Shown: positions 1 to 64,000 of the stretch, in pieces | Layout: each line of letters begins with the position of its first letter | Numbering within the stretch: position 1 is the first letter of the stretch | Source: Sulfitobacter sabulilitoris | GTDB lineage: Bacteria; Pseudomonadota; Alphaproteobacteria; Rhodobacterales; Rhodobacteraceae | Assembly (NCBI RefSeq): GCF_005887615.1 | Contig: NZ_VANS01000002.1 | Span: 248,001-312,000 of the forward strand | Reading direction: 5' to 3' | Length of the DNA stretch: 64,000 nucleotides | Made by a program: the position numbers and the translations under genes | Notes under the pieces: model-generated | What the model was told of the DNA's origin: nothing | The model's database searches: none | The model's input: the letters and a program-made list of their open reading frames with translations, nothing else

Positions 1-51
1 TGCCTTCAATCCGCTGGCGGACACGCTGAGGGCGTTCGAAAAATCGCTCAT
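1..51 (-). CDS. flgC: FlgC, flagellar basal-body rod protein (N-terminal fragment)
   Basis: Only the first 17 codons are inside the window, and the gene continues beyond position 1. The translated start MSDFSNALSVSASGLKA is typical of FlgC, a proximal rod protein exported by the flagellar type III system. It lies 12 bases downstream of the flgB stop on the same strand, the usual flgB-flgC order. A GGAC element precedes the ATG. The identification rests on this short N-terminus plus the neighbour. Confidence 0.85.
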   Translation of the reverse strand, partial: MSDFSNALSVSASGLKA

Positions 52-63
52 TCGGTTCAGGTC

Positions 64-459
64 CTATCGGCCAAGGCTGCTGCGCAGGGTGCTCAGCGCG
101 GATTTATAGATGGCGAGGGCGCGGTCGTGCTGGCGTTTGGCGTCGATGGATTTGCGCATCTCGGTCTCAAGCGAAACGGTGTTGCCGTCGGGCGACGCTT
201 CGCCGCTGCGGTCCGTTACCGCAATCGTCATCGCGCCTTGCGATGATGCGGTCAGGTGACGCGCGCGGGTCGTTCTCAACTGCGACGCATCGGCCGTCCC
301 GGCCTGGGCGCGATAGCTGGCGGAAAAGCCCGGCACATCCTGCGACCGGTATCCGGGCGTGTCCGCGTTCGCGACATTCATCGAAATGACGGCCTGTTTC
401 TGGCCGGCGTGAACGGCCATGGCGGACGACATCTTAAAGATATCTAGATTTTCAAACAT
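64..459 (-). CDS. flgB: FlgB, flagellar basal-body rod protein
   Basis: 131-residue proximal rod protein of the flagellar basal body. The N-terminus (MFENLDIFKMSSAMAVHAG) and the internal NVANADTPGYR motif are the conserved rod/hook N-terminal signature, followed by a C-terminal amphipathic segment. The start at 459 is chosen because GGAG sits 8 bases upstream and the protein then matches family length; a longer ORF to 489 has no ribosome site. First gene of a minus-strand operon continuing into flgC, and divergent from fliI across about 80 bases that must hold both promoters. Confidence 0.93.
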   Translation of the reverse strand: MFENLDIFKMSSAMAVHAGQKQAVISMNVANADTPGYRSQDVPGFSASYRAQAGTADASQLRTTRARHLTASSQGAMTIAVTDRSGEASPDGNTVSLETEMRKSIDAKRQHDRALAIYKSALSTLRSSLGR

Positions 460-540
460 CCGGGCTTCTCCCTCGTGCGGTTTCATCAAGGCTTAACTGT
501 GATTCCTTTAAAAACGGTGAGCGACACCAGAAGGATTGCC

Positions 541-1914
541 ATGACCGATCTTCCCCACCTCGACGGCCTGCTGGCCGGGATAGCCACACTGACGCCGGTC
601 AACGCCGTCGGCCGCGTCATGCGGGTGGGTGCTGGCGTCGTTCATATCGCGGGCCTCGCCGGCCAGGCGCGCATCGGCGATCTGGCCTGTATCCAGCGCC
701 AGGACGGCCCCCTGACGGGTGAGGTCCTGCAACTGGACGGCGATCACCTGGTCTTGTTGCCCGATGCGGCACCGGATGGTGTGGCGCTCGGGGATCGCGC
801 AACCCTGATGGCGCCCGGAATGATCGCTCCCTCCGACACGTGGATCGGGCGCGTCATCGACCCGTCGGGGCGCCCCTTGGACGGCAAGCCTTTGCTGCGC
901 GGTCCTGTGGCACGCCCGCTGCGCGCGGACCCTCCCCCCGCTGCTGCCCGACGGGCGCTGGGACAGCGGCTGAATACCGGGATGGCGGTGACGAATACCC
1001 TGCTGCCAATCGTTCAAGGTCAGCGAATGGGGCTTTTCGCGGGGTCTGGCGTCGGCAAAAGCAGCCTGCTGGGCCATCTTGCGAAACACATGCAGGCCGA
1101 CGTCGTCGTGATCGCGCTGGTGGGTGAACGCGGTCGCGAATTGCGTCACTTCATCGAAGAGGTGCTGGGCCCCGACGGGCTGCGCCGTGCGGTCGTCGTC
1201 GCCGCGACGTCGGATCAATCGCCGCTGATCCGTCGCCGCTGTGCCTGGACCGCGATGGCGGTGGCAGAGCATTTTCGCGATCAGGGAAAGTCGGTTCTGT
1301 TCCTCGCCGACTCGATCACGCGTTTCGCCGAGGCGCACCGCGAAGTGGCCGTCGCCGCGGGCGAGGCGCCGGTTTTGCGCGGGTATCCTCCGTCAACCGC
1401 GCATCAGATCATGGCGCTGTGTGAACGCGCCGGGCCAGGCCGGTGCGGGCAGGGCGACATCACGGGCGTTTTCAGCGTTCTCGTTGCCGGGTCGGACATG
1501 GACGAACCGGTCGCCGATATCCTGCGCGGCGTGCTTGACGGCCATGTGGTCATGGACCGCGAAATCGCCGAGCGCGGGCGCTTTCCGGCCATCGACGTGT
1601 TGCGCTCAGTGTCACGCAGCCTGCCTGCGGCTGCGACGCCGTCCGAAAATGCGCTGTTGTCACAGACGCGGCGCATCCTTTCCGCCTTCGATCGAAACGC
1701 GGTAATGATCAGGGCGGGCCTTTATGCCTCGGGCAGCGATCCCGAGGTCGATCAGGCGATTGCGCTCTGGCCCGAGCTCGACGCCTACCTTGCTCGCATG
1801 GAGACGCAGAACATCGACAACAGTTTCAACCAACTCGACCTTATCCTGCGGCGGGCCAAAAGCGGGTCGATGACCGCCGGTCGCATGGCGCGGTCGGGTC
1901 GCGATGTGACATGA
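541..1914 (+). CDS. fliI: FliI, flagellum-specific export ATPase
   Basis: 457-residue ATPase that energises and unlocks flagellar type III export at the cytoplasmic base of the flagellum. The Walker A stretch GSGVGKSSLL lies near residue 170 and Walker B SVLFLADSITRFAEA near residue 250, with the F1-beta-like fold between them. Start 541 has AAGGA seven bases upstream; an upstream in-frame extension to 475 overlaps the flgB promoter side and is not needed. Monocistronic here, convergent with the DUF1217 gene. FliH is not adjacent within the window. Confidence 0.95.
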   Translation: MTDLPHLDGLLAGIATLTPVNAVGRVMRVGAGVVHIAGLAGQARIGDLACIQRQDGPLTGEVLQLDGDHLVLLPDAAPDGVALGDRATLMAPGMIAPSDTWIGRVIDPSGRPLDGKPLLRGPVARPLRADPPPAAARRALGQRLNTGMAVTNTLLPIVQGQRMGLFAGSGVGKSSLLGHLAKHMQADVVVIALVGERGRELRHFIEEVLGPDGLRRAVVVAATSDQSPLIRRRCAWTAMAVAEHFRDQGKSVLFLADSITRFAEAHREVAVAAGEAPVLRGYPPSTAHQIMALCERAGPGRCGQGDITGVFSVLVAGSDMDEPVADILRGVLDGHVVMDREIAERGRFPAIDVLRSVSRSLPAAATPSENALLSQTRRILSAFDRNAVMIRAGLYASGSDPEVDQAIALWPELDAYLARMETQNIDNSFNQLDLILRRAKSGSMTAGRMARSGRDVT

Positions 1915-1981
1915 TATTAGACAGCGGATCGGCCGTTGCCCGGATCCAACTGCGGTAAAAAAAAAGCGGCCAAAAGCGCGA

Positions 1982-2770
1982 TCAGGACTGCAATAGCATC
2001 AGCGCGATAGAGGTCGATGACGCGCCGGTTCCAAGGCTGTCGATCTGCGCGCGTGCAATGTATTGGGTGATCACATCCTGCACCTGAGCGGGGTCGCTGA
2101 ACGTGCTCAGATCGTCCGATCCGAACACCTCGCGCGCCCGTTCCTTAAAGACCGTAAGCTGCTGGTCAATGTCGATCTGACCGAAGGCCTTGGGCAGGTT
2201 CAACGCTTTTTCGAACAGCGCACGCAGCGGCGGCTGGCCCATGACCGTAAACCACTTGGTGTCGTTGCTGGCATCCAGGGCCGCGACCTGAGACAGTTCA
2301 CGTTCCGCATAAAGCGCCACGCGCATTGTTTCATCCTGCGCGCCGGCCGCGATTTCGAAACTGTTCGCCTGGTATTTGGCGATGATGTCAGGCGCAAAGG
2401 TGCTGATCCTGACCTGGGTAAGCTCTTTCGCGCCAAAACCGAAGGCGCGCGACAGCTCGGCATAGCGCGGATCGGCAAACCGATTTGCCAGGGTGTCATC
2501 CCCGACCGTGCCTTCTTCGAGGATTTTCTGAATGAAGAAACGGTTGTTGATATCATCCTGAAGCCCGAAGGCGCCCAGCGCGACTTCCAAAAGCCGACGG
2601 TCCGAAACCAGATCTTCCGCCGAGGTGACCTTGGCGATATTCTCGGTGAAGTAGTCGGTGGCCCGTTGCTGTTGTGCGGAGGTGTTCAACGCTTCGAACT
2701 GCGTGTCGTATGTCCGCTGCAAGAAGCGCCAGCCGGCAAGTCCGGAGAATGGAATGACCGGTGTGAACAT
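1982..2770 (-). CDS. DUF1217 family flagellar-cluster protein
   Basis: 262-residue protein starting MFTPVIPFSGLAGWRFLQRTY, rich in short alpha-helical blocks and without an obvious signal peptide or membrane segment. It resembles the DUF1217 family found inside flagellar clusters of Rhodobacterales and Rhizobiales; the biochemical role is unknown. Its ATG overlaps the flbT stop codon by one base (TAATG), so it is translated as the last gene of a flaF-flbT-DUF1217 unit. A role in flagellar assembly is inferred only from this coupling. Confidence 0.75.
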   Translation of the reverse strand: MFTPVIPFSGLAGWRFLQRTYDTQFEALNTSAQQQRATDYFTENIAKVTSAEDLVSDRRLLEVALGAFGLQDDINNRFFIQKILEEGTVGDDTLANRFADPRYAELSRAFGFGAKELTQVRISTFAPDIIAKYQANSFEIAAGAQDETMRVALYAERELSQVAALDASNDTKWFTVMGQPPLRALFEKALNLPKAFGQIDIDQQLTVFKERAREVFGSDDLSTFSDPAQVQDVITQYIARAQIDSLGTGASSTSIALMLLQS

Positions 2771-3174
2771 TATTGCGGCCGCGCCGCGATCAGGCGGTCT
2801 TCGCGCGGCATCAGTGCACGCAACGCCTTCATCGCACGGTAATGCTGCCCTGCGATCAGCGACTGGGTCGCCTCCAGCAGATGCGCGCGGCTGTCCGCAT
2901 CGGTGAACACCTGGCTCAACTCTTCGACCTGGCGCAGCAATGGCAGATGCGCATCCTTGGGATCGGTGTCGCCGGACAGGACCAGCTGCATTGCGAAACA
3001 GACGCGCCGCACGGGGGTCTTGGCGTCCTCGGGGTGTATGGCGTCCCGCAGTCGCAGAATATTCGCTTCTGGCGACATGATTGACAAACGACTGCGGCGA
3101 TCACCATTTTCGATCACGGCACCGTTGATCAGGATCCGTTCCTTCGGGCTCAGCTTGAGGACCAGTCCGGTCAT
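2770..3174 (-). CDS. flbT: FlbT, flagellin post-transcriptional regulator
   Basis: 134-residue FlbT. The opening MTGLVLKLSPKERILINGAV and the central region around PVRRVCFAMQLVLSGD are family hallmarks. In Caulobacter, FlbT destabilises flagellin mRNA until the hook is complete, while FlaF supports flagellin synthesis. It overlaps flaF upstream by an ATGA junction (3171-3174) and the DUF1217 gene downstream by one base. Location directly downstream of the flagellin gene fits a role in flagellin homeostasis. Confidence 0.93.
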   Translation of the reverse strand: MTGLVLKLSPKERILINGAVIENGDRRSRLSIMSPEANILRLRDAIHPEDAKTPVRRVCFAMQLVLSGDTDPKDAHLPLLRQVEELSQVFTDADSRAHLLEATQSLIAGQHYRAMKALRALMPREDRLIAARPQ

Positions 3175-3542
3175 TGGCCTGCTCCTTCCTGCTTCAACCC
3201 GCGCAGGATCGCCGTGTTGACCTCCAGCAGCGGAACAGCCGACACATGATCCCTCAGAACCAGGCTGGTGTGATGATGGGTAAACTCCGCAAGGTAGAAA
3301 ATCTTGGCGCGCAACTCGGCGGGAAGCAGATTGTCAGGATCAGCGACATCCGCGGCCAATGTGGTCCAGAGCATCCGGTTTTCGTGCAGCGCCGCGACAA
3401 GTGCGCCGTGGTCCTTACACTCTGCGGCACGCTTGAGCCGGAAGGTGATGCGCGCGATGACATCATATTCCGCGCTGCGCGCCGTTCTCGTCGGAGCCGC
3501 CGTTGGCGCATAGGCGCGCTGAGCCATTGAAAATGCGTTCAC
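3171..3542 (-). CDS. flaF: FlaF, flagellin synthesis regulator
   Basis: 123-residue FlaF. The tyrosine/alanine-rich N-terminus (MNAFSMAQRAYAPTAAP) and a C-terminal helix containing AEFTHHHTSLVLR match the family. FlaF works with FlbT to couple flagellin translation or secretion to assembly stage. It is separated from the upstream flagellin gene by 78 bases holding a strong GC hairpin, so its expression probably comes from read-through of fliC transcription or its own promoter in that gap. Confidence 0.92.
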   Translation of the reverse strand: MNAFSMAQRAYAPTAAPTRTARSAEYDVIARITFRLKRAAECKDHGALVAALHENRMLWTTLAADVADPDNLLPAELRAKIFYLAEFTHHHTSLVLRDHVSAVPLLEVNTAILRGLKQEGAGQ

Positions 3543-3583
3543 AGGTAAACCTTTGCTGGGAAGTATTCGCGAGAAGACGAAAT

Positions 3584-3613
3584 GCCGGGGGCGCGGTCAA
3601 ACGCGCCCCCGGC
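3584..3613 (-). terminator. Strong GC hairpin between fliC and flaF
   Basis: Perfect 12-bp inverted repeat (left arm 3584-3595, right arm 3602-3613) with a six-base loop, just past the flagellin stop codon. On the minus strand it is followed by a partly T-rich stretch (ATTTCGTCTTC), so it can act as an intrinsic terminator or as a 3' stabiliser of flagellin mRNA. Because flaF-flbT lie beyond it, partial read-through would set the ratio of flagellin to its regulators. Confidence 0.75.
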
Positions 3614-3620
3614 GTTCAGT

Positions 3621-4460
3621 TTACCGGAACAGCGACAGGATCGTCTGCGGCGCCTGGTTGGCAATCGACAGTGCCTGAACACCCAACTGCTGCTGGGTCT
3701 GCAAGGCCTGCAACCTGGCCGAAGCCGCTTCCATATCCGCATCGACCAACGAACCGATACCGGATTTGAATGCGTCCATCACCTTGCCCACGAACATGCT
3801 CTGGTCCGTGATCCGCTTCGAGGACGCACCAAGCGCGGCGGCCCCGTCCACGGCAGTCTGGATATGCGCTTCGATCGCGGCAATCGACGTTTCAGCAGCT
3901 GTCGACGAAGACACGTCAATGTCATCGAGAACCCCTGTTGTGCCCGTCAGCCCGGTGGTGAAATCAACCGACGATACGGTGATGTTCGAAGCCGTGACCG
4001 CCCCGGTGTTGTCGCGATCAATCGACGACAGAACAGTCAGGTCAACGCCATCGTCATTGAGCAGGTTCATCCCGTTGAACTGCGATGCGCTGATGATCGA
4101 AGTCACCTGCGCGGTCAGTTCGGTCACGTCCGCGGTCAACTTGGTGTAGTCCACGTTTTCACCCGTGGCCGTGACGACCTTTTCCTTGATCTCGTTCAGA
4201 ACATTGGTGATCTGCTCGGCCCCGGCCAGGGCGACCGACACCGTGCTTTCGCCCAGAGACAGCGACCCCGCAACGGATTTGAAGCCGCTGACATCGGATT
4301 CCATCACCTTGGAAATGGCCCAGATCGCCGAGTTGTCCTTGGCCCCGGCAATGTCCTTGCCGGTCGAGATCGAGGTCTGCGTCTTGGCCAGATCGGAGTT
4401 GATGGATTTCAGGGTTTGCAGAGCGACCATCGCGCTGTTGTTTGTAAGAATGCTCGACAT
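3621..4460 (-). CDS. fliC: Flagellin
   Basis: 279-residue filament subunit. The N-terminus MSSILTNNSAMVALQTLKSI and the C-terminal region ending in SIANQAPQTILSLFR form the D0/D1 coiled-coil domains; the middle Thr/Val/Asp-rich part is the short variable domain. The second of two in-frame ATGs is chosen (4460, not 4466) because AAAGGA then has an 8-base spacing instead of 2. The protein is short compared with enterobacterial flagellins but normal for Rhodobacterales. It is the only flagellin gene in the window. Confidence 0.95.
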   Translation of the reverse strand: MSSILTNNSAMVALQTLKSINSDLAKTQTSISTGKDIAGAKDNSAIWAISKVMESDVSGFKSVAGSLSLGESTVSVALAGAEQITNVLNEIKEKVVTATGENVDYTKLTADVTELTAQVTSIISASQFNGMNLLNDDGVDLTVLSSIDRDNTGAVTASNITVSSVDFTTGLTGTTGVLDDIDVSSSTAAETSIAAIEAHIQTAVDGAAALGASSKRITDQSMFVGKVMDAFKSGIGSLVDADMEAASARLQALQTQQQLGVQALSIANQAPQTILSLFR

Positions 4461-4673
4461 GAACATAGTCCTTTGATCAAAGACGCTTTGCGTCAGTTAG
4501 TGCCGGGCCCGCGTTTCGCGAAGCCGGCAAAGGTGCCGTTCTGACCAATGCAATCGACCGTGTTCCAGACGATGCGCCATCCGACCTCGGATGCATCGCC
4601 ACCATGACCATGCAATGCCTAATGCAATGCTAAGCCCCGCCGATCGAGTCGCGCGCATTTGACATAAATCCCG
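4461..4673. promoter_or_regulatory. Flagellin upstream region
   Basis: The 213-base gap between fliC and the FlgN-like gene should hold the flagellin promoter reading leftwards. A perfect 12-bp palindrome, CTTTGATCAAAG (4469-4480), surrounds the flagellin ribosome binding site. No convincing sigma-54 (GG-N10-GC) or sigma-28 promoter was found by eye, so the promoter type is left open. Confidence 0.4.
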
Positions 4674-5033
4674 TCAGGCGCGCTTTTCCACGGATGTGTC
4701 ATGAACAATGTCGATGCTGCGCTTGGCGCCCCTGTCGTCGTATGTCTCCAGTGACATTCGCACCCGTCGCAGCGCGTCCAGCCTGCGTGCGACGCTTCGA
4801 ATACCTTCCAGCGCCCTGTCCAAAAGCACCTGGTTGCGCGCGACCTTGCCGCTGACAAGGGCCAACGCCTCATGATCGAGTGTCTCCAGCACCGCCAAAG
4901 CGTCGATCAGGTTTTCCTTGCGGGCCGACAGGCGCGCGATCTGGTCCAGGTCACCTGCGATCACCGCGGCGCGTTCTGCGTCGAGCAGATCATTCAGCGC
5001 CCCCAATGTCGTCTCAAAGGTGTCATCAGTCAT
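4674..5033 (-). CDS. flgN: FlgN-like flagellar export chaperone
   Basis: 119-residue, entirely helical, charged protein (LDAERAAVIAGDLDQIARLSARKENLIDALAVL) with the FlgN pattern of a small all-helical chaperone. FlgN binds the hook-filament junction proteins FlgK/FlgL and delivers them to the export gate. It overlaps the preceding rod-binding gene by eight bases, so both are co-translated. Sequence identity within this family is low, so the call rests on size, helix pattern and context. Confidence 0.7.
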   Translation of the reverse strand: MTDDTFETTLGALNDLLDAERAAVIAGDLDQIARLSARKENLIDALAVLETLDHEALALVSGKVARNQVLLDRALEGIRSVARRLDALRRVRMSLETYDDRGAKRSIDIVHDTSVEKRA

Positions 5034-5316
5034 TTTGCCGCTCCTTCAGGGCCAGGTACAACGATTCCGCCAGGCCGATACCGCCCGCACGGACGATTTG
5101 CGTCGCGTGTTCCTGCACCATGAAGGATGCGAACTGATCCTCTCCCGCACCGCCGCCGAAACTGTCGCGCGCTTCGCCGAAACCTGCGGATTTCAGCATT
5201 TCGGCAAGAAAGGTCGCCTCGAGCGACCGGGCCGCATCGCGAAGCGCACTGTCCGTGTCGGCGGGTCGCAAGGCGGCTGGTGTCGCCGGCGACGCGTTTG
5301 GCGGGATCTGGATCAT
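5026..5316 (-). CDS. flgJ: FlgJ N-terminal-like rod-binding protein
   Basis: 96-residue protein with the core LEATFLAEMLKSAGFG followed by FASFMVQEHATQIVRAGGIGLAESLY, the conserved part of the FlgJ rod-capping domain. The muramidase domain of enterobacterial FlgJ is absent, as is usual in alphaproteobacteria. The ATG at 5316 is preceded by AAGGA at 7-base spacing; a longer reading to 5385 lacks one. It heads a two-gene unit with the FlgN-like gene, divergent from fliK. Confidence 0.82.
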   Translation of the reverse strand: MIQIPPNASPATPAALRPADTDSALRDAARSLEATFLAEMLKSAGFGEARDSFGGGAGEDQFASFMVQEHATQIVRAGGIGLAESLYLALKERQND

Positions 5317-5435
5317 GGTGCGGTCCTTCAATTGCAGCTCATTTTTTTCGACCATGCCCCCAATCGGTAAAGATGCAGTAACCAAAGGCGGTCATACGTG
5401 ACGTGAAATGCGGAAGAAATCCGAGGAGACAGCGC

Positions 5436-6902
5436 GTGCAAGCCACACCATTCCCCTTTCCGGCCCTGACACGGGGACCAGACGCGGACCGCCCGCAAAC
5501 CGGGTCGCTCACGGAAAAGGCCCCCGGCCCGAGTTTTGATGCTGCTTACGCAGTATCCGAGGACACATTGCGGTCAGGGGTCGCGTCGGGTCGTGACCGG
5601 CATTCCAAGGCGGATAAACCCTCCGGGGCCGACGACACCGACACGCCCGAGACGCAGGGCCCGGCAGAGACCGCATCTATCGAGACCGAAGAGACGGAAG
5701 AAACCAGTGACTTGTCGCCGAAGGGCATAGAAACGGATCAACAAGACGGATCACCCCCCGGGTGCGGGTCGGGCACCGAAATCATGTCCGATGACGTGCG
5801 ATCAAGGCCCGGGAGAGAAGCACCCCCGCTGCCGCCTATCGCGGCAGAATCGCAGCAACCTGGATTCCGGACCCGGACGGGCCAGCAGCGGCATGCCGAG
5901 TCAATCGACACCCGACAAACCCACGGCCCACGCGTCACGGCCGCAACCCACGGGGCCCCGGTCAGCCAGGCGATCCAGGCAGCGTTGCAGACGGTCCGCA
6001 GATCCGGGCCCTCACCCGACATCTCTGCAGACATTCCGCGGTCTTCCCGCCCCGAGGCGCAAGCCGCCGACCCTTTGGCTCGTCCGCACCGGTTCGATGC
6101 TGTCAATTCGACCAGAACGGATGTGCCTGTCGCGCAAAGCAATCCACTTCGCGGGGCGCATGACGATTCCTCAGCGGTCTCCGCTGCACCGCCCAACGCA
6201 CCGCCAGGCAGCCAGCGCTCCGCGCGTGACTCGGAAGAGGGTTGGGGATCCCGGTCTATGCCGGCAGCGAATTTGCCACCGGTAGCGGCGATACCCGCGG
6301 CACCGGTCGCTTCTTTTGGGCCGTCTGCCGCCGGGGGGCTGCGCTCCGCCACACCGGCAACCGCTGTTACGAACCACCGACTGTCCGTCGTGGATCAAAG
6401 CCATTTCGACCCGTCGGAGTTCCTGCGCCCATCGTCAGATCCCGGCCTGCCCGTTGAGCTTCGTGCCAACGCCTCTCCGGCAACGCTACCTGTTCTCGCA
6501 CGACCCGAGACACCGGTCCTTGTCGCGCGACAGATGGCGGATGCCTTGCACCGCCTACCCGATCGTCCCGTGGAACTTACGCTCAACCCCGAGGAACTGG
6601 GCCGTGTGCGCATGACCCTGGCCACGCACGACGCCGGAATAACAGTGACCATCGTTGCGGAGCGGGCCGACACGCTCGATCTGATGCGCCGCCACATCGA
6701 CCAGCTGAACCGCGAATTTCAGGACCTAGGATTCGACAATATCGCGTTTTCCTTCGCGGGTGGCCAAAGAGGTGATGACCCCGACACCCCCGAGCGAGAC
6801 GGTCCTCGCGCCGAAGGGGACAAAGACGTGCCCTCTCAGCCCGCCATTGCCGCGCATTCCCTTTCACTTGGCCCCGCCGATGGGCTCGATCTTCGTTTGT
6901 AA
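5436..6902 (+). CDS. fliK: FliK, flagellar hook-length control protein
   Basis: 488-residue protein. The first ~330 residues are disordered, rich in Pro, Ala, Ser, Asp and Arg; the C-terminal ~130 residues contain the FliK switch domain (VELTLNPEELGRVRMTLA, then AERADTLDLMRRHIDQLN). FliK acts as molecular ruler and switches export from hook to filament subunits. A GTG start at 5436 is chosen because GAGGAG lies eight bases upstream; the GTG at 5403 has no ribosome site. It is followed 11 bases later by flgD. The N-terminal part is likely to vary greatly between species. Confidence 0.9.
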   Translation: MQATPFPFPALTRGPDADRPQTGSLTEKAPGPSFDAAYAVSEDTLRSGVASGRDRHSKADKPSGADDTDTPETQGPAETASIETEETEETSDLSPKGIETDQQDGSPPGCGSGTEIMSDDVRSRPGREAPPLPPIAAESQQPGFRTRTGQQRHAESIDTRQTHGPRVTAATHGAPVSQAIQAALQTVRRSGPSPDISADIPRSSRPEAQAADPLARPHRFDAVNSTRTDVPVAQSNPLRGAHDDSSAVSAAPPNAPPGSQRSARDSEEGWGSRSMPAANLPPVAAIPAAPVASFGPSAAGGLRSATPATAVTNHRLSVVDQSHFDPSEFLRPSSDPGLPVELRANASPATLPVLARPETPVLVARQMADALHRLPDRPVELTLNPEELGRVRMTLATHDAGITVTIVAERADTLDLMRRHIDQLNREFQDLGFDNIAFSFAGGQRGDDPDTPERDGPRAEGDKDVPSQPAIAAHSLSLGPADGLDLRL

Positions 6903-6913
6903 GGACCATACCG

Positions 6914-7597
6914 ATGGATATTTCACCCCTTTCCGCGTATTCTGCCACACTTGCGCCGACCCTCCCCGCCGCTGGCACCAAGGATCAACAGGCCGAAGCC
7001 GTGCTCTCTTCGGACTTCGAGACATTTTTGCAGATGCTGACCGCCCAGGCGAAATACCAGGATCCGTTGGAACCGATTGATTCGTCCGAGTACGCCGCGC
7101 AATTGGCGCAGTTTTCCATGGTCGAGCAGCAGGTTCTGTCCAACGACCTTCTGACCGCGCTGACCGCGCAGCTTGGCGCCGGGAACATGGCGCAGATGGC
7201 AAGCTGGATTGGGATGGAGGCGCGCACGAGTGCCCCGGTGCAGTTCGACGGTGCCCCGATCACGGTTCTGCCGGAACCCTCGCGCACCGCCGACGCCGCC
7301 TTTCTGGTTGTGCGCGACGCCGCTGGCGCGGATGTGCACCGCCAGCAAATCGCCGTCTCGTCCGAGCCTGTTGACTGGACAGGTTTGAGGGGTGATGGCA
7401 CGCCGATACCCTCAGGGCGCTATAGCTTTGCGGTCGAAAGCCACGCCAATGGCGACGTGATCGCCACGACTGCGGCAGACACATATGCAACGGTGACCGA
7501 GGCCCGGAAAACAGATGGCGACACCCTGTTGATCCTGGCCGGCGGCAGCCCGGTTCGCGCCAGCGAAATCAGCGCGCTGCGCGGCGCGGGGTATTGA
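6914..7597 (+). CDS. flgD: FlgD, flagellar hook-capping protein
   Basis: 227-residue hook cap scaffold needed for FlgE polymerisation. The N-terminal export/capping region has the family motif FLQMLTAQAKYQDPLEPIDS and QLAQFSMVEQQ; the C-terminal half has the FlgD Ig-like fold pattern with WTGLRGDGTPIPSGRYSF. Directly downstream of fliK (11 bases). Its stop codon is three bases from the stop of the convergent FAD oxidase gene, with no terminator between. Confidence 0.95.
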   Translation: MDISPLSAYSATLAPTLPAAGTKDQQAEAVLSSDFETFLQMLTAQAKYQDPLEPIDSSEYAAQLAQFSMVEQQVLSNDLLTALTAQLGAGNMAQMASWIGMEARTSAPVQFDGAPITVLPEPSRTADAAFLVVRDAAGADVHRQQIAVSSEPVDWTGLRGDGTPIPSGRYSFAVESHANGDVIATTAADTYATVTEARKTDGDTLLILAGGSPVRASEISALRGAGY

Positions 7598-7600
7598 CGG

Positions 7601-8929
7601 TCAACGGTCAGCCAGCGTCAAACCCGCATAGACCAGCGGCATGATCGCCCGCCGCGCGCGCCCCAACGGAAAGCGCGTCAGGGGCCTTTGCATAGCTGCG
7701 GGATAAGGTCTCATCGGGGTCTTGCCTTGCGCCAGATCCGCCAGGATTGCGCCGCTGTATGTCCCCATTGCAACGCCGTTGCCATGATAGCACAGGCCGG
7801 CCCACAGGCCCGGCGCATCCGGCACGGCCCCGACAAAGGGCAGCCTGTCGCGCGCAAGGCAGACCATGCCGGACCAGTTATGGTGCACGTCGACATGCGC
7901 CCAAGCGGGAAACATGGCATCGAAATCGCGGCGGATGCGCGCCCGCGCCCGCCGTTCTGCCGACGGTCCGGTCATCAAACCGCCGCGCATCCCGAACAGG
8001 AACCTCCGGTCCGGCATCAGACGGAAATAATGCAGCAGATGCCGCGTGTCATAGGCCATCTGAGCACTCGACCACCCGGAGGCCGAGACCTCCGCCTCGC
8101 TCAGCGGTCGGGTCACCATCACGTTGGACTGCCCCGGCATGTACCGACCCGCCAGCCAATCCGGCAGATCTTCGCTCGAATACCCGTTGGTCGCAATCAC
8201 GACCTGATCGGCGGCCACCGTTCCGCCGTCGGTTTGCACGGCATGGTGCCGCCCGACCCGGACCAGGCCGCGCACCGGGCTGTGCTGATGAATCTGCGCG
8301 CCTGCGGCAGTGGCGGCGCTCAGCAGGCCGGACAGATATTTGCGCGGGTTCAGGCCAAAACCGACGGGGACGGTCAGTGCCCCGTGAAACGGGCCCGCCA
8401 TCCCCTGGTCGCGCAGATCGCGCGCCGCGATCAGCGTCGGCGTGATACCGTAGTTTTCCGTGACGGTTGCGGCATGCCTTTCCAGGTCGTCCATATCCGA
8501 CGGACGATGCGCCAGCGTGGTTTCACCGTTCGAATGGCGGTCCGCTTCGATGCGATGCGTGTCGATCAGATCTCCGACCAGCGTCACGGCCGCCTGCTCT
8601 GCCTGGCGATACTCCAGCCGGCCCGCGCGCCCGACGCGGCGGTCGAGCGCGTCATCGCTCAGCATTCCACCGCCCAGGCAACAAAACCCGCCGTTTCGCC
8701 CCGATGCACCCCAACCGGGCGCCTGCGCCTCGACCACCGCGACGCGCGCGCCCGCCTGTGCCAGATGCAATGCCGCCGACAGGCCGGTGAACCCCGCCCC
8801 GACGATCGCGACATCGGCGCGATGCGCACCCTGCAGGGCCGCGCCTTTCGGCAGATCGCAGGTTTCGTCCCACCAACACCCCGACCGGGGACCAGCGCCA
8901 TAGGCGTACTCGGAAAAGATGCGCCTCAT
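7601..8929 (-). CDS. FAD-dependent oxidoreductase, DAO family (PuuB-like)
   Basis: 442-residue amine oxidase of the D-amino-acid-oxidase superfamily. The Rossmann FAD motif VAIVGAGFTGLSAALHLAQAG is near residue 40 and the GWGASGRNGGF stretch is typical of PuuB/OrdL-type enzymes; a C-terminal GLCYHGNGVAMGTYSG closes the FAD site. It is the last gene of the potFGHI unit (ATGA overlap with the permease gene), which points to oxidation of putrescine or a gamma-glutamylated or N-substituted derivative. The exact substrate cannot be read from the sequence. Confidence 0.82.
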   Translation of the reverse strand: MRRIFSEYAYGAGPRSGCWWDETCDLPKGAALQGAHRADVAIVGAGFTGLSAALHLAQAGARVAVVEAQAPGWGASGRNGGFCCLGGGMLSDDALDRRVGRAGRLEYRQAEQAAVTLVGDLIDTHRIEADRHSNGETTLAHRPSDMDDLERHAATVTENYGITPTLIAARDLRDQGMAGPFHGALTVPVGFGLNPRKYLSGLLSAATAAGAQIHQHSPVRGLVRVGRHHAVQTDGGTVAADQVVIATNGYSSEDLPDWLAGRYMPGQSNVMVTRPLSEAEVSASGWSSAQMAYDTRHLLHYFRLMPDRRFLFGMRGGLMTGPSAERRARARIRRDFDAMFPAWAHVDVHHNWSGMVCLARDRLPFVGAVPDAPGLWAGLCYHGNGVAMGTYSGAILADLAQGKTPMRPYPAAMQRPLTRFPLGRARRAIMPLVYAGLTLADR

Positions 8930-9744
8930 GCGGCGCGCGCGGCGGCCTGTTCGTCGCGCTGAATCCGCAGGCTGTTGCGCTTTGAGACCAAAGAGGCGCT
9001 GATCACGCCCACCGCCACGATCGCGATCATGATCGTCGACAGCGCGTTGATCTCGGGCGAGACGCCCAACCGCACGGCCGAGAAGATCTTGATCGGCAGC
9101 GTCGTGGCCGACGGCCCCGCCGTAAAGGACGCGATCACCAGATCGTCAAGCGACAGGGTGAAGGCCAGCAGCCACCCCGAGATTACCGCAGGTGCAATGA
9201 TCGGCAGGGTGACGAGGCGAAAGGCGTCAAAGCTCGAACATCCCAGATCAAGCGCGGCTTCTTCCAATGATTGATCAAAGGTCATCAGCCGCGACGACAC
9301 CACGACCGAAACATAGCACATCGAAAAAGTCGTATGCGCCAGCACGATCGTCAGAACCCCCCGGTCGAGACCGATGCCGATGAACAGCAGCAGCAGCGAC
9401 AGGCCGGTAATCACCTCCGGCATCACCAGCGGCGCATAAATCATGCCGGAAAAGAGCGTCCGGCCCCAGAATCGCCCGCTGCGGACAAGAACATAGGCGG
9501 CCATCGTGCCCAGCAGCGTCGCGATGGTCGACGACATCACCGCAACCTGCAACGTGACCCAAGCCGCGTCCAGAAACGCCTCGTTCTGCAATAGCTCGGC
9601 GTACCATTTGGTCGAGAAGCCCGCCCAGACGGTGACCAGTTGCGACGCGTTGAAGCTGTAGATCACCAAAATGACCATCGGCAGATACAGGAACGCAAAG
9701 CCCAGTGTGATCGAGGTGACGTTGAACCAGCTCATCTTGGTCAT
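8926..9744 (-). CDS. potI: Putrescine ABC transporter permease PotI
   Basis: 272-residue inner-membrane permease with six hydrophobic segments, and the EAA loop (EEAALDLGCSSFDAFRLVTLPIIAPAV) that contacts the ATPase. It is the PotC/PotI-type subunit of the polyamine transporters. It overlaps potH upstream and the FAD oxidase downstream by four bases each, so translation of the whole unit is coupled. PotF next to it makes putrescine the likely substrate. Confidence 0.9.
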   Translation of the reverse strand: MTKMSWFNVTSITLGFAFLYLPMVILVIYSFNASQLVTVWAGFSTKWYAELLQNEAFLDAAWVTLQVAVMSSTIATLLGTMAAYVLVRSGRFWGRTLFSGMIYAPLVMPEVITGLSLLLLFIGIGLDRGVLTIVLAHTTFSMCYVSVVVSSRLMTFDQSLEEAALDLGCSSFDAFRLVTLPIIAPAVISGWLLAFTLSLDDLVIASFTAGPSATTLPIKIFSAVRLGVSPEINALSTIMIAIVAVGVISASLVSKRNSLRIQRDEQAAARAA

Positions 9745-10616
9745 TGATCTGCCTCCGACTGACGCTGCTGGTTGCGCTGGAACAGGATGATGGGGACGAT
9801 CAGGATCAGCAGCAGGATCACCGCGACGGCGCTTGCCACCGGCCAGTCGCGATTGTTAAAGAACTCCTCCCACAGGACCTTGCCAATCATAAGCGTTTTC
9901 GATCCACCCAGAAGCGACGGGATCACGAATTCACCCAGCGCGGGGATGAACACGAGGAAAGATCCCGCAATGATGCCATTCTTGGACAGCGGCACCGTCA
10001 CCAGCCAGAACGCCTTGAGCCGCGAGCAGCCAAGGTCTTCTGCCGCCTCGATAAGCGACGCGTCCAGTCGATCAAGCGCCGCATAGATGGGCAGGATCAT
10101 GAACGGCACGTAGGTATAGACGATGCCGATATAGACCGCCGTTGTGGTATTCAGGATCGTCAGCGGTTCGGCGATCACGCCGGTCCACAGCAGAAACTGA
10201 TTGAGAAACCCCTCACCGCTGAGAATACCCATCCAAGCATAGACACGAATGAGAAAACTGGTCCAGAACGGCAGGATCACCAGCATCATCAGCGTGGCGC
10301 GCCATTCTTCCGGCGCGCGGGCCATCGCATAGGCCACCGGATAGCCCACCATCAAGGTCAGCACGGTAGAGATCGCGGCAATGCGCAGGCTGCTCAGATA
10401 TGCTTTCCAGTAAAGATCATCCGACGCGAGGAAGGCGAAATTCTCGAAGTCGAGCCCGTCGATGAAAGCGCGCAACCCCTGGTCAAGCGTCGGCGTATAG
10501 GGCGGAATCGCAAGATCGGTATCCGAGAGCGAGATTTTCAGCACGATGAGGAAGGGCACCAGAAACAGCGCCAGCAGCCAGAGGTAAGGCAGCGCTATGA
10601 GGGCCGCGCGCTTCAT
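9741..10616 (-). CDS. potH: Putrescine ABC transporter permease PotH
   Basis: 291-residue PotB/PotH-type permease with a hydrophobic N-terminal segment (ALIALPYLWLLALFLVPFLIVL) and an EAA loop containing EAAEDLGCSRLKAFWLVTVPLSKNGI. The start at 10616 gives an ATGA overlap with potG; the longer in-frame reading to 10658 would run 43 bases into potG and is rejected. Together with PotI it forms the translocation pore. Confidence 0.9.
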   Translation of the reverse strand: MKRAALIALPYLWLLALFLVPFLIVLKISLSDTDLAIPPYTPTLDQGLRAFIDGLDFENFAFLASDDLYWKAYLSSLRIAAISTVLTLMVGYPVAYAMARAPEEWRATLMMLVILPFWTSFLIRVYAWMGILSGEGFLNQFLLWTGVIAEPLTILNTTTAVYIGIVYTYVPFMILPIYAALDRLDASLIEAAEDLGCSRLKAFWLVTVPLSKNGIIAGSFLVFIPALGEFVIPSLLGGSKTLMIGKVLWEEFFNNRDWPVASAVAVILLLILIVPIILFQRNQQRQSEADQ

Positions 10617-11740
10617 CGGTCGAGCAGCACACCGGCGGTGGCGGTCCAGCTGACCCAAACCGGATCTTCCCAGGTAAAGCTGCGACGCGACACGCGGCGG
10701 GTGTTGGCGGTCTGTGCCTTGATCACCTTACCGCTTTGCAATTCAACGTGATAGGTGCTGAGATTGCCCAGATACGCGATGTCCAGCACCTTGCCCTGAA
10801 GCGCGTTGTCCGCGTCGGCGGGCCGATCCGCCGAAATCGCGATCTTTTCCGGGCGCACCGCCAGATGGCAGGTCTGCCCCTCGCTGAAATTCTTGTCGCT
10901 GGCGGCGATGTTGGGTTCGCGCCCCTCGGACCAGTGAACCTGGTAAAGGCCTTCACCTGCGGGTTTGACCGTTCCGGTCAGGATATTCACGTCGCCGATA
11001 AAATCCGCGACATAGGATGAATTGGGCGCTTCATAGATCTTTTCGGGCGTCGCCACCTGCATGATGCGCCCTTCGTCCATCACGGCCACGCGGGACGCGA
11101 CGGTCATCGCTTCTTCCTGGTCATGAGTCACGATGACGAACGTCGTCCCGGTCTTTTCCTGGATATCCACCAATTCGAACTGCGTCGCCTGCCGCAATTT
11201 CGCATCCAGCGCACCCAGCGGTTCGTCCAGCAGCAACAGCTTGGGCGCCTTGGCCAGGCTGCGCGCAAGGGCGACCCGCTGGCGCTGGCCTCCGGAAATC
11301 TGATGCGGCTTGCGTGCGGCGAATTTCTCAAGCCGCGTCAGCTTGAGCATCTCGTCCACGCGGTCGGCGATGTCATGTTTCGGCATGTCGCCCCGGCGCA
11401 GGCCGAAGGCGATATTGTCATAGACCGTCAGATGCGGAAACAGCGCATAGGACTGGAACATCATGTTCACCGCCCGCTTGTTGGGCGGTACCGGCACGAT
11501 GTTCTGGCCCGACAGTTCGATCACGCCTTCGGTCGGGTTTTCAAACCCCGCCAGCATGCGCATCATCGTCGTCTTGCCACAGCCGGACGGCCCGAGCAGG
11601 GCAAAGAATTCGCGCTCATAGATATCGAGCGTCAGATCGTCGATGGCCGTGAAATCGCCAAATCGCTTGGTCACGCCCTTGAAGCGGATCAGCGGTTTTT
11701 CCTTGGGGTCGTCCCAAGGCGCAAAAACGGTCTGGTTCAC
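10613..11740 (-). CDS. potG: Putrescine ABC transporter ATP-binding protein PotG
   Basis: 375-residue ATPase. Walker A is GPSGCGKTTM (near residue 55), the signature is ISGGQRQRVALARSLA, Walker B is KLLLLDEPLGALD, and the H-loop is VTHDQEEA. A C-terminal TOBE/OB domain (HLAVRPEKIAIS) is present, as in PotA/PotG. It follows potF after an 82-base gap carrying an intrinsic terminator, so it is likely expressed at a lower level than the binding protein. Confidence 0.93.
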   Translation of the reverse strand: MNQTVFAPWDDPKEKPLIRFKGVTKRFGDFTAIDDLTLDIYEREFFALLGPSGCGKTTMMRMLAGFENPTEGVIELSGQNIVPVPPNKRAVNMMFQSYALFPHLTVYDNIAFGLRRGDMPKHDIADRVDEMLKLTRLEKFAARKPHQISGGQRQRVALARSLAKAPKLLLLDEPLGALDAKLRQATQFELVDIQEKTGTTFVIVTHDQEEAMTVASRVAVMDEGRIMQVATPEKIYEAPNSSYVADFIGDVNILTGTVKPAGEGLYQVHWSEGREPNIAASDKNFSEGQTCHLAVRPEKIAISADRPADADNALQGKVLDIAYLGNLSTYHVELQSGKVIKAQTANTRRVSRRSFTWEDPVWVSWTATAGVLLDR

Positions 11741-11775
11741 GATAAGTCCTTACTTCGCCCCAAGACGGGAAACCG

Positions 11776-11804
11776 AAAAAAGGCGAGACCGAAGCGGTCT
11801 CGCC
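11776..11804 (-). terminator. Intrinsic terminator/attenuator between potF and potG
   Basis: Perfect 9-bp stem GGCGAGACC / GGTCTCGCC (11782-11790 and 11796-11804) with a five-base loop; on the minus strand it is followed by six T residues (11776-11781). It lies inside the potF-potGHI operon, so it should let most transcripts stop after potF and some read through. Confidence 0.88.
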
Positions 11805-11822
11805 TTTGTACCGTCGCGCAGA

Positions 11823-12905
11823 TCAGGTTCCCGATTTGATCTTGGTCCAGAGCCGGGTCACGACCCGCTGAACCTTTTGCGGATAGGGCGTGGTGGTGAA
11901 CAGGTTTTCCAGCGTCGCCTCGCTGGGATAGATTGCCGGATCGCCGATCACGTCCTCGACCAGGTATTCCTGGCTCGCCTTGTTGCCGTTGGCGTAATAG
12001 ACGTAGTTCGATGCCGCCGCCATGTTCTGCGCATCCATGATGAAGTTCAAAAAGACATGCGCGGCCTCGGGGTTGGGCGCATCCACCGGAATCGCCATCT
12101 GGTCGAACCACATCTGCGCACCCTCGTTCGGCGCGTTATAGGCAATCTCGACCCCGTTGTCGGCCTCGGCCGCGCGGTCGCGTGCCTGCAGGATGTCACC
12201 GGACCAACCCACCGCGACACAGATGTCGCCATTGGCCAGCGCGTTGATGTATTCCGAGCTGTGGAATTTCTGGATATAGGGACGGACCGGCATGAACACG
12301 CCTTCCGCCTTGGCGATCACGTCCGGATCGTGGCTGTCGGGGTCTTCGCCGATGTAATTCAGCGCGGCGGGAATCATCTCTGCCGGCGCGTCGAGGAAAT
12401 GCACGCCGCATTCCGCCAGCTTTTCCATGTTTGCCGGATCGAACACCAGGCTCCAACTGTCGATCGGGGCATCCTCGCCAAGGATCTCCTGTACCTTGCC
12501 GACGTTCACGCCAATGCCCGTGGTTCCCCACATGTAATTGATCGAATAGGCGTTTTCGGGGTCATACTGCTCCGTGCGCGATGTCACGACATCCCACATG
12601 TTGTCCATGTTGGGCAGCTTGTCGCGGTCGAGCTTTTGAAATGCGCCCGCGGTGATCTGGCGCTGCAGGAAGGTGCCCGACGGCACGACCACGTCATAGC
12701 CCGACCCACCGGCCAGCATCTTGGTCTCCAGCACTTCGTTGCTGTCAAAGACGTCATAGACAAGGTCGATGCCGGTTTCGGCCTCGAACTTCTCCAGCAG
12801 ACTTTCGTCGATATAGTCGGACCAGTTATAGACCCGCACTTCCTCGGCGGTGGCCTGGCTTGCGATCAGCACGGCAGCGGCGCTGCTCAGCATAAGGTAT
12901 TTCAT
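11823..12905 (-). CDS. potF: Putrescine-binding periplasmic protein PotF
   Basis: 360-residue binding protein with a signal peptide (MKYLMLSSAAAVLIASQATA). The mature part shows strong PotF features: YNWSDYIDESLLEKFEAETG, VFDSNEVLETKMLAG, CGVHFLDAPAEM, FHSSEYINALANGDICVA and a C-terminal WTKIKSG. The ATG at 12905 has GGGAGA upstream; the ORF extension to 12980 is not used. It delivers putrescine to PotGHI. The promoter must lie in the 163 bases shared with the divergent GntR gene. Confidence 0.93.
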   Translation of the reverse strand: MKYLMLSSAAAVLIASQATAEEVRVYNWSDYIDESLLEKFEAETGIDLVYDVFDSNEVLETKMLAGGSGYDVVVPSGTFLQRQITAGAFQKLDRDKLPNMDNMWDVVTSRTEQYDPENAYSINYMWGTTGIGVNVGKVQEILGEDAPIDSWSLVFDPANMEKLAECGVHFLDAPAEMIPAALNYIGEDPDSHDPDVIAKAEGVFMPVRPYIQKFHSSEYINALANGDICVAVGWSGDILQARDRAAEADNGVEIAYNAPNEGAQMWFDQMAIPVDAPNPEAAHVFLNFIMDAQNMAAASNYVYYANGNKASQEYLVEDVIGDPAIYPSEATLENLFTTTPYPQKVQRVVTRLWTKIKSGT

Positions 12906-12950
12906 GTGTGTCTCCCGGTAGGTGGTAGCCGGATTTTTCCGGTCTGAACG

Positions 12951-12960
12951 AATTTGATCA
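12951..12960. promoter_or_regulatory. Candidate GntR operator, copy 1 (AATTTGATCA)
   Basis: The 10-mer AATTTGATCA lies in the potF/gntR divergent promoter region, 45 bases upstream of the potF start, and continues as TTGATCAAG, an 8-bp palindrome plus flank. The identical 10-mer recurs at 13782-13791 in front of the aminotransferase gene on the other side of the regulator. Assignment to the GntR protein is inference. Confidence 0.45.
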
Positions 12961-13068
12961 AGTTTTGCCTCTTTCGGCAAGATGATTTATGGTTTCACGC
13001 ACCGGGGCCACACGCAAGGGACCGACCGCACCGGTCGCGCCAATGCCACGGAATCCAAGGGAGACGCG

Positions 13069-13773
13069 ATGCAAATGCTCAGAAATCCAGCACCGGACGA
13101 CCCGATTGAAGGCGGCAAACTTCCCGCCCATCAGTCGGTCTATGAGCAGTTGCGCACGCGGATGCTCTTTGGTGATCTGGTGCCCGGTCAGGCTGTCACC
13201 ATCCAGGGGCTCACGCAAGAAATGGGCGCCGGCATGACGCCGGTGCGCGAAGCGATCCGTCGGCTGATTTCCGATGGGGCGCTGACCATGCAGGGCAATC
13301 GTCGCGTCAGCGTTCCCGTGCTTACACCAGGCTGCATCGAACAACTTGAATTCATGCGACAAACGCTTGAGCCGCAGCTTGCGCGACTGGCCGCGAAACG
13401 TATTGACGGCGATGCGCTTGGCCTCTTGCGCGATCAGGACGACGCCCTGAACATCGCCATAGATCGCGGCGATATTCCGGGGTATCTGACCCATAACTAC
13501 CGCTTTCACACCATCCTCTACGCCAGCGCAGAAGCGCCCATTCTGGCGGCTACGGTAGACCGGCTCTGGCTGCGCTTCGGGCCGTCGCTGCGGGTGGTCT
13601 GCGGGCGGTATGGCACGCAGAACCTGCCGGACAAACACGCCGATCTGATGACCGCGCTGATCGACCGCGATCCGCAAGCCGCTGCGCTTGCCGTGGCCGA
13701 GGACGTCAGTCAGGGGATGCGACAGATTCTTGCCGCGCTGGACCCCTCCGCAGCGGCGATGCGATTCGATTGA
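13069..13773 (+). CDS. GntR-family (FCD-type) transcriptional regulator
   Basis: 234-residue regulator. The N-terminal winged helix has SVYEQLRTRMLFGDLVPGQAVTIQGLTQEMGAGMTPVREAIRRLISDGAL, which is the GntR pattern with the recognition helix at TPVREAIRRL. The C-terminal domain is all-helical like FCD ligand-binding domains (FMRQTLEPQLARLAA, then HTILYASAEAPIL). The start at 13069 follows GGGAGA. Position between potF (divergent) and the aminotransferase gene strongly suggests control of polyamine use, with putrescine or a product as effector (inferred). Confidence 0.88.
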   Translation: MQMLRNPAPDDPIEGGKLPAHQSVYEQLRTRMLFGDLVPGQAVTIQGLTQEMGAGMTPVREAIRRLISDGALTMQGNRRVSVPVLTPGCIEQLEFMRQTLEPQLARLAAKRIDGDALGLLRDQDDALNIAIDRGDIPGYLTHNYRFHTILYASAEAPILAATVDRLWLRFGPSLRVVCGRYGTQNLPDKHADLMTALIDRDPQAAALAVAEDVSQGMRQILAALDPSAAAMRFD

Positions 13774-13781
13774 CAGCGGAT

Positions 13782-13791
13782 AATTTGATCA
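13782..13791. promoter_or_regulatory. Candidate GntR operator, copy 2 (AATTTGATCA)
   Basis: Second exact copy of the 10-mer found upstream of potF. It sits eight bases after the GntR stop codon and 56 bases before the aminotransferase start, where a promoter or operator for that gene is expected. Confidence 0.45.
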
Positions 13792-13847
13792 TATCCTGAC
13801 CTGAATGGCCCAGTGCCCCGACTTTTACCGATCCTGAAAGGTATCTC

Positions 13848-15272
13848 ATGACCTCGATCACCAATCACATGCCCACGGCAGAGCTTCAGGCGCTGGACGC
13901 GGCGCACCACATGCACCCCTTCACCACGAACGACGAGCTGAGCGCCAAGGGCGCGCGCATCATCACGCGGGCCAAGGGCGTGTACCTGACCGACAGCGAG
14001 GGCAACGAGATCCTTGACGGCATGGCGGGTCTTTGGTGCGTCAACATCGGCTATGGCCGCCCCGAAATGGCCGAGGTCGCATCGCGGCAGATGATGGAAC
14101 TGCCGTTCTACAACACCTTCTTCATGACAAGCCATGTGCCCGCCATCGCGCTGGCGTCGGAGCTGGCAAAACTGGCGCCCGAAGGGTTGAACCACGTGTT
14201 CTTTGCCGGATCGGGGTCAGAGGCGAACGATACCAACCTGCGCATGGTCCGCACCTACTGGGCCGAAAAGGGCCAGCCGCAGCGGTCGCATGTGATCAGC
14301 CGCAAGAACGCCTATCACGGGTCGTCCATGGGGTCGGGATCGTTGGGCGGCATGACCTACATGCATGAACAGGGTGGCCTGCCCATCCCCGGCATCCATC
14401 ACATCAACCAGCCTGACTGGTGGGCCGAAGGCGGCGATATGACGCCCGAGGATTTCGGCCTTGCCCGCGCGCAGGAGCTTGAAGCGAAGATCCTGGAGCT
14501 GGGCGCGGACAACGTTGCCGCCTTTATCGCGGAGCCGGTGCAGGGCGCGGGCGGCGTGATCGTGGCCCCCGATACCTATTGGCCGGAAATTCAGCGCATC
14601 GTCGACAAATACGGCATCTTGCTGATCGCGGACGAGGTCATCTGCGGTTTTGGCCGCACCGGCAACTGGTTCGGCAGCACCACGGTGGGCATCCGCCCGC
14701 ATATCATGACCATCGCCAAGGGCCTCAGCTCGGGCTATCAGCCCATCGGCGGGTCAATCGTATGCGACGAGGTGGCCGAGGTCATCAACGCCTGCGAATT
14801 CAACCACGGCTACACCTATTCCGGTCACCCTGTTGCCGCCGCTGTGGCGCTTGAAAACCTGCGGATACTGCAGGAGGAAAACGTACTCGACCACGTGCGC
14901 AACGTCTCGGGCCCCGCGCTCAGGGCCGGCTTGGAAAAACTCGCCGATCATCCGCTGGTTGGCGGCGTGAACATCAAGGGGCTGATGGCGTCGCTGCCGC
15001 TGACGCCTCACAAGGCGACGCGCGCCAAGTTCGCCGGGCAGACGGGAACCGCCGGGTTCATGTGCCGCGAGCGGTGCTTTGCCAACAACCTCGTGATGCG
15101 CCACGTCGGCGACCGCATGATCATTTCACCGCCCCTGGTCATCACGCCCGAGGAAATCGACGTGTTCATGTCCCGTGCGAAAACCGCTTTGGATGAAACC
15201 TACGCCGCGCTGAAAGACGGCGATCTTCTGAAGCCCGCGGATCAGCACGACGCACCCTCCCCGCTGGGATAA
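13848..15272 (+). CDS. spuC: Class III aminotransferase, putrescine-pyruvate type (SpuC-like)
   Basis: 474-residue PLP enzyme. Visible class III features are DGMAGLWCVNIGYG, FFAGSGSEANDTNLRM, the AFIAEPVQGAGGV stretch, LLIADEVICGFGRTG and the PLP lysine in TIAKGLSSGYQPIG. These match SpuC-type enzymes, which move an amino group from putrescine to pyruvate and give 4-aminobutanal. AAAGG precedes the ATG. Context with potFGHI and the GntR regulator supports putrescine as donor; taurine or beta-alanine transaminases are related alternatives. Confidence 0.85.
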   Translation: MTSITNHMPTAELQALDAAHHMHPFTTNDELSAKGARIITRAKGVYLTDSEGNEILDGMAGLWCVNIGYGRPEMAEVASRQMMELPFYNTFFMTSHVPAIALASELAKLAPEGLNHVFFAGSGSEANDTNLRMVRTYWAEKGQPQRSHVISRKNAYHGSSMGSGSLGGMTYMHEQGGLPIPGIHHINQPDWWAEGGDMTPEDFGLARAQELEAKILELGADNVAAFIAEPVQGAGGVIVAPDTYWPEIQRIVDKYGILLIADEVICGFGRTGNWFGSTTVGIRPHIMTIAKGLSSGYQPIGGSIVCDEVAEVINACEFNHGYTYSGHPVAAAVALENLRILQEENVLDHVRNVSGPALRAGLEKLADHPLVGGVNIKGLMASLPLTPHKATRAKFAGQTGTAGFMCRERCFANNLVMRHVGDRMIISPPLVITPEEIDVFMSRAKTALDETYAALKDGDLLKPADQHDAPSPLG

Positions 15273-15302
15273 CGGGTGCCGGGGCAGGCCTCCGGGCCTG
15301 CC

Positions 15303-16460
15303 TCAGACCAGCCGCCCGCCCAGACGGTCAAGCATCGTCAGGCACTGCTGCAACTGGTCGAGGCTGACGAACTCATCCGCCTTGTGCGCCTGCGCGATCG
15401 ATCCCGGACCGCAGACGACCACATCCATCCCCATCTCCTGGAACAGGCCCGCTTCGGTGCCAAAGGGCACCACGTCCGCGCTGTTGGCCCCGGTCAGATC
15501 CGCCACAAGATCGCGCGCGGCATTTTCGGCCATCGGCTCAAGGCCCGTCACCTCGCCCAGGGTTTGCGTGGAGATGTCGGCGGCGGGATGGACCGCGCGC
15601 ATCGCGGGCAGCAATTCGGTCTCGATATAGGCGGCGAGCGTGGTCTTGACGAAATCGATGTCGATTTGCTGTACTGGGCGCATTTCCCAATCGACCTCGG
15701 CGCGGCCGGCAATCACGTTATGCGCCACACCACCGGCGATGCGCCTGATGTTCAACGTGGTATGCGCCGGGCGAAATCGGCTGCCCGATGGCGCCCGCGC
15801 GATCAATTCCGCGCGCAACGTGAGCAACCGGCCAACATAACGCACGGCATATTCCACGGCATTCACGCCCGCATCCGGGTCCGACCCGTGCCCTTCCAGA
15901 CCGCTGAACTGCGTGGTGTATTCACAACAGCCCTTGTGCCCTTCGATCACGCGCATTTCCGTCGGTTCACCGATGATGGCAATGTCGGGGCGCAGTCCGC
16001 GCGCCTTGAGTTCGGGCACCAACGCCCGTGCCCCGATGCAGCCGGTTTCCTCGTCATGGGTAAAGGCGAAATGCACCGGGCGGGTCAGCGACAGATCCGC
16101 ATAGCGCCGCGCCATCACCAGGCTGGCGGCGATGAATCCCTTCATGTCACAGGTGCCGCGCCCGAAAAGCTTGTCCCCCTCGCGGCGCAGCACGAAAGGC
16201 TCGCTGGTCCAGTCCTGATCGGCGACCGGAACGACATCGGAATGCCCCGACAGCAGTATGCCTCCCGGCCCCTCCGGCCCCAGCGTCGCGAACAGGTTGG
16301 CCTTGGTGCCGCTCTCGTCGGCAAAAACCTCGCCCCGCGCGCCCAGACCGGCCAGATATTCGGCCAGATCGCCGATCATGTCGACGTTGCTGTCAGTTGA
16401 AATCGTCGGGTAGGACACGAGACGATCCAGCAGGTCGACCGTGTCCTCCAGCGCGGTCAC
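15303..16460 (-). CDS. argE: M20 family deacylase, ArgE-like
   Basis: 385-residue zinc hydrolase. Metal and catalytic residues are visible in LSGHSDVVPV (His), GTCDMKGF (Asp), FTHDEETGC (catalytic Glu-Glu), GEPTEM and the C-terminal AHKADEF (His). This is the ArgE/DapE clan, annotated as acetylornithine deacetylase. A GTG start at 16460 gives a GTGA overlap with the upstream hydrolase gene; the longer ATG-initiated reading would run about 100 bases into that gene. Translational coupling to the EutD/DoeA-like gene suggests it removes an acyl group from that enzyme's product rather than serving arginine synthesis. Confidence 0.8.
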   Translation of the reverse strand: MTALEDTVDLLDRLVSYPTISTDSNVDMIGDLAEYLAGLGARGEVFADESGTKANLFATLGPEGPGGILLSGHSDVVPVADQDWTSEPFVLRREGDKLFGRGTCDMKGFIAASLVMARRYADLSLTRPVHFAFTHDEETGCIGARALVPELKARGLRPDIAIIGEPTEMRVIEGHKGCCEYTTQFSGLEGHGSDPDAGVNAVEYAVRYVGRLLTLRAELIARAPSGSRFRPAHTTLNIRRIAGGVAHNVIAGRAEVDWEMRPVQQIDIDFVKTTLAAYIETELLPAMRAVHPAADISTQTLGEVTGLEPMAENAARDLVADLTGANSADVVPFGTEAGLFQEMGMDVVVCGPGSIAQAHKADEFVSLDQLQQCLTMLDRLGGRLV

Positions 16461-17641
16461 GGCTTGACGAACATCTGGCGGGGACGGTTGCAGAATGTCT
16501 CTGCGGGTCCATCGGCGCGTATGCGGATGCTTTCGGTTATTTCCAACCCCCAATCCTGCATCCACAGGCCGGGCATGAAATGAAACGTCATATCGGGCTC
16601 CAGCACGCTTTCATCCTCCGCACGCAGGGAAATCGTCCGCTCGCCCCAATCGGGCGGATAGCTCAGCCCGATCGGATAGCCGCAGCGCGCCCCGCGTTCG
16701 ATGCCCGCCCTCTCCAGCGGGGCGGCCAGCGCATTTGCCACGTCGCAGGCGCGATTGCCCGCGCGCGCCTTGTCCAGCCCCGCCTCCAATCCTTCGACCA
16801 GCGCCGCCTCGGCGCGTTTCAGGAAATCCGGCGGCTCGCCCAGAAACAGCGTTCGGCACAACGGCGCATGGTAGCGGCGATAGCAGCCCGAAATTTCGAA
16901 AAACGTGGCCTCTCCGCTGGCAAAGGGCCGCCCGTCCCAGGTCAGGTGCGGTGCGGCGGCGTCCGCGCCCGACGGCAACAGCGGCACGATCGCCGGATAA
17001 TCGCCCCAGACACCTTCAACCCCGCGCAGCGCATCGCGGTAGATCTCCGCCACGATTTCGTTCTTGGGCACGCCCGGTTCCACCCGCTCCAGCAGCCCGT
17101 CGATGATCCGCTCCGAGATCTTCGCGGCATTGCGCATATAGGCCAGCTCCGGCGCGGACTTGATGCAGCGCTGCCAGTTGACCAAGGCCGTCGCATCGAC
17201 CAGCTGCACGCCGGGCAGCGACCCGGCCAGAACGATATGGGCCTTGGCGGAATAATAGTAGTTGTCGGTCTCGACTCCGATCATCCCGGTTTCTAGCCCG
17301 AGACCCTTGAGCCTGTCCGCAAGATCCTGCATCGGATGCAGATCGACCGCCTGTACATAGTGATCCGCATAGCCAAAGACACTGTTCTGTCCCATCCAGA
17401 CGGTGCGCAGGGCGCCGTTGGTGTCCTGGTTTCTGCCCCACCAGATCGGATCGTCGTCCGGCAGGACGATGACCCCCTGATGCACGTAGAAAGACCAGCC
17501 ATCGTATCCGGTCAGCCACGCCTGGTTGGACGGGTCCGTCACGAACAGCGCGTGCAGACCGCGCGCATCCATTTCCGCGCGGACCAACGACAGCCGGCGG
17601 GCGTATTCGATCGCGTCAAATGGCAAGTCAATGGCCGGCAT
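16457..17641 (-). CDS. Creatinase/M24-fold hydrolase, ectoine hydrolase (EutD/DoeA)-like
   Basis: 394-residue protein with a creatinase N-terminal domain (WLTGYDGWSFYVHQGVIV) and a pita-bread C-terminal domain. Four of the five metal ligands of M24 peptidases appear replaced: the ID.G and D.TRT aspartates (here EISG and APLCRT), the GHG histidine (here GYPIGL) and the EPG glutamate (here MPG). The final glutamate (ITESI) and the substrate-side PH histidine remain. The stretch GYPIGLSYPPDWGERT resembles EutD/DoeA, which opens the ectoine ring. Classical partners of the ectoine pathway are absent, so another cyclic amidine or amide substrate is possible. Confidence 0.65.
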   Translation of the reverse strand: MPAIDLPFDAIEYARRLSLVRAEMDARGLHALFVTDPSNQAWLTGYDGWSFYVHQGVIVLPDDDPIWWGRNQDTNGALRTVWMGQNSVFGYADHYVQAVDLHPMQDLADRLKGLGLETGMIGVETDNYYYSAKAHIVLAGSLPGVQLVDATALVNWQRCIKSAPELAYMRNAAKISERIIDGLLERVEPGVPKNEIVAEIYRDALRGVEGVWGDYPAIVPLLPSGADAAAPHLTWDGRPFASGEATFFEISGCYRRYHAPLCRTLFLGEPPDFLKRAEAALVEGLEAGLDKARAGNRACDVANALAAPLERAGIERGARCGYPIGLSYPPDWGERTISLRAEDESVLEPDMTFHFMPGLWMQDWGLEITESIRIRADGPAETFCNRPRQMFVKP

Positions 17642-17919
17642 TCCAGGGTCCGCTTCTGATCGGAAATAAAAGGAATCCTGTGCCAGCCGCGCCCTTCACA
17701 CAAGGAAATTGTTTGAGGCATGACGTGTGGCGCGACCCTCGTCTGACCAAAAAAACAGCAGGAAAATTGACTGATTATCCTGATTTATTAGGTATTTGGC
17801 CTGCATTTGACTGGATTTGGAACATCGGAGAGTTAATTGGTTGCATCAGCAACGGCGGTTCGTGTTAGCTTGCACTCAACAAGTGCGGATAACCGCCAAG
17901 TCCAACGGGGAGCCGAATT
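17642..17919. promoter_or_regulatory. Divergent promoter region of the hydrolase and transporter units
   Basis: A 278-base, comparatively AT-rich gap between divergent units. It contains a short perfect inverted repeat, GTTGC-atca-GCAAC (17840-17853), about 70 bases before the transporter start. A shared regulatory region is expected, but no regulator gene is adjacent and no clear -35/-10 pair was found. Confidence 0.4.
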
Positions 17920-19020
17920 TTGGCCGATACGACATCCAACGACGCCTTCGTCGAATTCGATCGCGTGCAGAAAAGTTACGACGGCGAAAACCTTGTCGTC
18001 AAAGATCTGAACCTCTCGATGCCCAAGGGTGAGTTTCTCACCATGCTTGGACCGTCCGGCTCGGGCAAGACGACTTGCCTGATGATGCTGGCCGGGTTCG
18101 AGACCGCTACCCATGGCGACATTCGCCTGGACGGGAAATCGATCAACGACATTCCGCCCCACAAGCGCGGGATCGGAATGGTGTTCCAGAACTACGCCTT
18201 GTTTCCGCACATGACGGTGGCGGAAAACCTGTCCTTTCCGCTGGAAGTCCGCAAAATCGGAAAATCCGATCGCGAGGACAAGATCAAGACGGCGCTCGAC
18301 CGGGTGCAGATGGGCAGCTTTGCCGGGCGTCGCCCCGCGCAATTGTCGGGTGGACAGCAGCAGCGTATCGCCCTCGCACGTGCGCTGGTGTTCGAACCCG
18401 AACTGGTGCTGATGGACGAACCGCTGGGCGCGCTCGACAAGCAGCTGCGCGAAACCCTGCAGTTCGAGATCACCAACCTCGCACACGAGCTGGGCATCAC
18501 CGTCGTTTACGTGACGCACGACCAGACAGAGGCGTTGACCATGTCGGACCGTGTTGCGGTGTTCGACGATGGCCGCATTCAGCAGCTGGCGCCGCCAGAC
18601 AAGTTGTATGAAGAGCCCGAAAACAGCTTCGTGGCGCAGTTCATCGGCGAAAACAACACGCTTGAGGGCGTGGTCAAGGAAATCAAGGGCGGTTATGCCG
18701 TGGTTGAACTTGACGGTGGCGCGCTGATCGACGCCAAGCCGATCAACGTGAGCAAGGCCGGGGAGCGCACCCGCGTGTCGATCCGCCCTGAACGCGTTGA
18801 ATACAACAAGGAACGTCTCAGCCCGGATGCGCATACGCTGAAGGCCGAGGTTCTCGAATTCATCTATATGGGCGATATCTTTCGCACGCGCCTGCGGGTT
18901 GCCGGAAAGGACGATTTCGTCATCAAGACCAGAAACGCACCCGATCAGGTGCGCCTGAAACCCGGTCAGCAAATCGACATTGGTTGGCTGCCGGACGATT
19001 GCCGCGCGCTGGACGCCTGA
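17920..19020 (+). CDS. Polyamine-type ABC transporter ATP-binding protein
   Basis: 366-residue PotA-like ATPase with Walker A GPSGSGKTTC, signature QLSGGQQQRIALARAL, Walker B LVLMDEPLGALDKQ, H-loop VTHDQTEA and a C-terminal TOBE domain (RVSIRPERVEYN). Translation starts at TTG (17920) with GGGGAG upstream; no ATG fits. First gene of a four-gene transporter unit. It belongs to the polyamine/opine/iron-related PotA group, so the substrate is not fixed by this subunit. Confidence 0.9.
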   Translation: MADTTSNDAFVEFDRVQKSYDGENLVVKDLNLSMPKGEFLTMLGPSGSGKTTCLMMLAGFETATHGDIRLDGKSINDIPPHKRGIGMVFQNYALFPHMTVAENLSFPLEVRKIGKSDREDKIKTALDRVQMGSFAGRRPAQLSGGQQQRIALARALVFEPELVLMDEPLGALDKQLRETLQFEITNLAHELGITVVYVTHDQTEALTMSDRVAVFDDGRIQQLAPPDKLYEEPENSFVAQFIGENNTLEGVVKEIKGGYAVVELDGGALIDAKPINVSKAGERTRVSIRPERVEYNKERLSPDAHTLKAEVLEFIYMGDIFRTRLRVAGKDDFVIKTRNAPDQVRLKPGQQIDIGWLPDDCRALDA

Positions 19021-19154
19021 CGCTGGTCGTCAGAGCCGCGCGCGCAGTGTCGCAGCGTCCCCAACCGGGGCGCGCGATGTTCCAAGAGGCTGTGAAGAAG
19101 CCCGTCATCGCAACCTCACGACTCAAACGGGTAACAAATGGGAGACTATCCATA

Positions 19155-20261
19155 ATGAAACTCACGAAGACTATACTTGCATCAACGGCCCTGACCGCCG
19201 TGGCGAGCATGGCCTCGGCCGAAGCTCACATGGCAAACGAAATGACGATCGTCAGCTGGGGCGGCGCCTACTCCAATTCGCAGCAGCAGGCGTATCACAA
19301 CCCCTACATGGAAATGACCGGCGTTGAGATCATCAACGACGAATCCTCTGCCGAAGCGGTTGCGAAACTGCGCGCGATGAACGAAGCGGGCAATGTGACA
19401 TGGGACGTCGTCGACGTTGTCGCATCCGATGCCATCCGCCTGTGCGACGAAGGCCTGGCGATGGAAATCGACCCTGACGAGATGCTGGCAGACGCCCCCG
19501 ACGGCACCTCCGCCGAGGATGACTTCGGCGACCTGCTGGTCAGCGACTGCTTCATTCCGCAGATCGTGTACTCCACGACCTTCGGCTATCGCACCGACAT
19601 GGTGGGTGACACACCGCCGACATCCGTCTGCGCCGTGTTCGACACCGAAACCTATCCGGGCAAGCGCGCGCTGGAAAAGCGTCCGATTAACAACATGGAA
19701 TGGGCGCTGCTCTGTGACGGTGTGGCCAAGGAAGACGTCTATGACGTGCTGGAGACCGAAGAAGGTCAGCAGCAGGCCTTGGACAAGCTCGACACCATCA
19801 AGGACGATGTGATCTGGTGGTCCGCGGGCGCCGACACGCCCCAGCTTCTGGCTGACGGTGAAATCGTCATGGGTTCGACCTACAACGGTCGCCTGTTCTC
19901 GCTCATCGAAGAGCAGGACCAGCCCGTCGGCATGCTGTGGGACGCGCAGGTGTTCGACCTTGACGGTTGGATTATTCCCGCCGGCCTGAGCGACGAGCGC
20001 AAGGCGCGTGCACTTGACTACATCAAGTTCGCCACCGACACGCAGCGTCTGGCGGACCAGGCGAAATACATCAGCTACGGTCCGGCGCGCAAGTCCTCGG
20101 CACCGCTGGTGGGCAAGCACGCCGAACTGGGCATCGAGATGGCACCCCATATGCCGACCGATCCCGAAAACGCCAAGAACACGTTCCTCTACAACTACGA
20201 GTTCTGGGCCGACTATCGCGACGACATCGACGCGAAATTCCAGGCGTGGCTGGCACAATAA
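19155..20261 (+). CDS. Periplasmic binding protein of the second polyamine-type transporter
   Basis: 368-residue PotD/PotF-clan (SBP_bac_8-like) protein. A signal peptide ends at ASMASA (residue ~22); the mature part begins with EMTIVSWGGAYSNSQQQAYHNPY, the form seen in binding proteins annotated for putrescine/spermidine-like cargo. It lacks the YNWSDY and FDSNEVLE motifs seen in PotF, so its ligand probably differs from the first transporter. The ATG at 19155 follows GGGAGA. A much longer reading from 18984 is rejected because it overlaps the ATPase gene and lacks a signal peptide at its start. Confidence 0.87.
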   Translation: MKLTKTILASTALTAVASMASAEAHMANEMTIVSWGGAYSNSQQQAYHNPYMEMTGVEIINDESSAEAVAKLRAMNEAGNVTWDVVDVVASDAIRLCDEGLAMEIDPDEMLADAPDGTSAEDDFGDLLVSDCFIPQIVYSTTFGYRTDMVGDTPPTSVCAVFDTETYPGKRALEKRPINNMEWALLCDGVAKEDVYDVLETEEGQQQALDKLDTIKDDVIWWSAGADTPQLLADGEIVMGSTYNGRLFSLIEEQDQPVGMLWDAQVFDLDGWIIPAGLSDERKARALDYIKFATDTQRLADQAKYISYGPARKSSAPLVGKHAELGIEMAPHMPTDPENAKNTFLYNYEFWADYRDDIDAKFQAWLAQ

Positions 20262-20357
20262 GCCGCTAAGCTTTCGGAAGGGGCCCATCGCGGCCCCTTC
20301 CACCCCTTATTCGTTTTTCCCTTTACCTTCCTTCTCTCCAAACCCGATGGGGGCGAC

Positions 20358-22061
20358 ATGAGCGATGTAACCGACGCCACGACAGCCAATCAGGCACCGA
20401 CACCCGACGACGCCGCGCGGCTTGCCGACAGCAAGAAGGCAGGACCGGTGCTCGCCGCGGACGGCACACCGCTCAAGCGCAGTCTGAATCGCGCCCTTCG
20501 CCGCCAGAAATTGCGGGCGCTGATGCTGGTTGCACCGCTACTGATCTTTGTCCTGCTCACCTTTATCGCGCCGATCGCTGACATGCTGTTCCGCTCGGTG
20601 GAAAACCAGATCGTGTCGGAAACGCTGCCGCGCACCACCGACTTGTTGGGGGATTGGGATGCCGATGCGGGTGCCTTGCCCGAGGCTCCGGTCTACAAGG
20701 CGCTCTACGAAGACATTTTCATTGCGCAGGAACGCAAGGAGCACACGCGCCTTGGGTCGCGCCTGAACTATGAGCTGACGGGCGTATCATCGCTGTTTCG
20801 CAAATCCGGCCGCAAAGTCGAGGATATGGGCGAAGTCTACCAGGACCAGTTCGAAGACCTCGATGAATTCTGGGAAAAGGGCGAAAACTGGAATCAAATG
20901 ATGGGGTCGGACGACTGGCTCGCCGATCATGCCGCCTGGAACGAAGACTCCGGCGACCGCCAGCCCCGCTTCGAGCTGCGCGACGACATCGCGGAACTGC
21001 TGCCGGAAACAGCAGCGAAATACGAGATCTTCGCGAATTTCGTGCAGGTCGAAGACGAGGACAACCTTTATACCGAAGACCCGTGGGCCGTGGTTTATTC
21101 CGCGCTCTACGATGATCTGACCGGTCCCAACGCCGCGCAGATCGCCAACTATTCCGGCTTTGGCGCCGACAAGCTGCAGGCCGCCGCCGCAGCGGTCTCG
21201 GAGTTCGAGACTGTCGATTTTGCCGCCGCCTTCGAAGACATCGACAAGGACTGGAGCAGCATGGACGTCTGGCAGACGATCCAGATGTACAGCCCGAAAT
21301 ACACCTCCGGTTACTTCCTGAACGCCGTGGACATGCAAAAGACACCGGACGGCCCGGCGTTGCGCGATGAAAACGAACGCATCTATGGCACGCTCTTCAT
21401 GCGTACGATGTTCATGTCGCTGATGATCACCGGCAGTTGCATCCTGCTTGGGTATCCGGTCGGCTGGATCCTGGCCAACCTGCCCGCGCGCACGGCCAAC
21501 CTTCTGATGATCCTCGTGCTACTGCCGTTCTGGACATCGCTGCTGGTGCGCACCTCTGCGTGGAAGGTAATGCTGCAACAGCAGGGCGTGATCAACGACA
21601 CGCTTGTCTGGCTCGGCGTGGTGGCCGACGACAGCCGGCTTGCGCTGATCAACAATCAGACCGGCACGATCATCGCGATGACGCATATTCTGCTGCCCTT
21701 CATGATCCTGCCGCTTTATTCGGTGATGCAGACGATACCGCCGACCTATCTGCGGGCCGCCAAATCACTGGGCGCCACGAACTGGACAGCCTTCTGGCGG
21801 GTCTATTTCCCGCAGTCCGTTCCGGGCATCGGCGCCGGGTCGATTCTCGTGTTCATCCTGTCCATCGGTTACTACATCACGCCTGAAATCGTGGGTGGTA
21901 CGACGGGCACATTCATTTCCAACCGGATTGCCTATCATATCTCCAGTTCGCTGAACTGGGGACTGGCCGCCGCGCTTGGGACAATCCTGCTTGCCGTCGT
22001 ACTTGGGCTCTACTGGGCCTATGACAAGATCGTCGGCATCGATAACGTGAAACTGGGGTAA
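20358..22061 (+). CDS. PotB-type ABC permease with a large inserted domain
   Basis: 567-residue permease, nearly twice the usual 280-310. The first ~50 residues are cytoplasmic and charged, followed by TM1 (residues 53-78). Then comes an insertion of about 265 residues (~80-345) without any hydrophobic segment, very rich in Asp and Glu (for example DLDEFWEKGENWNQMMGSDD). The remaining transmembrane segments and the EAA loop (RAAKSLGATNWTAFWRVYFPQS) follow as normal. By topology the insert should face the periplasm. The reading frame is intact throughout, so it is not a fusion artefact. Confidence 0.9.
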   Translation: MSDVTDATTANQAPTPDDAARLADSKKAGPVLAADGTPLKRSLNRALRRQKLRALMLVAPLLIFVLLTFIAPIADMLFRSVENQIVSETLPRTTDLLGDWDADAGALPEAPVYKALYEDIFIAQERKEHTRLGSRLNYELTGVSSLFRKSGRKVEDMGEVYQDQFEDLDEFWEKGENWNQMMGSDDWLADHAAWNEDSGDRQPRFELRDDIAELLPETAAKYEIFANFVQVEDEDNLYTEDPWAVVYSALYDDLTGPNAAQIANYSGFGADKLQAAAAAVSEFETVDFAAAFEDIDKDWSSMDVWQTIQMYSPKYTSGYFLNAVDMQKTPDGPALRDENERIYGTLFMRTMFMSLMITGSCILLGYPVGWILANLPARTANLLMILVLLPFWTSLLVRTSAWKVMLQQQGVINDTLVWLGVVADDSRLALINNQTGTIIAMTHILLPFMILPLYSVMQTIPPTYLRAAKSLGATNWTAFWRVYFPQSVPGIGAGSILVFILSIGYYITPEIVGGTTGTFISNRIAYHISSSLNWGLAAALGTILLAVVLGLYWAYDKIVGIDNVKLG

Positions 22062-22066
22062 AGATC

Positions 22067-23245
22067 ATGGCCGCACTGACACCTATCTCCCGCACACCCG
22101 TCTCCTTCTATGTGCCCGTCGTGGCCGCGGCGGGGGCCTTTGCCGGCCTGTTTGTCGGCACCGCGCAGGGCAGCGGCCTGCTGGGCATCGTCGTCGGAGC
22201 CATCGCTATGGGCGCGCTGGCCTATGTGCTGACGCAGATCATCAAGTCCGAAACCCCAAGCCGCTGGGGCACGGTCGTTCTGTTGGCGGTGGTCGGCTAT
22301 TTCCTCGGCGGTTTGCCCGCCATGGTGATCGGCGGAATATTTGGCTGGCTGTTCGCCTGGTTCAGCTTTTGGCTTTACGAGGGCCGATACCGCGCCAAGG
22401 TTCCACCATACCTCACACCGATGCAGGTCTTGTGGCATTTCACGTTCCGGGTGATCTGCGGTGCGATCCTGGTGTTCCTGATCACACCGATCCTCGTGGT
22501 CATGCCGCTCAGCTTCAACGCCGAAAATTTCTTTACCTTCACTCCGGAAATGCTGCGTTTCGATCCGGCAGGGTATTCGCTCAAGCACTACCGCGACTTC
22601 TTCAGCAGTTCCGATTGGCAGAACGCTCTGCGCAATTCGGTGATGATCGCGCCCGTGGCGACGCTTTTGTCGGTCAGCTTCGGCACGCTTGCCGCGATCG
22701 GCCTAAGCCAACCGCATGTACCATTCCGCCGTGCCATCATGGCGGTGCTCATCTCTCCGATGATCGTGCCGCTCATCATTTCCGCTGCCGGCATGTACTT
22801 CTTCTATAGCAGGATCGGCCTGCAAGGCACGTACCTGGGCGTGGTGTTGGCGCATGCCGCGCTTGGCATTCCGTTTGTCATCATCACGGTCACGGCGACA
22901 CTGGTCGGCTTTGACCGGTCGCTGACACGGGCCGCGGCCAACATGGGCGCCAATCCTGTCACGACATTCTTTCGGGTTCAGATGCCGCTTATTCTGCCGG
23001 GGGTGATTTCGGGCGGGCTGTTCGCCTTCATCACGTCGTTTGACGAGGTCGTCGTGGTATTGTTTGTCGGCTCCGCCGGTCAGAAAACGCTGCCATGGCA
23101 GATGTTCACCGGTCTGCGCGAACAAATCAGCCCGACCATCCTGGCGGTGGCCACGATCCTCGTGATCATCTCGATCTGCCTGCTGACCACGGTCGAGCTT
23201 TTGCGTCGCCGCTCGGAAAGGTTGCGCGGCATGTCGCCCGGTTAA
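22067..23245 (+). CDS. PotC-type ABC permease with an N-terminal membrane extension
   Basis: 392-residue permease. The C-terminal ~260 residues are a normal PotC subunit with EAA loop (TRAAANMGANPVTTFFRVQMPLI). The first ~125 residues add three or more hydrophobic segments rich in Gly and Ala (VPVVAAAGAFAGLFVG, LAVVGYFLGGLPAMVIGGIF) not found in standard PotC. It starts five bases after the partner permease stop. Both permeases of this transporter are therefore enlarged. Confidence 0.9.
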   Translation: MAALTPISRTPVSFYVPVVAAAGAFAGLFVGTAQGSGLLGIVVGAIAMGALAYVLTQIIKSETPSRWGTVVLLAVVGYFLGGLPAMVIGGIFGWLFAWFSFWLYEGRYRAKVPPYLTPMQVLWHFTFRVICGAILVFLITPILVVMPLSFNAENFFTFTPEMLRFDPAGYSLKHYRDFFSSSDWQNALRNSVMIAPVATLLSVSFGTLAAIGLSQPHVPFRRAIMAVLISPMIVPLIISAAGMYFFYSRIGLQGTYLGVVLAHAALGIPFVIITVTATLVGFDRSLTRAAANMGANPVTTFFRVQMPLILPGVISGGLFAFITSFDEVVVVLFVGSAGQKTLPWQMFTGLREQISPTILAVATILVIISICLLTTVELLRRRSERLRGMSPG

Positions 23246-23268
23246 GCGATCGGCGCCCGTCAGACACG

Positions 23269-23301
23269 AAAAAGCCCCGGATTGTTTCCGGGGCTTTTTT
23301 T
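23269..23301. terminator. Bidirectional terminator between transporter and mltB
   Basis: AAAAAGCCCCGG ... CCGGGGCTTTTTTT with a seven-base loop: a 12-bp stem with T-runs on both strands, placed between the convergent permease and transglycosylase genes. Confidence 0.92.
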
Positions 23302-23302
23302 G

Positions 23303-24649
23303 TCAGCGCAGCGCGTTCAAAAGCTGAAGCGATGCATATCCGTCGGGCACACGGCCCTTGGCGCGCTGGAAATCGCGCACCGCGTCGATCGTCTTGGGGC
23401 CGATGCGCCCGTCGATGCCCTTGGTGTCGAACCCCCCGGCCGTCAGCCGCCGCTGCATTTCCTGGCGTTCATCGAATGTCAGCGCCCGGTCGTCGCGCGG
23501 CCATCCCGAGCGGATCGCAGGACCACCTTTGATCCGGTCGCTCAGGTGCCCCACCCCGATGACATAGGCATCGGCGGTGTTGTACCGTTCGATCACGGCG
23601 AAATTGTCAAAGATCATGAACGCCGCGCCCTTGTTCCCCGCAGGCAGCAGGACAGAGGCCTTGCCATGGCGCGCCGGAACCGCGACGCCATTCACATCGA
23701 CCACACCCAGCCGCGCCCAGTCGTTTGGCATCTTTTCGATCTTGCGGTCGGCCAGGGCATAATCGAACCCGCTGGGCAGTCGCACTTCGACCCCCCAAGG
23801 CTGTCCTTTCGTCCACCCGAATTTCGCGAGATACGCCGCGGTTGAGGCCAGCGCATCGCTTGGATCGTCCGACCAGATATCGCGTCGCCCGTCGCCGGTG
23901 AAATCAACGGCATATTGCAGATAGGATGTCGGAATGAACTGCGTGTGGCCCATCGCTCCGGCCCAACTGCCGGTCATGTTGCGCGGCGCAGTATCGCCCG
24001 ATTGCAGGATCTTGAGCGCCGCGATCAGTTGCTCTTCGAAAAACGCGCCGCGCCGCCCGTCAAAGGCCAGCGTCGACAGCGACTGAATCACGTCATTGCT
24101 GCCACGAAACGCGCCATAGGCGCTCTCCAGCCCCCAAATCGCCAGAACGACCTCTTTTTCGACGCCATAGCGCGCCTCGATCTGGGTCAGCTTGGCGGCA
24201 TGGGTGCTCAGCGCGCTCTTTCCATTCGCGATGCGCACGTCCGAGGCGGCACTATCGAGGTAATCCCAGATTGTCTTGGTGAACTCCGACTGGTTCCGGT
24301 CCCGCTTGATCACCGATGGATCGTAGCGCACACCGTCGAATGCGGCGGACAGGGTGCGCGCGCTGATGCCCTGGGCCAATGCGCGGGCTTTGAACCCCGT
24401 ACCCCACGCGGCGAATTCGTTTTCCTTTTCAGGGGTCGGTGCGGTATTTGCCTTGATCGGAGCGGCGGGGCGCACCTTCGGTCTCAGGCTGGCTTTGGCG
24501 GTGACCGCAGCCAGCGCCATGACGGGCATCACTGTCGCGCCCGCGGGCCGGATCATCGGCCTGACCGACCGCTCGACCGATCCGGCGAGGGTCGAGGTGC
24601 CCAAAATCGCCGCCATCACGGCCACTGATCCAAAGGAAATCCACTGCAT
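23303..24649 (-). CDS. MltB-type lytic murein transglycosylase with peptidoglycan-binding domain
   Basis: 448-residue periplasmic enzyme. It has a signal-like hydrophobic N-terminus (ISFGSVAVMAAILGTSTLAG), then a basic/Ala-Pro linker, and an MltB catalytic domain with the catalytic Glu in LAIWGLESAYG and GAMGHTQFIPTSYLQYAVDFTGDG. A C-terminal PG_binding_1 domain follows (EMQRRLTAGGFDTKGIDGRIGPKT). It cleaves the MurNAc-GlcNAc bond and forms 1,6-anhydro ends. The start at 24649 is chosen for its AGGG site and signal peptide. Confidence 0.9.
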   Translation of the reverse strand: MQWISFGSVAVMAAILGTSTLAGSVERSVRPMIRPAGATVMPVMALAAVTAKASLRPKVRPAAPIKANTAPTPEKENEFAAWGTGFKARALAQGISARTLSAAFDGVRYDPSVIKRDRNQSEFTKTIWDYLDSAASDVRIANGKSALSTHAAKLTQIEARYGVEKEVVLAIWGLESAYGAFRGSNDVIQSLSTLAFDGRRGAFFEEQLIAALKILQSGDTAPRNMTGSWAGAMGHTQFIPTSYLQYAVDFTGDGRRDIWSDDPSDALASTAAYLAKFGWTKGQPWGVEVRLPSGFDYALADRKIEKMPNDWARLGVVDVNGVAVPARHGKASVLLPAGNKGAAFMIFDNFAVIERYNTADAYVIGVGHLSDRIKGGPAIRSGWPRDDRALTFDERQEMQRRLTAGGFDTKGIDGRIGPKTIDAVRDFQRAKGRVPDGYASLQLLNALR

Positions 24650-24753
24650 GATGTGCCCTGCTGCTTCGGTTATTATTGTCGCCAATTTAGCGACATTGCA
24701 GCCATCGCAAAAGCCATCAATGCAGCATCGATGCCAATCAGGCGCGGCTTTGC

Positions 24754-27009
24754 CTAACGCCGCGTCCGTTTGACCTTGCGCTTTACCTTGTCGGCCTTGC
24801 GTTTCGCTTTGACGCCGCGCCGCTTGGGGCTGCGCCCGGCGGGCGACTGTCGACCCTGCGGGATCTTGTCCCCTTCCACCGACAACAGCTCGAGCGCGAT
24901 GCCCCCGGTAACCGGTGCGGCCTCGGCCAGCCGCACAGTCACCCGCTGTCCAATGCCGATCGTCAGCCCTGTGTCAGAGCCCATGAGCGTGCCCGCCTCG
25001 CGATCGAAGTGGAAATACTCTCGCCCCAGCGACCGCATCGGGATCAACCCGTCGGCCCCGGTTTCGTCCAGTTTCACGAAGGCACCGAAGCGGGCGACGC
25101 CACTGACCCGCCCGGTGAATTCATTGCCCACACGCTCGCTCAGAAACGCCGCCAGATACCGGTCCGTGGTGTCGCGCTCCGCGACCATCGACCGGCGTTC
25201 GGTGTCCGAGATATGTGCGCCGGTCTCCTCCAGCGTCTCGATGTCATACAGGCTCAGCCCGTCCTTGCCCCAGCCATGCGCCGCAATCAGGGCGCGGTGC
25301 ACGATCAGGTCCGCATAGCGGCGGATGGGCGAGGTGAAATGCCCGTACTGTCCCAGCGCCAATCCGAAATGACCGAGGTTATTCGGGCTGTAATAGGCCT
25401 GTGTCATCGACCGCAGGGTCGAGATATTGATCAGCTCCGCCTCGTCCGATCCTGCGGCATCGTTCAACAACTTGTTCAGATGCGCGGTTTTCAGCACCTG
25501 GCCCTTGGCCAGCGTATAGCCGGACGCGGCCGCCGTTTCGCGCAATGCGTCAAGCTTTTCGGGGCTGGGTTCCTCGTGCACACGAAACAGCAGCGGCGTC
25601 TTCTTGGCGATCAGGGTCTGCGCGGCGGCCACGTTGGCCAACACCATAAATTCCTCGATCAGACGGTGCGCATCCAGGCGGTCCTTGAAATTCACCGACG
25701 TGACCCGGCCCTCCTTGTCCAGTTCGATCCGCCGTTCCGGCAGATCGAGGTCAAGCGGCTGGCGTTGGCCCCGCGCCGTGACCAGCGCGCCGTAAGCCGC
25801 GTAAAGCGGCTTGATAACAGTCTCCAACAAGGGACCGGTGCGATCATTCGGCGCGCCATCGACGGCGGCCTGCACCTCTTCGTAGTTCAGGCTTGCCTGC
25901 GAGCGCATCAGCCCGCGATGAAAGCCGTGCGACAGCTTTTGGCCATGCGAATCAAGCTGCATCCGCACAGCGATGCAGGCGCGCGGCACGCCCTCGTGCA
26001 GGCTGCACAGGTCACCGGACAACCGGTCAGGCAGCATCGGCACGACGCGATCGGGAAAATAGGTGGAATTGCCGCGCTTGCGCGCCTCGCGGTCCAGCGC
26101 CGATCCGGGGGTGACATAGGCCGCAACATCGGCAATCGCGACCCAAAGAATGTGCCCGCCTTCGTTTTTGGGGTCTTCATCCGCGTGGGCAAAGCACGCA
26201 TCGTCATGGTCCCGCGCATCCGATGGGTCGATCGTGACAAAGGGCAGATCGCGCAGATCTTCGCGCCCCTCAAGGCCAAGCGGTTTGGCCGCATCGGCTT
26301 CGGCGATCACGTCATCGGGAAAGGCATCGGGGATGCCGTGCTGGTGGATGGCGATCAGCGACACCGCCTTGGGCGCACTGGGATCGCCCAACCGTTCGAC
26401 GATCCGGGCACGCGGCAGACCCATGCGGCCCTTGGGCCCGGCCTGCTCCGCTTCGACCAGCTCACCATCCCTGGCGCCGTGGGTGGCGTCGCCGGCAACC
26501 TGCCATTCACGGTCTGCGCCCTTGTCGATGGGCACGATCCGGCCCCCTTCGGCGGTCTTGCGGAACACGCCCAGCATCCGCTTGGGGTTCGTGCCGATAC
26601 GCCGGATGAGCCGCGCTTCGTAATGGTGATCCTCGCCCTTGATCAACGTCAGCCGGGCCAGTATCCGGTCGCCTTCGCCCAGCGCCGGATCGGACGCGCG
26701 CGGAATGACCAGCACCTGCGGCTCCACCCCTTCGCCCAGCCATTCAAGCGGCTTGGCGAACAGATCGCCGTCGCGGTCCGGACCCGTGACCAGCAGCACG
26801 CTGACCGGCGGCAGGCGGTCGGGATCCTGATAGGTTTTCTTGCGCTTCTCCAACTGCCCTTCGGCCTCAAGCTCTTTGAGAACACGCTTGAGGTCGATCC
26901 GTGCGGCGCCCTTGATCCCGAAGGCCTTGGCGATATCGCGCTTGGCGGTCAGGGTGGGATTCTGTTCGATCCACTCAAGGATCTCGGCTTTGGATGGGAT
27001 ATGGCTCAT
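24754..27009 (-). CDS. rnr: Ribonuclease R
   Basis: 751-residue 3'-5' exoribonuclease that degrades structured RNA. Order: N-terminal winged helix (1-60), cold-shock/OB region, RNB catalytic domain with FVTIDPSDARDHDDACFA holding the metal-binding aspartates (near residue 255), S1 domain (GRVSGVARFGAFVKLDETGADGLIP, near residue 640), and a Lys/Arg-rich tail. Length is typical. The DUF2064 transferase gene ends seven bases upstream on the same strand. Confidence 0.95.
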   Translation of the reverse strand: MSHIPSKAEILEWIEQNPTLTAKRDIAKAFGIKGAARIDLKRVLKELEAEGQLEKRKKTYQDPDRLPPVSVLLVTGPDRDGDLFAKPLEWLGEGVEPQVLVIPRASDPALGEGDRILARLTLIKGEDHHYEARLIRRIGTNPKRMLGVFRKTAEGGRIVPIDKGADREWQVAGDATHGARDGELVEAEQAGPKGRMGLPRARIVERLGDPSAPKAVSLIAIHQHGIPDAFPDDVIAEADAAKPLGLEGREDLRDLPFVTIDPSDARDHDDACFAHADEDPKNEGGHILWVAIADVAAYVTPGSALDREARKRGNSTYFPDRVVPMLPDRLSGDLCSLHEGVPRACIAVRMQLDSHGQKLSHGFHRGLMRSQASLNYEEVQAAVDGAPNDRTGPLLETVIKPLYAAYGALVTARGQRQPLDLDLPERRIELDKEGRVTSVNFKDRLDAHRLIEEFMVLANVAAAQTLIAKKTPLLFRVHEEPSPEKLDALRETAAASGYTLAKGQVLKTAHLNKLLNDAAGSDEAELINISTLRSMTQAYYSPNNLGHFGLALGQYGHFTSPIRRYADLIVHRALIAAHGWGKDGLSLYDIETLEETGAHISDTERRSMVAERDTTDRYLAAFLSERVGNEFTGRVSGVARFGAFVKLDETGADGLIPMRSLGREYFHFDREAGTLMGSDTGLTIGIGQRVTVRLAEAAPVTGGIALELLSVEGDKIPQGRQSPAGRSPKRRGVKAKRKADKVKRKVKRTRR

Positions 27010-27015
27010 GCCTGA

Positions 27016-27612
27016 TCAGGTATCACGGGCGCGGGGTGTCGTCATGGGCAAATCGCGCGCGGTGTCGACGTCACGCAACGTATCGACAAGGGCAATTCGC
27101 CGCCCCGGCAGCCCGGCGATGGTATCGGCCAGCGCATGTTCGCTGGACCAGCGCACATCGCGAAACAGGCTGCGCGGCGCGGACGTATTGCGCTTCAGCC
27201 CGACCAGCCAGTAGCCGCCGTCGGGGGCAGGGCCGAATACCGCGTCATTGCGGCCCAAAGCGGCAAATGCCCGCGCGATGTGATGCGCGCGGATGCCCGG
27301 AATATCCGCCCCGATCACGCAGGCCGGGCCGGGCGGTGCACCGGCCAGCACCCGACCCATCCGCTGGCCCAGATCGCCGCGTCCCTGCGGCCAGCGCGGG
27401 ATCTGCGCGGGCCACACACGGCTTTGCAGTCCGGCACGGTCGGGCGCAACGGCCAGGATGACCTGCCAGCGTGGGTCCGCGACCCTGCGCAGCAACTGCC
27501 TGGTCTGGTGACGGAACCACCACGCGGCAGCCGTCGGTCCGATGTCGCGCCCAAGCCGGGTCTTGACCCGACCGGGCCGCGGTTCCTTGACCATCACGAT
27601 CAGCGTTTGCAT
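27016..27612 (-). CDS. DUF2064/TIGR04282-family glycosyltransferase-like protein
   Basis: 198-residue protein with a nucleotide-sugar-transferase-like fold: VMVKEPRPGRVKTRLGRDIGP at the start, CVIGADIPGIRAHHIARAF in the middle and PAPDGGYWLVGL, all matching the family often named rSAM/selenodomain-associated transferase 1. Its reaction is not established. The ATG at 27612 overlaps the GNAT gene stop (TGATG). A selenodomain or arsenosugar partner is not in the window. Confidence 0.78.
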   Translation of the reverse strand: MQTLIVMVKEPRPGRVKTRLGRDIGPTAAAWWFRHQTRQLLRRVADPRWQVILAVAPDRAGLQSRVWPAQIPRWPQGRGDLGQRMGRVLAGAPPGPACVIGADIPGIRAHHIARAFAALGRNDAVFGPAPDGGYWLVGLKRNTSAPRSLFRDVRWSSEHALADTIAGLPGRRIALVDTLRDVDTARDLPMTTPRARDT

Positions 27613-28034
27613 CACAGTGCGCGCACCATGTCGCGGTGGTCGATGCCCGCATCGTCATAGACCGGTCCACACGCCGTGAACCCAAGCTTTTCGTAAAATC
27701 CCAGCGCATGCAGTTGCGCGCCCAGCCTGGCCTGTGTCACGCCCGGTTGCGCCCCGGCCAATTCAATCGCCGCCTGCATGATCCGCGCGCCCAACCCCGT
27801 GCCGCGATGCGCGGACAGGACACAGACGCGCCCGATCTTGGCGGTGCCATCCTTTACCAGTATGCGCGCGGTGCCGACGGGTGTGTCCCCCTCGACCGCC
27901 AGCAGGTGCAGCGCCTGCGCGTCCAGGCCGTCCAGTTCCTCGTGCTCGGCCACGTTCTGTTCGATGATGAACACGGTCCGGCGCAGAGCATGGCAAGCGG
28001 CCAGATCGCCGGTCTGGGATACTGTCACGCTCAT
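27612..28034 (-). CDS. GNAT family N-acetyltransferase
   Basis: 140-residue ElaA-like acetyltransferase. It shows [25 protein letters not shown] and the acetyl-CoA loop [18 protein letters not shown], plus LGFYEKLGF at the C-terminus. The start at 28034 gives an ATGA overlap with dapE; the longer ORF to 28361 is dapE antiframe sequence. It is co-translated with dapE and the transferase; the substrate is unknown. Confidence 0.85.
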
Positions 28035-29176
28035 GCGAAGTAATCGCCCAAGATGCGGCGGTATATGGCCGTCAGCTGCTCGATGTGGGCGATCTTCACA
28101 TGCTCGTCGACCTGATGCATGGATTGGCCGACCAATCCGAATTCGACCACAGGGCAGTGATCCTTGACAAAGCGCGCGTCCGATGTGCCGCCGGTGGTGG
28201 ACAAGACCGGTGTGCGTCCGGTTTCCGCCTCTACCGCGCGGGCCACGAGATCGGACAAGGGGCCCGGCGGCGTGACGAAGCTTTCGCCGGAAATCTTGAT
28301 CGACATCTCGACCTTGACGTCGAACTCCTCCGCGATCCGGTCGCCTTCCGATCGCAACCAATCGGACAGGCCGGCGCCGGTATGGCTGTCGTTGAACCGG
28401 ATATTCACACCCGCCGTGCAGTCCGCCGGGATGACGTTGGTGGCCGGGTTCCCGGTGTCGATGGTGACCACCGCCAGTGTCGAGGCATCGAAATGATCGG
28501 TCCCGCGGTCCAGTTCGCGACTGGCCAGCCTGTCGATCAGCCGCGCCATCGCGGGCAGCGGATTTCGGGCGCGATGCGGATAGGCCGAGTGCCCCTGCTT
28601 TCCGATCACCCGGATACGCGCATTCATCGACCCGCGCCGCCCGATCTTAATCATATCGCCCATCTGGTCGGGGCAGGTCGGCTCCCCCACCAGGCAGACA
28701 TCCATGCGCTCGCCCGCGCGGTCCATATGTTCCAGCAAGGCCGTGGTGCCATCCGTGGCGTCGCCTTCCTCGTCGCCTGTGATCGCGATGATGACCGCAC
28801 CGTCGGGCGGCGCCTGCGTGACCAGATCGACCGCCGCGGCGACAAAGGCGGCAACGCCTGATTTCATGTCCGTGGCGCCGCGGCCGAACATCACGCCATC
28901 CACCACCTCGGCCCCGAACGGCGGGTGGGTCCAGGCGTCGGCGTCACCCACCGGCACCACATCGGTGTGCCCGTTGAACCCGAAGGTGCGTTTGTGCCCC
29001 TTGTCGCCCCACCGGGCAAAAAGATTGCGAATGCCGCCCCGATCCGCCCAGGAACATTCGAACCCGGCCTGCTCCAACGCGGCGTGCAACAGCTCAAGCG
29101 CGCCGTTGTTCGCAGGCGTGACGGAGGCACAGCGGATCAGATCGGCAGTCAGGGAAACGGGGTCCGGTACGGGCAT
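28031..29176 (-). CDS. dapE: Succinyl-diaminopimelate desuccinylase
   Basis: 381-residue M20 zinc enzyme of lysine/diaminopimelate synthesis. Visible are [12 protein letters not shown] (His ligand), [12 protein letters not shown] (Asp bridging), [13 protein letters not shown] (catalytic Glu), [20 protein letters not shown] and the C-terminal ...[12 protein letters not shown]. The region [22 protein letters not shown] is typical DapE. It removes succinate to give LL-diaminopimelate. dapD lies about 2 kb away on the same strand, separated by the Hint locus. Confidence 0.95.
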
Positions 29177-29440
29177 GGAAACTCCTTGTGATCAGTCCAT
29201 TATCGGGTCCCGTCAGACTTGTGGCGAAAACAACGCAAAGCCAAGACCCTTGTGAGAGGAATTGCTTAACAGATGCCGCGCAACCGTGCTAATCGTAGGG
29301 CAATAACATGACCCGAGGCAGGGCATCAGCAGTCAGGCACCCAAAAAACTGGGGCCAACCGTACCGAATTGTACAAATCTCACGGGCGAAGACCGTGCGC
29401 TGCGCCGATGTGCCGACCTCCCGATGGGCTTAAGGCGGAT
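29177..29440. other. Intergenic region upstream of the Hint locus
   Basis: 264 bases between divergent dapE and the small ORF that precedes the Hint gene. No ORF with a ribosome site, no hairpin with a T-run and no recognisable operator was found; it should contain promoters for both directions. Confidence 0.4.
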
Positions 29441-29686
29441 ATGGTACAGGCGTCAACGCTTTTGATTGAAACGGTCCGGGGGGGCACGCCGGCGTCAGCG
29501 ATGGTGCAAGCCATCCCCGGCGATGGAATGGCGATGCCAGACGCGTCCCACCCTGTCGCCGTCGGCAGCGACGGGCCCCGCCGCAGCCGCGCCGCCATGG
29601 CCCTTGGCTACGGCGCAGCCGCACGCCGGTTTGCAAAACGTACCTTAGCCGCGCCAAGCTGCCCAAACCGGATAGACCCGACATGA
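29441..29686 (+). CDS. Small hypothetical ORF coupled to the Hint gene
   Basis: 81-residue ORF starting MVQASTLLIETVRGGTPAS, with AAGG nine bases before the ATG at 29441. Its stop overlaps the Hint gene start (ATGA at 29683-29686), and the Hint gene has no convincing ribosome site of its own, which supports translational coupling. The sequence is rich in Ala, Met, Gly and Arg, has no signal peptide, and ends with a basic segment (RRFAKRTLAAPS). No family is recognised. It could be non-coding despite the overlap. Confidence 0.45.
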   Translation: MVQASTLLIETVRGGTPASAMVQAIPGDGMAMPDASHPVAVGSDGPRRSRAAMALGYGAAARRFAKRTLAAPSCPNRIDPT

Positions 29687-30777
29687 CCTGGATCGCACTG
29701 GCAGATCACGAAGAACGCCGCTTTTCCCTGCGCGGGATCGGGGGTGACAAACAGGCCGAGCCGATCTGCTCCGACGATCCCGATCAGATGCTGCCACGCG
29801 GCAGCGTCATGGTGGAAACACGCCTTTCGGATGATGGGCGCCCGCATGTCCTGTTCGGCTACAACCACGCCTACCCCGAGCAACGCAGCCTGATGTTTCA
29901 GGCCATACCCGGCGGCGGGATCGCGATGGTGCAGGTGCAGGGCAGCAAGATCGCGCACGCTGCTGTCCAGCGCAGCAACGACGGCCGGGCGGATGTCTTG
30001 CGCATCACGTTTTCCTGGGATGCGCCGCGGAACTGGGGGCAACTGACCGTCGAGTTGCCAGAAGACCACAGGGTCGTGAGCGTGCCCGTCGTCGGCGCCA
30101 TGCCGATGTGTCTTTCGGATTTGCACGACATGATGCTGGGGCACGGCGATCAGACGCTTTCGGCCGACGTGGTCTTTGCCGCCCTGTCCGACCAGGTCGA
30201 ACCAATAGGACCGATGCCGACGCTTCATCCGGCCACGCCGCTGGCCACGCCCTGGGGATACAAGCCCGCGCGTCAACTGGGGCGTGGCGACACCGTCATG
30301 ACCCATGGCGGCGACGTTGTGCCCGTCTTGCACAATGTGGCGCGCACGGTCCCTGCGCGTGGAAGTTTTGCCCCGGTGCGGCTGCGGGCGCCCTATTTCG
30401 GCCTGCAGCAGGATATCATCGTCAACCCCGACCAGCGCCTGATGATCGACGGGCCCGAGGTTGAATACCTGTTCAATCAGGAGGCGGTACTGGTGCCTGC
30501 GCGGCATCTGGTGAATGGCTTTGCGGCGCGGGCGGAACCTTGCGGCCCCACTGTTACCTATACGCAGGTGCTCTTGCCCGCCCATGACACGATCCATGCC
30601 GCCGGAACATTGGCTGAAAGCCTGTATATCGGACGCATCCGGCGCAATGCCGCCCATCTTGAAACAAGCTTGCTCAACGGTCTGGACCGCAGCAGCCTGC
30701 CCGAACACGGGCGCGCCGCATATCAGGTATTGCGATGGTTCGAAGCGATTCACCTCGCGCGGCAACGCGCGGCATAA
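29683..30777 (+). CDS. Hint-domain protein
   Basis: 364-residue protein. The N-terminal ~180 residues form an unrecognised domain (MTWIALADHEERRFSLRGIG...) that resembles no named family. Residues ~184-320 carry a Hint_2-type domain: TPLATPWGYKPARQLGRGDTVMT (block A position usually Cys/Ser), then VNPDQRLMIDG and VPARHLVNGF (block B/F-like). Such proteins are frequent in Rhodobacteraceae and are often linked to secreted proteins; function unknown. The first Hint residue here is Thr or Ala rather than a clear Cys/Ser, so self-cleavage is doubtful. There is no signal peptide. Confidence 0.8.
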   Translation: MTWIALADHEERRFSLRGIGGDKQAEPICSDDPDQMLPRGSVMVETRLSDDGRPHVLFGYNHAYPEQRSLMFQAIPGGGIAMVQVQGSKIAHAAVQRSNDGRADVLRITFSWDAPRNWGQLTVELPEDHRVVSVPVVGAMPMCLSDLHDMMLGHGDQTLSADVVFAALSDQVEPIGPMPTLHPATPLATPWGYKPARQLGRGDTVMTHGGDVVPVLHNVARTVPARGSFAPVRLRAPYFGLQQDIIVNPDQRLMIDGPEVEYLFNQEAVLVPARHLVNGFAARAEPCGPTVTYTQVLLPAHDTIHAAGTLAESLYIGRIRRNAAHLETSLLNGLDRSSLPEHGRAAYQVLRWFEAIHLARQRAA

Positions 30778-30851
30778 CGCCCAAGCGGCAACGCGCGGCA
30801 TAACGCCCAAGCGGCAACGCGCGGCATAACCTCCAAGCGGCAACGCGCGGC
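30760..30851. repeat. 26-bp tandem repeat, about 3.5 copies
   Basis: Unit CGGCAACGCGCGGCATAACG plus CCCAAG. Copies are 30760-30785, 30786-30811 and 30812-30837 (two mismatches in the third), with a partial fourth at 30838-30851. The first copy contains the last codons (RQRAA) and stop codon of the Hint gene, so the array is a duplication of that gene end into the 3' untranslated region. It lies between the convergent Hint and hypothetical genes and replaces any ordinary terminator. Confidence 0.93.
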
Positions 30852-30862
30852 CTGACTCGTCT

Positions 30863-31228
30863 TTAATCCTCGTCGATTTCGGGCAACTCGCCGTAAAACG
30901 GCGTCATCTGCGCCACGATCACGGCGTTTTCATCCAGCGCCCGCTGCATCAGCGCGCGCTCTTCCGCGTCGATCTCGTGGCCCTCGGCCTCGCGTTCGGC
31001 CAAGGTGCCATACCCGGTGACATCCAGCGGTGCGGTGTCGGCCTGCTTGAGGATCGCCACGGTTTCGCGCACCGCCTCCGCCTCGTCCACGCCGCTGGCA
31101 TAGATCATCAACCCCGCGCCGGTCGCCTTTTTCGGCAACCCGTCGCCCGCCTTGCGCCCAATCTGCACCAGCAGGGTATAGACCTGCTGGCGCGACGGTT
31201 TCTTCTCTTTCTTCGGTGTCTCGCTCAT
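30863..31228 (-). CDS. Hypothetical protein
   Basis: 121-residue soluble protein that I do not recognise. It begins with a lysine-rich segment (MSETPKKEKKPSRQQ), continues with a helical core (QVYTLLVQIGRKAG..., then GVDEAEAVRETVAILKQA), and ends acidic. It is 28 bases downstream of dapD on the same strand and likely co-transcribed. The start at 31228 is chosen by the family-like MSETP; an ATG at 31237 is also possible. Coding bias agrees with its neighbours. Confidence 0.7.
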   Translation of the reverse strand: MSETPKKEKKPSRQQVYTLLVQIGRKAGDGLPKKATGAGLMIYASGVDEAEAVRETVAILKQADTAPLDVTGYGTLAEREAEGHEIDAEERALMQRALDENAVIVAQMTPFYGELPEIDED

Positions 31229-31256
31229 GGCGGGCATCGCTTTCGTGCAGGTCGTA

Positions 31257-32084
31257 TCAGTCGCGCAGCAATTCGTTGATCGATGTTTTCGACCGCGTCT
31301 TGGCATCCACCCGCTTGACGATCACGGCACAATAGAGGTTCACACCGTTCTTGCTTGGCATGGAGCCGGACACGACAACCGATCCGGACGGCACTTCGCC
31401 ATACATGACCTCTCCGGTTTCGCGGGCCACGATCTTGGTCGACTGGCCGATATAGACGCCCATGCCCAGAACCGACCCTTCGCGTATGATACAGCCTTCG
31501 ACCACTTCGGACCGCGCGCCGATAAAGCAGTTGTCCTCGATGATCGTCGGGCCGGCCTGCATCGGCTCCAGCACACCGCCGATGCCGACACCGCCCGACA
31601 GGTGCACACCCTTGCCGATCTGCGCGCACGACCCGACCGTGGCCCATGTATCGACCATCGTGCCCTCGTCCACATAGGCGCCGAGGTTCACGAAAGACGG
31701 CATCAACACCACGCCGGGCGCGATATAGGCCGACTTGCGCACCACGCAGTTGGGCACCGCGCGAAAGCCCGCGTCCTTCCATTCGGCATCGCCCCAACCG
31801 GCGAACTTGCTGTCCACCTTGTCCCACCAGCCGCCGCCCTGCGGGCCGCCCGACTGAATCGCCATGTCCTTGATCCGAAAGCCCAGCAATACCGCCTTCT
31901 TGGCCCACTGGTTCACATGCCAATCGCCGTTCGCCTGACGCTCGGCCACGCGCAGCTTGCCGCTGTCAAGCGCGTCCAGAGTGTTCTCGATCGCCTCGCG
32001 CGTCTCGCCTCCGGTGGCCGGAGTGATGGTATCGCGCGCCTCCCAGGCGGCTTCGATGGCGGTTTCAAGCTGGGCATTGGACAT
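31257..32084 (-). CDS. dapD: Tetrahydrodipicolinate N-succinyltransferase
   Basis: 275-residue left-handed beta-helix enzyme that adds succinate to tetrahydrodipicolinate. Hexapeptide repeats run from [20 protein letters not shown] through [15 protein letters not shown] and [33 protein letters not shown]. The N-terminal helical domain contains [15 protein letters not shown]. It completes the succinylase branch with dapE. The start at 32084 follows a GGAG-like site (CCGGAGCCAGCCCC). Confidence 0.95.
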
Positions 32085-32212
32085 GGGGCTGGCTCCGGAT
32101 CTGATTGAATTTGCTTGCCTGCGCTATACAAGCCCACCTGCGGTCGCGCAATTGCATTGCATCTTGCCGCGGCTCAGGTGACGCTGACGACAACCGCTGT
32201 TCGGAGACATCA

Positions 32213-33049
32213 ATGAACAAACCACATCCTCTGCGCGACGCGCACGCCGATCGCACGACCGCCCGTACGGTCCCCGACACACCACAAACGCGCGCCTCGT
32301 CCTACCGCCTTGCGTTCACCGACGAAGATTTCATGTGCCGCGATGAACTCAGGCCCGTGCGGTTGCAACTGGAGCTTTTGAAAACCGAGATGGCGCTGGA
32401 CGCACATGGGATCAGCAGCACCATCGTGCTGTTCGGCGGGGCCCGGATCCCCGAGCCGTCAAAGCAGAACACCGCGCGCACCGCGACGCTGGCGGGTCTG
32501 TCGAAATTCTACGACGAGGCCCGCGAATTCGCCCGTTTGATGACCTTGAAAAGCCTGGAGTCGGATGGCCGTGAAAACGTTGTCGTCACGGGGGGCGGAC
32601 CGGGCGTCATGGAAGCCGGCAACCGCGGCGCGGCGGACGCGGGCGGCACATCCATCGGGTTCAATATCGTGCTGCCGCATGAACAGGCGCCGAACCGATA
32701 CGTCACGCCAGAGTTGTGCTTCAACTTTCACTACTTCGCTATTCGCAAGATGCATTTCCTGATGCGCGCCCGCGCGATCTGCATCTTCCCCGGCGGCTTC
32801 GGCACGATGGACGAAATGTTCGAATCCCTGACCCTGATCCAAACCGGCCGCATGCAGCGTGTGCCCTTCATCCTGTTCGGCCGAAGCTTCTGGGACAAGA
32901 TCCTGAACTGGGACGCGCTGGCCGACGCTGGCACGATCTCGGACGAGGATCTCGACCTGTTCCGCTTTGTCGAAACCGCGCAGGAAGCGATCGACCTGAT
33001 CGAAAACTGGGAGCCCGCGACTGCGCGCGATGCGATCCCGGGACGATAG
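32213..33049 (+). CDS. LOG/TIGR00730 family Rossmann-fold nucleotide hydrolase
   Basis: 278-residue protein. The core has VLFGGARIPEPS, the glycine-rich VVTGGGPGVMEAGNRGAADAGG, and the catalytic PGGFGTMDEMFE. These are the LOG motifs of 5'-monophosphate nucleosidases such as PpnN and cytokinin-activating LOG. In bacteria, larger members act on purine nucleotides. The start at 32213 is preceded by CGGAGA; upstream extension to 32105 lies in the dapD promoter region. Divergent from dapD. Confidence 0.9.
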   Translation: MNKPHPLRDAHADRTTARTVPDTPQTRASSYRLAFTDEDFMCRDELRPVRLQLELLKTEMALDAHGISSTIVLFGGARIPEPSKQNTARTATLAGLSKFYDEAREFARLMTLKSLESDGRENVVVTGGGPGVMEAGNRGAADAGGTSIGFNIVLPHEQAPNRYVTPELCFNFHYFAIRKMHFLMRARAICIFPGGFGTMDEMFESLTLIQTGRMQRVPFILFGRSFWDKILNWDALADAGTISDEDLDLFRFVETAQEAIDLIENWEPATARDAIPGR

Positions 33050-33062
33050 CCAGACTGCGGGA

Positions 33063-33275
33063 TCAGGCGCTGAGTTCGGCCGGCAGCGAACAGATCTCGA
33101 CATGGTGCGGCAGTGTCTCGATGACCTGTCCCGCGCCGGTGTCCTTGATCCCGTAGCCATATCCGGCCAACCGGTGCTTCCATTCTCGCGGGCTCAGCGC
33201 AATGGCGCGCTCGCGCAGAACCAGATCCACGATCTTCGCCTTCAAGAAGGCATCGGGTTTGATGATGATCGACAT
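33063..33275 (-). CDS. Small hypothetical protein
   Basis: 70-residue basic protein, MSIIIKPDAFLKAKIVDLV..., with an AGGAGA ribosome site eight bases before the ATG. No family is recognised. The pattern (ALSPREWKHRLAGYGYGIKDT) suggests a small soluble domain. Converges with the LOG gene, 13 bases from its stop, and follows rlmN on the same strand after 140 bases. Confidence 0.7.
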   Translation of the reverse strand: MSIIIKPDAFLKAKIVDLVLRERAIALSPREWKHRLAGYGYGIKDTGAGQVIETLPHHVEICSLPAELSA

Positions 33276-33415
33276 GTGTGAAGTCTCCTGAAAAGCCTTG
33301 CTTCAGAAGTCAGCCTGCTATCAGGTCATGTCAGCAATTGTGCCAAAAAAAGGCCATTTCGGGGCGATATCGGAAACAGTGCAACGGCGCGCGCCGCATT
33401 GTTTCAAGCAATCGC

Positions 33416-34600
33416 CTATGCCTCGCCGATCCCGGCCTCCGCCTCGATCTGGCGGCGTGATTTGCGTGACCGCTCGGTGGCCGATTTCAGCTGTCCGCAG
33501 GCAGCCATGATATCCTCGCCGCGCGGCGTGCGGATCGGGCTGGCGTACCCCGCCTTGTAGATGATGTCGGCAAAGGCGCGGATGCGGTTGTTGCTCGACC
33601 GCTTGTAGGGCGCGCCGGGCCATTCGTTGAACGGGATCAGGTTGATCTTGGCCGGAATGCCCTCAATGAGCCGGATCAGCCGATGCGCGTCCTCATCGCT
33701 GTCATTCACCCCCTGAAGCATCACGTATTCAAAGGTGATGCGCTCGGAATTGCTGACCTTGGGATAGGACTTGAGCGCGGCAAGCAGCTCCTCGATGTTC
33801 CACCGCTTGTTGATCGGCACCAGCCTGTCGCGAACGTCGTCGGTGGTCGCGTGGAACGACACGGCCAGCTGACAGCCGATTTCCTGCGCGGTGCGCGCGA
33901 TCTCTGGCACCACACCGGACGTACTCAACGTGATCCGGCGGCGCGACAACTGGATACCCTCCGGATCCATCGCGATCTTCATCGCATCGCGAACGTTCTC
34001 GAAATTGTACAGGGGCTCGCCCATACCCATCAGCACGATGTTGGACAACAGCCGCGTTTCATCCTTGGGCGCGCCGATTTCGGGCCACTCCTCCAGATCG
34101 TCACGCACCACCATCACCTGTCCGATAATCTCGCCCGCGGTCAGGTTGCGCACCAGTTTCTGGGTGCCGGTGTGGCAAAACGAACAGGTCAAAGTGCATC
34201 CGACCTGGCTCGAAACGCAGAGCGTGCCGCGCCCCTCCTCGGGGATATAGACGATTTCGACCTCGTGACCGCCCGCGATCCGCACCAGGTACTTGCGCGT
34301 ACCATCCGTGCTGACCTGTTTGCTCACGACCTCCGGCACGTCGATCACGAAATGCGCCGCCATATCCGCGCGATACCCCTTGGACAGGTTGGTCATCGCG
34401 TCAAAATCACGCACTCCCCACTGATAGATCCATTGCCAGATCTGCCCGACCCGCATCTTCGCCTGCTTCTCCGGCGTGCCCATGGCGATCAACGCGTCGC
34501 GCATCCCGGCACGGGTCATCCCCACAAGGTTCGCAGGCCCATCGGGCAATTTCCGAGGGATCGTGTGCACATCTTGGGTGATCGGCGCATTGGCAGACAT
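33416..34600 (-). CDS. rlmN: 23S rRNA (adenine2503-C2)-methyltransferase RlmN
   Basis: 394-residue radical-SAM dual-specificity RNA methyltransferase acting on A2503 of 23S rRNA (and A37 of some tRNAs). The CX3CX2C cluster is in [31 protein letters not shown] contains the SAM-binding GEP motif; [18 protein letters not shown] follows, and the methyl-carrying cysteine is in IMAACGQLK. Length and motif order are normal. Confidence 0.95.
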
Positions 34601-34675
34601 GGATCAGACTCGCTGGTTCGTTGGATGTGCCCGTATATAGGCAATCGCAGGCAAAACAAACCCCCGCGGAAATGG

Positions 34676-34723
34676 GTTTCTTTTGGCCTCAAATCCCTCG
34701 GGGGTTGGGGCAGCGCCCCAAAA
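34676..34723 (-). repeat. Interspersed hairpin repeat, copy B
   Basis: On the minus strand: GGGGC-gct-GCCCC (hairpin), then ACCCCCGAGGGATTT and GAGGCCAAAAG. It matches copy A at 46472-46520 in layout and in the shared tail ACCCCCGAG..ATTT....C.AAAA. It lies after the IalB gene stop and probably also serves in transcription termination. Confidence 0.6.
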
Positions 34724-34728
34724 CGAAC

Positions 34729-34749
34729 GCGGCTCCCGGAGGGAGCCGC
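34729..34749 (-). terminator. Hairpin downstream of the IalB gene
   Basis: Perfect 9-bp stem GCGGCTCCC / GGGAGCCGC with a three-base loop, starting 30 bases past the IalB stop codon. The following minus-strand bases (GTTCGTTTTGGGG) have a short T-run. A second hairpin (copy B of the repeat) follows directly. Confidence 0.7.
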
Positions 34750-34778
34750 AATAAATCAAATGCGTCGCAGACGCACCA

Positions 34779-35309
34779 TCATCCGGCGCAGCGTTTCGCG
34801 GCGTCCTCGACAGCGGCGGTAAAGCCGAGCAGCGAAAACGTGTCCTTGGTCGCCGTCCCGCGCCCGGACCGGCCCGACACGACCGCGTCGGCGCCGCGCT
34901 TCATGGCGGTGATGATCTGATTGTCATCTGCCGTCGTCGCGGGCCACGCCCATTCGCCTTCGGTGAACAGCTCGAATTCCGTGCCGCCGATGTTCATGTT
35001 CACCGTCGATCCGCTCGCGAACGGATAGCCGCCGGTAAATGCCACCTGCCCCTTGGCGCCCGCGCTCGGTCGATAGAACACCATCAAGAGCGTTTGCCCC
35101 CGGTTCACCGCAACCACTCGCCCGTCCTTGGAGTTCACCGTTTCCTTGGGCGTCGACACGCTCCAGCATTCGGTCGGATTGTCTTCGACAAAGACACTCC
35201 AGTCCGTCTTGGCGGCCACGCGGTTGGTGCTTTGCTCCTGCGCGCCGGCAGACACGCCCATCAATGCCAAAGCGCCAATCGCCCCGCCCAACGTCTTCGA
35301 AAATCCCAT
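34779..35309 (-). CDS. Invasion-associated locus B (IalB) family protein
   Basis: 176-residue secreted protein with a signal peptide (GGAIGALALMGVSAGAQ). The mature domain carries IalB features: WSVFVEDNPTECWSVSTP, GQTLLMVFYRP, FTGGYPF and a C-terminal cysteine (AKRCAG) that can pair with the cysteine in TECWS. Named after a Bartonella erythrocyte-invasion factor; in free-living Rhodobacterales the role is unknown and probably envelope-related. Confidence 0.82.
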   Translation of the reverse strand: MGFSKTLGGAIGALALMGVSAGAQEQSTNRVAAKTDWSVFVEDNPTECWSVSTPKETVNSKDGRVVAVNRGQTLLMVFYRPSAGAKGQVAFTGGYPFASGSTVNMNIGGTEFELFTEGEWAWPATTADDNQIITAMKRGADAVVSGRSGRGTATKDTFSLLGFTAAVEDAAKRCAG

Positions 35310-35491
35310 CTGTCCAGCCTCCAGCTGTCCTAAACCTCAACTTCACCGAAGCGGTGCCCCGACCGGCGATCCTTTTTTGGATCGGTCTCTTGCCAGCGCC
35401 CGCTTTCTTCTCGACAAGTGCCACATTAGCGCGAAACACGCGACAGACGAAACCCTGATTGGCAGGATTTCGCCAACTTGTGAGGGACCAG

Positions 35492-36472
35492 ATGACACAA
35501 TCGGCAGCAATCACGGAAATATGGCGCGGCCCCTTCCTGGAAAGCGTCCACCACGGTCATGCGGTGGTCTGTGACGACAGCGGCCAGATCGTTCACGCGT
35601 GGGGCGATCCGGAGGCGGTCGTGCTGCCGCGCAGCTCATCCAAGATGTTGCAGGCGTTGCCGCTTCTCACCTCCGGAGCGGCCGATGCGGCGGGGCTCGG
35701 CACCCGGCATCTGGCGCTTGCCTGCGCGTCGCACAACGGCGCCGCGATCCATACCGACCGCGTCGGCGCATGGCTCGACACACTGGGTCTTGGCGACGAC
35801 GATTTCCGCTGCGGCCCACAGGAACCCGAAGACATTCCAGCGCGCAACGGGCTGATTCTCGCGCATCAAAGCCCCTGCCAGATTCACAACAACTGTTCGG
35901 GCAAGCACGCGGGGTTCCTGACCCTGGCCAAGCACCTTGGCGCCGGCCCCGAGTATGTGGACCCGGATCATCCGGTGCAGAAAGCCTGCCTTGACGCCTT
36001 CGAGACCGCAACCGGCCTCGACAGTCCCGGTTTTGGCATTGACGGCTGTTCGGCTCCCAATTTTGCCACGACCCTGCACGGTATGGCGCGTGCGATGGCT
36101 CGCTTTGCCGCGGCGCCCGACGGCTCGCCCGAACAGCGGCTGCATCAGGCGATGCGCCTGCATCCCGATCTGGTCGCCGGCGAAGGGCGCGCCTGCACCG
36201 AATTGATGCGCGCGATGGATGGCAAGGTCGCGATCAAGACCGGGGCAGAGGGATATTTCATCGCGATCATTCCCGACCTGAAACTGGGTGTCGCGCTCAA
36301 GGCGAATGACGGCGGAACACGCGCCGCCGAATGCGCGATGGCGGCGATCCTGGTCAGGTTGGGTGTGCTGGACGCGACCCATCCTGCGACGCTGAAACGG
36401 CTCAATGCGCCGATCCTGAATCGCAGAAACCTGCAGGCAGGCTGGATCAGGCCGGGCGCCGCCTTTGCCTGA
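35492..36472 (+). CDS. Asparaginase, AnsA/ReAII (class 3) type
   Basis: 326-residue enzyme of the asparaginase family first seen in Rhizobium etli (ReAII, beta-lactamase-like fold), unrelated to E. coli AnsA/AnsB. Motifs: LPRSSSKMLQALPLL (nucleophile S.SK), HNNCSGKHAGFL, GIDGCSAPNFA and KTGAEGYF. It hydrolyses asparagine to aspartate and ammonia. The ATG at 35492 follows GAGGG. Divergent from the IalB gene; the following YCII gene converges on it. Confidence 0.88.
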   Translation: MTQSAAITEIWRGPFLESVHHGHAVVCDDSGQIVHAWGDPEAVVLPRSSSKMLQALPLLTSGAADAAGLGTRHLALACASHNGAAIHTDRVGAWLDTLGLGDDDFRCGPQEPEDIPARNGLILAHQSPCQIHNNCSGKHAGFLTLAKHLGAGPEYVDPDHPVQKACLDAFETATGLDSPGFGIDGCSAPNFATTLHGMARAMARFAAAPDGSPEQRLHQAMRLHPDLVAGEGRACTELMRAMDGKVAIKTGAEGYFIAIIPDLKLGVALKANDGGTRAAECAMAAILVRLGVLDATHPATLKRLNAPILNRRNLQAGWIRPGAAFA

Positions 36473-36491
36473 TCCCGTGGCGCACGGCCAG

Positions 36492-36806
36492 CTACATCTG
36501 GTGAATCTCCGCCACCTCGACGCTGCCGCTGCCATCGGCCACCATCGGGCAACCCTTCGCCATCTTGACGGCGGCATCGATGTCGGGCGCTGAAACCACG
36601 GTGTAGCCGGACAGCGGGTTCGCTCCGCCGTCGTCGCGCACGCCCTTTGCGGTCACGGTCTTGGACATGCCGACCGGGTTGCCCGGATCGACCACCGCCT
36701 TGCCCATCTTGCTGAACCAGTCGGTCCACTCGGCCATCACACGTTCCCCTTCTTCGGGCGTGTCGGGTGTCTTGCCGCCATGGTAGGCCATGATGAAATT
36801 CGGCAT
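36492..36806 (-). CDS. YCII-domain protein
   Basis: 104-residue YCII/DGPF-like ferredoxin-fold domain. It shows MAYHGG, MAEWTDWFSKMGKAVVDPGNPVG and GYTVVSAPDIDAAVKMAKGCPMV with a conserved C-terminal VEVAEI. Such proteins are small dimers, sometimes linked to ECF sigma factors, and their reaction is unknown. The start at 36806 is preferred because AGGGGG has a 7-base spacing; an ATG at 36812 is possible. Confidence 0.8.
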   Translation of the reverse strand: MPNFIMAYHGGKTPDTPEEGERVMAEWTDWFSKMGKAVVDPGNPVGMSKTVTAKGVRDDGGANPLSGYTVVSAPDIDAAVKMAKGCPMVADGSGSVEVAEIHQM

Positions 36807-36887
36807 TTTCATTCCCCCTTGCTCGTTGACGCAGACTCAGGTGCCTGCGCCGAAATCATAGCATGAAACGGGGTCGAATTCGCCGCC

Positions 36888-37766
36888 TCAGCCGCTTGCG
36901 AATTCGTCTCGGGCATATCCCTGCAGGTACAAAAGCGCCGTCAGATCGCCAAAGTTTATCCGAATATCGCACTCCGCAGCCACCGAAGGCTTGGCGTGCA
37001 GGGCTACACCACTGCCCGCGCGGTGCAGCATGCCCAGATCGTTGGCCCCATCACCGACCGCCATCACCTCCGCCTCGGCCAGGCCCAGCCGCTCCGAGAT
37101 GTCGGCCAGCGCGTCAACCTTGGCCTGGCGTCCCAGAATGGGTTCGGCCACCTTCCCGGTCAGCCTGCCATCCTCGATCAGCAGGGTGTTGGCGCGGTTT
37201 TCGTCAAATCCCAGCTTTTTTGCCACCGCCTGCGTAAAGGCCGTGAAGCCGCCGGACACCAGCGCCGCGTATCCGCCATGCGCGCGCATCGTCGAGATCA
37301 ATTCGCGCCCACCCGGCATCAGCGTGATCCGCTCGGCCAGCACCCGGTCGATCACGCCCGCGTCCAGACCCTTGAGCAGGCAGACCCGTTCGCGCAGCGC
37401 ACCTTCGAAATCCAGTTCTCCGTTCATCGCGCGGGCGGTGATGTGCCGCACATGCGCACCGACGCCTGCGACCTCGGCCAGTTCGTCGATGCATTCCTGC
37501 TGGATCATGGTGCTGTCCATGTCGGCCAGCAACATGGCCTTGCGCCGCCCCGCCGCGGGCTGGACCACCAGATCGACGCCCAGGCGCTGAACGTCCTCCC
37601 AGACCTGCCAGCGATTCGCGGGCCGTTCGGCCAGCGGAAATTCTGCCGCCTCGTCCGGGGACAGCCATTGGGCATCGCCGCCGCCCCACGCGTTGCGCAG
37701 CGACTCCACCAGTGCGGGGTCAAGATCGGGCCGCGAGGGCGCAGTCAGCAAAGTTACAACGTACAT
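36888..37766 (-). CDS. serB: Phosphoserine phosphatase
   Basis: 292-residue HAD phosphatase, the last step of serine synthesis. HAD motifs are [19 protein letters not shown] (nucleophile DMDST), [21 protein letters not shown] and [14 protein letters not shown] ~75-residue N-terminal domain precedes it, as in most alphaproteobacterial SerB. The start at MYVVTLL (37766) is family-typical; a longer ORF to 38066 runs into serC and is rejected. Divergent from serC-serA across 157 bases. Confidence 0.93.
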
Positions 37767-37865
37767 ACAAAAGTTTCCGATCAGAGCCATCCGCGTCGCA
37801 AAAAAGCGATCAAGCGGCGGTCTAGCGTCATTTTCCCGATTGTGCCAGCCGCCGCTGCGCACTAT

Positions 37866-37919
37866 GTCCATCCGCGGGACACCCTTCCCCAACGAAGGGC
37901 GCTTATCTGGAAGGATAGC
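37866..37919 (+). promoter_or_regulatory. Structured leader RNA upstream of serC (serC-motif candidate)
   Basis: Three consecutive hairpins immediately before serC: GTCC/GGAC (37866-37869 and 37877-37880), CCCTTC/GAAGGG (37882-37887 and 37894-37899), and GCTTATC/GATAGC (37901-37907 and 37914-37919, one bulge). The loop of the last holds GGAAG, which is the ribosome binding site for the ATG at 37924, so folding can hide it. A conserved serC RNA motif has been described upstream of serC in alphaproteobacteria; this looks like a member. Confidence 0.7.
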
Positions 37920-37923
37920 ATCA

Positions 37924-39078
37924 ATGGCTATGACGACACCGGCAACGCGGCCGGCTAACCCGCGTTTTTCCTCCGGCCCCTGTGCCAAACCCCCCGTATT
38001 CGATCTGACCAAACTGGCATCGGCGCCCCTGGGCCGCAGCCACCGGGCCGCGCCCGGCAAGGCCAAGCTCCTCGAGGCGATCGAGACGACGCGCGACGTG
38101 CTCGGCGTGCCGGATGACTACAAGATCGGCATCGTACCCGCCTCAGACACCGGCGCCTACGAGATGGCGATGTGGACCATGCTGGGCGAGCGCCCCGTCG
38201 AAATGGTCGCATGGGAAAGCTTTGGCGCAGGCTGGGTCACCGACGCGGTCAAGCAGCTCAAGATCGACCATACCGTGCATACGGCAGAGTATGGCGAAAT
38301 CGTCGACATGAGTGCGCTCAACTACGACAACGACGTGTGTTTTACCTGGAATGGCACCACCTCGGGCGTGCGGATGCCCAATGGCGACATGATCCCGGGC
38401 GACCGCAAGGGCCTGACGTTGTGCGATGCGACAAGCGCCGCCTTCGCGATGGACCTGCCTTGGGACAAGCTGGACGTGACGACGTTCAGTTGGCAAAAGG
38501 TGCTGGGCGGCGAGGCTGCGCACGGCATGCTGATCCTCAGCCCCCGCGCGGTGGAGCGGCTGGAAAGCTACACCCCCGCATGGCCGCTGCCCAAGATCTT
38601 TCGCCTGACCAAGGGCGGCAAGCTGATCGACGGCATCTTCAAGGGCGAGACGATCAACACGCCCTCGATGCTTTGTGTCGAAGATTACCTGGTGGCGCTT
38701 GACTGGGCGAAATCCGTGGGCGGCCTCAAGGGCCTGATCGCGCGGGCCGATGCCAATGCGGGCGCTGTCGCCGATTTCGTCGCCGCGCATGACTGGATCG
38801 ATTTCCTTGCCTTGGACCCCGCGACACGGTCCAACACCTCCGTCTGCCTCAAGTTCTCGGACGACCGGATCGCCGATGGACCCGCCTTTGCCAAGGCCGT
38901 GGCCAAGCGTCTGGCGGATGAGAACGTGGCGCTTGACGTCGGTGCCTACCGCGATGCCCCAGCGGGGCTGCGCATCTGGTGCGGCGGCACGGTCGAGACA
39001 TCGGACATCGACGCGATGTTGCCATGGCTCGCCTGGGCCTTCGACACCGAGATCGAGGCACAGATGGCGTCGGCCTGA
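37924..39078 (+). CDS. serC: Phosphoserine aminotransferase
   Basis: 384-residue class V PLP enzyme converting 3-phosphohydroxypyruvate to phosphoserine. It starts [19 protein letters not shown]. The PLP lysine is in [17 protein letters not shown], preceded by [11 protein letters not shown]. The alphaproteobacterial form (about 380 residues) fits. First gene of the serC-serA operon; serA starts 72 bases downstream. An ATG two codons later is an alternative start. Confidence 0.95.
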
Positions 39079-39150
39079 ACGCCGGCTTTCCACTCCCGAA
39101 ATACCGACGTCCTCGCGACGCCCCAGTTACCATCAGAAACGGAGCCCCAC

Positions 39151-40746
39151 ATGGCACCCAAAGTACTCATTTCCGACAAGCTGTCGGACGCCGCCGTCCA
39201 GATTTTTCGCGACCGTGGCATCGACGTGGATTTCATGCCCGATCTGGGCAAGGACAAGGACAAGCTGGCCGAACTGATCGGTCAGTATGACGGCCTTGCC
39301 ATCCGCTCGGCAACCAAGGTCACGGACAAGATCCTCGACGCTGCCACAAACCTCAAGGTGATCGGCCGCGCCGGCATCGGCACCGACAACATCGACAAGG
39401 TCGCAGCCTCCAAGAAAGGCGTGATCGTGATGAACACGCCCTTCGGGAACATGATCACCACGGCGGAACACGCCATCGCGATGATGTTCGCCGTGGCGCG
39501 TCAAATCCCCGAAGCCTCCGCCTCCACCCACGCGGGCAAGTGGGAGAAGTCCAAGTTCATGGGCGTCGAGCTGACCGGCAAAACACTGGGCGTGATCGGC
39601 GCGGGCAATATCGGCGGCATCGTCTGCGACCGGGCGCGGGGCCTCAAGATGAAAGTTGTCGCTTATGACCCCTTCCTGGGGCAGGACAAGGCCGACAAGA
39701 TGGGTGTGGAAAAGGTCGAACTGGACGAACTGCTGAAGCGGTCCGACTTCATCACCCTGCACGTTCCCTTTACCGAGCAGACGGCGAATATCCTGTCGAA
39801 GGACGCGATTGCCAAGACCAAGAAGGGCGTGCGGATCATCAACTGCGCCCGTGGCGGCCTGGTGGACGAGGAAGCGCTGGCCGAAGCGTTGAAGTCCGGC
39901 CATGTGGCGGGTGCCGCCTTTGACGTCTTTGCCAAGGAACCCGCGACCGAGAACGTGCTGTTCGGCCTGCCCAATGTCGTCTGCACGCCGCACCTTGGCG
40001 CCGCGACGACCGAAGCGCAGGAAAACGTGGCGCTACAGGTGGCCGAGCAGATGTCGGACTACTTGCTGACAGGAGCGGTCACCAACGCGCTCAACATGCC
40101 GTCCGTCACCGCCGAAGAGGCCAAGGTCATGGGTCCTTGGGTCAAACTGGCCGGGCATCTGGGGTCGTTCATCGGTCAGATGACGGACGAGCCGATCAAG
40201 GCGATCAATATCCTCTATGACGGGTCGGTCGCGGACATGAACCTCGAGGCGCTGAACTGCAGCGTTGTCGCCGGCATCATGAAGCGCGTGAACCCGGATG
40301 TGAACATGGTCAGCGCGCCGGTCATAGCCGAGGAACGCGGGGTGCAGATTTCCACGACCAATCAGCACAAGTCAGGTGTGTTCGAAGGGTACATCAAGGT
40401 GACTGTCGTCACGTCCAAGCGTGAACGGTCGATTGCGGGCACGGTGTTTTCCGACGGCAAGCCGCGCTTTATCCAGATCAAGGGCATCACCATCGACGCC
40501 GAGATCGGTGAGCACATGCTTTACACCACCAACGAAGACGTTCCGGGCATCATCGGCACATTGGGTCAGACCATGGGCGAAAACGGCGTGAATATCGCGA
40601 ACTTCACCCTTGGCCGATCGGCCGCCAAGGGCGAGGCGATCGCGCTGCTTTACGTCGATGACGAAGTCCCGGCGCCGGTGATCGAAAAACTGCAGAGCAC
40701 CGGGCTGTTCACTCAGGTCAAGCCATTGGTCTTCGACGTCGCCTGA
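39151..40746 (+). CDS. serA: D-3-phosphoglycerate dehydrogenase
   Basis: 531-residue long-form SerA, first enzyme of serine synthesis. NAD-binding motif GVIGAGNIGGIVCDRARG, catalytic VRIINCARGGLVDEEAL and CTPHLGAATTEAQENVA (His). A middle ASB domain precedes the C-terminal ACT domain (HMLYTTNEDVPGIIGTLGQTMGENGVNIANFTLGR), which usually gives serine feedback control. Followed by a strong hairpin terminator. Confidence 0.96.
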   Translation: MAPKVLISDKLSDAAVQIFRDRGIDVDFMPDLGKDKDKLAELIGQYDGLAIRSATKVTDKILDAATNLKVIGRAGIGTDNIDKVAASKKGVIVMNTPFGNMITTAEHAIAMMFAVARQIPEASASTHAGKWEKSKFMGVELTGKTLGVIGAGNIGGIVCDRARGLKMKVVAYDPFLGQDKADKMGVEKVELDELLKRSDFITLHVPFTEQTANILSKDAIAKTKKGVRIINCARGGLVDEEALAEALKSGHVAGAAFDVFAKEPATENVLFGLPNVVCTPHLGAATTEAQENVALQVAEQMSDYLLTGAVTNALNMPSVTAEEAKVMGPWVKLAGHLGSFIGQMTDEPIKAINILYDGSVADMNLEALNCSVVAGIMKRVNPDVNMVSAPVIAEERGVQISTTNQHKSGVFEGYIKVTVVTSKRERSIAGTVFSDGKPRFIQIKGITIDAEIGEHMLYTTNEDVPGIIGTLGQTMGENGVNIANFTLGRSAAKGEAIALLYVDDEVPAPVIEKLQSTGLFTQVKPLVFDVA

Positions 40747-40763
40747 TTGGTCGGGCGACCCGT

Positions 40764-40794
40764 AACCCCTGCCGGCGGGCCGCCGGCAGGGGTT
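40764..40794. terminator. Hairpin terminator after serA
   Basis: Perfect 13-bp stem AACCCCTGCCGGC / GCCGGCAGGGGTT with a five-base loop, between convergent serA and the cupin gene. The T-run is weak (CGTTTCG), so it may work in both directions or as an mRNA stabiliser. Confidence 0.8.
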
Positions 40795-40805
40795 CGTTTC
40801 GCGCG

Positions 40806-41258
40806 TCAGGACAAGGGTGCCGGCGCCATGCCGGTAAACTGCATCTGGTGGTGCGCGGCAATCGCTTCGATCCGTGCGCCGTCGTCTTCGAATGTCAGAC
40901 CCGTGTCGCCCATGGCGCGAAAGAACCCCTCGGACGCGCCCGGCGACAGAATCATGACATACCGCGCAGGGCCGTCGCCGGTGATCCGAAATCCATGCTC
41001 CACCCCGCGGCGAATGTGCAGCGGCTCACCCAGGCCGGGGGTGACGTATTTGTCGCCCAGCCAGAACTCGCAACTGCCGGATACCAGGGTGAAAATTTCG
41101 TCGTCTCCGGTGTGGATATGTCTTGGCATTTCCGCGCCGGCAAAAGCCATCGCATCCAGAATACAGGCCTTGCCGCCGCTGTCGTTCCCGCTAAGCGCGA
41201 ATTTGTAGCAATTGCTCATCCATAATTTCGATTCGATATCGTGTAGCTGATCTTTCAA
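40806..41258 (-). CDS. Cupin-domain protein
   Basis: 150-residue single-domain cupin. Motif 1 is PRHIHTGDDEIFTLVSGSCEFWLG (HxH...E...G, metal ligands) and motif 2 is IRRGVEHGFR (His). No partner domain and no signal peptide. It could be an isomerase, dioxygenase or sensor; function unknown. Its promoter region (41259-41483) is unusually AT-rich with several palindromes. Confidence 0.82.
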   Translation of the reverse strand: MKDQLHDIESKLWMSNCYKFALSGNDSGGKACILDAMAFAGAEMPRHIHTGDDEIFTLVSGSCEFWLGDKYVTPGLGEPLHIRRGVEHGFRITGDGPARYVMILSPGASEGFFRAMGDTGLTFEDDGARIEAIAAHHQMQFTGMAPAPLS

Positions 41259-41274
41259 TATACGCTCCTTTTCT

Positions 41275-41290
41275 CGTACCTAAATGTACG
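41275..41290. promoter_or_regulatory. Palindrome CGTAC-N6-GTACG upstream of the cupin gene
   Basis: Perfect inverted repeat with a six-base spacer in the AT-rich region 17 bases before the cupin start. An additional palindrome AATAC-tt-GTATT (41313-41324) and the pair GTAAAAA/TTTTTAC (41298-41304, 41331-41337) follow. Likely operator sites; the binding protein is unknown. Confidence 0.4.
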
Positions 41291-41483
41291 CGAAGACGTA
41301 AAAATAGTGATAAATACTTGTATTAAAACGTTTTTACAGAAAACCCGCTGGAATTCCAGATGGTCCGTACATCGCCATTATGCGGCAATACGCAAGGTGA
41401 ATAAATCGTTTTCTGGCGCAACGGCCGTCGATCGCAACGCGGGGGTGCTTTGCAATGGGCATCACATGAGCTAGTGAAACGGC

Positions 41484-42221
41484 ATGAATAATCCGATTTA
41501 TGCCATCGGCGACATCCATGGCCAGATGGACGAGCTGGAGCGGGTCCTGACCCTGATCGAGGCGGACGGCGGGCCGCAGGCCACCGTGGTGTTTGTCGGG
41601 GATTACGTGGATCGCGGACCAGACAGCCGCGCGGTGATCCAGACCCTGATCGACGGTCAGGCGGCTGGCAAGAACTGGATCACGATCAAGGGAAACCACG
41701 ACCGGTATTTCACCCGCTTCCTTGACGACGTGTCGGTCTACGATCCCGCGACGCGCGACGGGCTTTATTGGTTCAACCCCCGGCTTGGCGGCGACAAGAC
41801 TTTGGCCTCCTACGGGGTCGACGCCGAGGACGGAGCGCCCTTGCCGCCGATACACCAGGCCGCGCAGAGTGCCGTGCCGCAAGATCATAAGGTGTTCTTG
41901 CGCGACCTGCCGGTGATGCATGTGACCGACGACCTTGTCTTTGTCCATGCCGGCATCAGGCCCGGAATCGACCTTGACCGGCAGACCGAAAACGATCTGA
42001 TCTGGATCCGCACGGGTTTTCTTGACGATGACCGCGACCATGGCAGGCTGGTCGTGCACGGGCACACGGCGCTGGACCACCCGCAACATCATGGCAACCG
42101 CGTGAACCTTGACGGCGGCGCAGGCTATTTTCGCCCGCTGCACGCCGCCGTGTTCGAAGGCACGACCGGCTGGCTGTTGTCGGATCGGGGGCGCGTCGCC
42201 ATTCCCGCCGCCGGGAATTGA
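41484..42221 (+). CDS. Metallophosphoesterase, serine/threonine phosphatase-like
   Basis: 245-residue PPP-family phosphatase with the three metal motifs YAIGDIHGQ, VFVGDYVDRGPDS and IKGNHDRYF, plus a C-terminal HGHTALD. Similar to bacterial PrpA/ApaH-like enzymes; it could act on phosphoproteins or dinucleoside polyphosphates. The ribosome site is weak. Convergent with tdh. Confidence 0.88.
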   Translation: MNNPIYAIGDIHGQMDELERVLTLIEADGGPQATVVFVGDYVDRGPDSRAVIQTLIDGQAAGKNWITIKGNHDRYFTRFLDDVSVYDPATRDGLYWFNPRLGGDKTLASYGVDAEDGAPLPPIHQAAQSAVPQDHKVFLRDLPVMHVTDDLVFVHAGIRPGIDLDRQTENDLIWIRTGFLDDDRDHGRLVVHGHTALDHPQHHGNRVNLDGGAGYFRPLHAAVFEGTTGWLLSDRGRVAIPAAGN

Positions 42222-42269
42222 TCAGGTCGCCCAGGCCGCCGACGCACGAATGTCCAGGTCTGACCCCGG

Positions 42270-43313
42270 TCAATCGGTGCGCCAGTCCAGAACCACCTTG
42301 CCCGACTGACCAGACTTCATCGCGGCAAAACCGGCCTCGAAATCATCGACCTTGAACCGGTGCGTGATGACCTTGGACACGTCCAGCCCGTTCTCCAGCA
42401 TCGCGATCATCTTGTACCAGGTCTCGAAAATCTCGCGGCCATAAACGCCCTTGATCGTGATCGCCTTAAAGACGATGCGGCTCCAGTCCACGGGTGATTT
42501 TCCCGGCGGGATTCCCAGCATAGCGATGCGCCCACCCATCGTCATCGCCTCGACCATCTGGTCCAAAGCCTGCTGATTGCCCGACATCTCAAGCCCGACA
42601 TCGAACCCCTGCTTCATCTTGAGCGATGTGATGACGTCACGAAGATCTTGCCTGGTCACGTCCACGGTCACCACGTCGGCGACCTGCGCCGCCAGCGCCA
42701 GCCTGTCGGGGTTCACATCCGTGATCACCACGTGACGCGCGCCGACATGACGCGCCACTGCGGCGGCCATGATCCCGATGGGGCCCGCGCCTGTGATCAG
42801 CACGTCCTCGCCCACCAAGTCAAAGCTGAGCGCGGTGTGCACGGCATTGCCCAAGGGATCGAGGATCGCCCCGATATCATCTGAAATCTCATCCGGCAGG
42901 GGCACCACGTTGAATGCGGGCAGCCTGAGGTATTGCGCAAAGGCCCCCGGTTCGTTTACGCCGATGCCGCGGGTCGCCGGATCGAGGTGAAACTTGCCCG
43001 CGCGGCTCTGCCGGGAGTTCTTGCCGATCAGATGGCCTTCGCCGCTGCACCGCTGGCCAAGCTCGAGCCCTTCGACATCGCGACCAAGCTCGACGATCTC
43101 GCCGGCGAATTCATGGCCGGTGATCAGCGGCACAGGCACGGTTTTCTGCGCCCATTCATCCCAGTTCCAGATATGGATATCGGTGCCGCAAATCCCGGTC
43201 TTGTTGATCCGGATCAGCACGTCGTCGGGGCCGATTTCCGGTACGGGTACGGACTGCATCCACAGGCCTTCGCGCGGGTGCGCCTTGACCAGTGCTTTCA
43301 TCTGATTGGTCAT
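42270..43313 (-). CDS. tdh: L-threonine 3-dehydrogenase
   Basis: 347-residue zinc-dependent medium-chain dehydrogenase oxidising threonine to 2-amino-3-ketobutyrate. Catalytic zinc ligands in [17 protein letters not shown] and [15 protein letters not shown] motif [17 protein letters not shown]. The structural-zinc cysteine lobe region is present as [18 protein letters not shown], where the usual four cysteines appear reduced. Overlaps kbl by four bases (ATGA). Confidence 0.94.
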
Positions 43314-44497
43314 GCGATCACCCCGCAGGCCTTGCCCGCCACCTTGAACGCCTCAAGCGCGCGATCAAGTTCATCGCGGGTCAGCGCGGCGTTCATCTGG
43401 GTGCGAATTCGTGCCTGCCCGCGCGGCACCACCGGGAAAAAGAAGCCGCTGACATAGACACCCTCGTCAAACAGCTTTTCCGCCATGTCCTGCGCCAGTT
43501 GTGCTTCGCCCAGCATGACGGGAATGATCGGATGCTCGCCCGGAAGAAGGTCAAAACCCAGGGCGTCCAGCCCCTTGCGCCAGTAGCGCGCGTTGTCGAA
43601 CAACTTTGCCCTCAGGTCGTCGCCCTGCTCCACCAGCTCCAGCGCCTTGATCCCCGCGGCAACGATGCCCGGCGGCAGCGAATTGGAGAACAGGTAAGGC
43701 CGCGCGCGTTGGCGCAGCAGGTCGATCACCGGTTGCGGCCCGGCGATATACCCACCGATGGCCCCGCCCAGCGCCTTGCCCAAGGTGCCGGTCAGAATAT
43801 CCACATCGACACCGGCATGGGCGGGCGTGCCTTCGCCCTTGGGCCCCATGAATCCGGTCGCATGGCAATCATCGACCATGACCATCGCATCGTATTTGTC
43901 CGCCAGCGCCTTTATCCCTGCGAGGTTGGCAAGGTAGCCGTCCATGCTGAACACGCCATCGGTCGCGATCAGGATGAACCGTGCGCCATCCTCGCGGGCC
44001 TGCTTGAGCTGGCCTTCAAGGTCGTCCATGTCCGAATTTGCGTAGCGGTAGCGTTTCGCCTTGCACAGCCGGATGCCATCGATGATCGACGCATGGTTGA
44101 GCGCGTCCGAGATCACCGCGTCCTCGGGCTCCAAAAGCGGCTCGAACAGCCCGCCGTTCGCGTCGAAACACGCCGCGAAGAGAATCGAATCGTCCTTGCC
44201 GAGAAAAGCGGCGAGATTCTGCTCCAACTCGCGGTGAATGTCCTGCGTCCCGCAGATAAAGCGCACCGAGGCCATGCCGAAGCCGTGCGGACCCATCGCC
44301 GCCGTCGCCGCGTCGATCAGCGCCGGGTGATCGGCCAGCCCGAGGTAGTTGTTTGCGCACAGGTTGATGACTTCGCGGCCACCGACGGTGATTTCTCCGC
44401 CCTGGGGCGACGTGATCAGACGCTCGCGCTTCATCATGCCGTCGGCCTGGATCTGGGACAGGGCATCGGTGATATGCGTCAGAAAGGCTTGGGTCAT
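43310..44497 (-). CDS. kbl: Glycine C-acetyltransferase (2-amino-3-ketobutyrate CoA ligase)
   Basis: 395-residue alpha-oxoamine synthase that cleaves 2-amino-3-ketobutyrate with CoA to glycine and acetyl-CoA. PLP lysine in [32 protein letters not shown] also visible. The ATG at 44497 has AAGGAG eight bases upstream. First gene of kbl-tdh, whose promoter carries two palindromes just downstream of the XRE regulator gene. Confidence 0.95.
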
Positions 44498-44529
44498 GTG
44501 AGTCTCCTTTGGGCGTGCTTCTATCATAA

Positions 44530-44582
44530 CGGATTAAAATCCGAAATAGGGGATATTCGACTTAGCGGAATTTATCCGCTAA
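44530..44582. promoter_or_regulatory. Two palindromes in the kbl promoter region
   Basis: CGGAT-taaa-ATCCG (44530-44543) and TTAGCGGA-attta-TCCGCTAA (44562-44582), both perfect, share the half-site CGGA(T). They fill the 92-base gap between the XRE-cupin regulator and kbl, so they are candidate operators of that regulator. Confidence 0.5.
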
Positions 44583-44589
44583 ACCGGAA

Positions 44590-45156
44590 TCAAGCATCCT
44601 GCACCACCAGAAACGCGCGCACGGGCGACGCGCCCGCGGCGATGCAATGGGAAACATCTGCGGCATAGCGGGCCGTATCGCCCGCGCCCAGGTGCGAGGT
44701 GGCCTCTCCGCTGGTCAGGTCCAACGCACCGTCGATCACGGTCAGATGCTCGCACGCGCCGCGCCGGTGCGGCGCACTGTCCAGATAGCCATGCGCATCG
44801 ATCAGCAGTTCATATACCTCGTGCTTGCCCGCCTCTTCGGGTGGCGACAGGATCCGGATCCGGCAGCCTGCGCCAAGGTTTTCTATAGTGGGCACCTGCG
44901 CCGCGCGCAGCGTTTCGATCTGGTCGCCGGCCGGGGCGCCATCCAGCAATCCCGCAAAATCCACCTGCAGGGCGCGCGTCAGGTTCCAAAGCGTCGCGAT
45001 GGTCGGAGAGGATTCGCCCCGCTCGATCTGGCTGACCATAGACCGGCTGACACCCGACAGCTTGGCCACAGCATCCAGCGACAGCCCCTGCCCGCGCCGC
45101 GCCTCCTTCAGGCGGGCCGGCAGCATCGTCAGGATATCGGCAGGTTTGTCCGTCAT
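44590..45156 (-). CDS. XRE-family regulator with cupin domain
   Basis: 188-residue regulator. An N-terminal helix-turn-helix (RLKEARRGQGLSLDAVAKLSGVSRSMVSQIERGESSPTIATLWNLTRAL) is followed by a C-terminal cupin effector domain (EVYELLIDAHGYLDSAPHRRGACEHLTVIDGALDL). This architecture often controls amino-acid or polyamine catabolism. Placed directly before kbl-tdh, so control of threonine breakdown is likely (inferred). The ATG at 45156 is chosen over TTG at 45192. Confidence 0.88.
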   Translation of the reverse strand: MTDKPADILTMLPARLKEARRGQGLSLDAVAKLSGVSRSMVSQIERGESSPTIATLWNLTRALQVDFAGLLDGAPAGDQIETLRAAQVPTIENLGAGCRIRILSPPEEAGKHEVYELLIDAHGYLDSAPHRRGACEHLTVIDGALDLTSGEATSHLGAGDTARYAADVSHCIAAGASPVRAFLVVQDA

Positions 45157-45276
45157 GGCGGATATGTGGGGGGTCACACCGGTCTCTGTCAAGCGGGCGC
45201 GTCACGACACGATTGGGCTGGAAGTCCGCGGCATGCTCCGCATAAGTTGCGGCAACGACATACCAAGGAGGAACCC

Positions 45277-46458
45277 ATGACCCGTGACATCGTAATTCTG
45301 GACGGCGCGCGCACCGCGATCGGCACCTTTGGCGGCGCGCTTGCCGGAACGCCACCCATCGATCTGGGCACAGTCGCCGCCAAGGCGGCGCTTGAACGCT
45401 CCGGCGTCGAGGGTGGTCAGATCGGCCATGTGGCGTTCGGGCATGTCATCAATACCGAACCGCGCGACATGTACCTGAGCCGCGTGGCTGCGATGCAGGC
45501 GGGCGTGCCCGACACCACGCCCGCGATGAACGTCAACCGCCTGTGCGGGTCCGGCGTGCAGGCCATCGTGTCGGTTCTGCAATCGCTGATGCTGGGCGAT
45601 GCGGAGTTCGGCCTTGCGGGCGGGGCCGAGAACATGTCGCGGTCGCCTTTCATCGTTCCGGACCAGCGGTGGGGCGCCAAGATGGGCGATATCCGCACGC
45701 TCGACATGATGCTGGGGGCGTTGAACTGTCCCTTTGGCACCGGGCACATGGGCGTGACGGCCGAAAACGTCGCGTCGGAACACGGCGTAAGCCGCGCCGA
45801 TCAGGACGCCTTTGCCCTGCACAGCCAGCAACGCGCGGCTGCCGCGATCGAGGCGGGCCATTTCAAGAGCCAGATCACCCCGGTCGACGTGCGCGTGAAG
45901 CGCGACATGGTGCAGTTCGATGCGGACGAGCACCCCAAGGCCACGACGGCAGAGGCATTGGCGGGGCTGCGGCCGGTGTTCCAGAAAGACGGAAGCGTGA
46001 CCGCGGGCAACGCGAGCGGCATCAACGACGGGGCCGGCGCGGTGGTTCTGGCCACTGCCGAGGCGGCCGAGAAAGCCGGGCTGAAGGCGCGCGTTCGGGT
46101 GCTGGGCTATGCCCATGCCGGTGTTCGCCCCGAGGTCATGGGAATCGGACCAATTCCGGCGGTTGAAAACCTGCTGGCCAAGACCGGGTTGAGCGCATCG
46201 GATTTCGACGTGATCGAAAGCAACGAAGCCTTTGCCGCGCAGGCGCTGGCCGTCAGCAACAAGCTGGGCTTTGACCCAGCAAAGGTGAACCCAAACGGCG
46301 GCGCCATCGCGCTCGGGCATCCGGTTGGCGCCACGGGCGCGATCATCACGATCAAGGCGATGTACGAGCTTGAGCGGATCAAGGGCGACAAGGCCCTGAT
46401 CACCATGTGCATCGGCGGCGGTCAGGGTATCGCACTGGCGATCCAGCGTATCGCCTGA
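45277..46458 (+). CDS. Acetyl-CoA C-acetyltransferase (beta-ketothiolase)
   Basis: 393-residue thiolase. Catalytic cysteine in VNRLCGSGVQAI, His in GHPVGATGAI and second Cys in MCIGGGQGIAL. It condenses or cleaves (acetoacetyl/3-ketoacyl)-CoA. AAGGAGGAACCC before the ATG is the best ribosome site in this region. The ORF could start further upstream in frame (44647), but that overlaps the XRE gene on the opposite strand. Not next to other polyhydroxybutyrate genes. Confidence 0.92.
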   Translation: MTRDIVILDGARTAIGTFGGALAGTPPIDLGTVAAKAALERSGVEGGQIGHVAFGHVINTEPRDMYLSRVAAMQAGVPDTTPAMNVNRLCGSGVQAIVSVLQSLMLGDAEFGLAGGAENMSRSPFIVPDQRWGAKMGDIRTLDMMLGALNCPFGTGHMGVTAENVASEHGVSRADQDAFALHSQQRAAAAIEAGHFKSQITPVDVRVKRDMVQFDADEHPKATTAEALAGLRPVFQKDGSVTAGNASGINDGAGAVVLATAEAAEKAGLKARVRVLGYAHAGVRPEVMGIGPIPAVENLLAKTGLSASDFDVIESNEAFAAQALAVSNKLGFDPAKVNPNGGAIALGHPVGATGAIITIKAMYELERIKGDKALITMCIGGGQGIALAIQRIA

Positions 46459-46471
46459 GGCCAGGGACGGG

Positions 46472-46520
46472 CCGGGGGTTCCACCCCCGGACCCCCGAGA
46501 TATTTTCAGTCAAAAAACCT
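46472..46520 (+). repeat. Interspersed hairpin repeat, copy A
   Basis: CCGGGGGT-tcc-ACCCCCGG hairpin (46472-46490), then ACCCCCGAGATATTTTCAGTCAAAAAACC. It lies between the convergent thiolase and ubiB genes and should act as terminator. The same arrangement occurs at 34676-34723 on the other strand. Similar hairpin-plus-CCCCCGAG elements are common in Rhodobacteraceae intergenic regions (from general knowledge). Confidence 0.65.
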
Positions 46521-46524
46521 GGGG

Positions 46525-48057
46525 TCAGATCACGGCGCCGAGCGTCAGGGCCAGACCGGCCCCCCCCGCGAGACCCAGAACGCCGGCAAGCGCGATCCAG
46601 CGCTTGAAAGGACGCTTTGGCGGCAGGTCGGGATTGGCCTGCCGGATGAGTGCCGCCTCGACCAGGACCGGCAGGCGGGGGCCGAAGCGGGCCATCACGC
46701 GGGCGGTTTTGGTGAGATCGCTGATCACCGCGCGCGGGCCGATGGATTTGGTGATGTAGTCGGTCACCGTCGGGCTGGCGACCTGCCAGATGTTGATGTG
46801 CGGGTTGAGCGACCGCGCCACCCCTTCGACCACGACCATCGTACGCTGCAACAAGATAAGCTCGGTCCGGGTTTCCATGCCAAAGCGTTCCGTCACCTCG
46901 AAAAGGTAGCTCAGCAGGCGACCCATCGAGATGCGCGTGGCATCCATGCCGAAAATCGGCTCGCCCACCGCACGCAGGGCGCGGGCGAATTCGTCGACAT
47001 CCTTGTCGGCGGGCACATATCCGGCTTCGAAATGCACCTCGGCCACACGCTTGTAATCCTTGCGGATGAAGCCATAGAGGATTTCGGCATAGACCCGGCG
47101 GGTGTATTCGTCGATGTGCCCCATGATCCCGAAATCATAAGCGATGATGTCGCCGTTCGGGGCGACCTTGAGGTTGCCCTGGTGCATATCGGCGTGAAAA
47201 TACCCGTCGCGCAAGGCATGCTGCAGGAAGAGTTGCAGCACACGTTCGCTGAGAGCCACGCGGTCGTGGCCCGCATCGTCGATGGCGTCGTTGTCGCCCA
47301 TCGGCACACCGTCCGCCCACCCCAATGTCATCACCCGGCGCGCCGAGTATTCCCACTTGATCGCGGGCAACTGGAACCCGGCATCGTTCTTGGTGTTCGC
47401 CGCGAATTCCGATGCGGCGGAGGATTCGAGCCGGAGATCGAGTTCGCCCTGCACGACACCGTCAAAATGCGTAATCACCTCCATCGGGCGCAACCGGCGA
47501 GATCCGGGCGAGAACAGCTCGATCATGCGGGCCGCGAGGTAGAAGGCGTCGACATCCCTGGCAAATGCACGCTCGATGCCGGGGCGCAGAACCTTGACCG
47601 CAACTTCTTCCCCGCTGTCGGCCAACCGGGCCTTGTGAACCTGCGCGATGGAGGCGGCGGCCACCGGTTCGCTGAAGTCCGAAAACATCTCGTCCACGGG
47701 GCGGCCCAATTCCTTGGCGACCTCGATCCGGGCCACGTCCACCGGAAAGGGCGGCAGCTTGTCCTGAAGCACGCGCAACTGGCGCGCCAGGTCATCGCCG
47801 ACCACGTCGGGCCGGGTGGACAACACCTGACCGAACTTGATGTAGGCCGGGCCCAGCGCCGTCAGTGCGCGGGTCGCCGGCGGCATCGACGGGTCGCCCT
47901 TGTACCCAAGCCACTTGAACGGAAGCGCCAGCGACCGCGCGACGATCCGCAATGGCCTGGGCGCCTCGAACGCTTCGAGAACGACCGTCATGGCGCCGGT
48001 GCGTTCCAGAGTGGCCCCCGTGCGCACCAACCGCAGGATATTGTGCGGGCCGCGCAT
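46525..48057 (-). CDS. ubiB: Ubiquinone biosynthesis kinase-like protein UbiB
   Basis: 510-residue ABC1/ADCK atypical kinase fold. Motifs: KFGQVLSTRPDVVGDD (KxGQ), AAASIAQVHKARL (A-rich loop), VAVKVLRPG (Lys), GYFHADMHQGNLKV and IAYDFGIMG. Two C-terminal hydrophobic segments (ALAGVLGLAGGAGLALTLGAVI) anchor it to the membrane. Required for coenzyme Q synthesis, probably by lipid extraction. One base after ubiE; the start at MRGPHNILRL (48057) is family-typical. Confidence 0.94.
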   Translation of the reverse strand: MRGPHNILRLVRTGATLERTGAMTVVLEAFEAPRPLRIVARSLALPFKWLGYKGDPSMPPATRALTALGPAYIKFGQVLSTRPDVVGDDLARQLRVLQDKLPPFPVDVARIEVAKELGRPVDEMFSDFSEPVAAASIAQVHKARLADSGEEVAVKVLRPGIERAFARDVDAFYLAARMIELFSPGSRRLRPMEVITHFDGVVQGELDLRLESSAASEFAANTKNDAGFQLPAIKWEYSARRVMTLGWADGVPMGDNDAIDDAGHDRVALSERVLQLFLQHALRDGYFHADMHQGNLKVAPNGDIIAYDFGIMGHIDEYTRRVYAEILYGFIRKDYKRVAEVHFEAGYVPADKDVDEFARALRAVGEPIFGMDATRISMGRLLSYLFEVTERFGMETRTELILLQRTMVVVEGVARSLNPHINIWQVASPTVTDYITKSIGPRAVISDLTKTARVMARFGPRLPVLVEAALIRQANPDLPPKRPFKRWIALAGVLGLAGGAGLALTLGAVI

Positions 48058-48058
48058 C

Positions 48059-48811
48059 TCAGATCTTCCAGCCGGAATGCAGTGCGGCCACACCCATCGT
48101 CAGGTTGCGGTACTTTGCATTTTCGAACCCCGCGGCCCGGACCATTCCAAGAAAGGTCTCCTGATCAGGGAAATTGCGGATTGATTCCACCAGGTACTGA
48201 TAACTGTCGCGATCCCCGGCAATCATCTGGCCCATGCGCGGGATCACGTTGAAGCTGTAGAGGTCATAGGCTTTCTGCATCGCGCGGTTGGGCAACTGGC
48301 TGAATTCCAGAACCATGAGCCGGCCGCCGGGACGCAAGACGCGGTAGGCCTCGTTCAACGCTTCCTGGGGCCGCGTCACGTTCCGGATGCCAAAGCTGAT
48401 CGTGTAGATGTCGAAACTGTCATCCTCGAACGGAAGCGCCATGGCGTCGCCCACGACCCAATCCAGCATATCGGCCATTTCTCCGGCTTCGGCGCGCTTG
48501 CGGCCCTCGATCAACATCGGTTCGGTCAGGTCGAGCACGGTGGCATGGCCCGATCCGGCCCGCTTGAGAAAGCGAAAGGAGATATCTCCGGTGCCCCCCG
48601 CCACATCGAGCAGTTTCTGCCCGGGACGCGGCGCAAGCCAGTCCATCATCGCGTCCTTCCACAGACGGTGCACGCCGGCGCTCATCACGTCGTTCATGAT
48701 GTCGTACTTGCTGGCCACGGAGCTGAACACGCCCCGGACACGCCCGGCCTTTTCGCCCGCGTGAATGGTTTCGCGCCCGAAATCTATAAGATCGTCGTTC
48801 TCGTCAGTCAT
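48059..48811 (-). CDS. ubiE: Ubiquinone/menaquinone methyltransferase UbiE
   Basis: 250-residue SAM methyltransferase C-methylating the quinone ring. Motif [16 protein letters not shown] binds [28 protein letters not shown] and [37 protein letters not shown] are strong family signatures. It forms a unit with ubiB and is divergent from mutM, the usual Rhodobacterales arrangement. Confidence 0.96.
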
Positions 48812-48905
48812 CGGCTCTTGTGGTCCTTACAGTTCGTTCCTTGTTATAGGGTCCACAGGGGCAGGCACAATGCGCCCCTTTTGTCACAGGGGGGGGTGCC
48901 CGAGG

Positions 48906-49757
48906 ATGCCAGAATTACCAGAGGTCGAGACGGTGCGCCGCGGACTGAGCCCGGCGATGGAGGGCGCGGTGATCACGAAAGCCGATGTGAACCGTGCCGA
49001 TCTGCGGTGGCCGTTTCCGCCCGACATGGCGCTGCGTCTGGCCGGCCAGCGGGTGATGCGGCTGCGGCGGCGGTCCAAGTACATCCTGGCCGATCTGCAC
49101 TCCGGCGAGACGCTCTTGATTCATCTGGGCATGTCGGGGCGAATGCTCGTCTCGGGTGATCCGCTCGGCCGCTTCGCGCATGATCATCCGGCGGTGCAGA
49201 AACACGACCACGTGGTGCTGCATATGGACAACGGGGCGCGCATCACTTTCAACGACCCGCGCCGTTTCGGTGCGATGGACCTGATGCCCACCGCGACGGC
49301 CGAAGCACACAAGCTGCTGGCACGCCTCGGGCCGGAGCCATTGGGCAACGAATTCAACGAGGCGCATCTGGTGACGGCCTTTGAGGGGCGTAACACGCCG
49401 GTCAAATCCGCACTGCTGGATCAGAAAATTGTTTCCGGATTGGGCAATATATACGTGTGCGAGGCACTTTTTCGCGCCGGGATAAGACCAACGCGCAAAG
49501 CGCGAAATATTTCTGCGGCCCGCGTGGCGACGCTTGTGCCGATCATCCGCCAAGTCCTCACGGATGCGATCGAAGCGGGTGGATCGTCGCTCAGGGATTT
49601 TCGCCAAGCCGATGGAGAGCTTGGATATTTTCAGCATTCATTCGACGTATATGGCCGCGAGAAAGCCCCCTGCCGAACGCCCGAATGCCCCGGCGTCATC
49701 GCGCGCGCGGTCCAGTCGGGGCGGTCATCGTTCTTCTGCCCCAAGTGTCAAAGATAG
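48906..49757 (+). CDS. mutM: Formamidopyrimidine-DNA glycosylase
   Basis: 283-residue DNA repair enzyme removing 8-oxoguanine. N-terminal [13 protein letters not shown] with the catalytic proline after Met; the H2TH region is around [20 protein letters not shown]; a C-terminal zinc finger is formed by CRTPECPG and FFCPKCQ. The start at MPELPEVE is fixed by the need for processed Pro2. Upstream extension to 48765 is antisense to ubiE. Confidence 0.96.
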
Positions 49758-49820
49758 CTTGAACCATTGCCTGCGCGTGGTAATGACTCAATCCTTGGAT
49801 AAACAATCGAGAGCTTTTTG

Positions 49821-50597
49821 ATGGCCTATGAGACGATCATCGTAGAGGTGGACAACCACGTTGCCACGGTCACGCTGAACCGGCCCGACGCGCTGAATGC
49901 GCTGAACGACCAACTCATGAGCGAACTTGCCGAGGCGCTGACGGCGGCTCAGGACAATGAAAAGGTACGCTGCATTATCATCACCGGGTCGGAAAAGGCG
50001 TTTGCCGCCGGGGCCGACATCGCGATGATGCGCGAGAAAAGCTTTGTCGACGCATTCTCGGGCGATCTGTTCACACCCGAGACCGACCAGATTCTGCGAG
50101 TGCGCAAACCGATCATCGCCGCGGTATCGGGCTATGCGCTGGGCGGTGGATGCGAATTGGCGATGATGTGCGATTTCATCATCTGCTCGGATACCGCCAA
50201 ATTCGGCCAGCCCGAGATCAACCTTGGCGTGGTTGCCGGAATTGGCGGCACACAACGCCTGACCCGGATCGTGGGCAAGTCCAAGGCCATGGACATGAAC
50301 CTGACCGGTCGGTTCATGGACGCCACCGAAGCCGAGCGCTCCGGCCTCGTGTCGCGGGTTGTGCCTTGCAAGAAGCTGCTTGAAGAAGCAACTGGCGCTG
50401 CTCAGAAAATCTCTGAGAAATCAATGATTTCGGTCATGGTTGTCAAGGAGGCGGTCAACCGCGCCTACGAAGTGCCGCTGCGCGAAGGCCTTTTGTTCGA
50501 ACGGCGCATGTTCCACGCATTGTTTGCGACCGAAGACCAGGCCGAGGGCATGGGCGCGTTCCTTGAAAAGCGCGAAGCGCAGTTCCGCGACAAGTAG
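49821..50597 (+). CDS. Enoyl-CoA hydratase
   Basis: 258-residue crotonase-family enzyme with oxyanion-hole residues in [11 protein letters not shown] and the catalytic acid segment [31 protein letters not shown]. Length and motifs match short-chain enoyl-CoA hydratase (FadB1x/PaaF/Ech). It lies between mutM and rpsT. Followed by a 9-bp hairpin (50623-50644) without a T-run. Confidence 0.93.
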
Positions 50598-50622
50598 CGG
50601 CGCGCGATCAAGAACCCGGGAT

Positions 50623-50644
50623 CAAGGGCGGCACACCGCCCTTG
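50623..50644. terminator. Hairpin after enoyl-CoA hydratase
   Basis: CAAGGGCGG-caca-CCGCCCTTG, a perfect 9-bp stem beginning 26 bases past the stop codon. No T-run follows, so termination strength is uncertain. Confidence 0.55.
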
Positions 50645-50832
50645 TACACCCGGCGAGCCGTTCCTGACGCTATTTGCGGTTTTCAAAGCCGTTTTTGTCC
50701 TCTATAGACCGGCGTCATACATGCGCGTGCAGCCCGCTCTGGCTAGAATCACCTTTCCGGTTTCGATCGGTCCGGGTTTGGCGTCGCGCGACGCGAACAC
50801 AGTTATACACGAACCCAAAGGTAGACTTCTCA

Positions 50833-51096
50833 ATGGCAAACACACCCCAGTCAAAGAAACGCGCACGTCACAACGAAGCGCGCTTTGCGATCAACAAGGC
50901 ACGCCGGTCGCGGATCCGCACCTATCTGCGCCGCGTCGAAGAAGCCATCGCGTCGGGCGACCAGGACGCGGCGGCGGCCGCGCTGAAGGCGGCCCAACCC
51001 GAACTGATGCGCGGCGTGACCAAAGGCGTGTTTCACAAGAACACCGCCTCGCGCAAGATGTCGCGGCTGTCCTCGCGGGTCAAAGCCCTGGCTTGA
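50833..51096 (+). CDS. rpsT: 30S ribosomal protein S20
   Basis: 87-residue basic S20 binding 16S r[42 protein letters not shown] and the C-terminal [20 protein letters not shown] are family-typical. It is expressed alone, with an intrinsic terminator directly behind it, and precedes dnaA in the conserved Rhodobacterales order. Confidence 0.97.
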
Positions 51097-51122
51097 TTCG
51101 CCGGCCAACCAACAAAAAAAGA

Positions 51123-51151
51123 GACGTCGCATTTTGCGGCGTCTTTTTTTT
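51123..51151 (+). terminator. Intrinsic terminator of rpsT
   Basis: GACGTCGCA / TGCGGCGTC stem (one G-T pair) with a three-base loop, followed by eight T residues (51144-51151) and preceded by an A-run. Classical Rho-independent terminator. Confidence 0.94.
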
Positions 51152-51627
51152 GCGCTGTGTGTTCCCGTGACACGGATCGCAGATTCTTTTCGCCTAATGC
51201 AGAGTCAAGAATGAAGATAGGTTGCCGCGAGCGATCCTATCTTGCTACCCATTCCTAGCGATTCACTTCGCCTTGGGGGACAGGCCCTGATGATCCACTG
51301 CGCTGCCGCGGGGTCAGGATCGTCGGGAATTGAGCATCGTTACTTTCGCGATGCGTTCAGTCTGCGACAAGCGCCGTTCAAGGCGTAAGCGCCCTGTCAA
51401 ACAAATGTGCTGACGGCACAATGCGATTTGTCCAACCTCCCCGCTGCGACAGGGGATGGCGACAACTCGTTTTGGGTCGAAAATGATAAAAGTCCGAAGG
51501 ACGACAGCCGGTTTTCAGTTGGGACCGGACCGGTTGATTTATGTCTTGCGGCTATAACGACAGGTACAAGTCAGCGCAGATTTTGCGGCTGGCGTGCAGG
51601 GACAGACTAAGGGGATGCAGGTTTGTT
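51152..51627. other. dnaA upstream region (no gene)
   Basis: 476 bases with no credible ORF. It holds an inverted repeat AAGATAGG-N14-CCTATCTT (51214-51243). No TTATCCACA-type DnaA boxes or AT-rich 13-mers were found, so the chromosomal origin is not visible here. It probably contains the dnaA promoter and a long 5' leader. Confidence 0.55.
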
Positions 51628-52998
51628 ATGACCAAGGAAAAATGGGGCCAGTTGCGCCAGCGGTTGCTGAAAACAGTCGGGCAAAATAATTACAAGACGT
51701 GGATCGAACCTTTGGAATTTCAGGCGGCCAACGATGGGATCGCCACATTCGAAGTGCCGACGAACTTCATGGGAAACTACGTGAGCCAGAATTTTGCGGA
51801 TCTGATCCTGCATGAGCTGAAGTCCGAAAACCCCGAGATTTGCAGGCTGAACTTTGCCGTCTCGGCCAAGGGGTCACCGCGTGTCGCCACGGCGCCACAA
51901 GCGGCCAACACCCCCGGACAACCCGATGCGCGGACCAGGACGGGAAATGGTAACGCCATGAACACCGCTCCGCTCGACAAGCGGTTCACCTTCGACAATT
52001 TCGTCGTCGGCAAGCCCAACGAACTGGCCCACGCAGCCGCGCGCCGTGTGGCCGAGGGCGGGCCCGTCACCTTCAATCCGCTGTTCTTGTATGGCGGCGT
52101 GGGTTTGGGCAAGACGCACCTGATGCACGCCATCGCACATGAATTGCAGGAGCGCCGCCCGGACCTGAATGTGCTCTACCTGTCGGCGGAGCAGTTCATG
52201 TACCGCTTCGTTCAGGCGCTGCGCGACCGCAAGATGATGGATTTCAAGGAAATTTTCCGCTCTGTCGATGTGCTGATGGTCGATGACGTGCAATTCATCG
52301 CCGGCAAGGACAGCACACAGGAGGAGTTCTTTCACACCTTCAACGCGCTGGTCGATCAGAACAAGCAGATCATCATTTCCGCCGATCGCGCGCCGGGAGA
52401 GATCAAGGACCTTGAAGATCGCGTGAAATCGCGTCTGCAATGCGGACTGGTCGTCGATCTTCATCCGACCGATTATGAGCTGCGTCTTGGGATCCTGCAA
52501 AGCAAGGTCGAAGTGCAGCGCGCCAACTATCCCGATCTACAGGTCGAAGACGGCGTGCTGGAATTTCTGGCGCATCGGATATCCACGAACGTGCGCGTTC
52601 TCGAAGGTGCGCTGACACGGCTTTTTGCCTTTGCGTCGCTTGTGGGCCGCGAAATCAACCTCGAACTGACGCAGGACTGTCTTTCGGATGTGCTGCGCGC
52701 ATCGGAACGCAAGATCACGGTCGAGGAAATCCAGCGCAAGGTATCGGACCACTACAACATCCGCCTGAGCGACATGATCGGGCCCAAAAGGCTGCGCAGC
52801 TACGCCCGGCCGCGACAGGTCGCGATGTACCTGAGCAAGCACATGACCAGCCGTTCGCTGCCCGAGATAGGCCGCCGGTTCGGTGGGCGCGACCACACCA
52901 CCGTGATGCACGGGGTGCGACGCATCGAAGAGCTGAAACAGCAGGATGGCCAAATCGCCGAAGACCTGGAACTGCTGCGCCGCGCCCTTGAAGCATAG
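51628..52998 (+). CDS. dnaA: Chromosomal replication initiator protein DnaA
   Basis: 456-residue AAA+ initiator. Domain I starts WGQLRQRLLKTVGQNNYKTWIEPLEF; a variable linker follows; domain III has Walker A GGVGLGKTHL and Walker B VLMVDDVQFIAG; domain IV has the DNA-binding signature GGRDHTTVMHGVRRIEEL. Start MTKEKW at 51628. dnaN follows after 141 bases with a hairpin in between. Confidence 0.97.
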   Translation: MTKEKWGQLRQRLLKTVGQNNYKTWIEPLEFQAANDGIATFEVPTNFMGNYVSQNFADLILHELKSENPEICRLNFAVSAKGSPRVATAPQAANTPGQPDARTRTGNGNAMNTAPLDKRFTFDNFVVGKPNELAHAAARRVAEGGPVTFNPLFLYGGVGLGKTHLMHAIAHELQERRPDLNVLYLSAEQFMYRFVQALRDRKMMDFKEIFRSVDVLMVDDVQFIAGKDSTQEEFFHTFNALVDQNKQIIISADRAPGEIKDLEDRVKSRLQCGLVVDLHPTDYELRLGILQSKVEVQRANYPDLQVEDGVLEFLAHRISTNVRVLEGALTRLFAFASLVGREINLELTQDCLSDVLRASERKITVEEIQRKVSDHYNIRLSDMIGPKRLRSYARPRQVAMYLSKHMTSRSLPEIGRRFGGRDHTTVMHGVRRIEELKQQDGQIAEDLELLRRALEA

Positions 52999-53007
52999 AC
53001 CAATGAC

Positions 53008-53041
53008 CAAGACCTGTGGCCTCGTTGCGTCACGGGTCTTG
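53008..53041 (+). terminator. Hairpin between dnaA and dnaN
   Basis: CAAGACC / GGTCTTG (53008-53014, 53035-53041), extended by GTG/CAC after a T-G mismatch; starts 10 bases after the dnaA stop. No T-run follows, so it may attenuate or stabilise rather than stop transcription. Confidence 0.45.
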
Positions 53042-53139
53042 ACGCGTCCCGCAATCCGACGGACAAACCTATAAAATGTCTTGTGAAGTTGCGGAAACGG
53101 GGTAGTTTGCCCCTCCCGACAGACGAACGGAGAGGGCTC

Positions 53140-54258
53140 ATGAAACTCAGCATCGAACGCGCCGCATTGCTCAAGGCTGTGTCTCAGGCACAATCCGTCG
53201 TCGAGCGACGCAACACCATTCCGATCCTCGCGAACGTCCTTATCGAAGCCGAGGGCTCGGACGTGACTTTTCGCGCGACCGATCTCGACATCGAAGTCGT
53301 TGACAAGGCCCCGGCGCAGGTTGAACGGGCGGGTGCCACGACCGTGTCGGCCACCACGCTGCATGAAATCGTTCGCAAGCTGCCCGATGGCGCGCTGGTG
53401 ACACTGACCGCCGACAGCGCCGCGGGCCGCCTGACCGTCGAGGCGGGACGATCGAATTTCTCGCTGGCGACGCTGCCCAAGGAAGATTTCCCGGTCATGG
53501 CGTCATCGGAATACGCCTCGAACTTCAGTGCGCCTGCGCCGGTGCTGCGGCGGTTGTTCGACAAATCGAAATTCGCGATCTCGACCGAAGAAACCCGTTA
53601 TTACCTCAACGGCGTCTACATGCATGTGGCCGATGGCGACGAGGGGCGCGTGTTGCGCTGCGTGGCGACCGATGGCCACCGGCTGGCGCGGATCGATGCG
53701 GACCTGCCCAAGGGTGCCGAGGACATGCCCGGCGTGATCGTTCCGCGCAAGACAGTGGGCGAGTTGCGCAAGCTGTTGGATGACGACGATATGACGATCG
53801 CCGTGTCGGTGTCGGAAACGAAAATCCGCTTTGCCACGCCTGACATAACGCTGACATCCAAGGTCATCGACGGCACGTTTCCGGACTACACGCGCGTCAT
53901 CCCGCAGGGCAACACGCGACGGCTCGAGGTCGATGCCAGCGATTTTGCCCGCGCGGTGGACCGCGTCGCCACCGTCAGTTCCGAACGGTCGCGCGCCGTC
54001 AAGCTGCAGCTTGACGAAGACCGCCTGATCCTGTCGGTGAACGCCCCCGACAGCGGCGCCGCCGAGGAAGAACTGGCCGTGGCCTATTCCGACGAGCGGC
54101 TCGAGATCGGGTTCAACGCGAAATACCTGTTGGAGATCGCCAGCCAGGTGGACCGCGAGAACGCGGTGTTCCTGTTCAATTCTTCGGGTGACCCGACCCT
54201 GATGCGCGAAGGCAACGATATGTCGGCCGTCTATGTGGTCATGCCGATGCGCGTGTGA
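53140..54258 (+). CDS. dnaN: DNA polymerase III beta subunit (sliding clamp)
   Basis: 372-residue clamp. N-terminal MKLSIERAALLKAVSQAQSVVERRNTIPIL, the middle FAISTEETRYYLNGVYMHV and C-terminal DPTLMREGNDMSAVYVVMPMRV (ending in the conserved MPMR) are typical. Gives processivity to Pol III. The start at 53140 follows GGAGAGGG. Confidence 0.97.
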   Translation: MKLSIERAALLKAVSQAQSVVERRNTIPILANVLIEAEGSDVTFRATDLDIEVVDKAPAQVERAGATTVSATTLHEIVRKLPDGALVTLTADSAAGRLTVEAGRSNFSLATLPKEDFPVMASSEYASNFSAPAPVLRRLFDKSKFAISTEETRYYLNGVYMHVADGDEGRVLRCVATDGHRLARIDADLPKGAEDMPGVIVPRKTVGELRKLLDDDDMTIAVSVSETKIRFATPDITLTSKVIDGTFPDYTRVIPQGNTRRLEVDASDFARAVDRVATVSSERSRAVKLQLDEDRLILSVNAPDSGAAEEELAVAYSDERLEIGFNAKYLLEIASQVDRENAVFLFNSSGDPTLMREGNDMSAVYVVMPMRV

Positions 54259-54318
54259 CGCAGACGGAGTTTTTCGAAACTTCCGGCGCGTTTTCCCTGA
54301 AGGTCAACGGCTAGCGCC

Positions 54319-55428
54319 ATGTCGGGGTTGTACCTATCCCATCTGAAGCTGTCGCATTTCCGGTCACACGTCGTGGCGCGGATCGACTGCGATGCGCGGC
54401 CTGTCGCGATCTTCGGGCCCAATGGGGCGGGCAAGACGAACATCCTCGAAGCGATATCGCTGCTGTCGCCGGGCCGTGGCCTGCGACGGTCAAGCGCCGA
54501 GGACATGACCCGGCGCCCCGAAGCGCTGGGGTGGAAGGTGTCCGGCATACTGACCTGCCTTCATCAGACGCATGAGATCGAGATCTGGTCCGAAAACGGT
54601 GCCGCCCGGCAAACTCGGATCGACGGAAAATCCGCGCCCCAGGTGGCGTTGGGCCGGATTGCGCGTGTGCTGTGGCTGGTGCCGTCGATGGACAGGCTCT
54701 GGATAGAGGGGGCTGACGGGCGGCGGAGGTTCCTGGACCGGATGACGCTGAGCTTTGAGCCCGATCACGCACAAACATCGCTGGCCTATGAAAAAGCGAT
54801 GCGCGAACGCAACCGCCTGTTGAAAGACATGGTCCGCGATCCGGCGTGGTATGGGGCGCTCGAGGCGCAGATGGCAGAGGCCGGTGCCGTCATCCACGCC
54901 AACAGGCTGTCGGCGCTCAAGCAGTTGCGCGTCGCACAGGACGGGGCCGCGACGGCTTTTCCCACCGCGACACTGGATCTGGTGCATACGGAGGGCGAGA
55001 TGCCAGCGGACGCCGGCGCGCTCCGGCAGGCTTTGGCGGACAGTCGCGCGCGTGACATGGCCGCCGGGCGCAGCCTGATCGGGCCGCATCGTGCCGATTT
55101 GCTGGCGGTCTACACGGCCAAGAACGTTCCGGCCCGCGACTGTTCGACGGGCGAGCAAAAGGCCTTGCTCGTGTCGCTGATCCTCGCGAATGCACGTGCG
55201 CTGGCGCAGGATTTCGGGGCACCGCCGCTGTTGCTGCTGGATGAGGTCGCTGCCCATCTGGATACACAAAGGCGCGCCGCGCTTTATGACGAAATCTGCG
55301 CCTTGGGTGCGCAGGCGTGGATGACGGGCACCGACCTGAACCTGTTCGACGCACTGGGCCCGCGTGCGCAATACCTGCAAGTCACCGAACAGGCCGGCGT
55401 GTCGCAGGTGGAGAACGCCGCCCCATGA
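54319..55428 (+). CDS. recF: DNA replication/repair protein RecF
   Basis: 369-residue SMC-like ATPase helping RecA load at gaps. Walker A GPNGAGKTNILEAISLLSPG, signature CSTGEQKALLVSLILANA, Walker B PPLLLLDEVAAHLD. N-terminal LSHLKLSHFRSH is typical. 60 bases after dnaN; its end overlaps the LysE gene (ATGA). Confidence 0.95.
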   Translation: MSGLYLSHLKLSHFRSHVVARIDCDARPVAIFGPNGAGKTNILEAISLLSPGRGLRRSSAEDMTRRPEALGWKVSGILTCLHQTHEIEIWSENGAARQTRIDGKSAPQVALGRIARVLWLVPSMDRLWIEGADGRRRFLDRMTLSFEPDHAQTSLAYEKAMRERNRLLKDMVRDPAWYGALEAQMAEAGAVIHANRLSALKQLRVAQDGAATAFPTATLDLVHTEGEMPADAGALRQALADSRARDMAAGRSLIGPHRADLLAVYTAKNVPARDCSTGEQKALLVSLILANARALAQDFGAPPLLLLDEVAAHLDTQRRAALYDEICALGAQAWMTGTDLNLFDALGPRAQYLQVTEQAGVSQVENAAP

Positions 55429-56045
55429 CCATATCGGGTGCCGATCTGATGCTGTATTGCGGGGCGCTTGTGATCTTGTTCCTGACGCCGGGCCCTGTGT
55501 GGCTGGCGTTGATGGCGCGCGCCTTGTCGGGCGGGTTCGCGGCCGCGTGGCCGCTGGCGCTGGGGGTGGCGATCGGCGATCTGATCTGGCCGCTGGTCGC
55601 AATACTGGGCATTACCTGGATCCTGTCGGTGTTCGACGTGTTCATGGCCGTGCTGACTTGGATCGCAAGCGGTGTCTTCGTCGTCATGGGGCTGGCGCTG
55701 ATCCGGCATGCCGGCGACGGGATCTCGACCGACACTCGCCTGACGCGACCAGGGCTTTGGGCCGGGTTCGCGGCCGGCGTGATCGCGATCCTCGGCAATC
55801 CCAAGGCGGTGCTGTTCTACATGGGCGTGCTGCCCGGATTTTTCGATCTGCGCGTGGTGACCGCGCCGGACATCGCCGCGATCCTGGCGGTTTCGGTCGC
55901 GATTCCGATGATCGGCAATCTTGTGATGGCTGCCTGCGTTGGCCGGATCAGGGCGCTGATGACCGCGCCTTCGGCCCTGCGCCGGATCAATATCACCTCC
56001 GGCAACCTCCTGATTCTCGTCGGGGTGCTGATCCCGCTCATATGA
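55425..56045 (+). CDS. LysE family translocator
   Basis: 206-residue membrane protein with six hydrophobic segments. Family marks are FLTPGPVWLALMARALSGGF near the N-terminus and GVIAILGNPKAVLFYMGVLPGFF. LysE proteins export amino acids such as lysine, threonine or homoserine lactones; substrate unknown here. It is coupled to recF by ATGA and precedes gyrB by 78 bases, an unrelated gene inserted in the replication cluster. Confidence 0.9.
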   Translation: MTISGADLMLYCGALVILFLTPGPVWLALMARALSGGFAAAWPLALGVAIGDLIWPLVAILGITWILSVFDVFMAVLTWIASGVFVVMGLALIRHAGDGISTDTRLTRPGLWAGFAAGVIAILGNPKAVLFYMGVLPGFFDLRVVTAPDIAAILAVSVAIPMIGNLVMAACVGRIRALMTAPSALRRINITSGNLLILVGVLIPLI

Positions 56046-58538
<2,493 letters not shown>

Positions 58539-58765
58539 TGTCCTGTAGGAGTGCGCAGGCACGACCCATCTGCACGTGCTCAGGCAGTTCCTACTGCACG
58601 TACTCACCCACGATAAAGACGCTCTCTTTAGGGACGCCATAGTCTTGAGAAACGGACTTCAAGCCGTCGCACGACGGCGAGGGGCTTGGATCAGGAAAAT
58701 GACTGTCTCCCGTCGTTGCCCAGACAGCCGAGCCATGAGAATGATTGATGCAAAGAGCGCAGAGA
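58539..58765. other. Region between gyrB and the exporter gene
   Basis: 227 bases without a credible gene. It contains an imperfect direct repeat, CTGCACGTGCTCA (58570-58582) and CTGCACGTACTCA (58594-58606). No terminator with a T-run was found for gyrB. Confidence 0.4.
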
Positions 58766-59986
58766 TCAGCCGCTTGCCGTCAGTTTTGAACCCGCAGTCC
58801 GCAGGCGCAAAACCAGCGGCAGGATTGCCACGATGAGCACCGCAGCAAGCAGAAAAGGCACGCCCGGGAAATAGATGCCTTCGCTGTCCACGAAATGTTC
58901 GAACACGCCGGTCAGAACCAGCGGGGCCGCGACGGCCGCGATTGACGCAAGTGACGCGATTACGCCTTGCACCAGGCCCTGCTGGTCTTCGCCAACCCGG
59001 TTGGCCGCGAATGCGGTCATCAGCGGCGGGGCCATATCCGACAGGGCGGCAATCGGCAGAAATACCGCGACGGCCCAGACCGTGGCGGAAAACCCGAATC
59101 CGACCAACCCGATCACGCAGGCAATTGTCGCAATGATCAGGGTCCTGTAATCGCCCAACCGCTTGGTGAGGTGAGGCAGGACACCGCCCTGTATCGCCGC
59201 AATCAACAGTCCGTAGGCGGACAGGGTCAGCCCGATCGTGAACCCGTCCCAGCCAAAGACTTCGCGCCCCCAGAACGCCCAGAGCGTCGGATAGACCATG
59301 TTTGCGAATTCGAACACGAAGATACAGATCAGTGGGATCGCGAGCCCCGGGATCACGAAAGCCCTGGCAATGGTCCCGAATGGGTTGAGGTCACGCTTGC
59401 CGAAGGGTCGCCGGTTTTCCGGTTTGAGGGATTCGGGCAAGATGGAGACGCCAAAGGCCACGTTCAGCGCCGACAGCGCGGCCGCGATCCAGAAAGGCGC
59501 CGTTATGTGCCATCCGGACGCGACACCGCCAAGGGCCGGACCAAAGACGAAACCGATGCCGAATGCCGCACCGATCATGCCAAATGCCGCGCCGCGTTGC
59601 TCGGGTCTGGCGATGTCGGAAATATAGGCCGTCGCCGTGATATACGTGGCCCCTGCCATCCCCGCGATGATGCGGCCCACCAGCAGCAACCAGTATGCAT
59701 CCGCCATTGCCATGATGACGTAATCAATCGTCAGCGTGATCAGTGCCGCGATCAATATTGGCCTGCGCCCCCAGGCATCCGACAGGCTTCCGATGATCGG
59801 ACCGAACAGGAACATGGCCGCCGCATAGGCCGACATCATGATTCCACCCCAAAGCGCGCCTTCCGCGGTGCTGCCTGCGCCGACACGTTCCATCAGGTCG
59901 GGCATGATAGGGAAAACGATGCCCACGCCGATGGCATCGATCATCAACGTGGCGAGGATAAACAGGAAAGGACCGCTCAGTTTCAT
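58766..59986 (-). CDS. TetA-like MFS transporter
   Basis: 406-residue 12-TM exporter of the DHA1/TetA group: FPIMPDLMERVGAG, motif A GSLSDAWGRRPILI, motif C GAAFGIGFVFGPALGGVAS. Related to tetracycline/H+ antiporters but such chromosomal members have varied cargo; a resistance role is not established. No tetR neighbour lies in the window. Confidence 0.87.
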   Translation of the reverse strand: MKLSGPFLFILATLMIDAIGVGIVFPIMPDLMERVGAGSTAEGALWGGIMMSAYAAAMFLFGPIIGSLSDAWGRRPILIAALITLTIDYVIMAMADAYWLLLVGRIIAGMAGATYITATAYISDIARPEQRGAAFGMIGAAFGIGFVFGPALGGVASGWHITAPFWIAAALSALNVAFGVSILPESLKPENRRPFGKRDLNPFGTIARAFVIPGLAIPLICIFVFEFANMVYPTLWAFWGREVFGWDGFTIGLTLSAYGLLIAAIQGGVLPHLTKRLGDYRTLIIATIACVIGLVGFGFSATVWAVAVFLPIAALSDMAPPLMTAFAANRVGEDQQGLVQGVIASLASIAAVAAPLVLTGVFEHFVDSEGIYFPGVPFLLAAVLIVAILPLVLRLRTAGSKLTASG

Positions 59987-60426
59987 CGTAGTTCATTCTC
60001 AAATCGATGCCCGAGAAGCCGATGCTCCGAGGGGGCCATGCCAAAGCTGAAAAGGCTTCAACCTGACGACGGCAGGACGGATGGAACCCCAAGGCGCTCC
60101 TGGGGTGGGCGAACGCGATCGTCACCGGGCCGCTTTCACACCGGCCTGGATCGAAAGCACAGCCTGAGCGGAGCGAACGCGGCTTGGGTCTTGTTCTATA
60201 AGTTTTCCGCGATGCGGCAAATGCCGACCGATGGGAATTGCGTGAATCCGCCCTCGGACGATCTGGAAACATCACCGGACTCACGGCACCGCACCTTCAA
60301 ACCGCGACCGACGCCACGTTACCCCGCCGCTATGGAACGCAAGGCCGCCGTTGGTCGTTGAGCCAGTGAACATCAGGCGGCGCCCCGCGCGGTCTGACCC
60401 ACAAATTTTCTTGAAAGGAGCCGCAG
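59987..60426. other. Intergenic region between exporter and PfpI genes
   Basis: 440 bases between divergent genes. No ORF with a ribosome site, no repeat and no clear hairpin with a T-run. It must hold promoters for both sides. AAAGGAG close to its right end is the ribosome site of the PfpI gene. Confidence 0.5.
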
Positions 60427-61125
60427 ATGAATATTCTTATGGTCCTGACGTCGCATGACACCCTTGGCAACACCGGAGAAAAGACCGGTTTTTGGCTCGA
60501 GGAGTTCGCGGCGCCTTATTACACCCTCAAGGACGCCGGCGCAGAAATCGTGCTGGCATCGCCCAAGGGCGGTCAACCGCCGCTTGACCCCAAAAGCGAT
60601 ACCGAAGATGCACAGACTGACGCGACGAAACGCTTCAAGTCCGACGCAGCCGCACAAGAGGCGCTGGCGCACACCAAAAAGCTGGCGGATGTGAATGCGG
60701 ACGATTTCGATGCGGTTTTCTACCCCGGCGGTCACGGTCCGATGTGGGATCTGGCCGAAAGCGCGGACAGCAAGAAGCTGATCGAAGCCTTCGAAGCAAG
60801 CAATCGACCAATCGGTGCCGTGTGTCACGCCCCCGCCGTGTTTCGCCACACCAAAGGGCAGGACGGCAAACCACTGGTATCCGGCAAACGCGTCACGGGC
60901 TTCTCGAACAGCGAAGAGGATGCTGTCGGCTTGACGGATGTTGTGCCGTTCCTGCTTGAGAATATGCTGGCCGAAAACGGGGGTGAGTACGTCAAAGGCG
61001 ATGACTGGTCATCGTTCGTCGTTGTGGACGGTACGCTTGTGACGGGCCAGAACCCGGCATCAAGCGAGGAAGCTGCCGAGAAGCTGCTTGAGCTTTTGAA
61101 GCATCAGAGCAAGACAGCGGCATAA
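60427..61125 (+). CDS. DJ-1/PfpI family protein (Hsp31-like)
   Basis: 232-residue type 1 glutamine amidotransferase-like protein. Nucleophile elbow in PIGAVCHAPAVF (Cys), acidic partner region DAVFYPGGHGPMWDL, and N-terminal LTSHDTLGNTGEKTGFWLEE. Members act as glyoxalase/deglycase or chaperone. AAAGGAG precedes the ATG. Ends at a strong terminator. Confidence 0.9.
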   Translation: MNILMVLTSHDTLGNTGEKTGFWLEEFAAPYYTLKDAGAEIVLASPKGGQPPLDPKSDTEDAQTDATKRFKSDAAAQEALAHTKKLADVNADDFDAVFYPGGHGPMWDLAESADSKKLIEAFEASNRPIGAVCHAPAVFRHTKGQDGKPLVSGKRVTGFSNSEEDAVGLTDVVPFLLENMLAENGGEYVKGDDWSSFVVVDGTLVTGQNPASSEEAAEKLLELLKHQSKTAA

Positions 61126-61150
61126 AGCCATTGCAACTGAGCACATGATG

Positions 61151-61182
61151 AAGCCGCCGAAGCCAGTCTTCGGCGGCTTTTT
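61151..61182. terminator. Bidirectional terminator between PfpI and hemY
   Basis: Perfect 12-bp stem AAGCCGCCGAAG / CTTCGGCGGCTT with a five-base loop and five T residues on the plus strand, between convergent genes. Confidence 0.92.
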
Positions 61183-61193
61183 CGTCCGCCGGA

Positions 61194-62690
61194 TCAGGCA
61201 GGCTTTGCCGTCGTGCCTTGCGGCGTGTCGTCCTCGATAAGTTCCGCGTCCTCAATCGGCGGTTCTGTCTTTTGCAGGTCCGTCGCGACGGGGACATCGG
61301 TCTTTTTGTCTTCAAGAACGCCGACAATCAGCGGCAACATCTGCACACCGCCGGGCATTGCCATTTCCGACAGTGGCGGCGTTTTCCATGACAGCGTGTC
61401 GAAACTCTCGCAGTTTTCGCAGATCGGCACCCAGTTGGTATGAATGTGGTGGCAGTTGTCGCAGATCCATTGCGGTCCGCGCGACACCGTCAATGCGCGC
61501 GCCAACCATCCCTTCACCACTGTGTCGGACGCGCCCTCGCCCCGCTCGATCGCCGCCATGAGCGTGACCGACCGCACCGTCGGATGCGTTTCGACAAGAT
61601 CGCCCAGCGCGCGGCGCGCTGACGGGAAATCCTCGTTCGCGATGTGCAGTTCGGCCAACAGCATCCGGGCCTCTGGATGATCGTGGCGCAGACGGGTCAG
61701 CGCGGTGAACCGCTTGAGCCGTTGAGCGGGCGTCTCGTCCGGCTCGATGGATGCGAAGGTGGCGGCCAGATCGGGATGCGGGTGGGCCTCCCATGCCTTT
61801 TTCAGCACGCGCACGGCATAGCGTGGTTTGCCTTTCGCAATATAGCTTTTCGCGGCCATGACTGCCGCCGGAATAAGGTCTGGCGACAGCCGATTGGCTT
61901 CGATCGCGGCTTCGCGGGCCTCGATCGTGGCATCCTCGGCGATGACGTCCTTTGCTTCCGACAGGGCCAGAACGGCATCGCGGCGCTTGTGCACATCCCG
62001 TGGGAGGCTGCCGTATTTCAGCTTGGCGCTCAAAGTCTGGCGCGCACCGTGCCAGTCCTCTTTCTGCGCTTGCAGGCGCAGCAGAACATCTTGGGTTTCC
62101 TCGTGCTTGGGCTTCAGGGCAAACGCCTTTTCCGCCAGCTTCAAGGCGGTCTCGGTATCGCCATCTGCCAGCTTCTGCTTGAGAATGCCCCGCACTCCGA
62201 CGAAACGGGTCGCTTCATTGGCCACGAGTTTCCTGTACGTTTCCTCGGCCTTGCGGCGGTCCCCGGCGATTTCCGCCGCCTGTGCGGTCAGCAGGTTCGT
62301 CAGATCGGGCTTGTTCAGGTAACGCTCGGCCTTGGCGGCCTTGGCCATCGCAAGACGCCCTTCACCACTGGCCAATGCCATCAGCCCTTCGGACAAAGCC
62401 TGAAACCCTTTGCGTTCGCGATTCCGGTCGAAATAGCGCGACAATGCCGTTTCGTCGCCGTTGAGAAACCGCAACGTCGCGTACAGCAAGCCAACCAGCT
62501 TGAGAAACACCCAGACCGCGACGACCAGCAGAACGATCGCGATGACCGATTGCAACGGACCAAAGGTGAATTCGCTTCCCATGACGGTGACCTGCACGCC
62601 GCCCTGGCTTTCCAGCAGATAGCCCGCACCCAAAGCCAAAAGCGCGACCGCGCCGACAAACACAATAATCTTGATCAGTGACCACAGCAT
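61194..62690 (-). CDS. HemY N-terminal-domain protein with zinc ribbon
   Basis: 498-residue inner-membrane protein. Two N-terminal transmembrane segments (IIVFVGAVALLALGAGYL; SVIAIVLLVVAVWVFLKLVGLL) are followed by a TPR-rich helical domain and a C-terminal zinc ribbon (WICDNCHHIHTNWVPICENCESFD, two CxxC pairs), as in LapB. This is the HemY/protoheme IX-associated protein, not protoporphyrinogen oxidase. The role may be in envelope or heme enzyme assembly. Twelve bases after the mitofilin-like gene. Confidence 0.88.
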   Translation of the reverse strand: MLWSLIKIIVFVGAVALLALGAGYLLESQGGVQVTVMGSEFTFGPLQSVIAIVLLVVAVWVFLKLVGLLYATLRFLNGDETALSRYFDRNRERKGFQALSEGLMALASGEGRLAMAKAAKAERYLNKPDLTNLLTAQAAEIAGDRRKAEETYRKLVANEATRFVGVRGILKQKLADGDTETALKLAEKAFALKPKHEETQDVLLRLQAQKEDWHGARQTLSAKLKYGSLPRDVHKRRDAVLALSEAKDVIAEDATIEAREAAIEANRLSPDLIPAAVMAAKSYIAKGKPRYAVRVLKKAWEAHPHPDLAATFASIEPDETPAQRLKRFTALTRLRHDHPEARMLLAELHIANEDFPSARRALGDLVETHPTVRSVTLMAAIERGEGASDTVVKGWLARALTVSRGPQWICDNCHHIHTNWVPICENCESFDTLSWKTPPLSEMAMPGGVQMLPLIVGVLEDKKTDVPVATDLQKTEPPIEDAELIEDDTPQGTTAKPA

Positions 62691-62701
62691 GATGGGGTTC
62701 C

Positions 62702-64000
62702 TCAGTTCGTCGTCAGGCGTTGCGCCAGAGTTTCAGCAGCGTTTTGAACGTCTTGCCGCGCGTGTGCATCCGACAGCCAGTCGGACATCGCCGCGCGCGC
62801 AGGATCGGACAGGGCATCAAGCTCGGCCAGCGCATCGGACAGGCGGCCATCGCGCAACGCGGGTTCGGCCCGCGACAGGATCGCATCGGTATCCGATCCT
62901 TCGCGGGGCGTGACCGACCGCGCGCCAAGCTGCTGCTTGAGGAACCCGGCAAGACCGCTCTCGTCCTGCCCCTCTCCGGCTGTCCGCGCGGCCGCGAGTG
63001 CGGCGCGGGCGGCGTCGGGAAACCGTTCTACCAGGGCATTCAGGGTCGGCACGCCGGTGTCTGCCGCACCGGCCAGCTCTTGCGGCACGTCGACCTGCCC
63101 GGTCTGCGACAGATCGGCAAGGGCCGGAGCATAGGGTTTGCCGCTGTCCACTGCCGAAATTACCCGGCTCAGCGCCGCGCGTGCCAGTGTCTTCTGCGCC
63201 ATTTGTTCCGTGTTATCCTCGACCGCGCGGGCGGTTTCGACCAGGGCCGAGATTTCGTCACGTTGCTCGGCAACCGACGCCTGCAACTGCGCCAGCTCCT
63301 GCCGGAGCGCTTGATTGGCGTCACTGTCGCCTTCCGTCACGCTTGGGACGGGCCGCGCCTCCAAGCTGTCGATCCGCGCGGATGCATCCGCAATGGCACG
63401 GTCCAACGCCTCGATCGTGACGCTCAGATCGTCGATGGCACTGTCATCTTGCGGTGTCACGGTACTTGCCGCATCCGCCACGGACTGCTCCAGCGCCGCA
63501 AGGCGCGCCGCCTGATCCTGTGATTGCGCCTCGAGCGCGGACAAGTCAGGTATCTCGCGTTGCATCGCTGCGGGCAGATAGGGGTCGATCACATCGGACC
63601 GCCCGGCGATGAACCCCAAAAGCGCGACAATCACGCCGGCAAACAGAAAGGCCAAAACGCCCCCGCCCCGCTGTTCCGCCGCAACGGGAACGGGCATAGG
63701 GTGCTCTGACGCTGGCTCGTCCTTCGGTTTCGGGGTCCAGGGACCTGCGTCATTGCCGCCAACGGCCTTGGCGTCTTCGGCTTCGCTTTTTTCGGCGGGG
63801 GCATCCGGTTCGCCCACAGGTGCGGTTTTATCTTCGCTCACCGCGTCATCTGTATTCCGGGCGGCGTCCGCTTGATCCTTTGGGGCGGCTTCGTCGGGCA
63901 TGGCATCGGCGATTGCGGGTTCGGGGGTATCTTCCTGAGACTGCGGTGCGTCCGCAGTTGCTTCGATCTTGCCGGTGTCATCGACAGGATCCGTTTGCGC
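62702..64000 (-). CDS. Mitofilin/Mic60-like membrane protein (5' end beyond window)
   Basis: At least 432 residues. An acidic Ala/Pro/Glu-rich cytoplasmic N-terminus, one transmembrane segment (VLAFLFAGVIVALLGFIAG) and a long coiled coil (ALEAQSQDQAARLAALEQSV, then LRQELAQLQASVAEQ), ending in a helical C-terminal mitofilin domain. An internal ATG exists at 63901, but the frame stays open for 33 more codons of the same acidic composition to the window edge, so the gene probably starts outside. Alphaproteobacterial Mic60 helps shape intracytoplasmic membranes; such genes often lie next to hemY. Confidence 0.85.
   Translation of the reverse strand, partial: AQTDPVDDTGKIEATADAPQSQEDTPEPAIADAMPDEAAPKDQADAARNTDDAVSEDKTAPVGEPDAPAEKSEAEDAKAVGGNDAGPWTPKPKDEPASEHPMPVPVAAEQRGGGVLAFLFAGVIVALLGFIAGRSDVIDPYLPAAMQREIPDLSALEAQSQDQAARLAALEQSVADAASTVTPQDDSAIDDLSVTIEALDRAIADASARIDSLEARPVPSVTEGDSDANQALRQELAQLQASVAEQRDEISALVETARAVEDNTEQMAQKTLARAALSRVISAVDSGKPYAPALADLSQTGQVDVPQELAGAADTGVPTLNALVERFPDAARAALAAARTAGEGQDESGLAGFLKQQLGARSVTPREGSDTDAILSRAEPALRDGRLSDALAELDALSDPARAAMSDWLSDAHARQDVQNAAETLAQRLTTN

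Follow-up and report, generated by a model that had tools for sequence, protein, structure and literature searches.

Ectoine, a salt-protection compound, is a widespread compatible solute and nutrient. The described systems closest to the locus studied here are the EutD-EutE (DoeA-DoeB) systems of Ruegeria pomeroyi, Sinorhizobium meliloti and Halomonas elongata, which share with it an EutD-like M24 hydrolase followed by a coupled deacetylase gene, and whose eutB, eutC, asnC, ssd and aminotransferase genes are also found in relatives of the locus. They differ in that their deacetylase is AspA/AstE-like, whereas the one here is M20/ArgE-like, and in that the M24 here forms part of a separate clade. 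The known importers, the ABC transporter EhuABCD and the TRAP transporter UehABC, also differ from the transporter found here, which has a PotA-like ATPase, a GABA-group binding protein and enlarged permeases. The M20 enzymes include AbgB. In the available portions of their description, putative ectoine clusters of Bacillota resemble the present locus in having no eutE and another amidohydrolase (abgB) instead, but they belong to another phylum, have another gene order and M24 lineage, and their function is putative there too (PMC13188858). According to the available portions of the published surveys, genomes are picked for having EutD and EutE together (PMC8739950; PMC13188858), and a variant with M20 would for that reason have been left out. 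An R. pomeroyi strain disrupted in eutE, LHR7, has been described (PMC8739950). In the open-access literature, covered mostly through listings, neither an M20 deacetylase nor a transporter of the Pot type was found reported for ectoine catabolism in proteobacteria.

Here we analysed a stretch of 64,000 nucleotides from Sulfitobacter sabulilitoris (the window), in which an M24-M20 pair lies divergent from an ABC transporter. Judging from the sequence comparisons presented below, the pair is probably the core of a variant pathway for ectoine (5-hydroxyectoine) degradation with a different deacetylase and possibly a different importer.

Results and discussion

All six genes of the proposed unit (M24, M20 and the four-gene divergent ABC transporter) were found at the positions given in a first-pass annotation of the window, and the GTGA overlap that it described between M24 and M20 agrees to the base, with the M24 stop TGA at 16459-16457 and the M20 GTG at 16460. 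The M20 reading frame as listed has 420 aa and opens upstream of this GTG. The features of the locus and its neighbours are:

15303..16460, minus strand: M20 ArgE-like deacylase, 385 aa from GTG 16460; proposed N-acetyl-L-2,4-diaminobutyrate deacetylase replacing DoeB/EutE
16457..17641, minus strand: M24 creatinase-fold hydrolase, 394 aa; EutD/DoeA-like, putative ectoine hydrolase
17642..17919, no strand: divergent intergenic region, 278 bases from the M24 gene start to the ATPase gene; both promoters presumed here, by position only
17920..19020, plus strand: ABC transporter ATPase, PotA-like (TIGR01187 374.9, over cut-off 355.6)
19155..20261, plus strand: substrate-binding protein of the GABA/opine-binding group, not PotF/PotD (Pfam SBP_bac_8); proposed ligand ectoine or GABA-like
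20358..22061, plus strand: permease 1, 567 aa, a long N-terminal part followed by a PotB-like domain
22067..23245, plus strand: permease 2, 392 aa, extra N-terminal hydrophobic segments and a PotC-like domain
13848..15272, plus strand: neighbouring class III aminotransferase of PRK07480 type (NF005682 746.6, over 510); possible DABA/putrescine aminotransferase
12982..13773, plus strand: neighbouring GntR/FCD regulator of the polyamine module
8926..12980, minus strand: PotF, PotG and two PotHI-like permeases, a polyamine transporter module past the aminotransferase; a neighbour outside the proposed ectoine unit

The M24 hydrolase

The nearest solved structures to the window M24 are those of DoeA (6twk/6twj), and its score against the EutD/DoeA model TIGR02993 was 577.3 bits, below the curated cut-off of 613. 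Nine other M24s of its clade were scanned with the same model and three passed the cut-off, all of them beside ehuABCD. The residue E255, which we take to be catalytic in ectoine hydrolase (DoeA), is present in 84 of the 85 clade members in the alignment, and 113 of 142 DoeA-invariant positions are kept at 95% or more in the clade, while 29 are not. It could be argued that the clade has a different substrate, another cyclic amidine or an N-acyl diamine, with M20 deacylating the product and the ectoine genes being incidental: the window M24 stays under the DoeA cut-off, the clade stands apart in the tree on a long stem (0.39; the L020 M24, with an in-frame stop, and two L134 fragments were left out), its differences at DoeA-invariant positions include S268C and D243G (6twk numbers), and two plasmid copies (L006 and L007) have other surroundings, a cluster of MttB-like, Rieske and dehydrogenase genes. 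We consider this unlikely, as clade members in full ehuABCD-eutBC-asnC-ssd-aat clusters (L058 and L065) pass the DoeA cut-off, as E255 and most DoeA-invariant residues are retained, and as the mutual exclusion of M20 and DoeB (below) holds outside the clade too. Ectoine is very probably the substrate of the window M24. Of the two options in the first-pass annotation, a variant of the known system or a new substrate, the first is borne out by M20 in place of DoeB and by the other transporter, and the second is not needed, ectoine or 5-hydroxyectoine being indicated.

The M20 deacylase and its distribution

The M20 scored 447.8 against NF005710 (cut-off 412) and 350.5 against the acetylornithine deacetylase model TIGR01892 (cut-off 297.7), and its predicted model (pLDDT 95.8) has E. 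coli ArgE as the best structural match. Residues H73, D75, D105, E137, E138, E165 and H359, presumably the metal-binding residues of an ArgE-type site, are invariant in all 54 aligned proteins (54 of 73 rows, window included; matches with stops or under 90% coverage were dropped). Family score, modelled fold and metal-site residues together predict an ArgE-type deacetylase.

The distribution was counted from complete per-genome tables of 394 genomes of the family, EutD being scored as present at E 1e-115 or better and 10 weaker genomes counted as EutD-negative. M20 of this type occurs in 158 of 244 genomes with EutD and in 4 of 150 without; Fisher P-values on such counts overstate independence, as the genomes are related. 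DoeB passes its cut-off in 50 of the 394 genomes, two of them in the M24 clade, and the window's own genome has no match to DoeB/EutE (TIGR02994, cut-off 402.7) at E 1e-40. Among EutD genomes M20 and DoeB are largely mutually exclusive (both 3, M20 only 155, DoeB only 46, neither 40), also in the 99 that lie outside the M24 clade (both 1, M20 only 25, DoeB only 46, neither 27); within the clade, 13 of 145 genomes have neither.

In at least 114 of the 145 clade genomes the M24 gene is followed immediately by M20 on the same strand, with an overlap in at least 47 of them, so that a lone chance overlap is ruled out; the pairing is far above chance and the arrangement is common in relatives of the window genome. 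One carrier is Pseudosulfitobacter pseudonitzschiae DSM 26824 (L064), a roseobacter that can be cultured. A housekeeping origin, in which a peptidase and the ArgE of arginine biosynthesis overlap by chance, would account for the TIGR01892 score and the structural match to ArgE, but it is highly improbable: this M20 is confined almost wholly to EutD genomes (158 of 162), a pattern that arginine synthesis would not give, and of 20 M20 loci away from clade M24, hand-picked from 36 places among the matches listed, seven adjoin ectoine genes and three lie beside the transporter in places that have no clade M24. We find it quite probable from the family, site and context that the M20 deacetylates acetyl-DABA.

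Gene neighbourhoods in relatives

The gene neighbourhood, whose conservation the earlier reading proposed to test, was compared in 80 named loci, with M20 after M24 in 67, the transporter near M24 in 37, and DoeB in none. Known partners near M24 are eutB (19), eutC (19), asnC (22), ssd (21), aat (33) and ehuABCD (9), at least one of which is present in 35 loci; 17 loci, some on short contigs, have no transporter, ehu or ectoine partner. Against the expectation of M20 at every clade M24, it was absent beside it in 13 of the 80. Twelve of these genomes were checked for M20 elsewhere (the thirteenth locus, L089, is a 4-kb contig and was outside the check); eight carry the same type at another place with 61-65% identity, and the remaining matches have 34-43% identity. 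With the L008 protein as query for the MocR/EnuR-type regulator, the 80 loci gave two weak matches (23-24% identity), compared with 32-34% in the textbook loci L010 and L011. The GntR/FCD gene of one cluster was found in 27 loci, where it comes after the pair in the gene strings.

The divergent transporter

The binding-protein reading frame (18984-20261) matched no NCBIfam model at E 0.001, PotF and PotD included, which upholds its annotated difference from PotF. Its description as polyamine-type finds no support: GABA and opines are the ligands in the most similar structures for which a ligand is known. The best match is SAR11 PotD with GABA (8jv1, Z 43.8, rmsd 2.0 over 336), and the GABA group ranks at Z 36-44, above PotF/PotD structures at about 28-29; an ordinary polyamine importer was rejected on the missing model match and this ranking. 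The closest structures are the GABA-binding proteins SAR11 PotD, Atu4243 and Pf622. The equivalents of Pf622 W9, R205, D228 and Y264 are kept, and identity to SAR11 PotD is 36-38%, with changes at the equivalents of T13, F100, F102 and W202. All 43 proteins in the alignment (43 of 61 rows, window included; the same exclusions) share W35, R246, D270 and Y308, and they differ at position 139 (Y in 31, F in 7, W in 5). The Arg/Asp zwitterion clamp and the closest solved structures indicate that the protein belongs to the GABA/opine group. The permeases are enlarged as annotated, at 567 and 392 aa, and the best PotB and PotC model matches begin at residues 340 and 132, respectively. Median reading frames of the orthologues in related loci are 532 aa (37 loci) and 396 aa (31 loci), so the enlargement is common to the orthologues and not special to this locus.

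Whether the transporter imports ectoine seems evenly balanced. It takes the position where EhuABCD sits in other relatives; EhuABCD is divergent from clade M24 in nine loci, eight with adjacent M20 and seven from Rhizobiaceae, Phyllobacteriaceae or Stappiaceae. It is quite possible, though we would not favour it, that the pair degrades ectoine while the transporter serves GABA or another omega-amino acid of polyamine breakdown, the ectoine cassette having been inserted into a standing transporter/aminotransferase/PotFGHI locus. The GABA ligands of the nearest structures would fit this, as would the finding that M24-linked binding proteins show no sign of an adapted pocket (W35, Y39, I137, R246, D270 and Y308 do not vary in either context), the 30 of 140 genomes that carry the transporter without EutD, and the 20 copies away from clade M24, hand-picked from match lists, of which 11 adjoin the polyamine-module aminotransferase, 10 of these with PotF. 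This occurrence in polyamine loci without M24 makes the ligand less certain. On the other hand, the transporter co-occurs strongly with EutD (187 of 244 genomes, compared with 35 of 150 without it) and shares none of the 80 loci with ehuABCD. It also adjoins EutD of other lineages (L108 and L111), M20 without clade M24 (L160-L162; L162 comes from genome G119, which also has DoeB), and EutA-like and further M24 genes (L041, L146 and L161). In addition, the known importers were looked for in 28 of the 145 clade genomes, each with the transporter no more than 9 kb from M24: EhuB over its cut-off of 190.9 was found in none, the window's own included (one of three DoeB controls had it), and close UehA (E 1e-60 against one Leisingera protein) in one, so that both are missing in 27. 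The transporter is not dedicated to the M24-M20 pair, and of the uptake-and-hydrolysis module for a cyclic diamine-type compound that had been proposed, the hydrolase pair and the proximity of the transporter hold, but not its dedication.

The proposed pathway

From these families and linkages we infer that M24 would open the ectoine ring to N-acetyl-2,4-diaminobutyrate, as EutD/DoeA does, and that the ArgE-like M20, made from the overlapping gene, would remove the acetyl group to give diaminobutyrate, replacing the unrelated AspA/AstE-type DoeB/EutE. Aspartate would then be reached through an aminotransferase and a dehydrogenase, for which many relatives carry dedicated genes in the cluster. 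In genomes without EhuABCD and UehABC, uptake of the substrate may fall to the GABA-type ABC transporter that lies divergent from the pair. Only tentatively, at slightly less than an even chance, do we suggest that the commoner route in the family combines two non-orthologous replacements, M20 for EutE and the GABA-type ABC transporter, which would add a third class to the importers of ectoine.

If the pathway is correct, surveys that require EutE undercount the ectoine consumers in the family, perhaps several-fold (of 244 EutD genomes, 158 have M20 and 49 have DoeB), and ectoine would be degraded by many marine Rhodobacterales that are at present taken for non-consumers. A widely distributed transporter labelled 'polyamine' would gain a testable ligand, and the reported interplay of EutD and EutE could be compared with that of an unrelated partner enzyme.

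The window's own genome has no EutB over cut-off and no close DoeD, and its pathway as known is incomplete for that reason; in the absence of a close DoeD, a candidate for that step is the class III aminotransferase encoded nearby. This protein is the best match here of the dedicated cluster aminotransferase of L032, with 36% identity. The polyamine module beyond it reaches 439.9 bits with the PotF model NF007962 and 451.2 bits with the PotG model NF008621, both under the equivalog cut-offs, and its binding protein (11823-12980) matches the PotF and PotD models, also below these cut-offs; against TIGR01187 the module scores 398.7, over the cut-off of 355.6.

Layout of the locus

The genes considered here lie on contig C12 of the S. 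sabulilitoris genome (G000, 3.94 Mb):

7601-8929 (-), FAD oxidoreductase ending the PotFGHI run, AmaA-like but below cut-off
15303-16460 (-), M20 deacylase
16457-17641 (-), M24 creatinase-fold hydrolase
17920-19020 (+), transporter ATPase
19155-20261 (+), binding protein
20358-22061 (+), permease
22067-23245 (+), permease

The first-pass annotation had described M24 hydrolase and M20 deacylase genes joined by a GTGA overlap and divergent from four transporter genes. This layout was confirmed, with M20 downstream of M24 (15303-17641) and the transporter at 17920-23245. On its other side the pair is convergent with a class III aminotransferase gene 30 bases away, beyond which follow a GntR regulator and then a PotFGHI transporter.

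The M24 enzyme and its clade

The solved structures nearest to the window M24 are DoeA 6twk and 6twj, and the NCBIfam ectoine hydrolase model gives the protein 577 bits, short of the cut-off of 613. A tree of 130 relatives places it in a clade of 85 (SH-aLRT 99, stem 0.39), separate from the DoeB-linked EutD proteins. At least 95% of the clade keeps 113 of the 142 positions that are invariant among 12 DoeB-linked EutD proteins (11 loci and 6twk), and 84 of the 85 proteins have E255, reportedly the catalytic residue (Mais et al. 2020). Three of nine other clade members scanned (L058, L063, L065) pass the DoeA cut-off, all with their genes beside ehuABCD; the remaining six score 574-602, below it, including L045, which is also beside ehuABCD.

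In L020 the M24 copy (10001-11170) has one in-frame stop, with an open M20 and the transporter adjoining. Two plasmids carry clade M24 genes without M20 (L006, 10001-11179; L007, 4460-5638) in clusters with a mandelate-racemase-like and two SDR genes, L006 additionally having MttB-like and Rieske genes, and a different substrate is possible for these copies. A second, distant M24 (26-31% identity) lies in or beside the ectoine operon in L056, L058, L063, L065, L066, L070 and L073.

M20 as a proposed replacement for DoeB

The window M20 passes both acetylornithine deacetylase models (NF005710, TIGR01892), and its structure model (pLDDT 95.8) best matches E. coli ArgE. Among 394 family genomes, window-type M20 (E 1e-100 or better) occurred in 158 of the 244 with EutD vs 4 of the 150 without, EutD being scored at E 1e-115 or better and 10 weaker genomes entered as negative. 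M20 and DoeB were largely exclusive, both in all EutD genomes and in those outside the clade.

M20 and DoeB in EutD genomes
All (n=244): both 3, M20 only 155, DoeB only 46, neither 40
Outside the clade (n=99): both 1, M20 only 25, DoeB only 46, neither 27

Fisher P-values range from 9e-8 to 2e-40 but ignore kinship among genomes and serve as a guide only. M20 stands directly 3' of M24 in at least 114 of 145 clade genomes; of 12 named genomes lacking an adjacent M20, eight carry the same type elsewhere and four do not. DoeB exceeded the cut-off in two of the 145, following a second, classical EutD in G013 and lying on a different contig from both EutD copies in G266.

Linkage to ectoine genes

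Among 80 named loci surrounding the closest M24 relatives, M20 adjoins M24 in 67 and DoeB was found in none. Any ectoine partner occurs in 35 (aat 33, asnC 22, ssd 21, eutB 19, eutC 19, ehuABCD 9) and the window-type transporter in 37, while 17 have neither. In L045, L058 and L065 (Rhizobium, Nitratireductor, Stappia) ehuBCDA-eutB-eutC-asnC-ssd-aat is divergent from M24-M20; in L016 and L017 (Roseovarius) and L026 and L032 (Pseudooceanicola) eutB-eutC-asnC-ssd-aat is followed by the window-type transporter where ehu would stand, with M20 adjoining M24 in L032 only. M20 lies apart from clade M24 in 36 places among the matches listed; of 20 hand-picked for examination, seven have it next to an aat, asnC, ssd, eutB or eutC gene, and three next to the transporter with no clade M24 there. 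In G002, M20 and the transporter are together (L160) and EutD with asnC-ssd-aat is at a separate locus (L101).

In G000 itself we found no DoeB (E 1e-40), EhuB (E 1e-10), close UehA (E 1e-60) or close DoeD, and no EutB over cut-off. Steps after M20 would need general enzymes, and the class III aminotransferase beside the pair is a candidate for a downstream step. Contig C13 encodes an EctC-like protein that passes the ectoine synthase cut-offs (L180, 7983-8390), its gene flanked by QueF and aldo-keto reductase genes; ectA and ectB were not recognised among the nine ORFs scanned around it.

The transporter and its ligand

As the first-pass annotation had proposed, the binding protein differs from PotF: no PotF or PotD model matches it. 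Its structure model (pLDDT 91.5) has GABA-bound SAR11 PotD as its best match (Z 43.8, rmsd 2.0, 336 residues), followed by other GABA/opine binders and some relatives without a ligand in the title (Z 32-39), and only then by PotF and PotD structures (Z about 28-29). For iGABASnFR2 (Pf622), PMC12999171 gives the GABA site as W9, T13, F100, Y102 (introduced by engineering in place of F), W202, R205, D228, which contacts the amino group, and Y264. The aligned equivalents are W35, Y39, I137, Y139, Y243, R246, D270 and Y308, of which W35, Y39, I137, R246, D270 and Y308 do not vary across the 43 aligned binding proteins. We read this as a predicted site for a carboxylate-bearing zwitterion, which ectoine or GABA would fit better than a polyamine. 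In L046, L048, L049, L053 and L067 the binding protein is only 46-49% identical, the ATPase 83-88%, and ligand specificity may have drifted.

Several observations favour ectoine as ligand. The transporter and ehuABCD never occur together in the 80 loci; among 28 clade genomes tested, EhuB exceeded the cut-off in none and no close UehA was found in 27 (three DoeB control genomes had EhuB in one and UehA in two). The transporter occurs in 187 of 244 EutD genomes vs 35 of 150 without EutD, and in L108 and L111 it lies next to EutD genes from other lineages, in L041, L146 and L161 next to a EutA-like gene and further M24 genes. However, it is also present in 30 of 140 EutD-less genomes, and of 20 hand-picked copies lying apart from clade M24, 11 adjoin the aminotransferase gene, 10 of these loci having PotF too. 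In R. pomeroyi, according to PMC10130141, potFGHI imports cadaverine, putrescine and spermidine, and ectoine uptake is via UehABC. The window-type transporter may thus be an older polyamine-locus member later recruited, or a multi-ligand system.

In L041, L146, L155 and L161 one or two further M24 proteins are encoded next to the transporter, and three of these four loci also have a EutA-like protein; the two scanned reach 150 and 157 bits against TIGR02990, below the cut-off of 318.

Comparison with published surveys

It appears, with good support from comparative genomics, that the M24-M20 system is a new variant of ectoine degradation, and no report of an M20 variant of ectoine catabolism was found in the open-access literature searched. 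Published surveys pair EutD with EutE, covering 363 eutD/eutE pairs (PMC8739950) and 575 EutDs, most of them selected where the genome has EutD, EutE and EutB together (PMC13188858, sections 8 and 9); the latter gives only Ueh and Ehu as transporters in Alphaproteobacteria and notes clusters in Bacillota that lack eutE but carry abgB. The M24 query also matches 281 Klebsiella plasmid records, and L010, on a Klebsiella pneumoniae plasmid, is a textbook doeA-doeB-ehu cluster.
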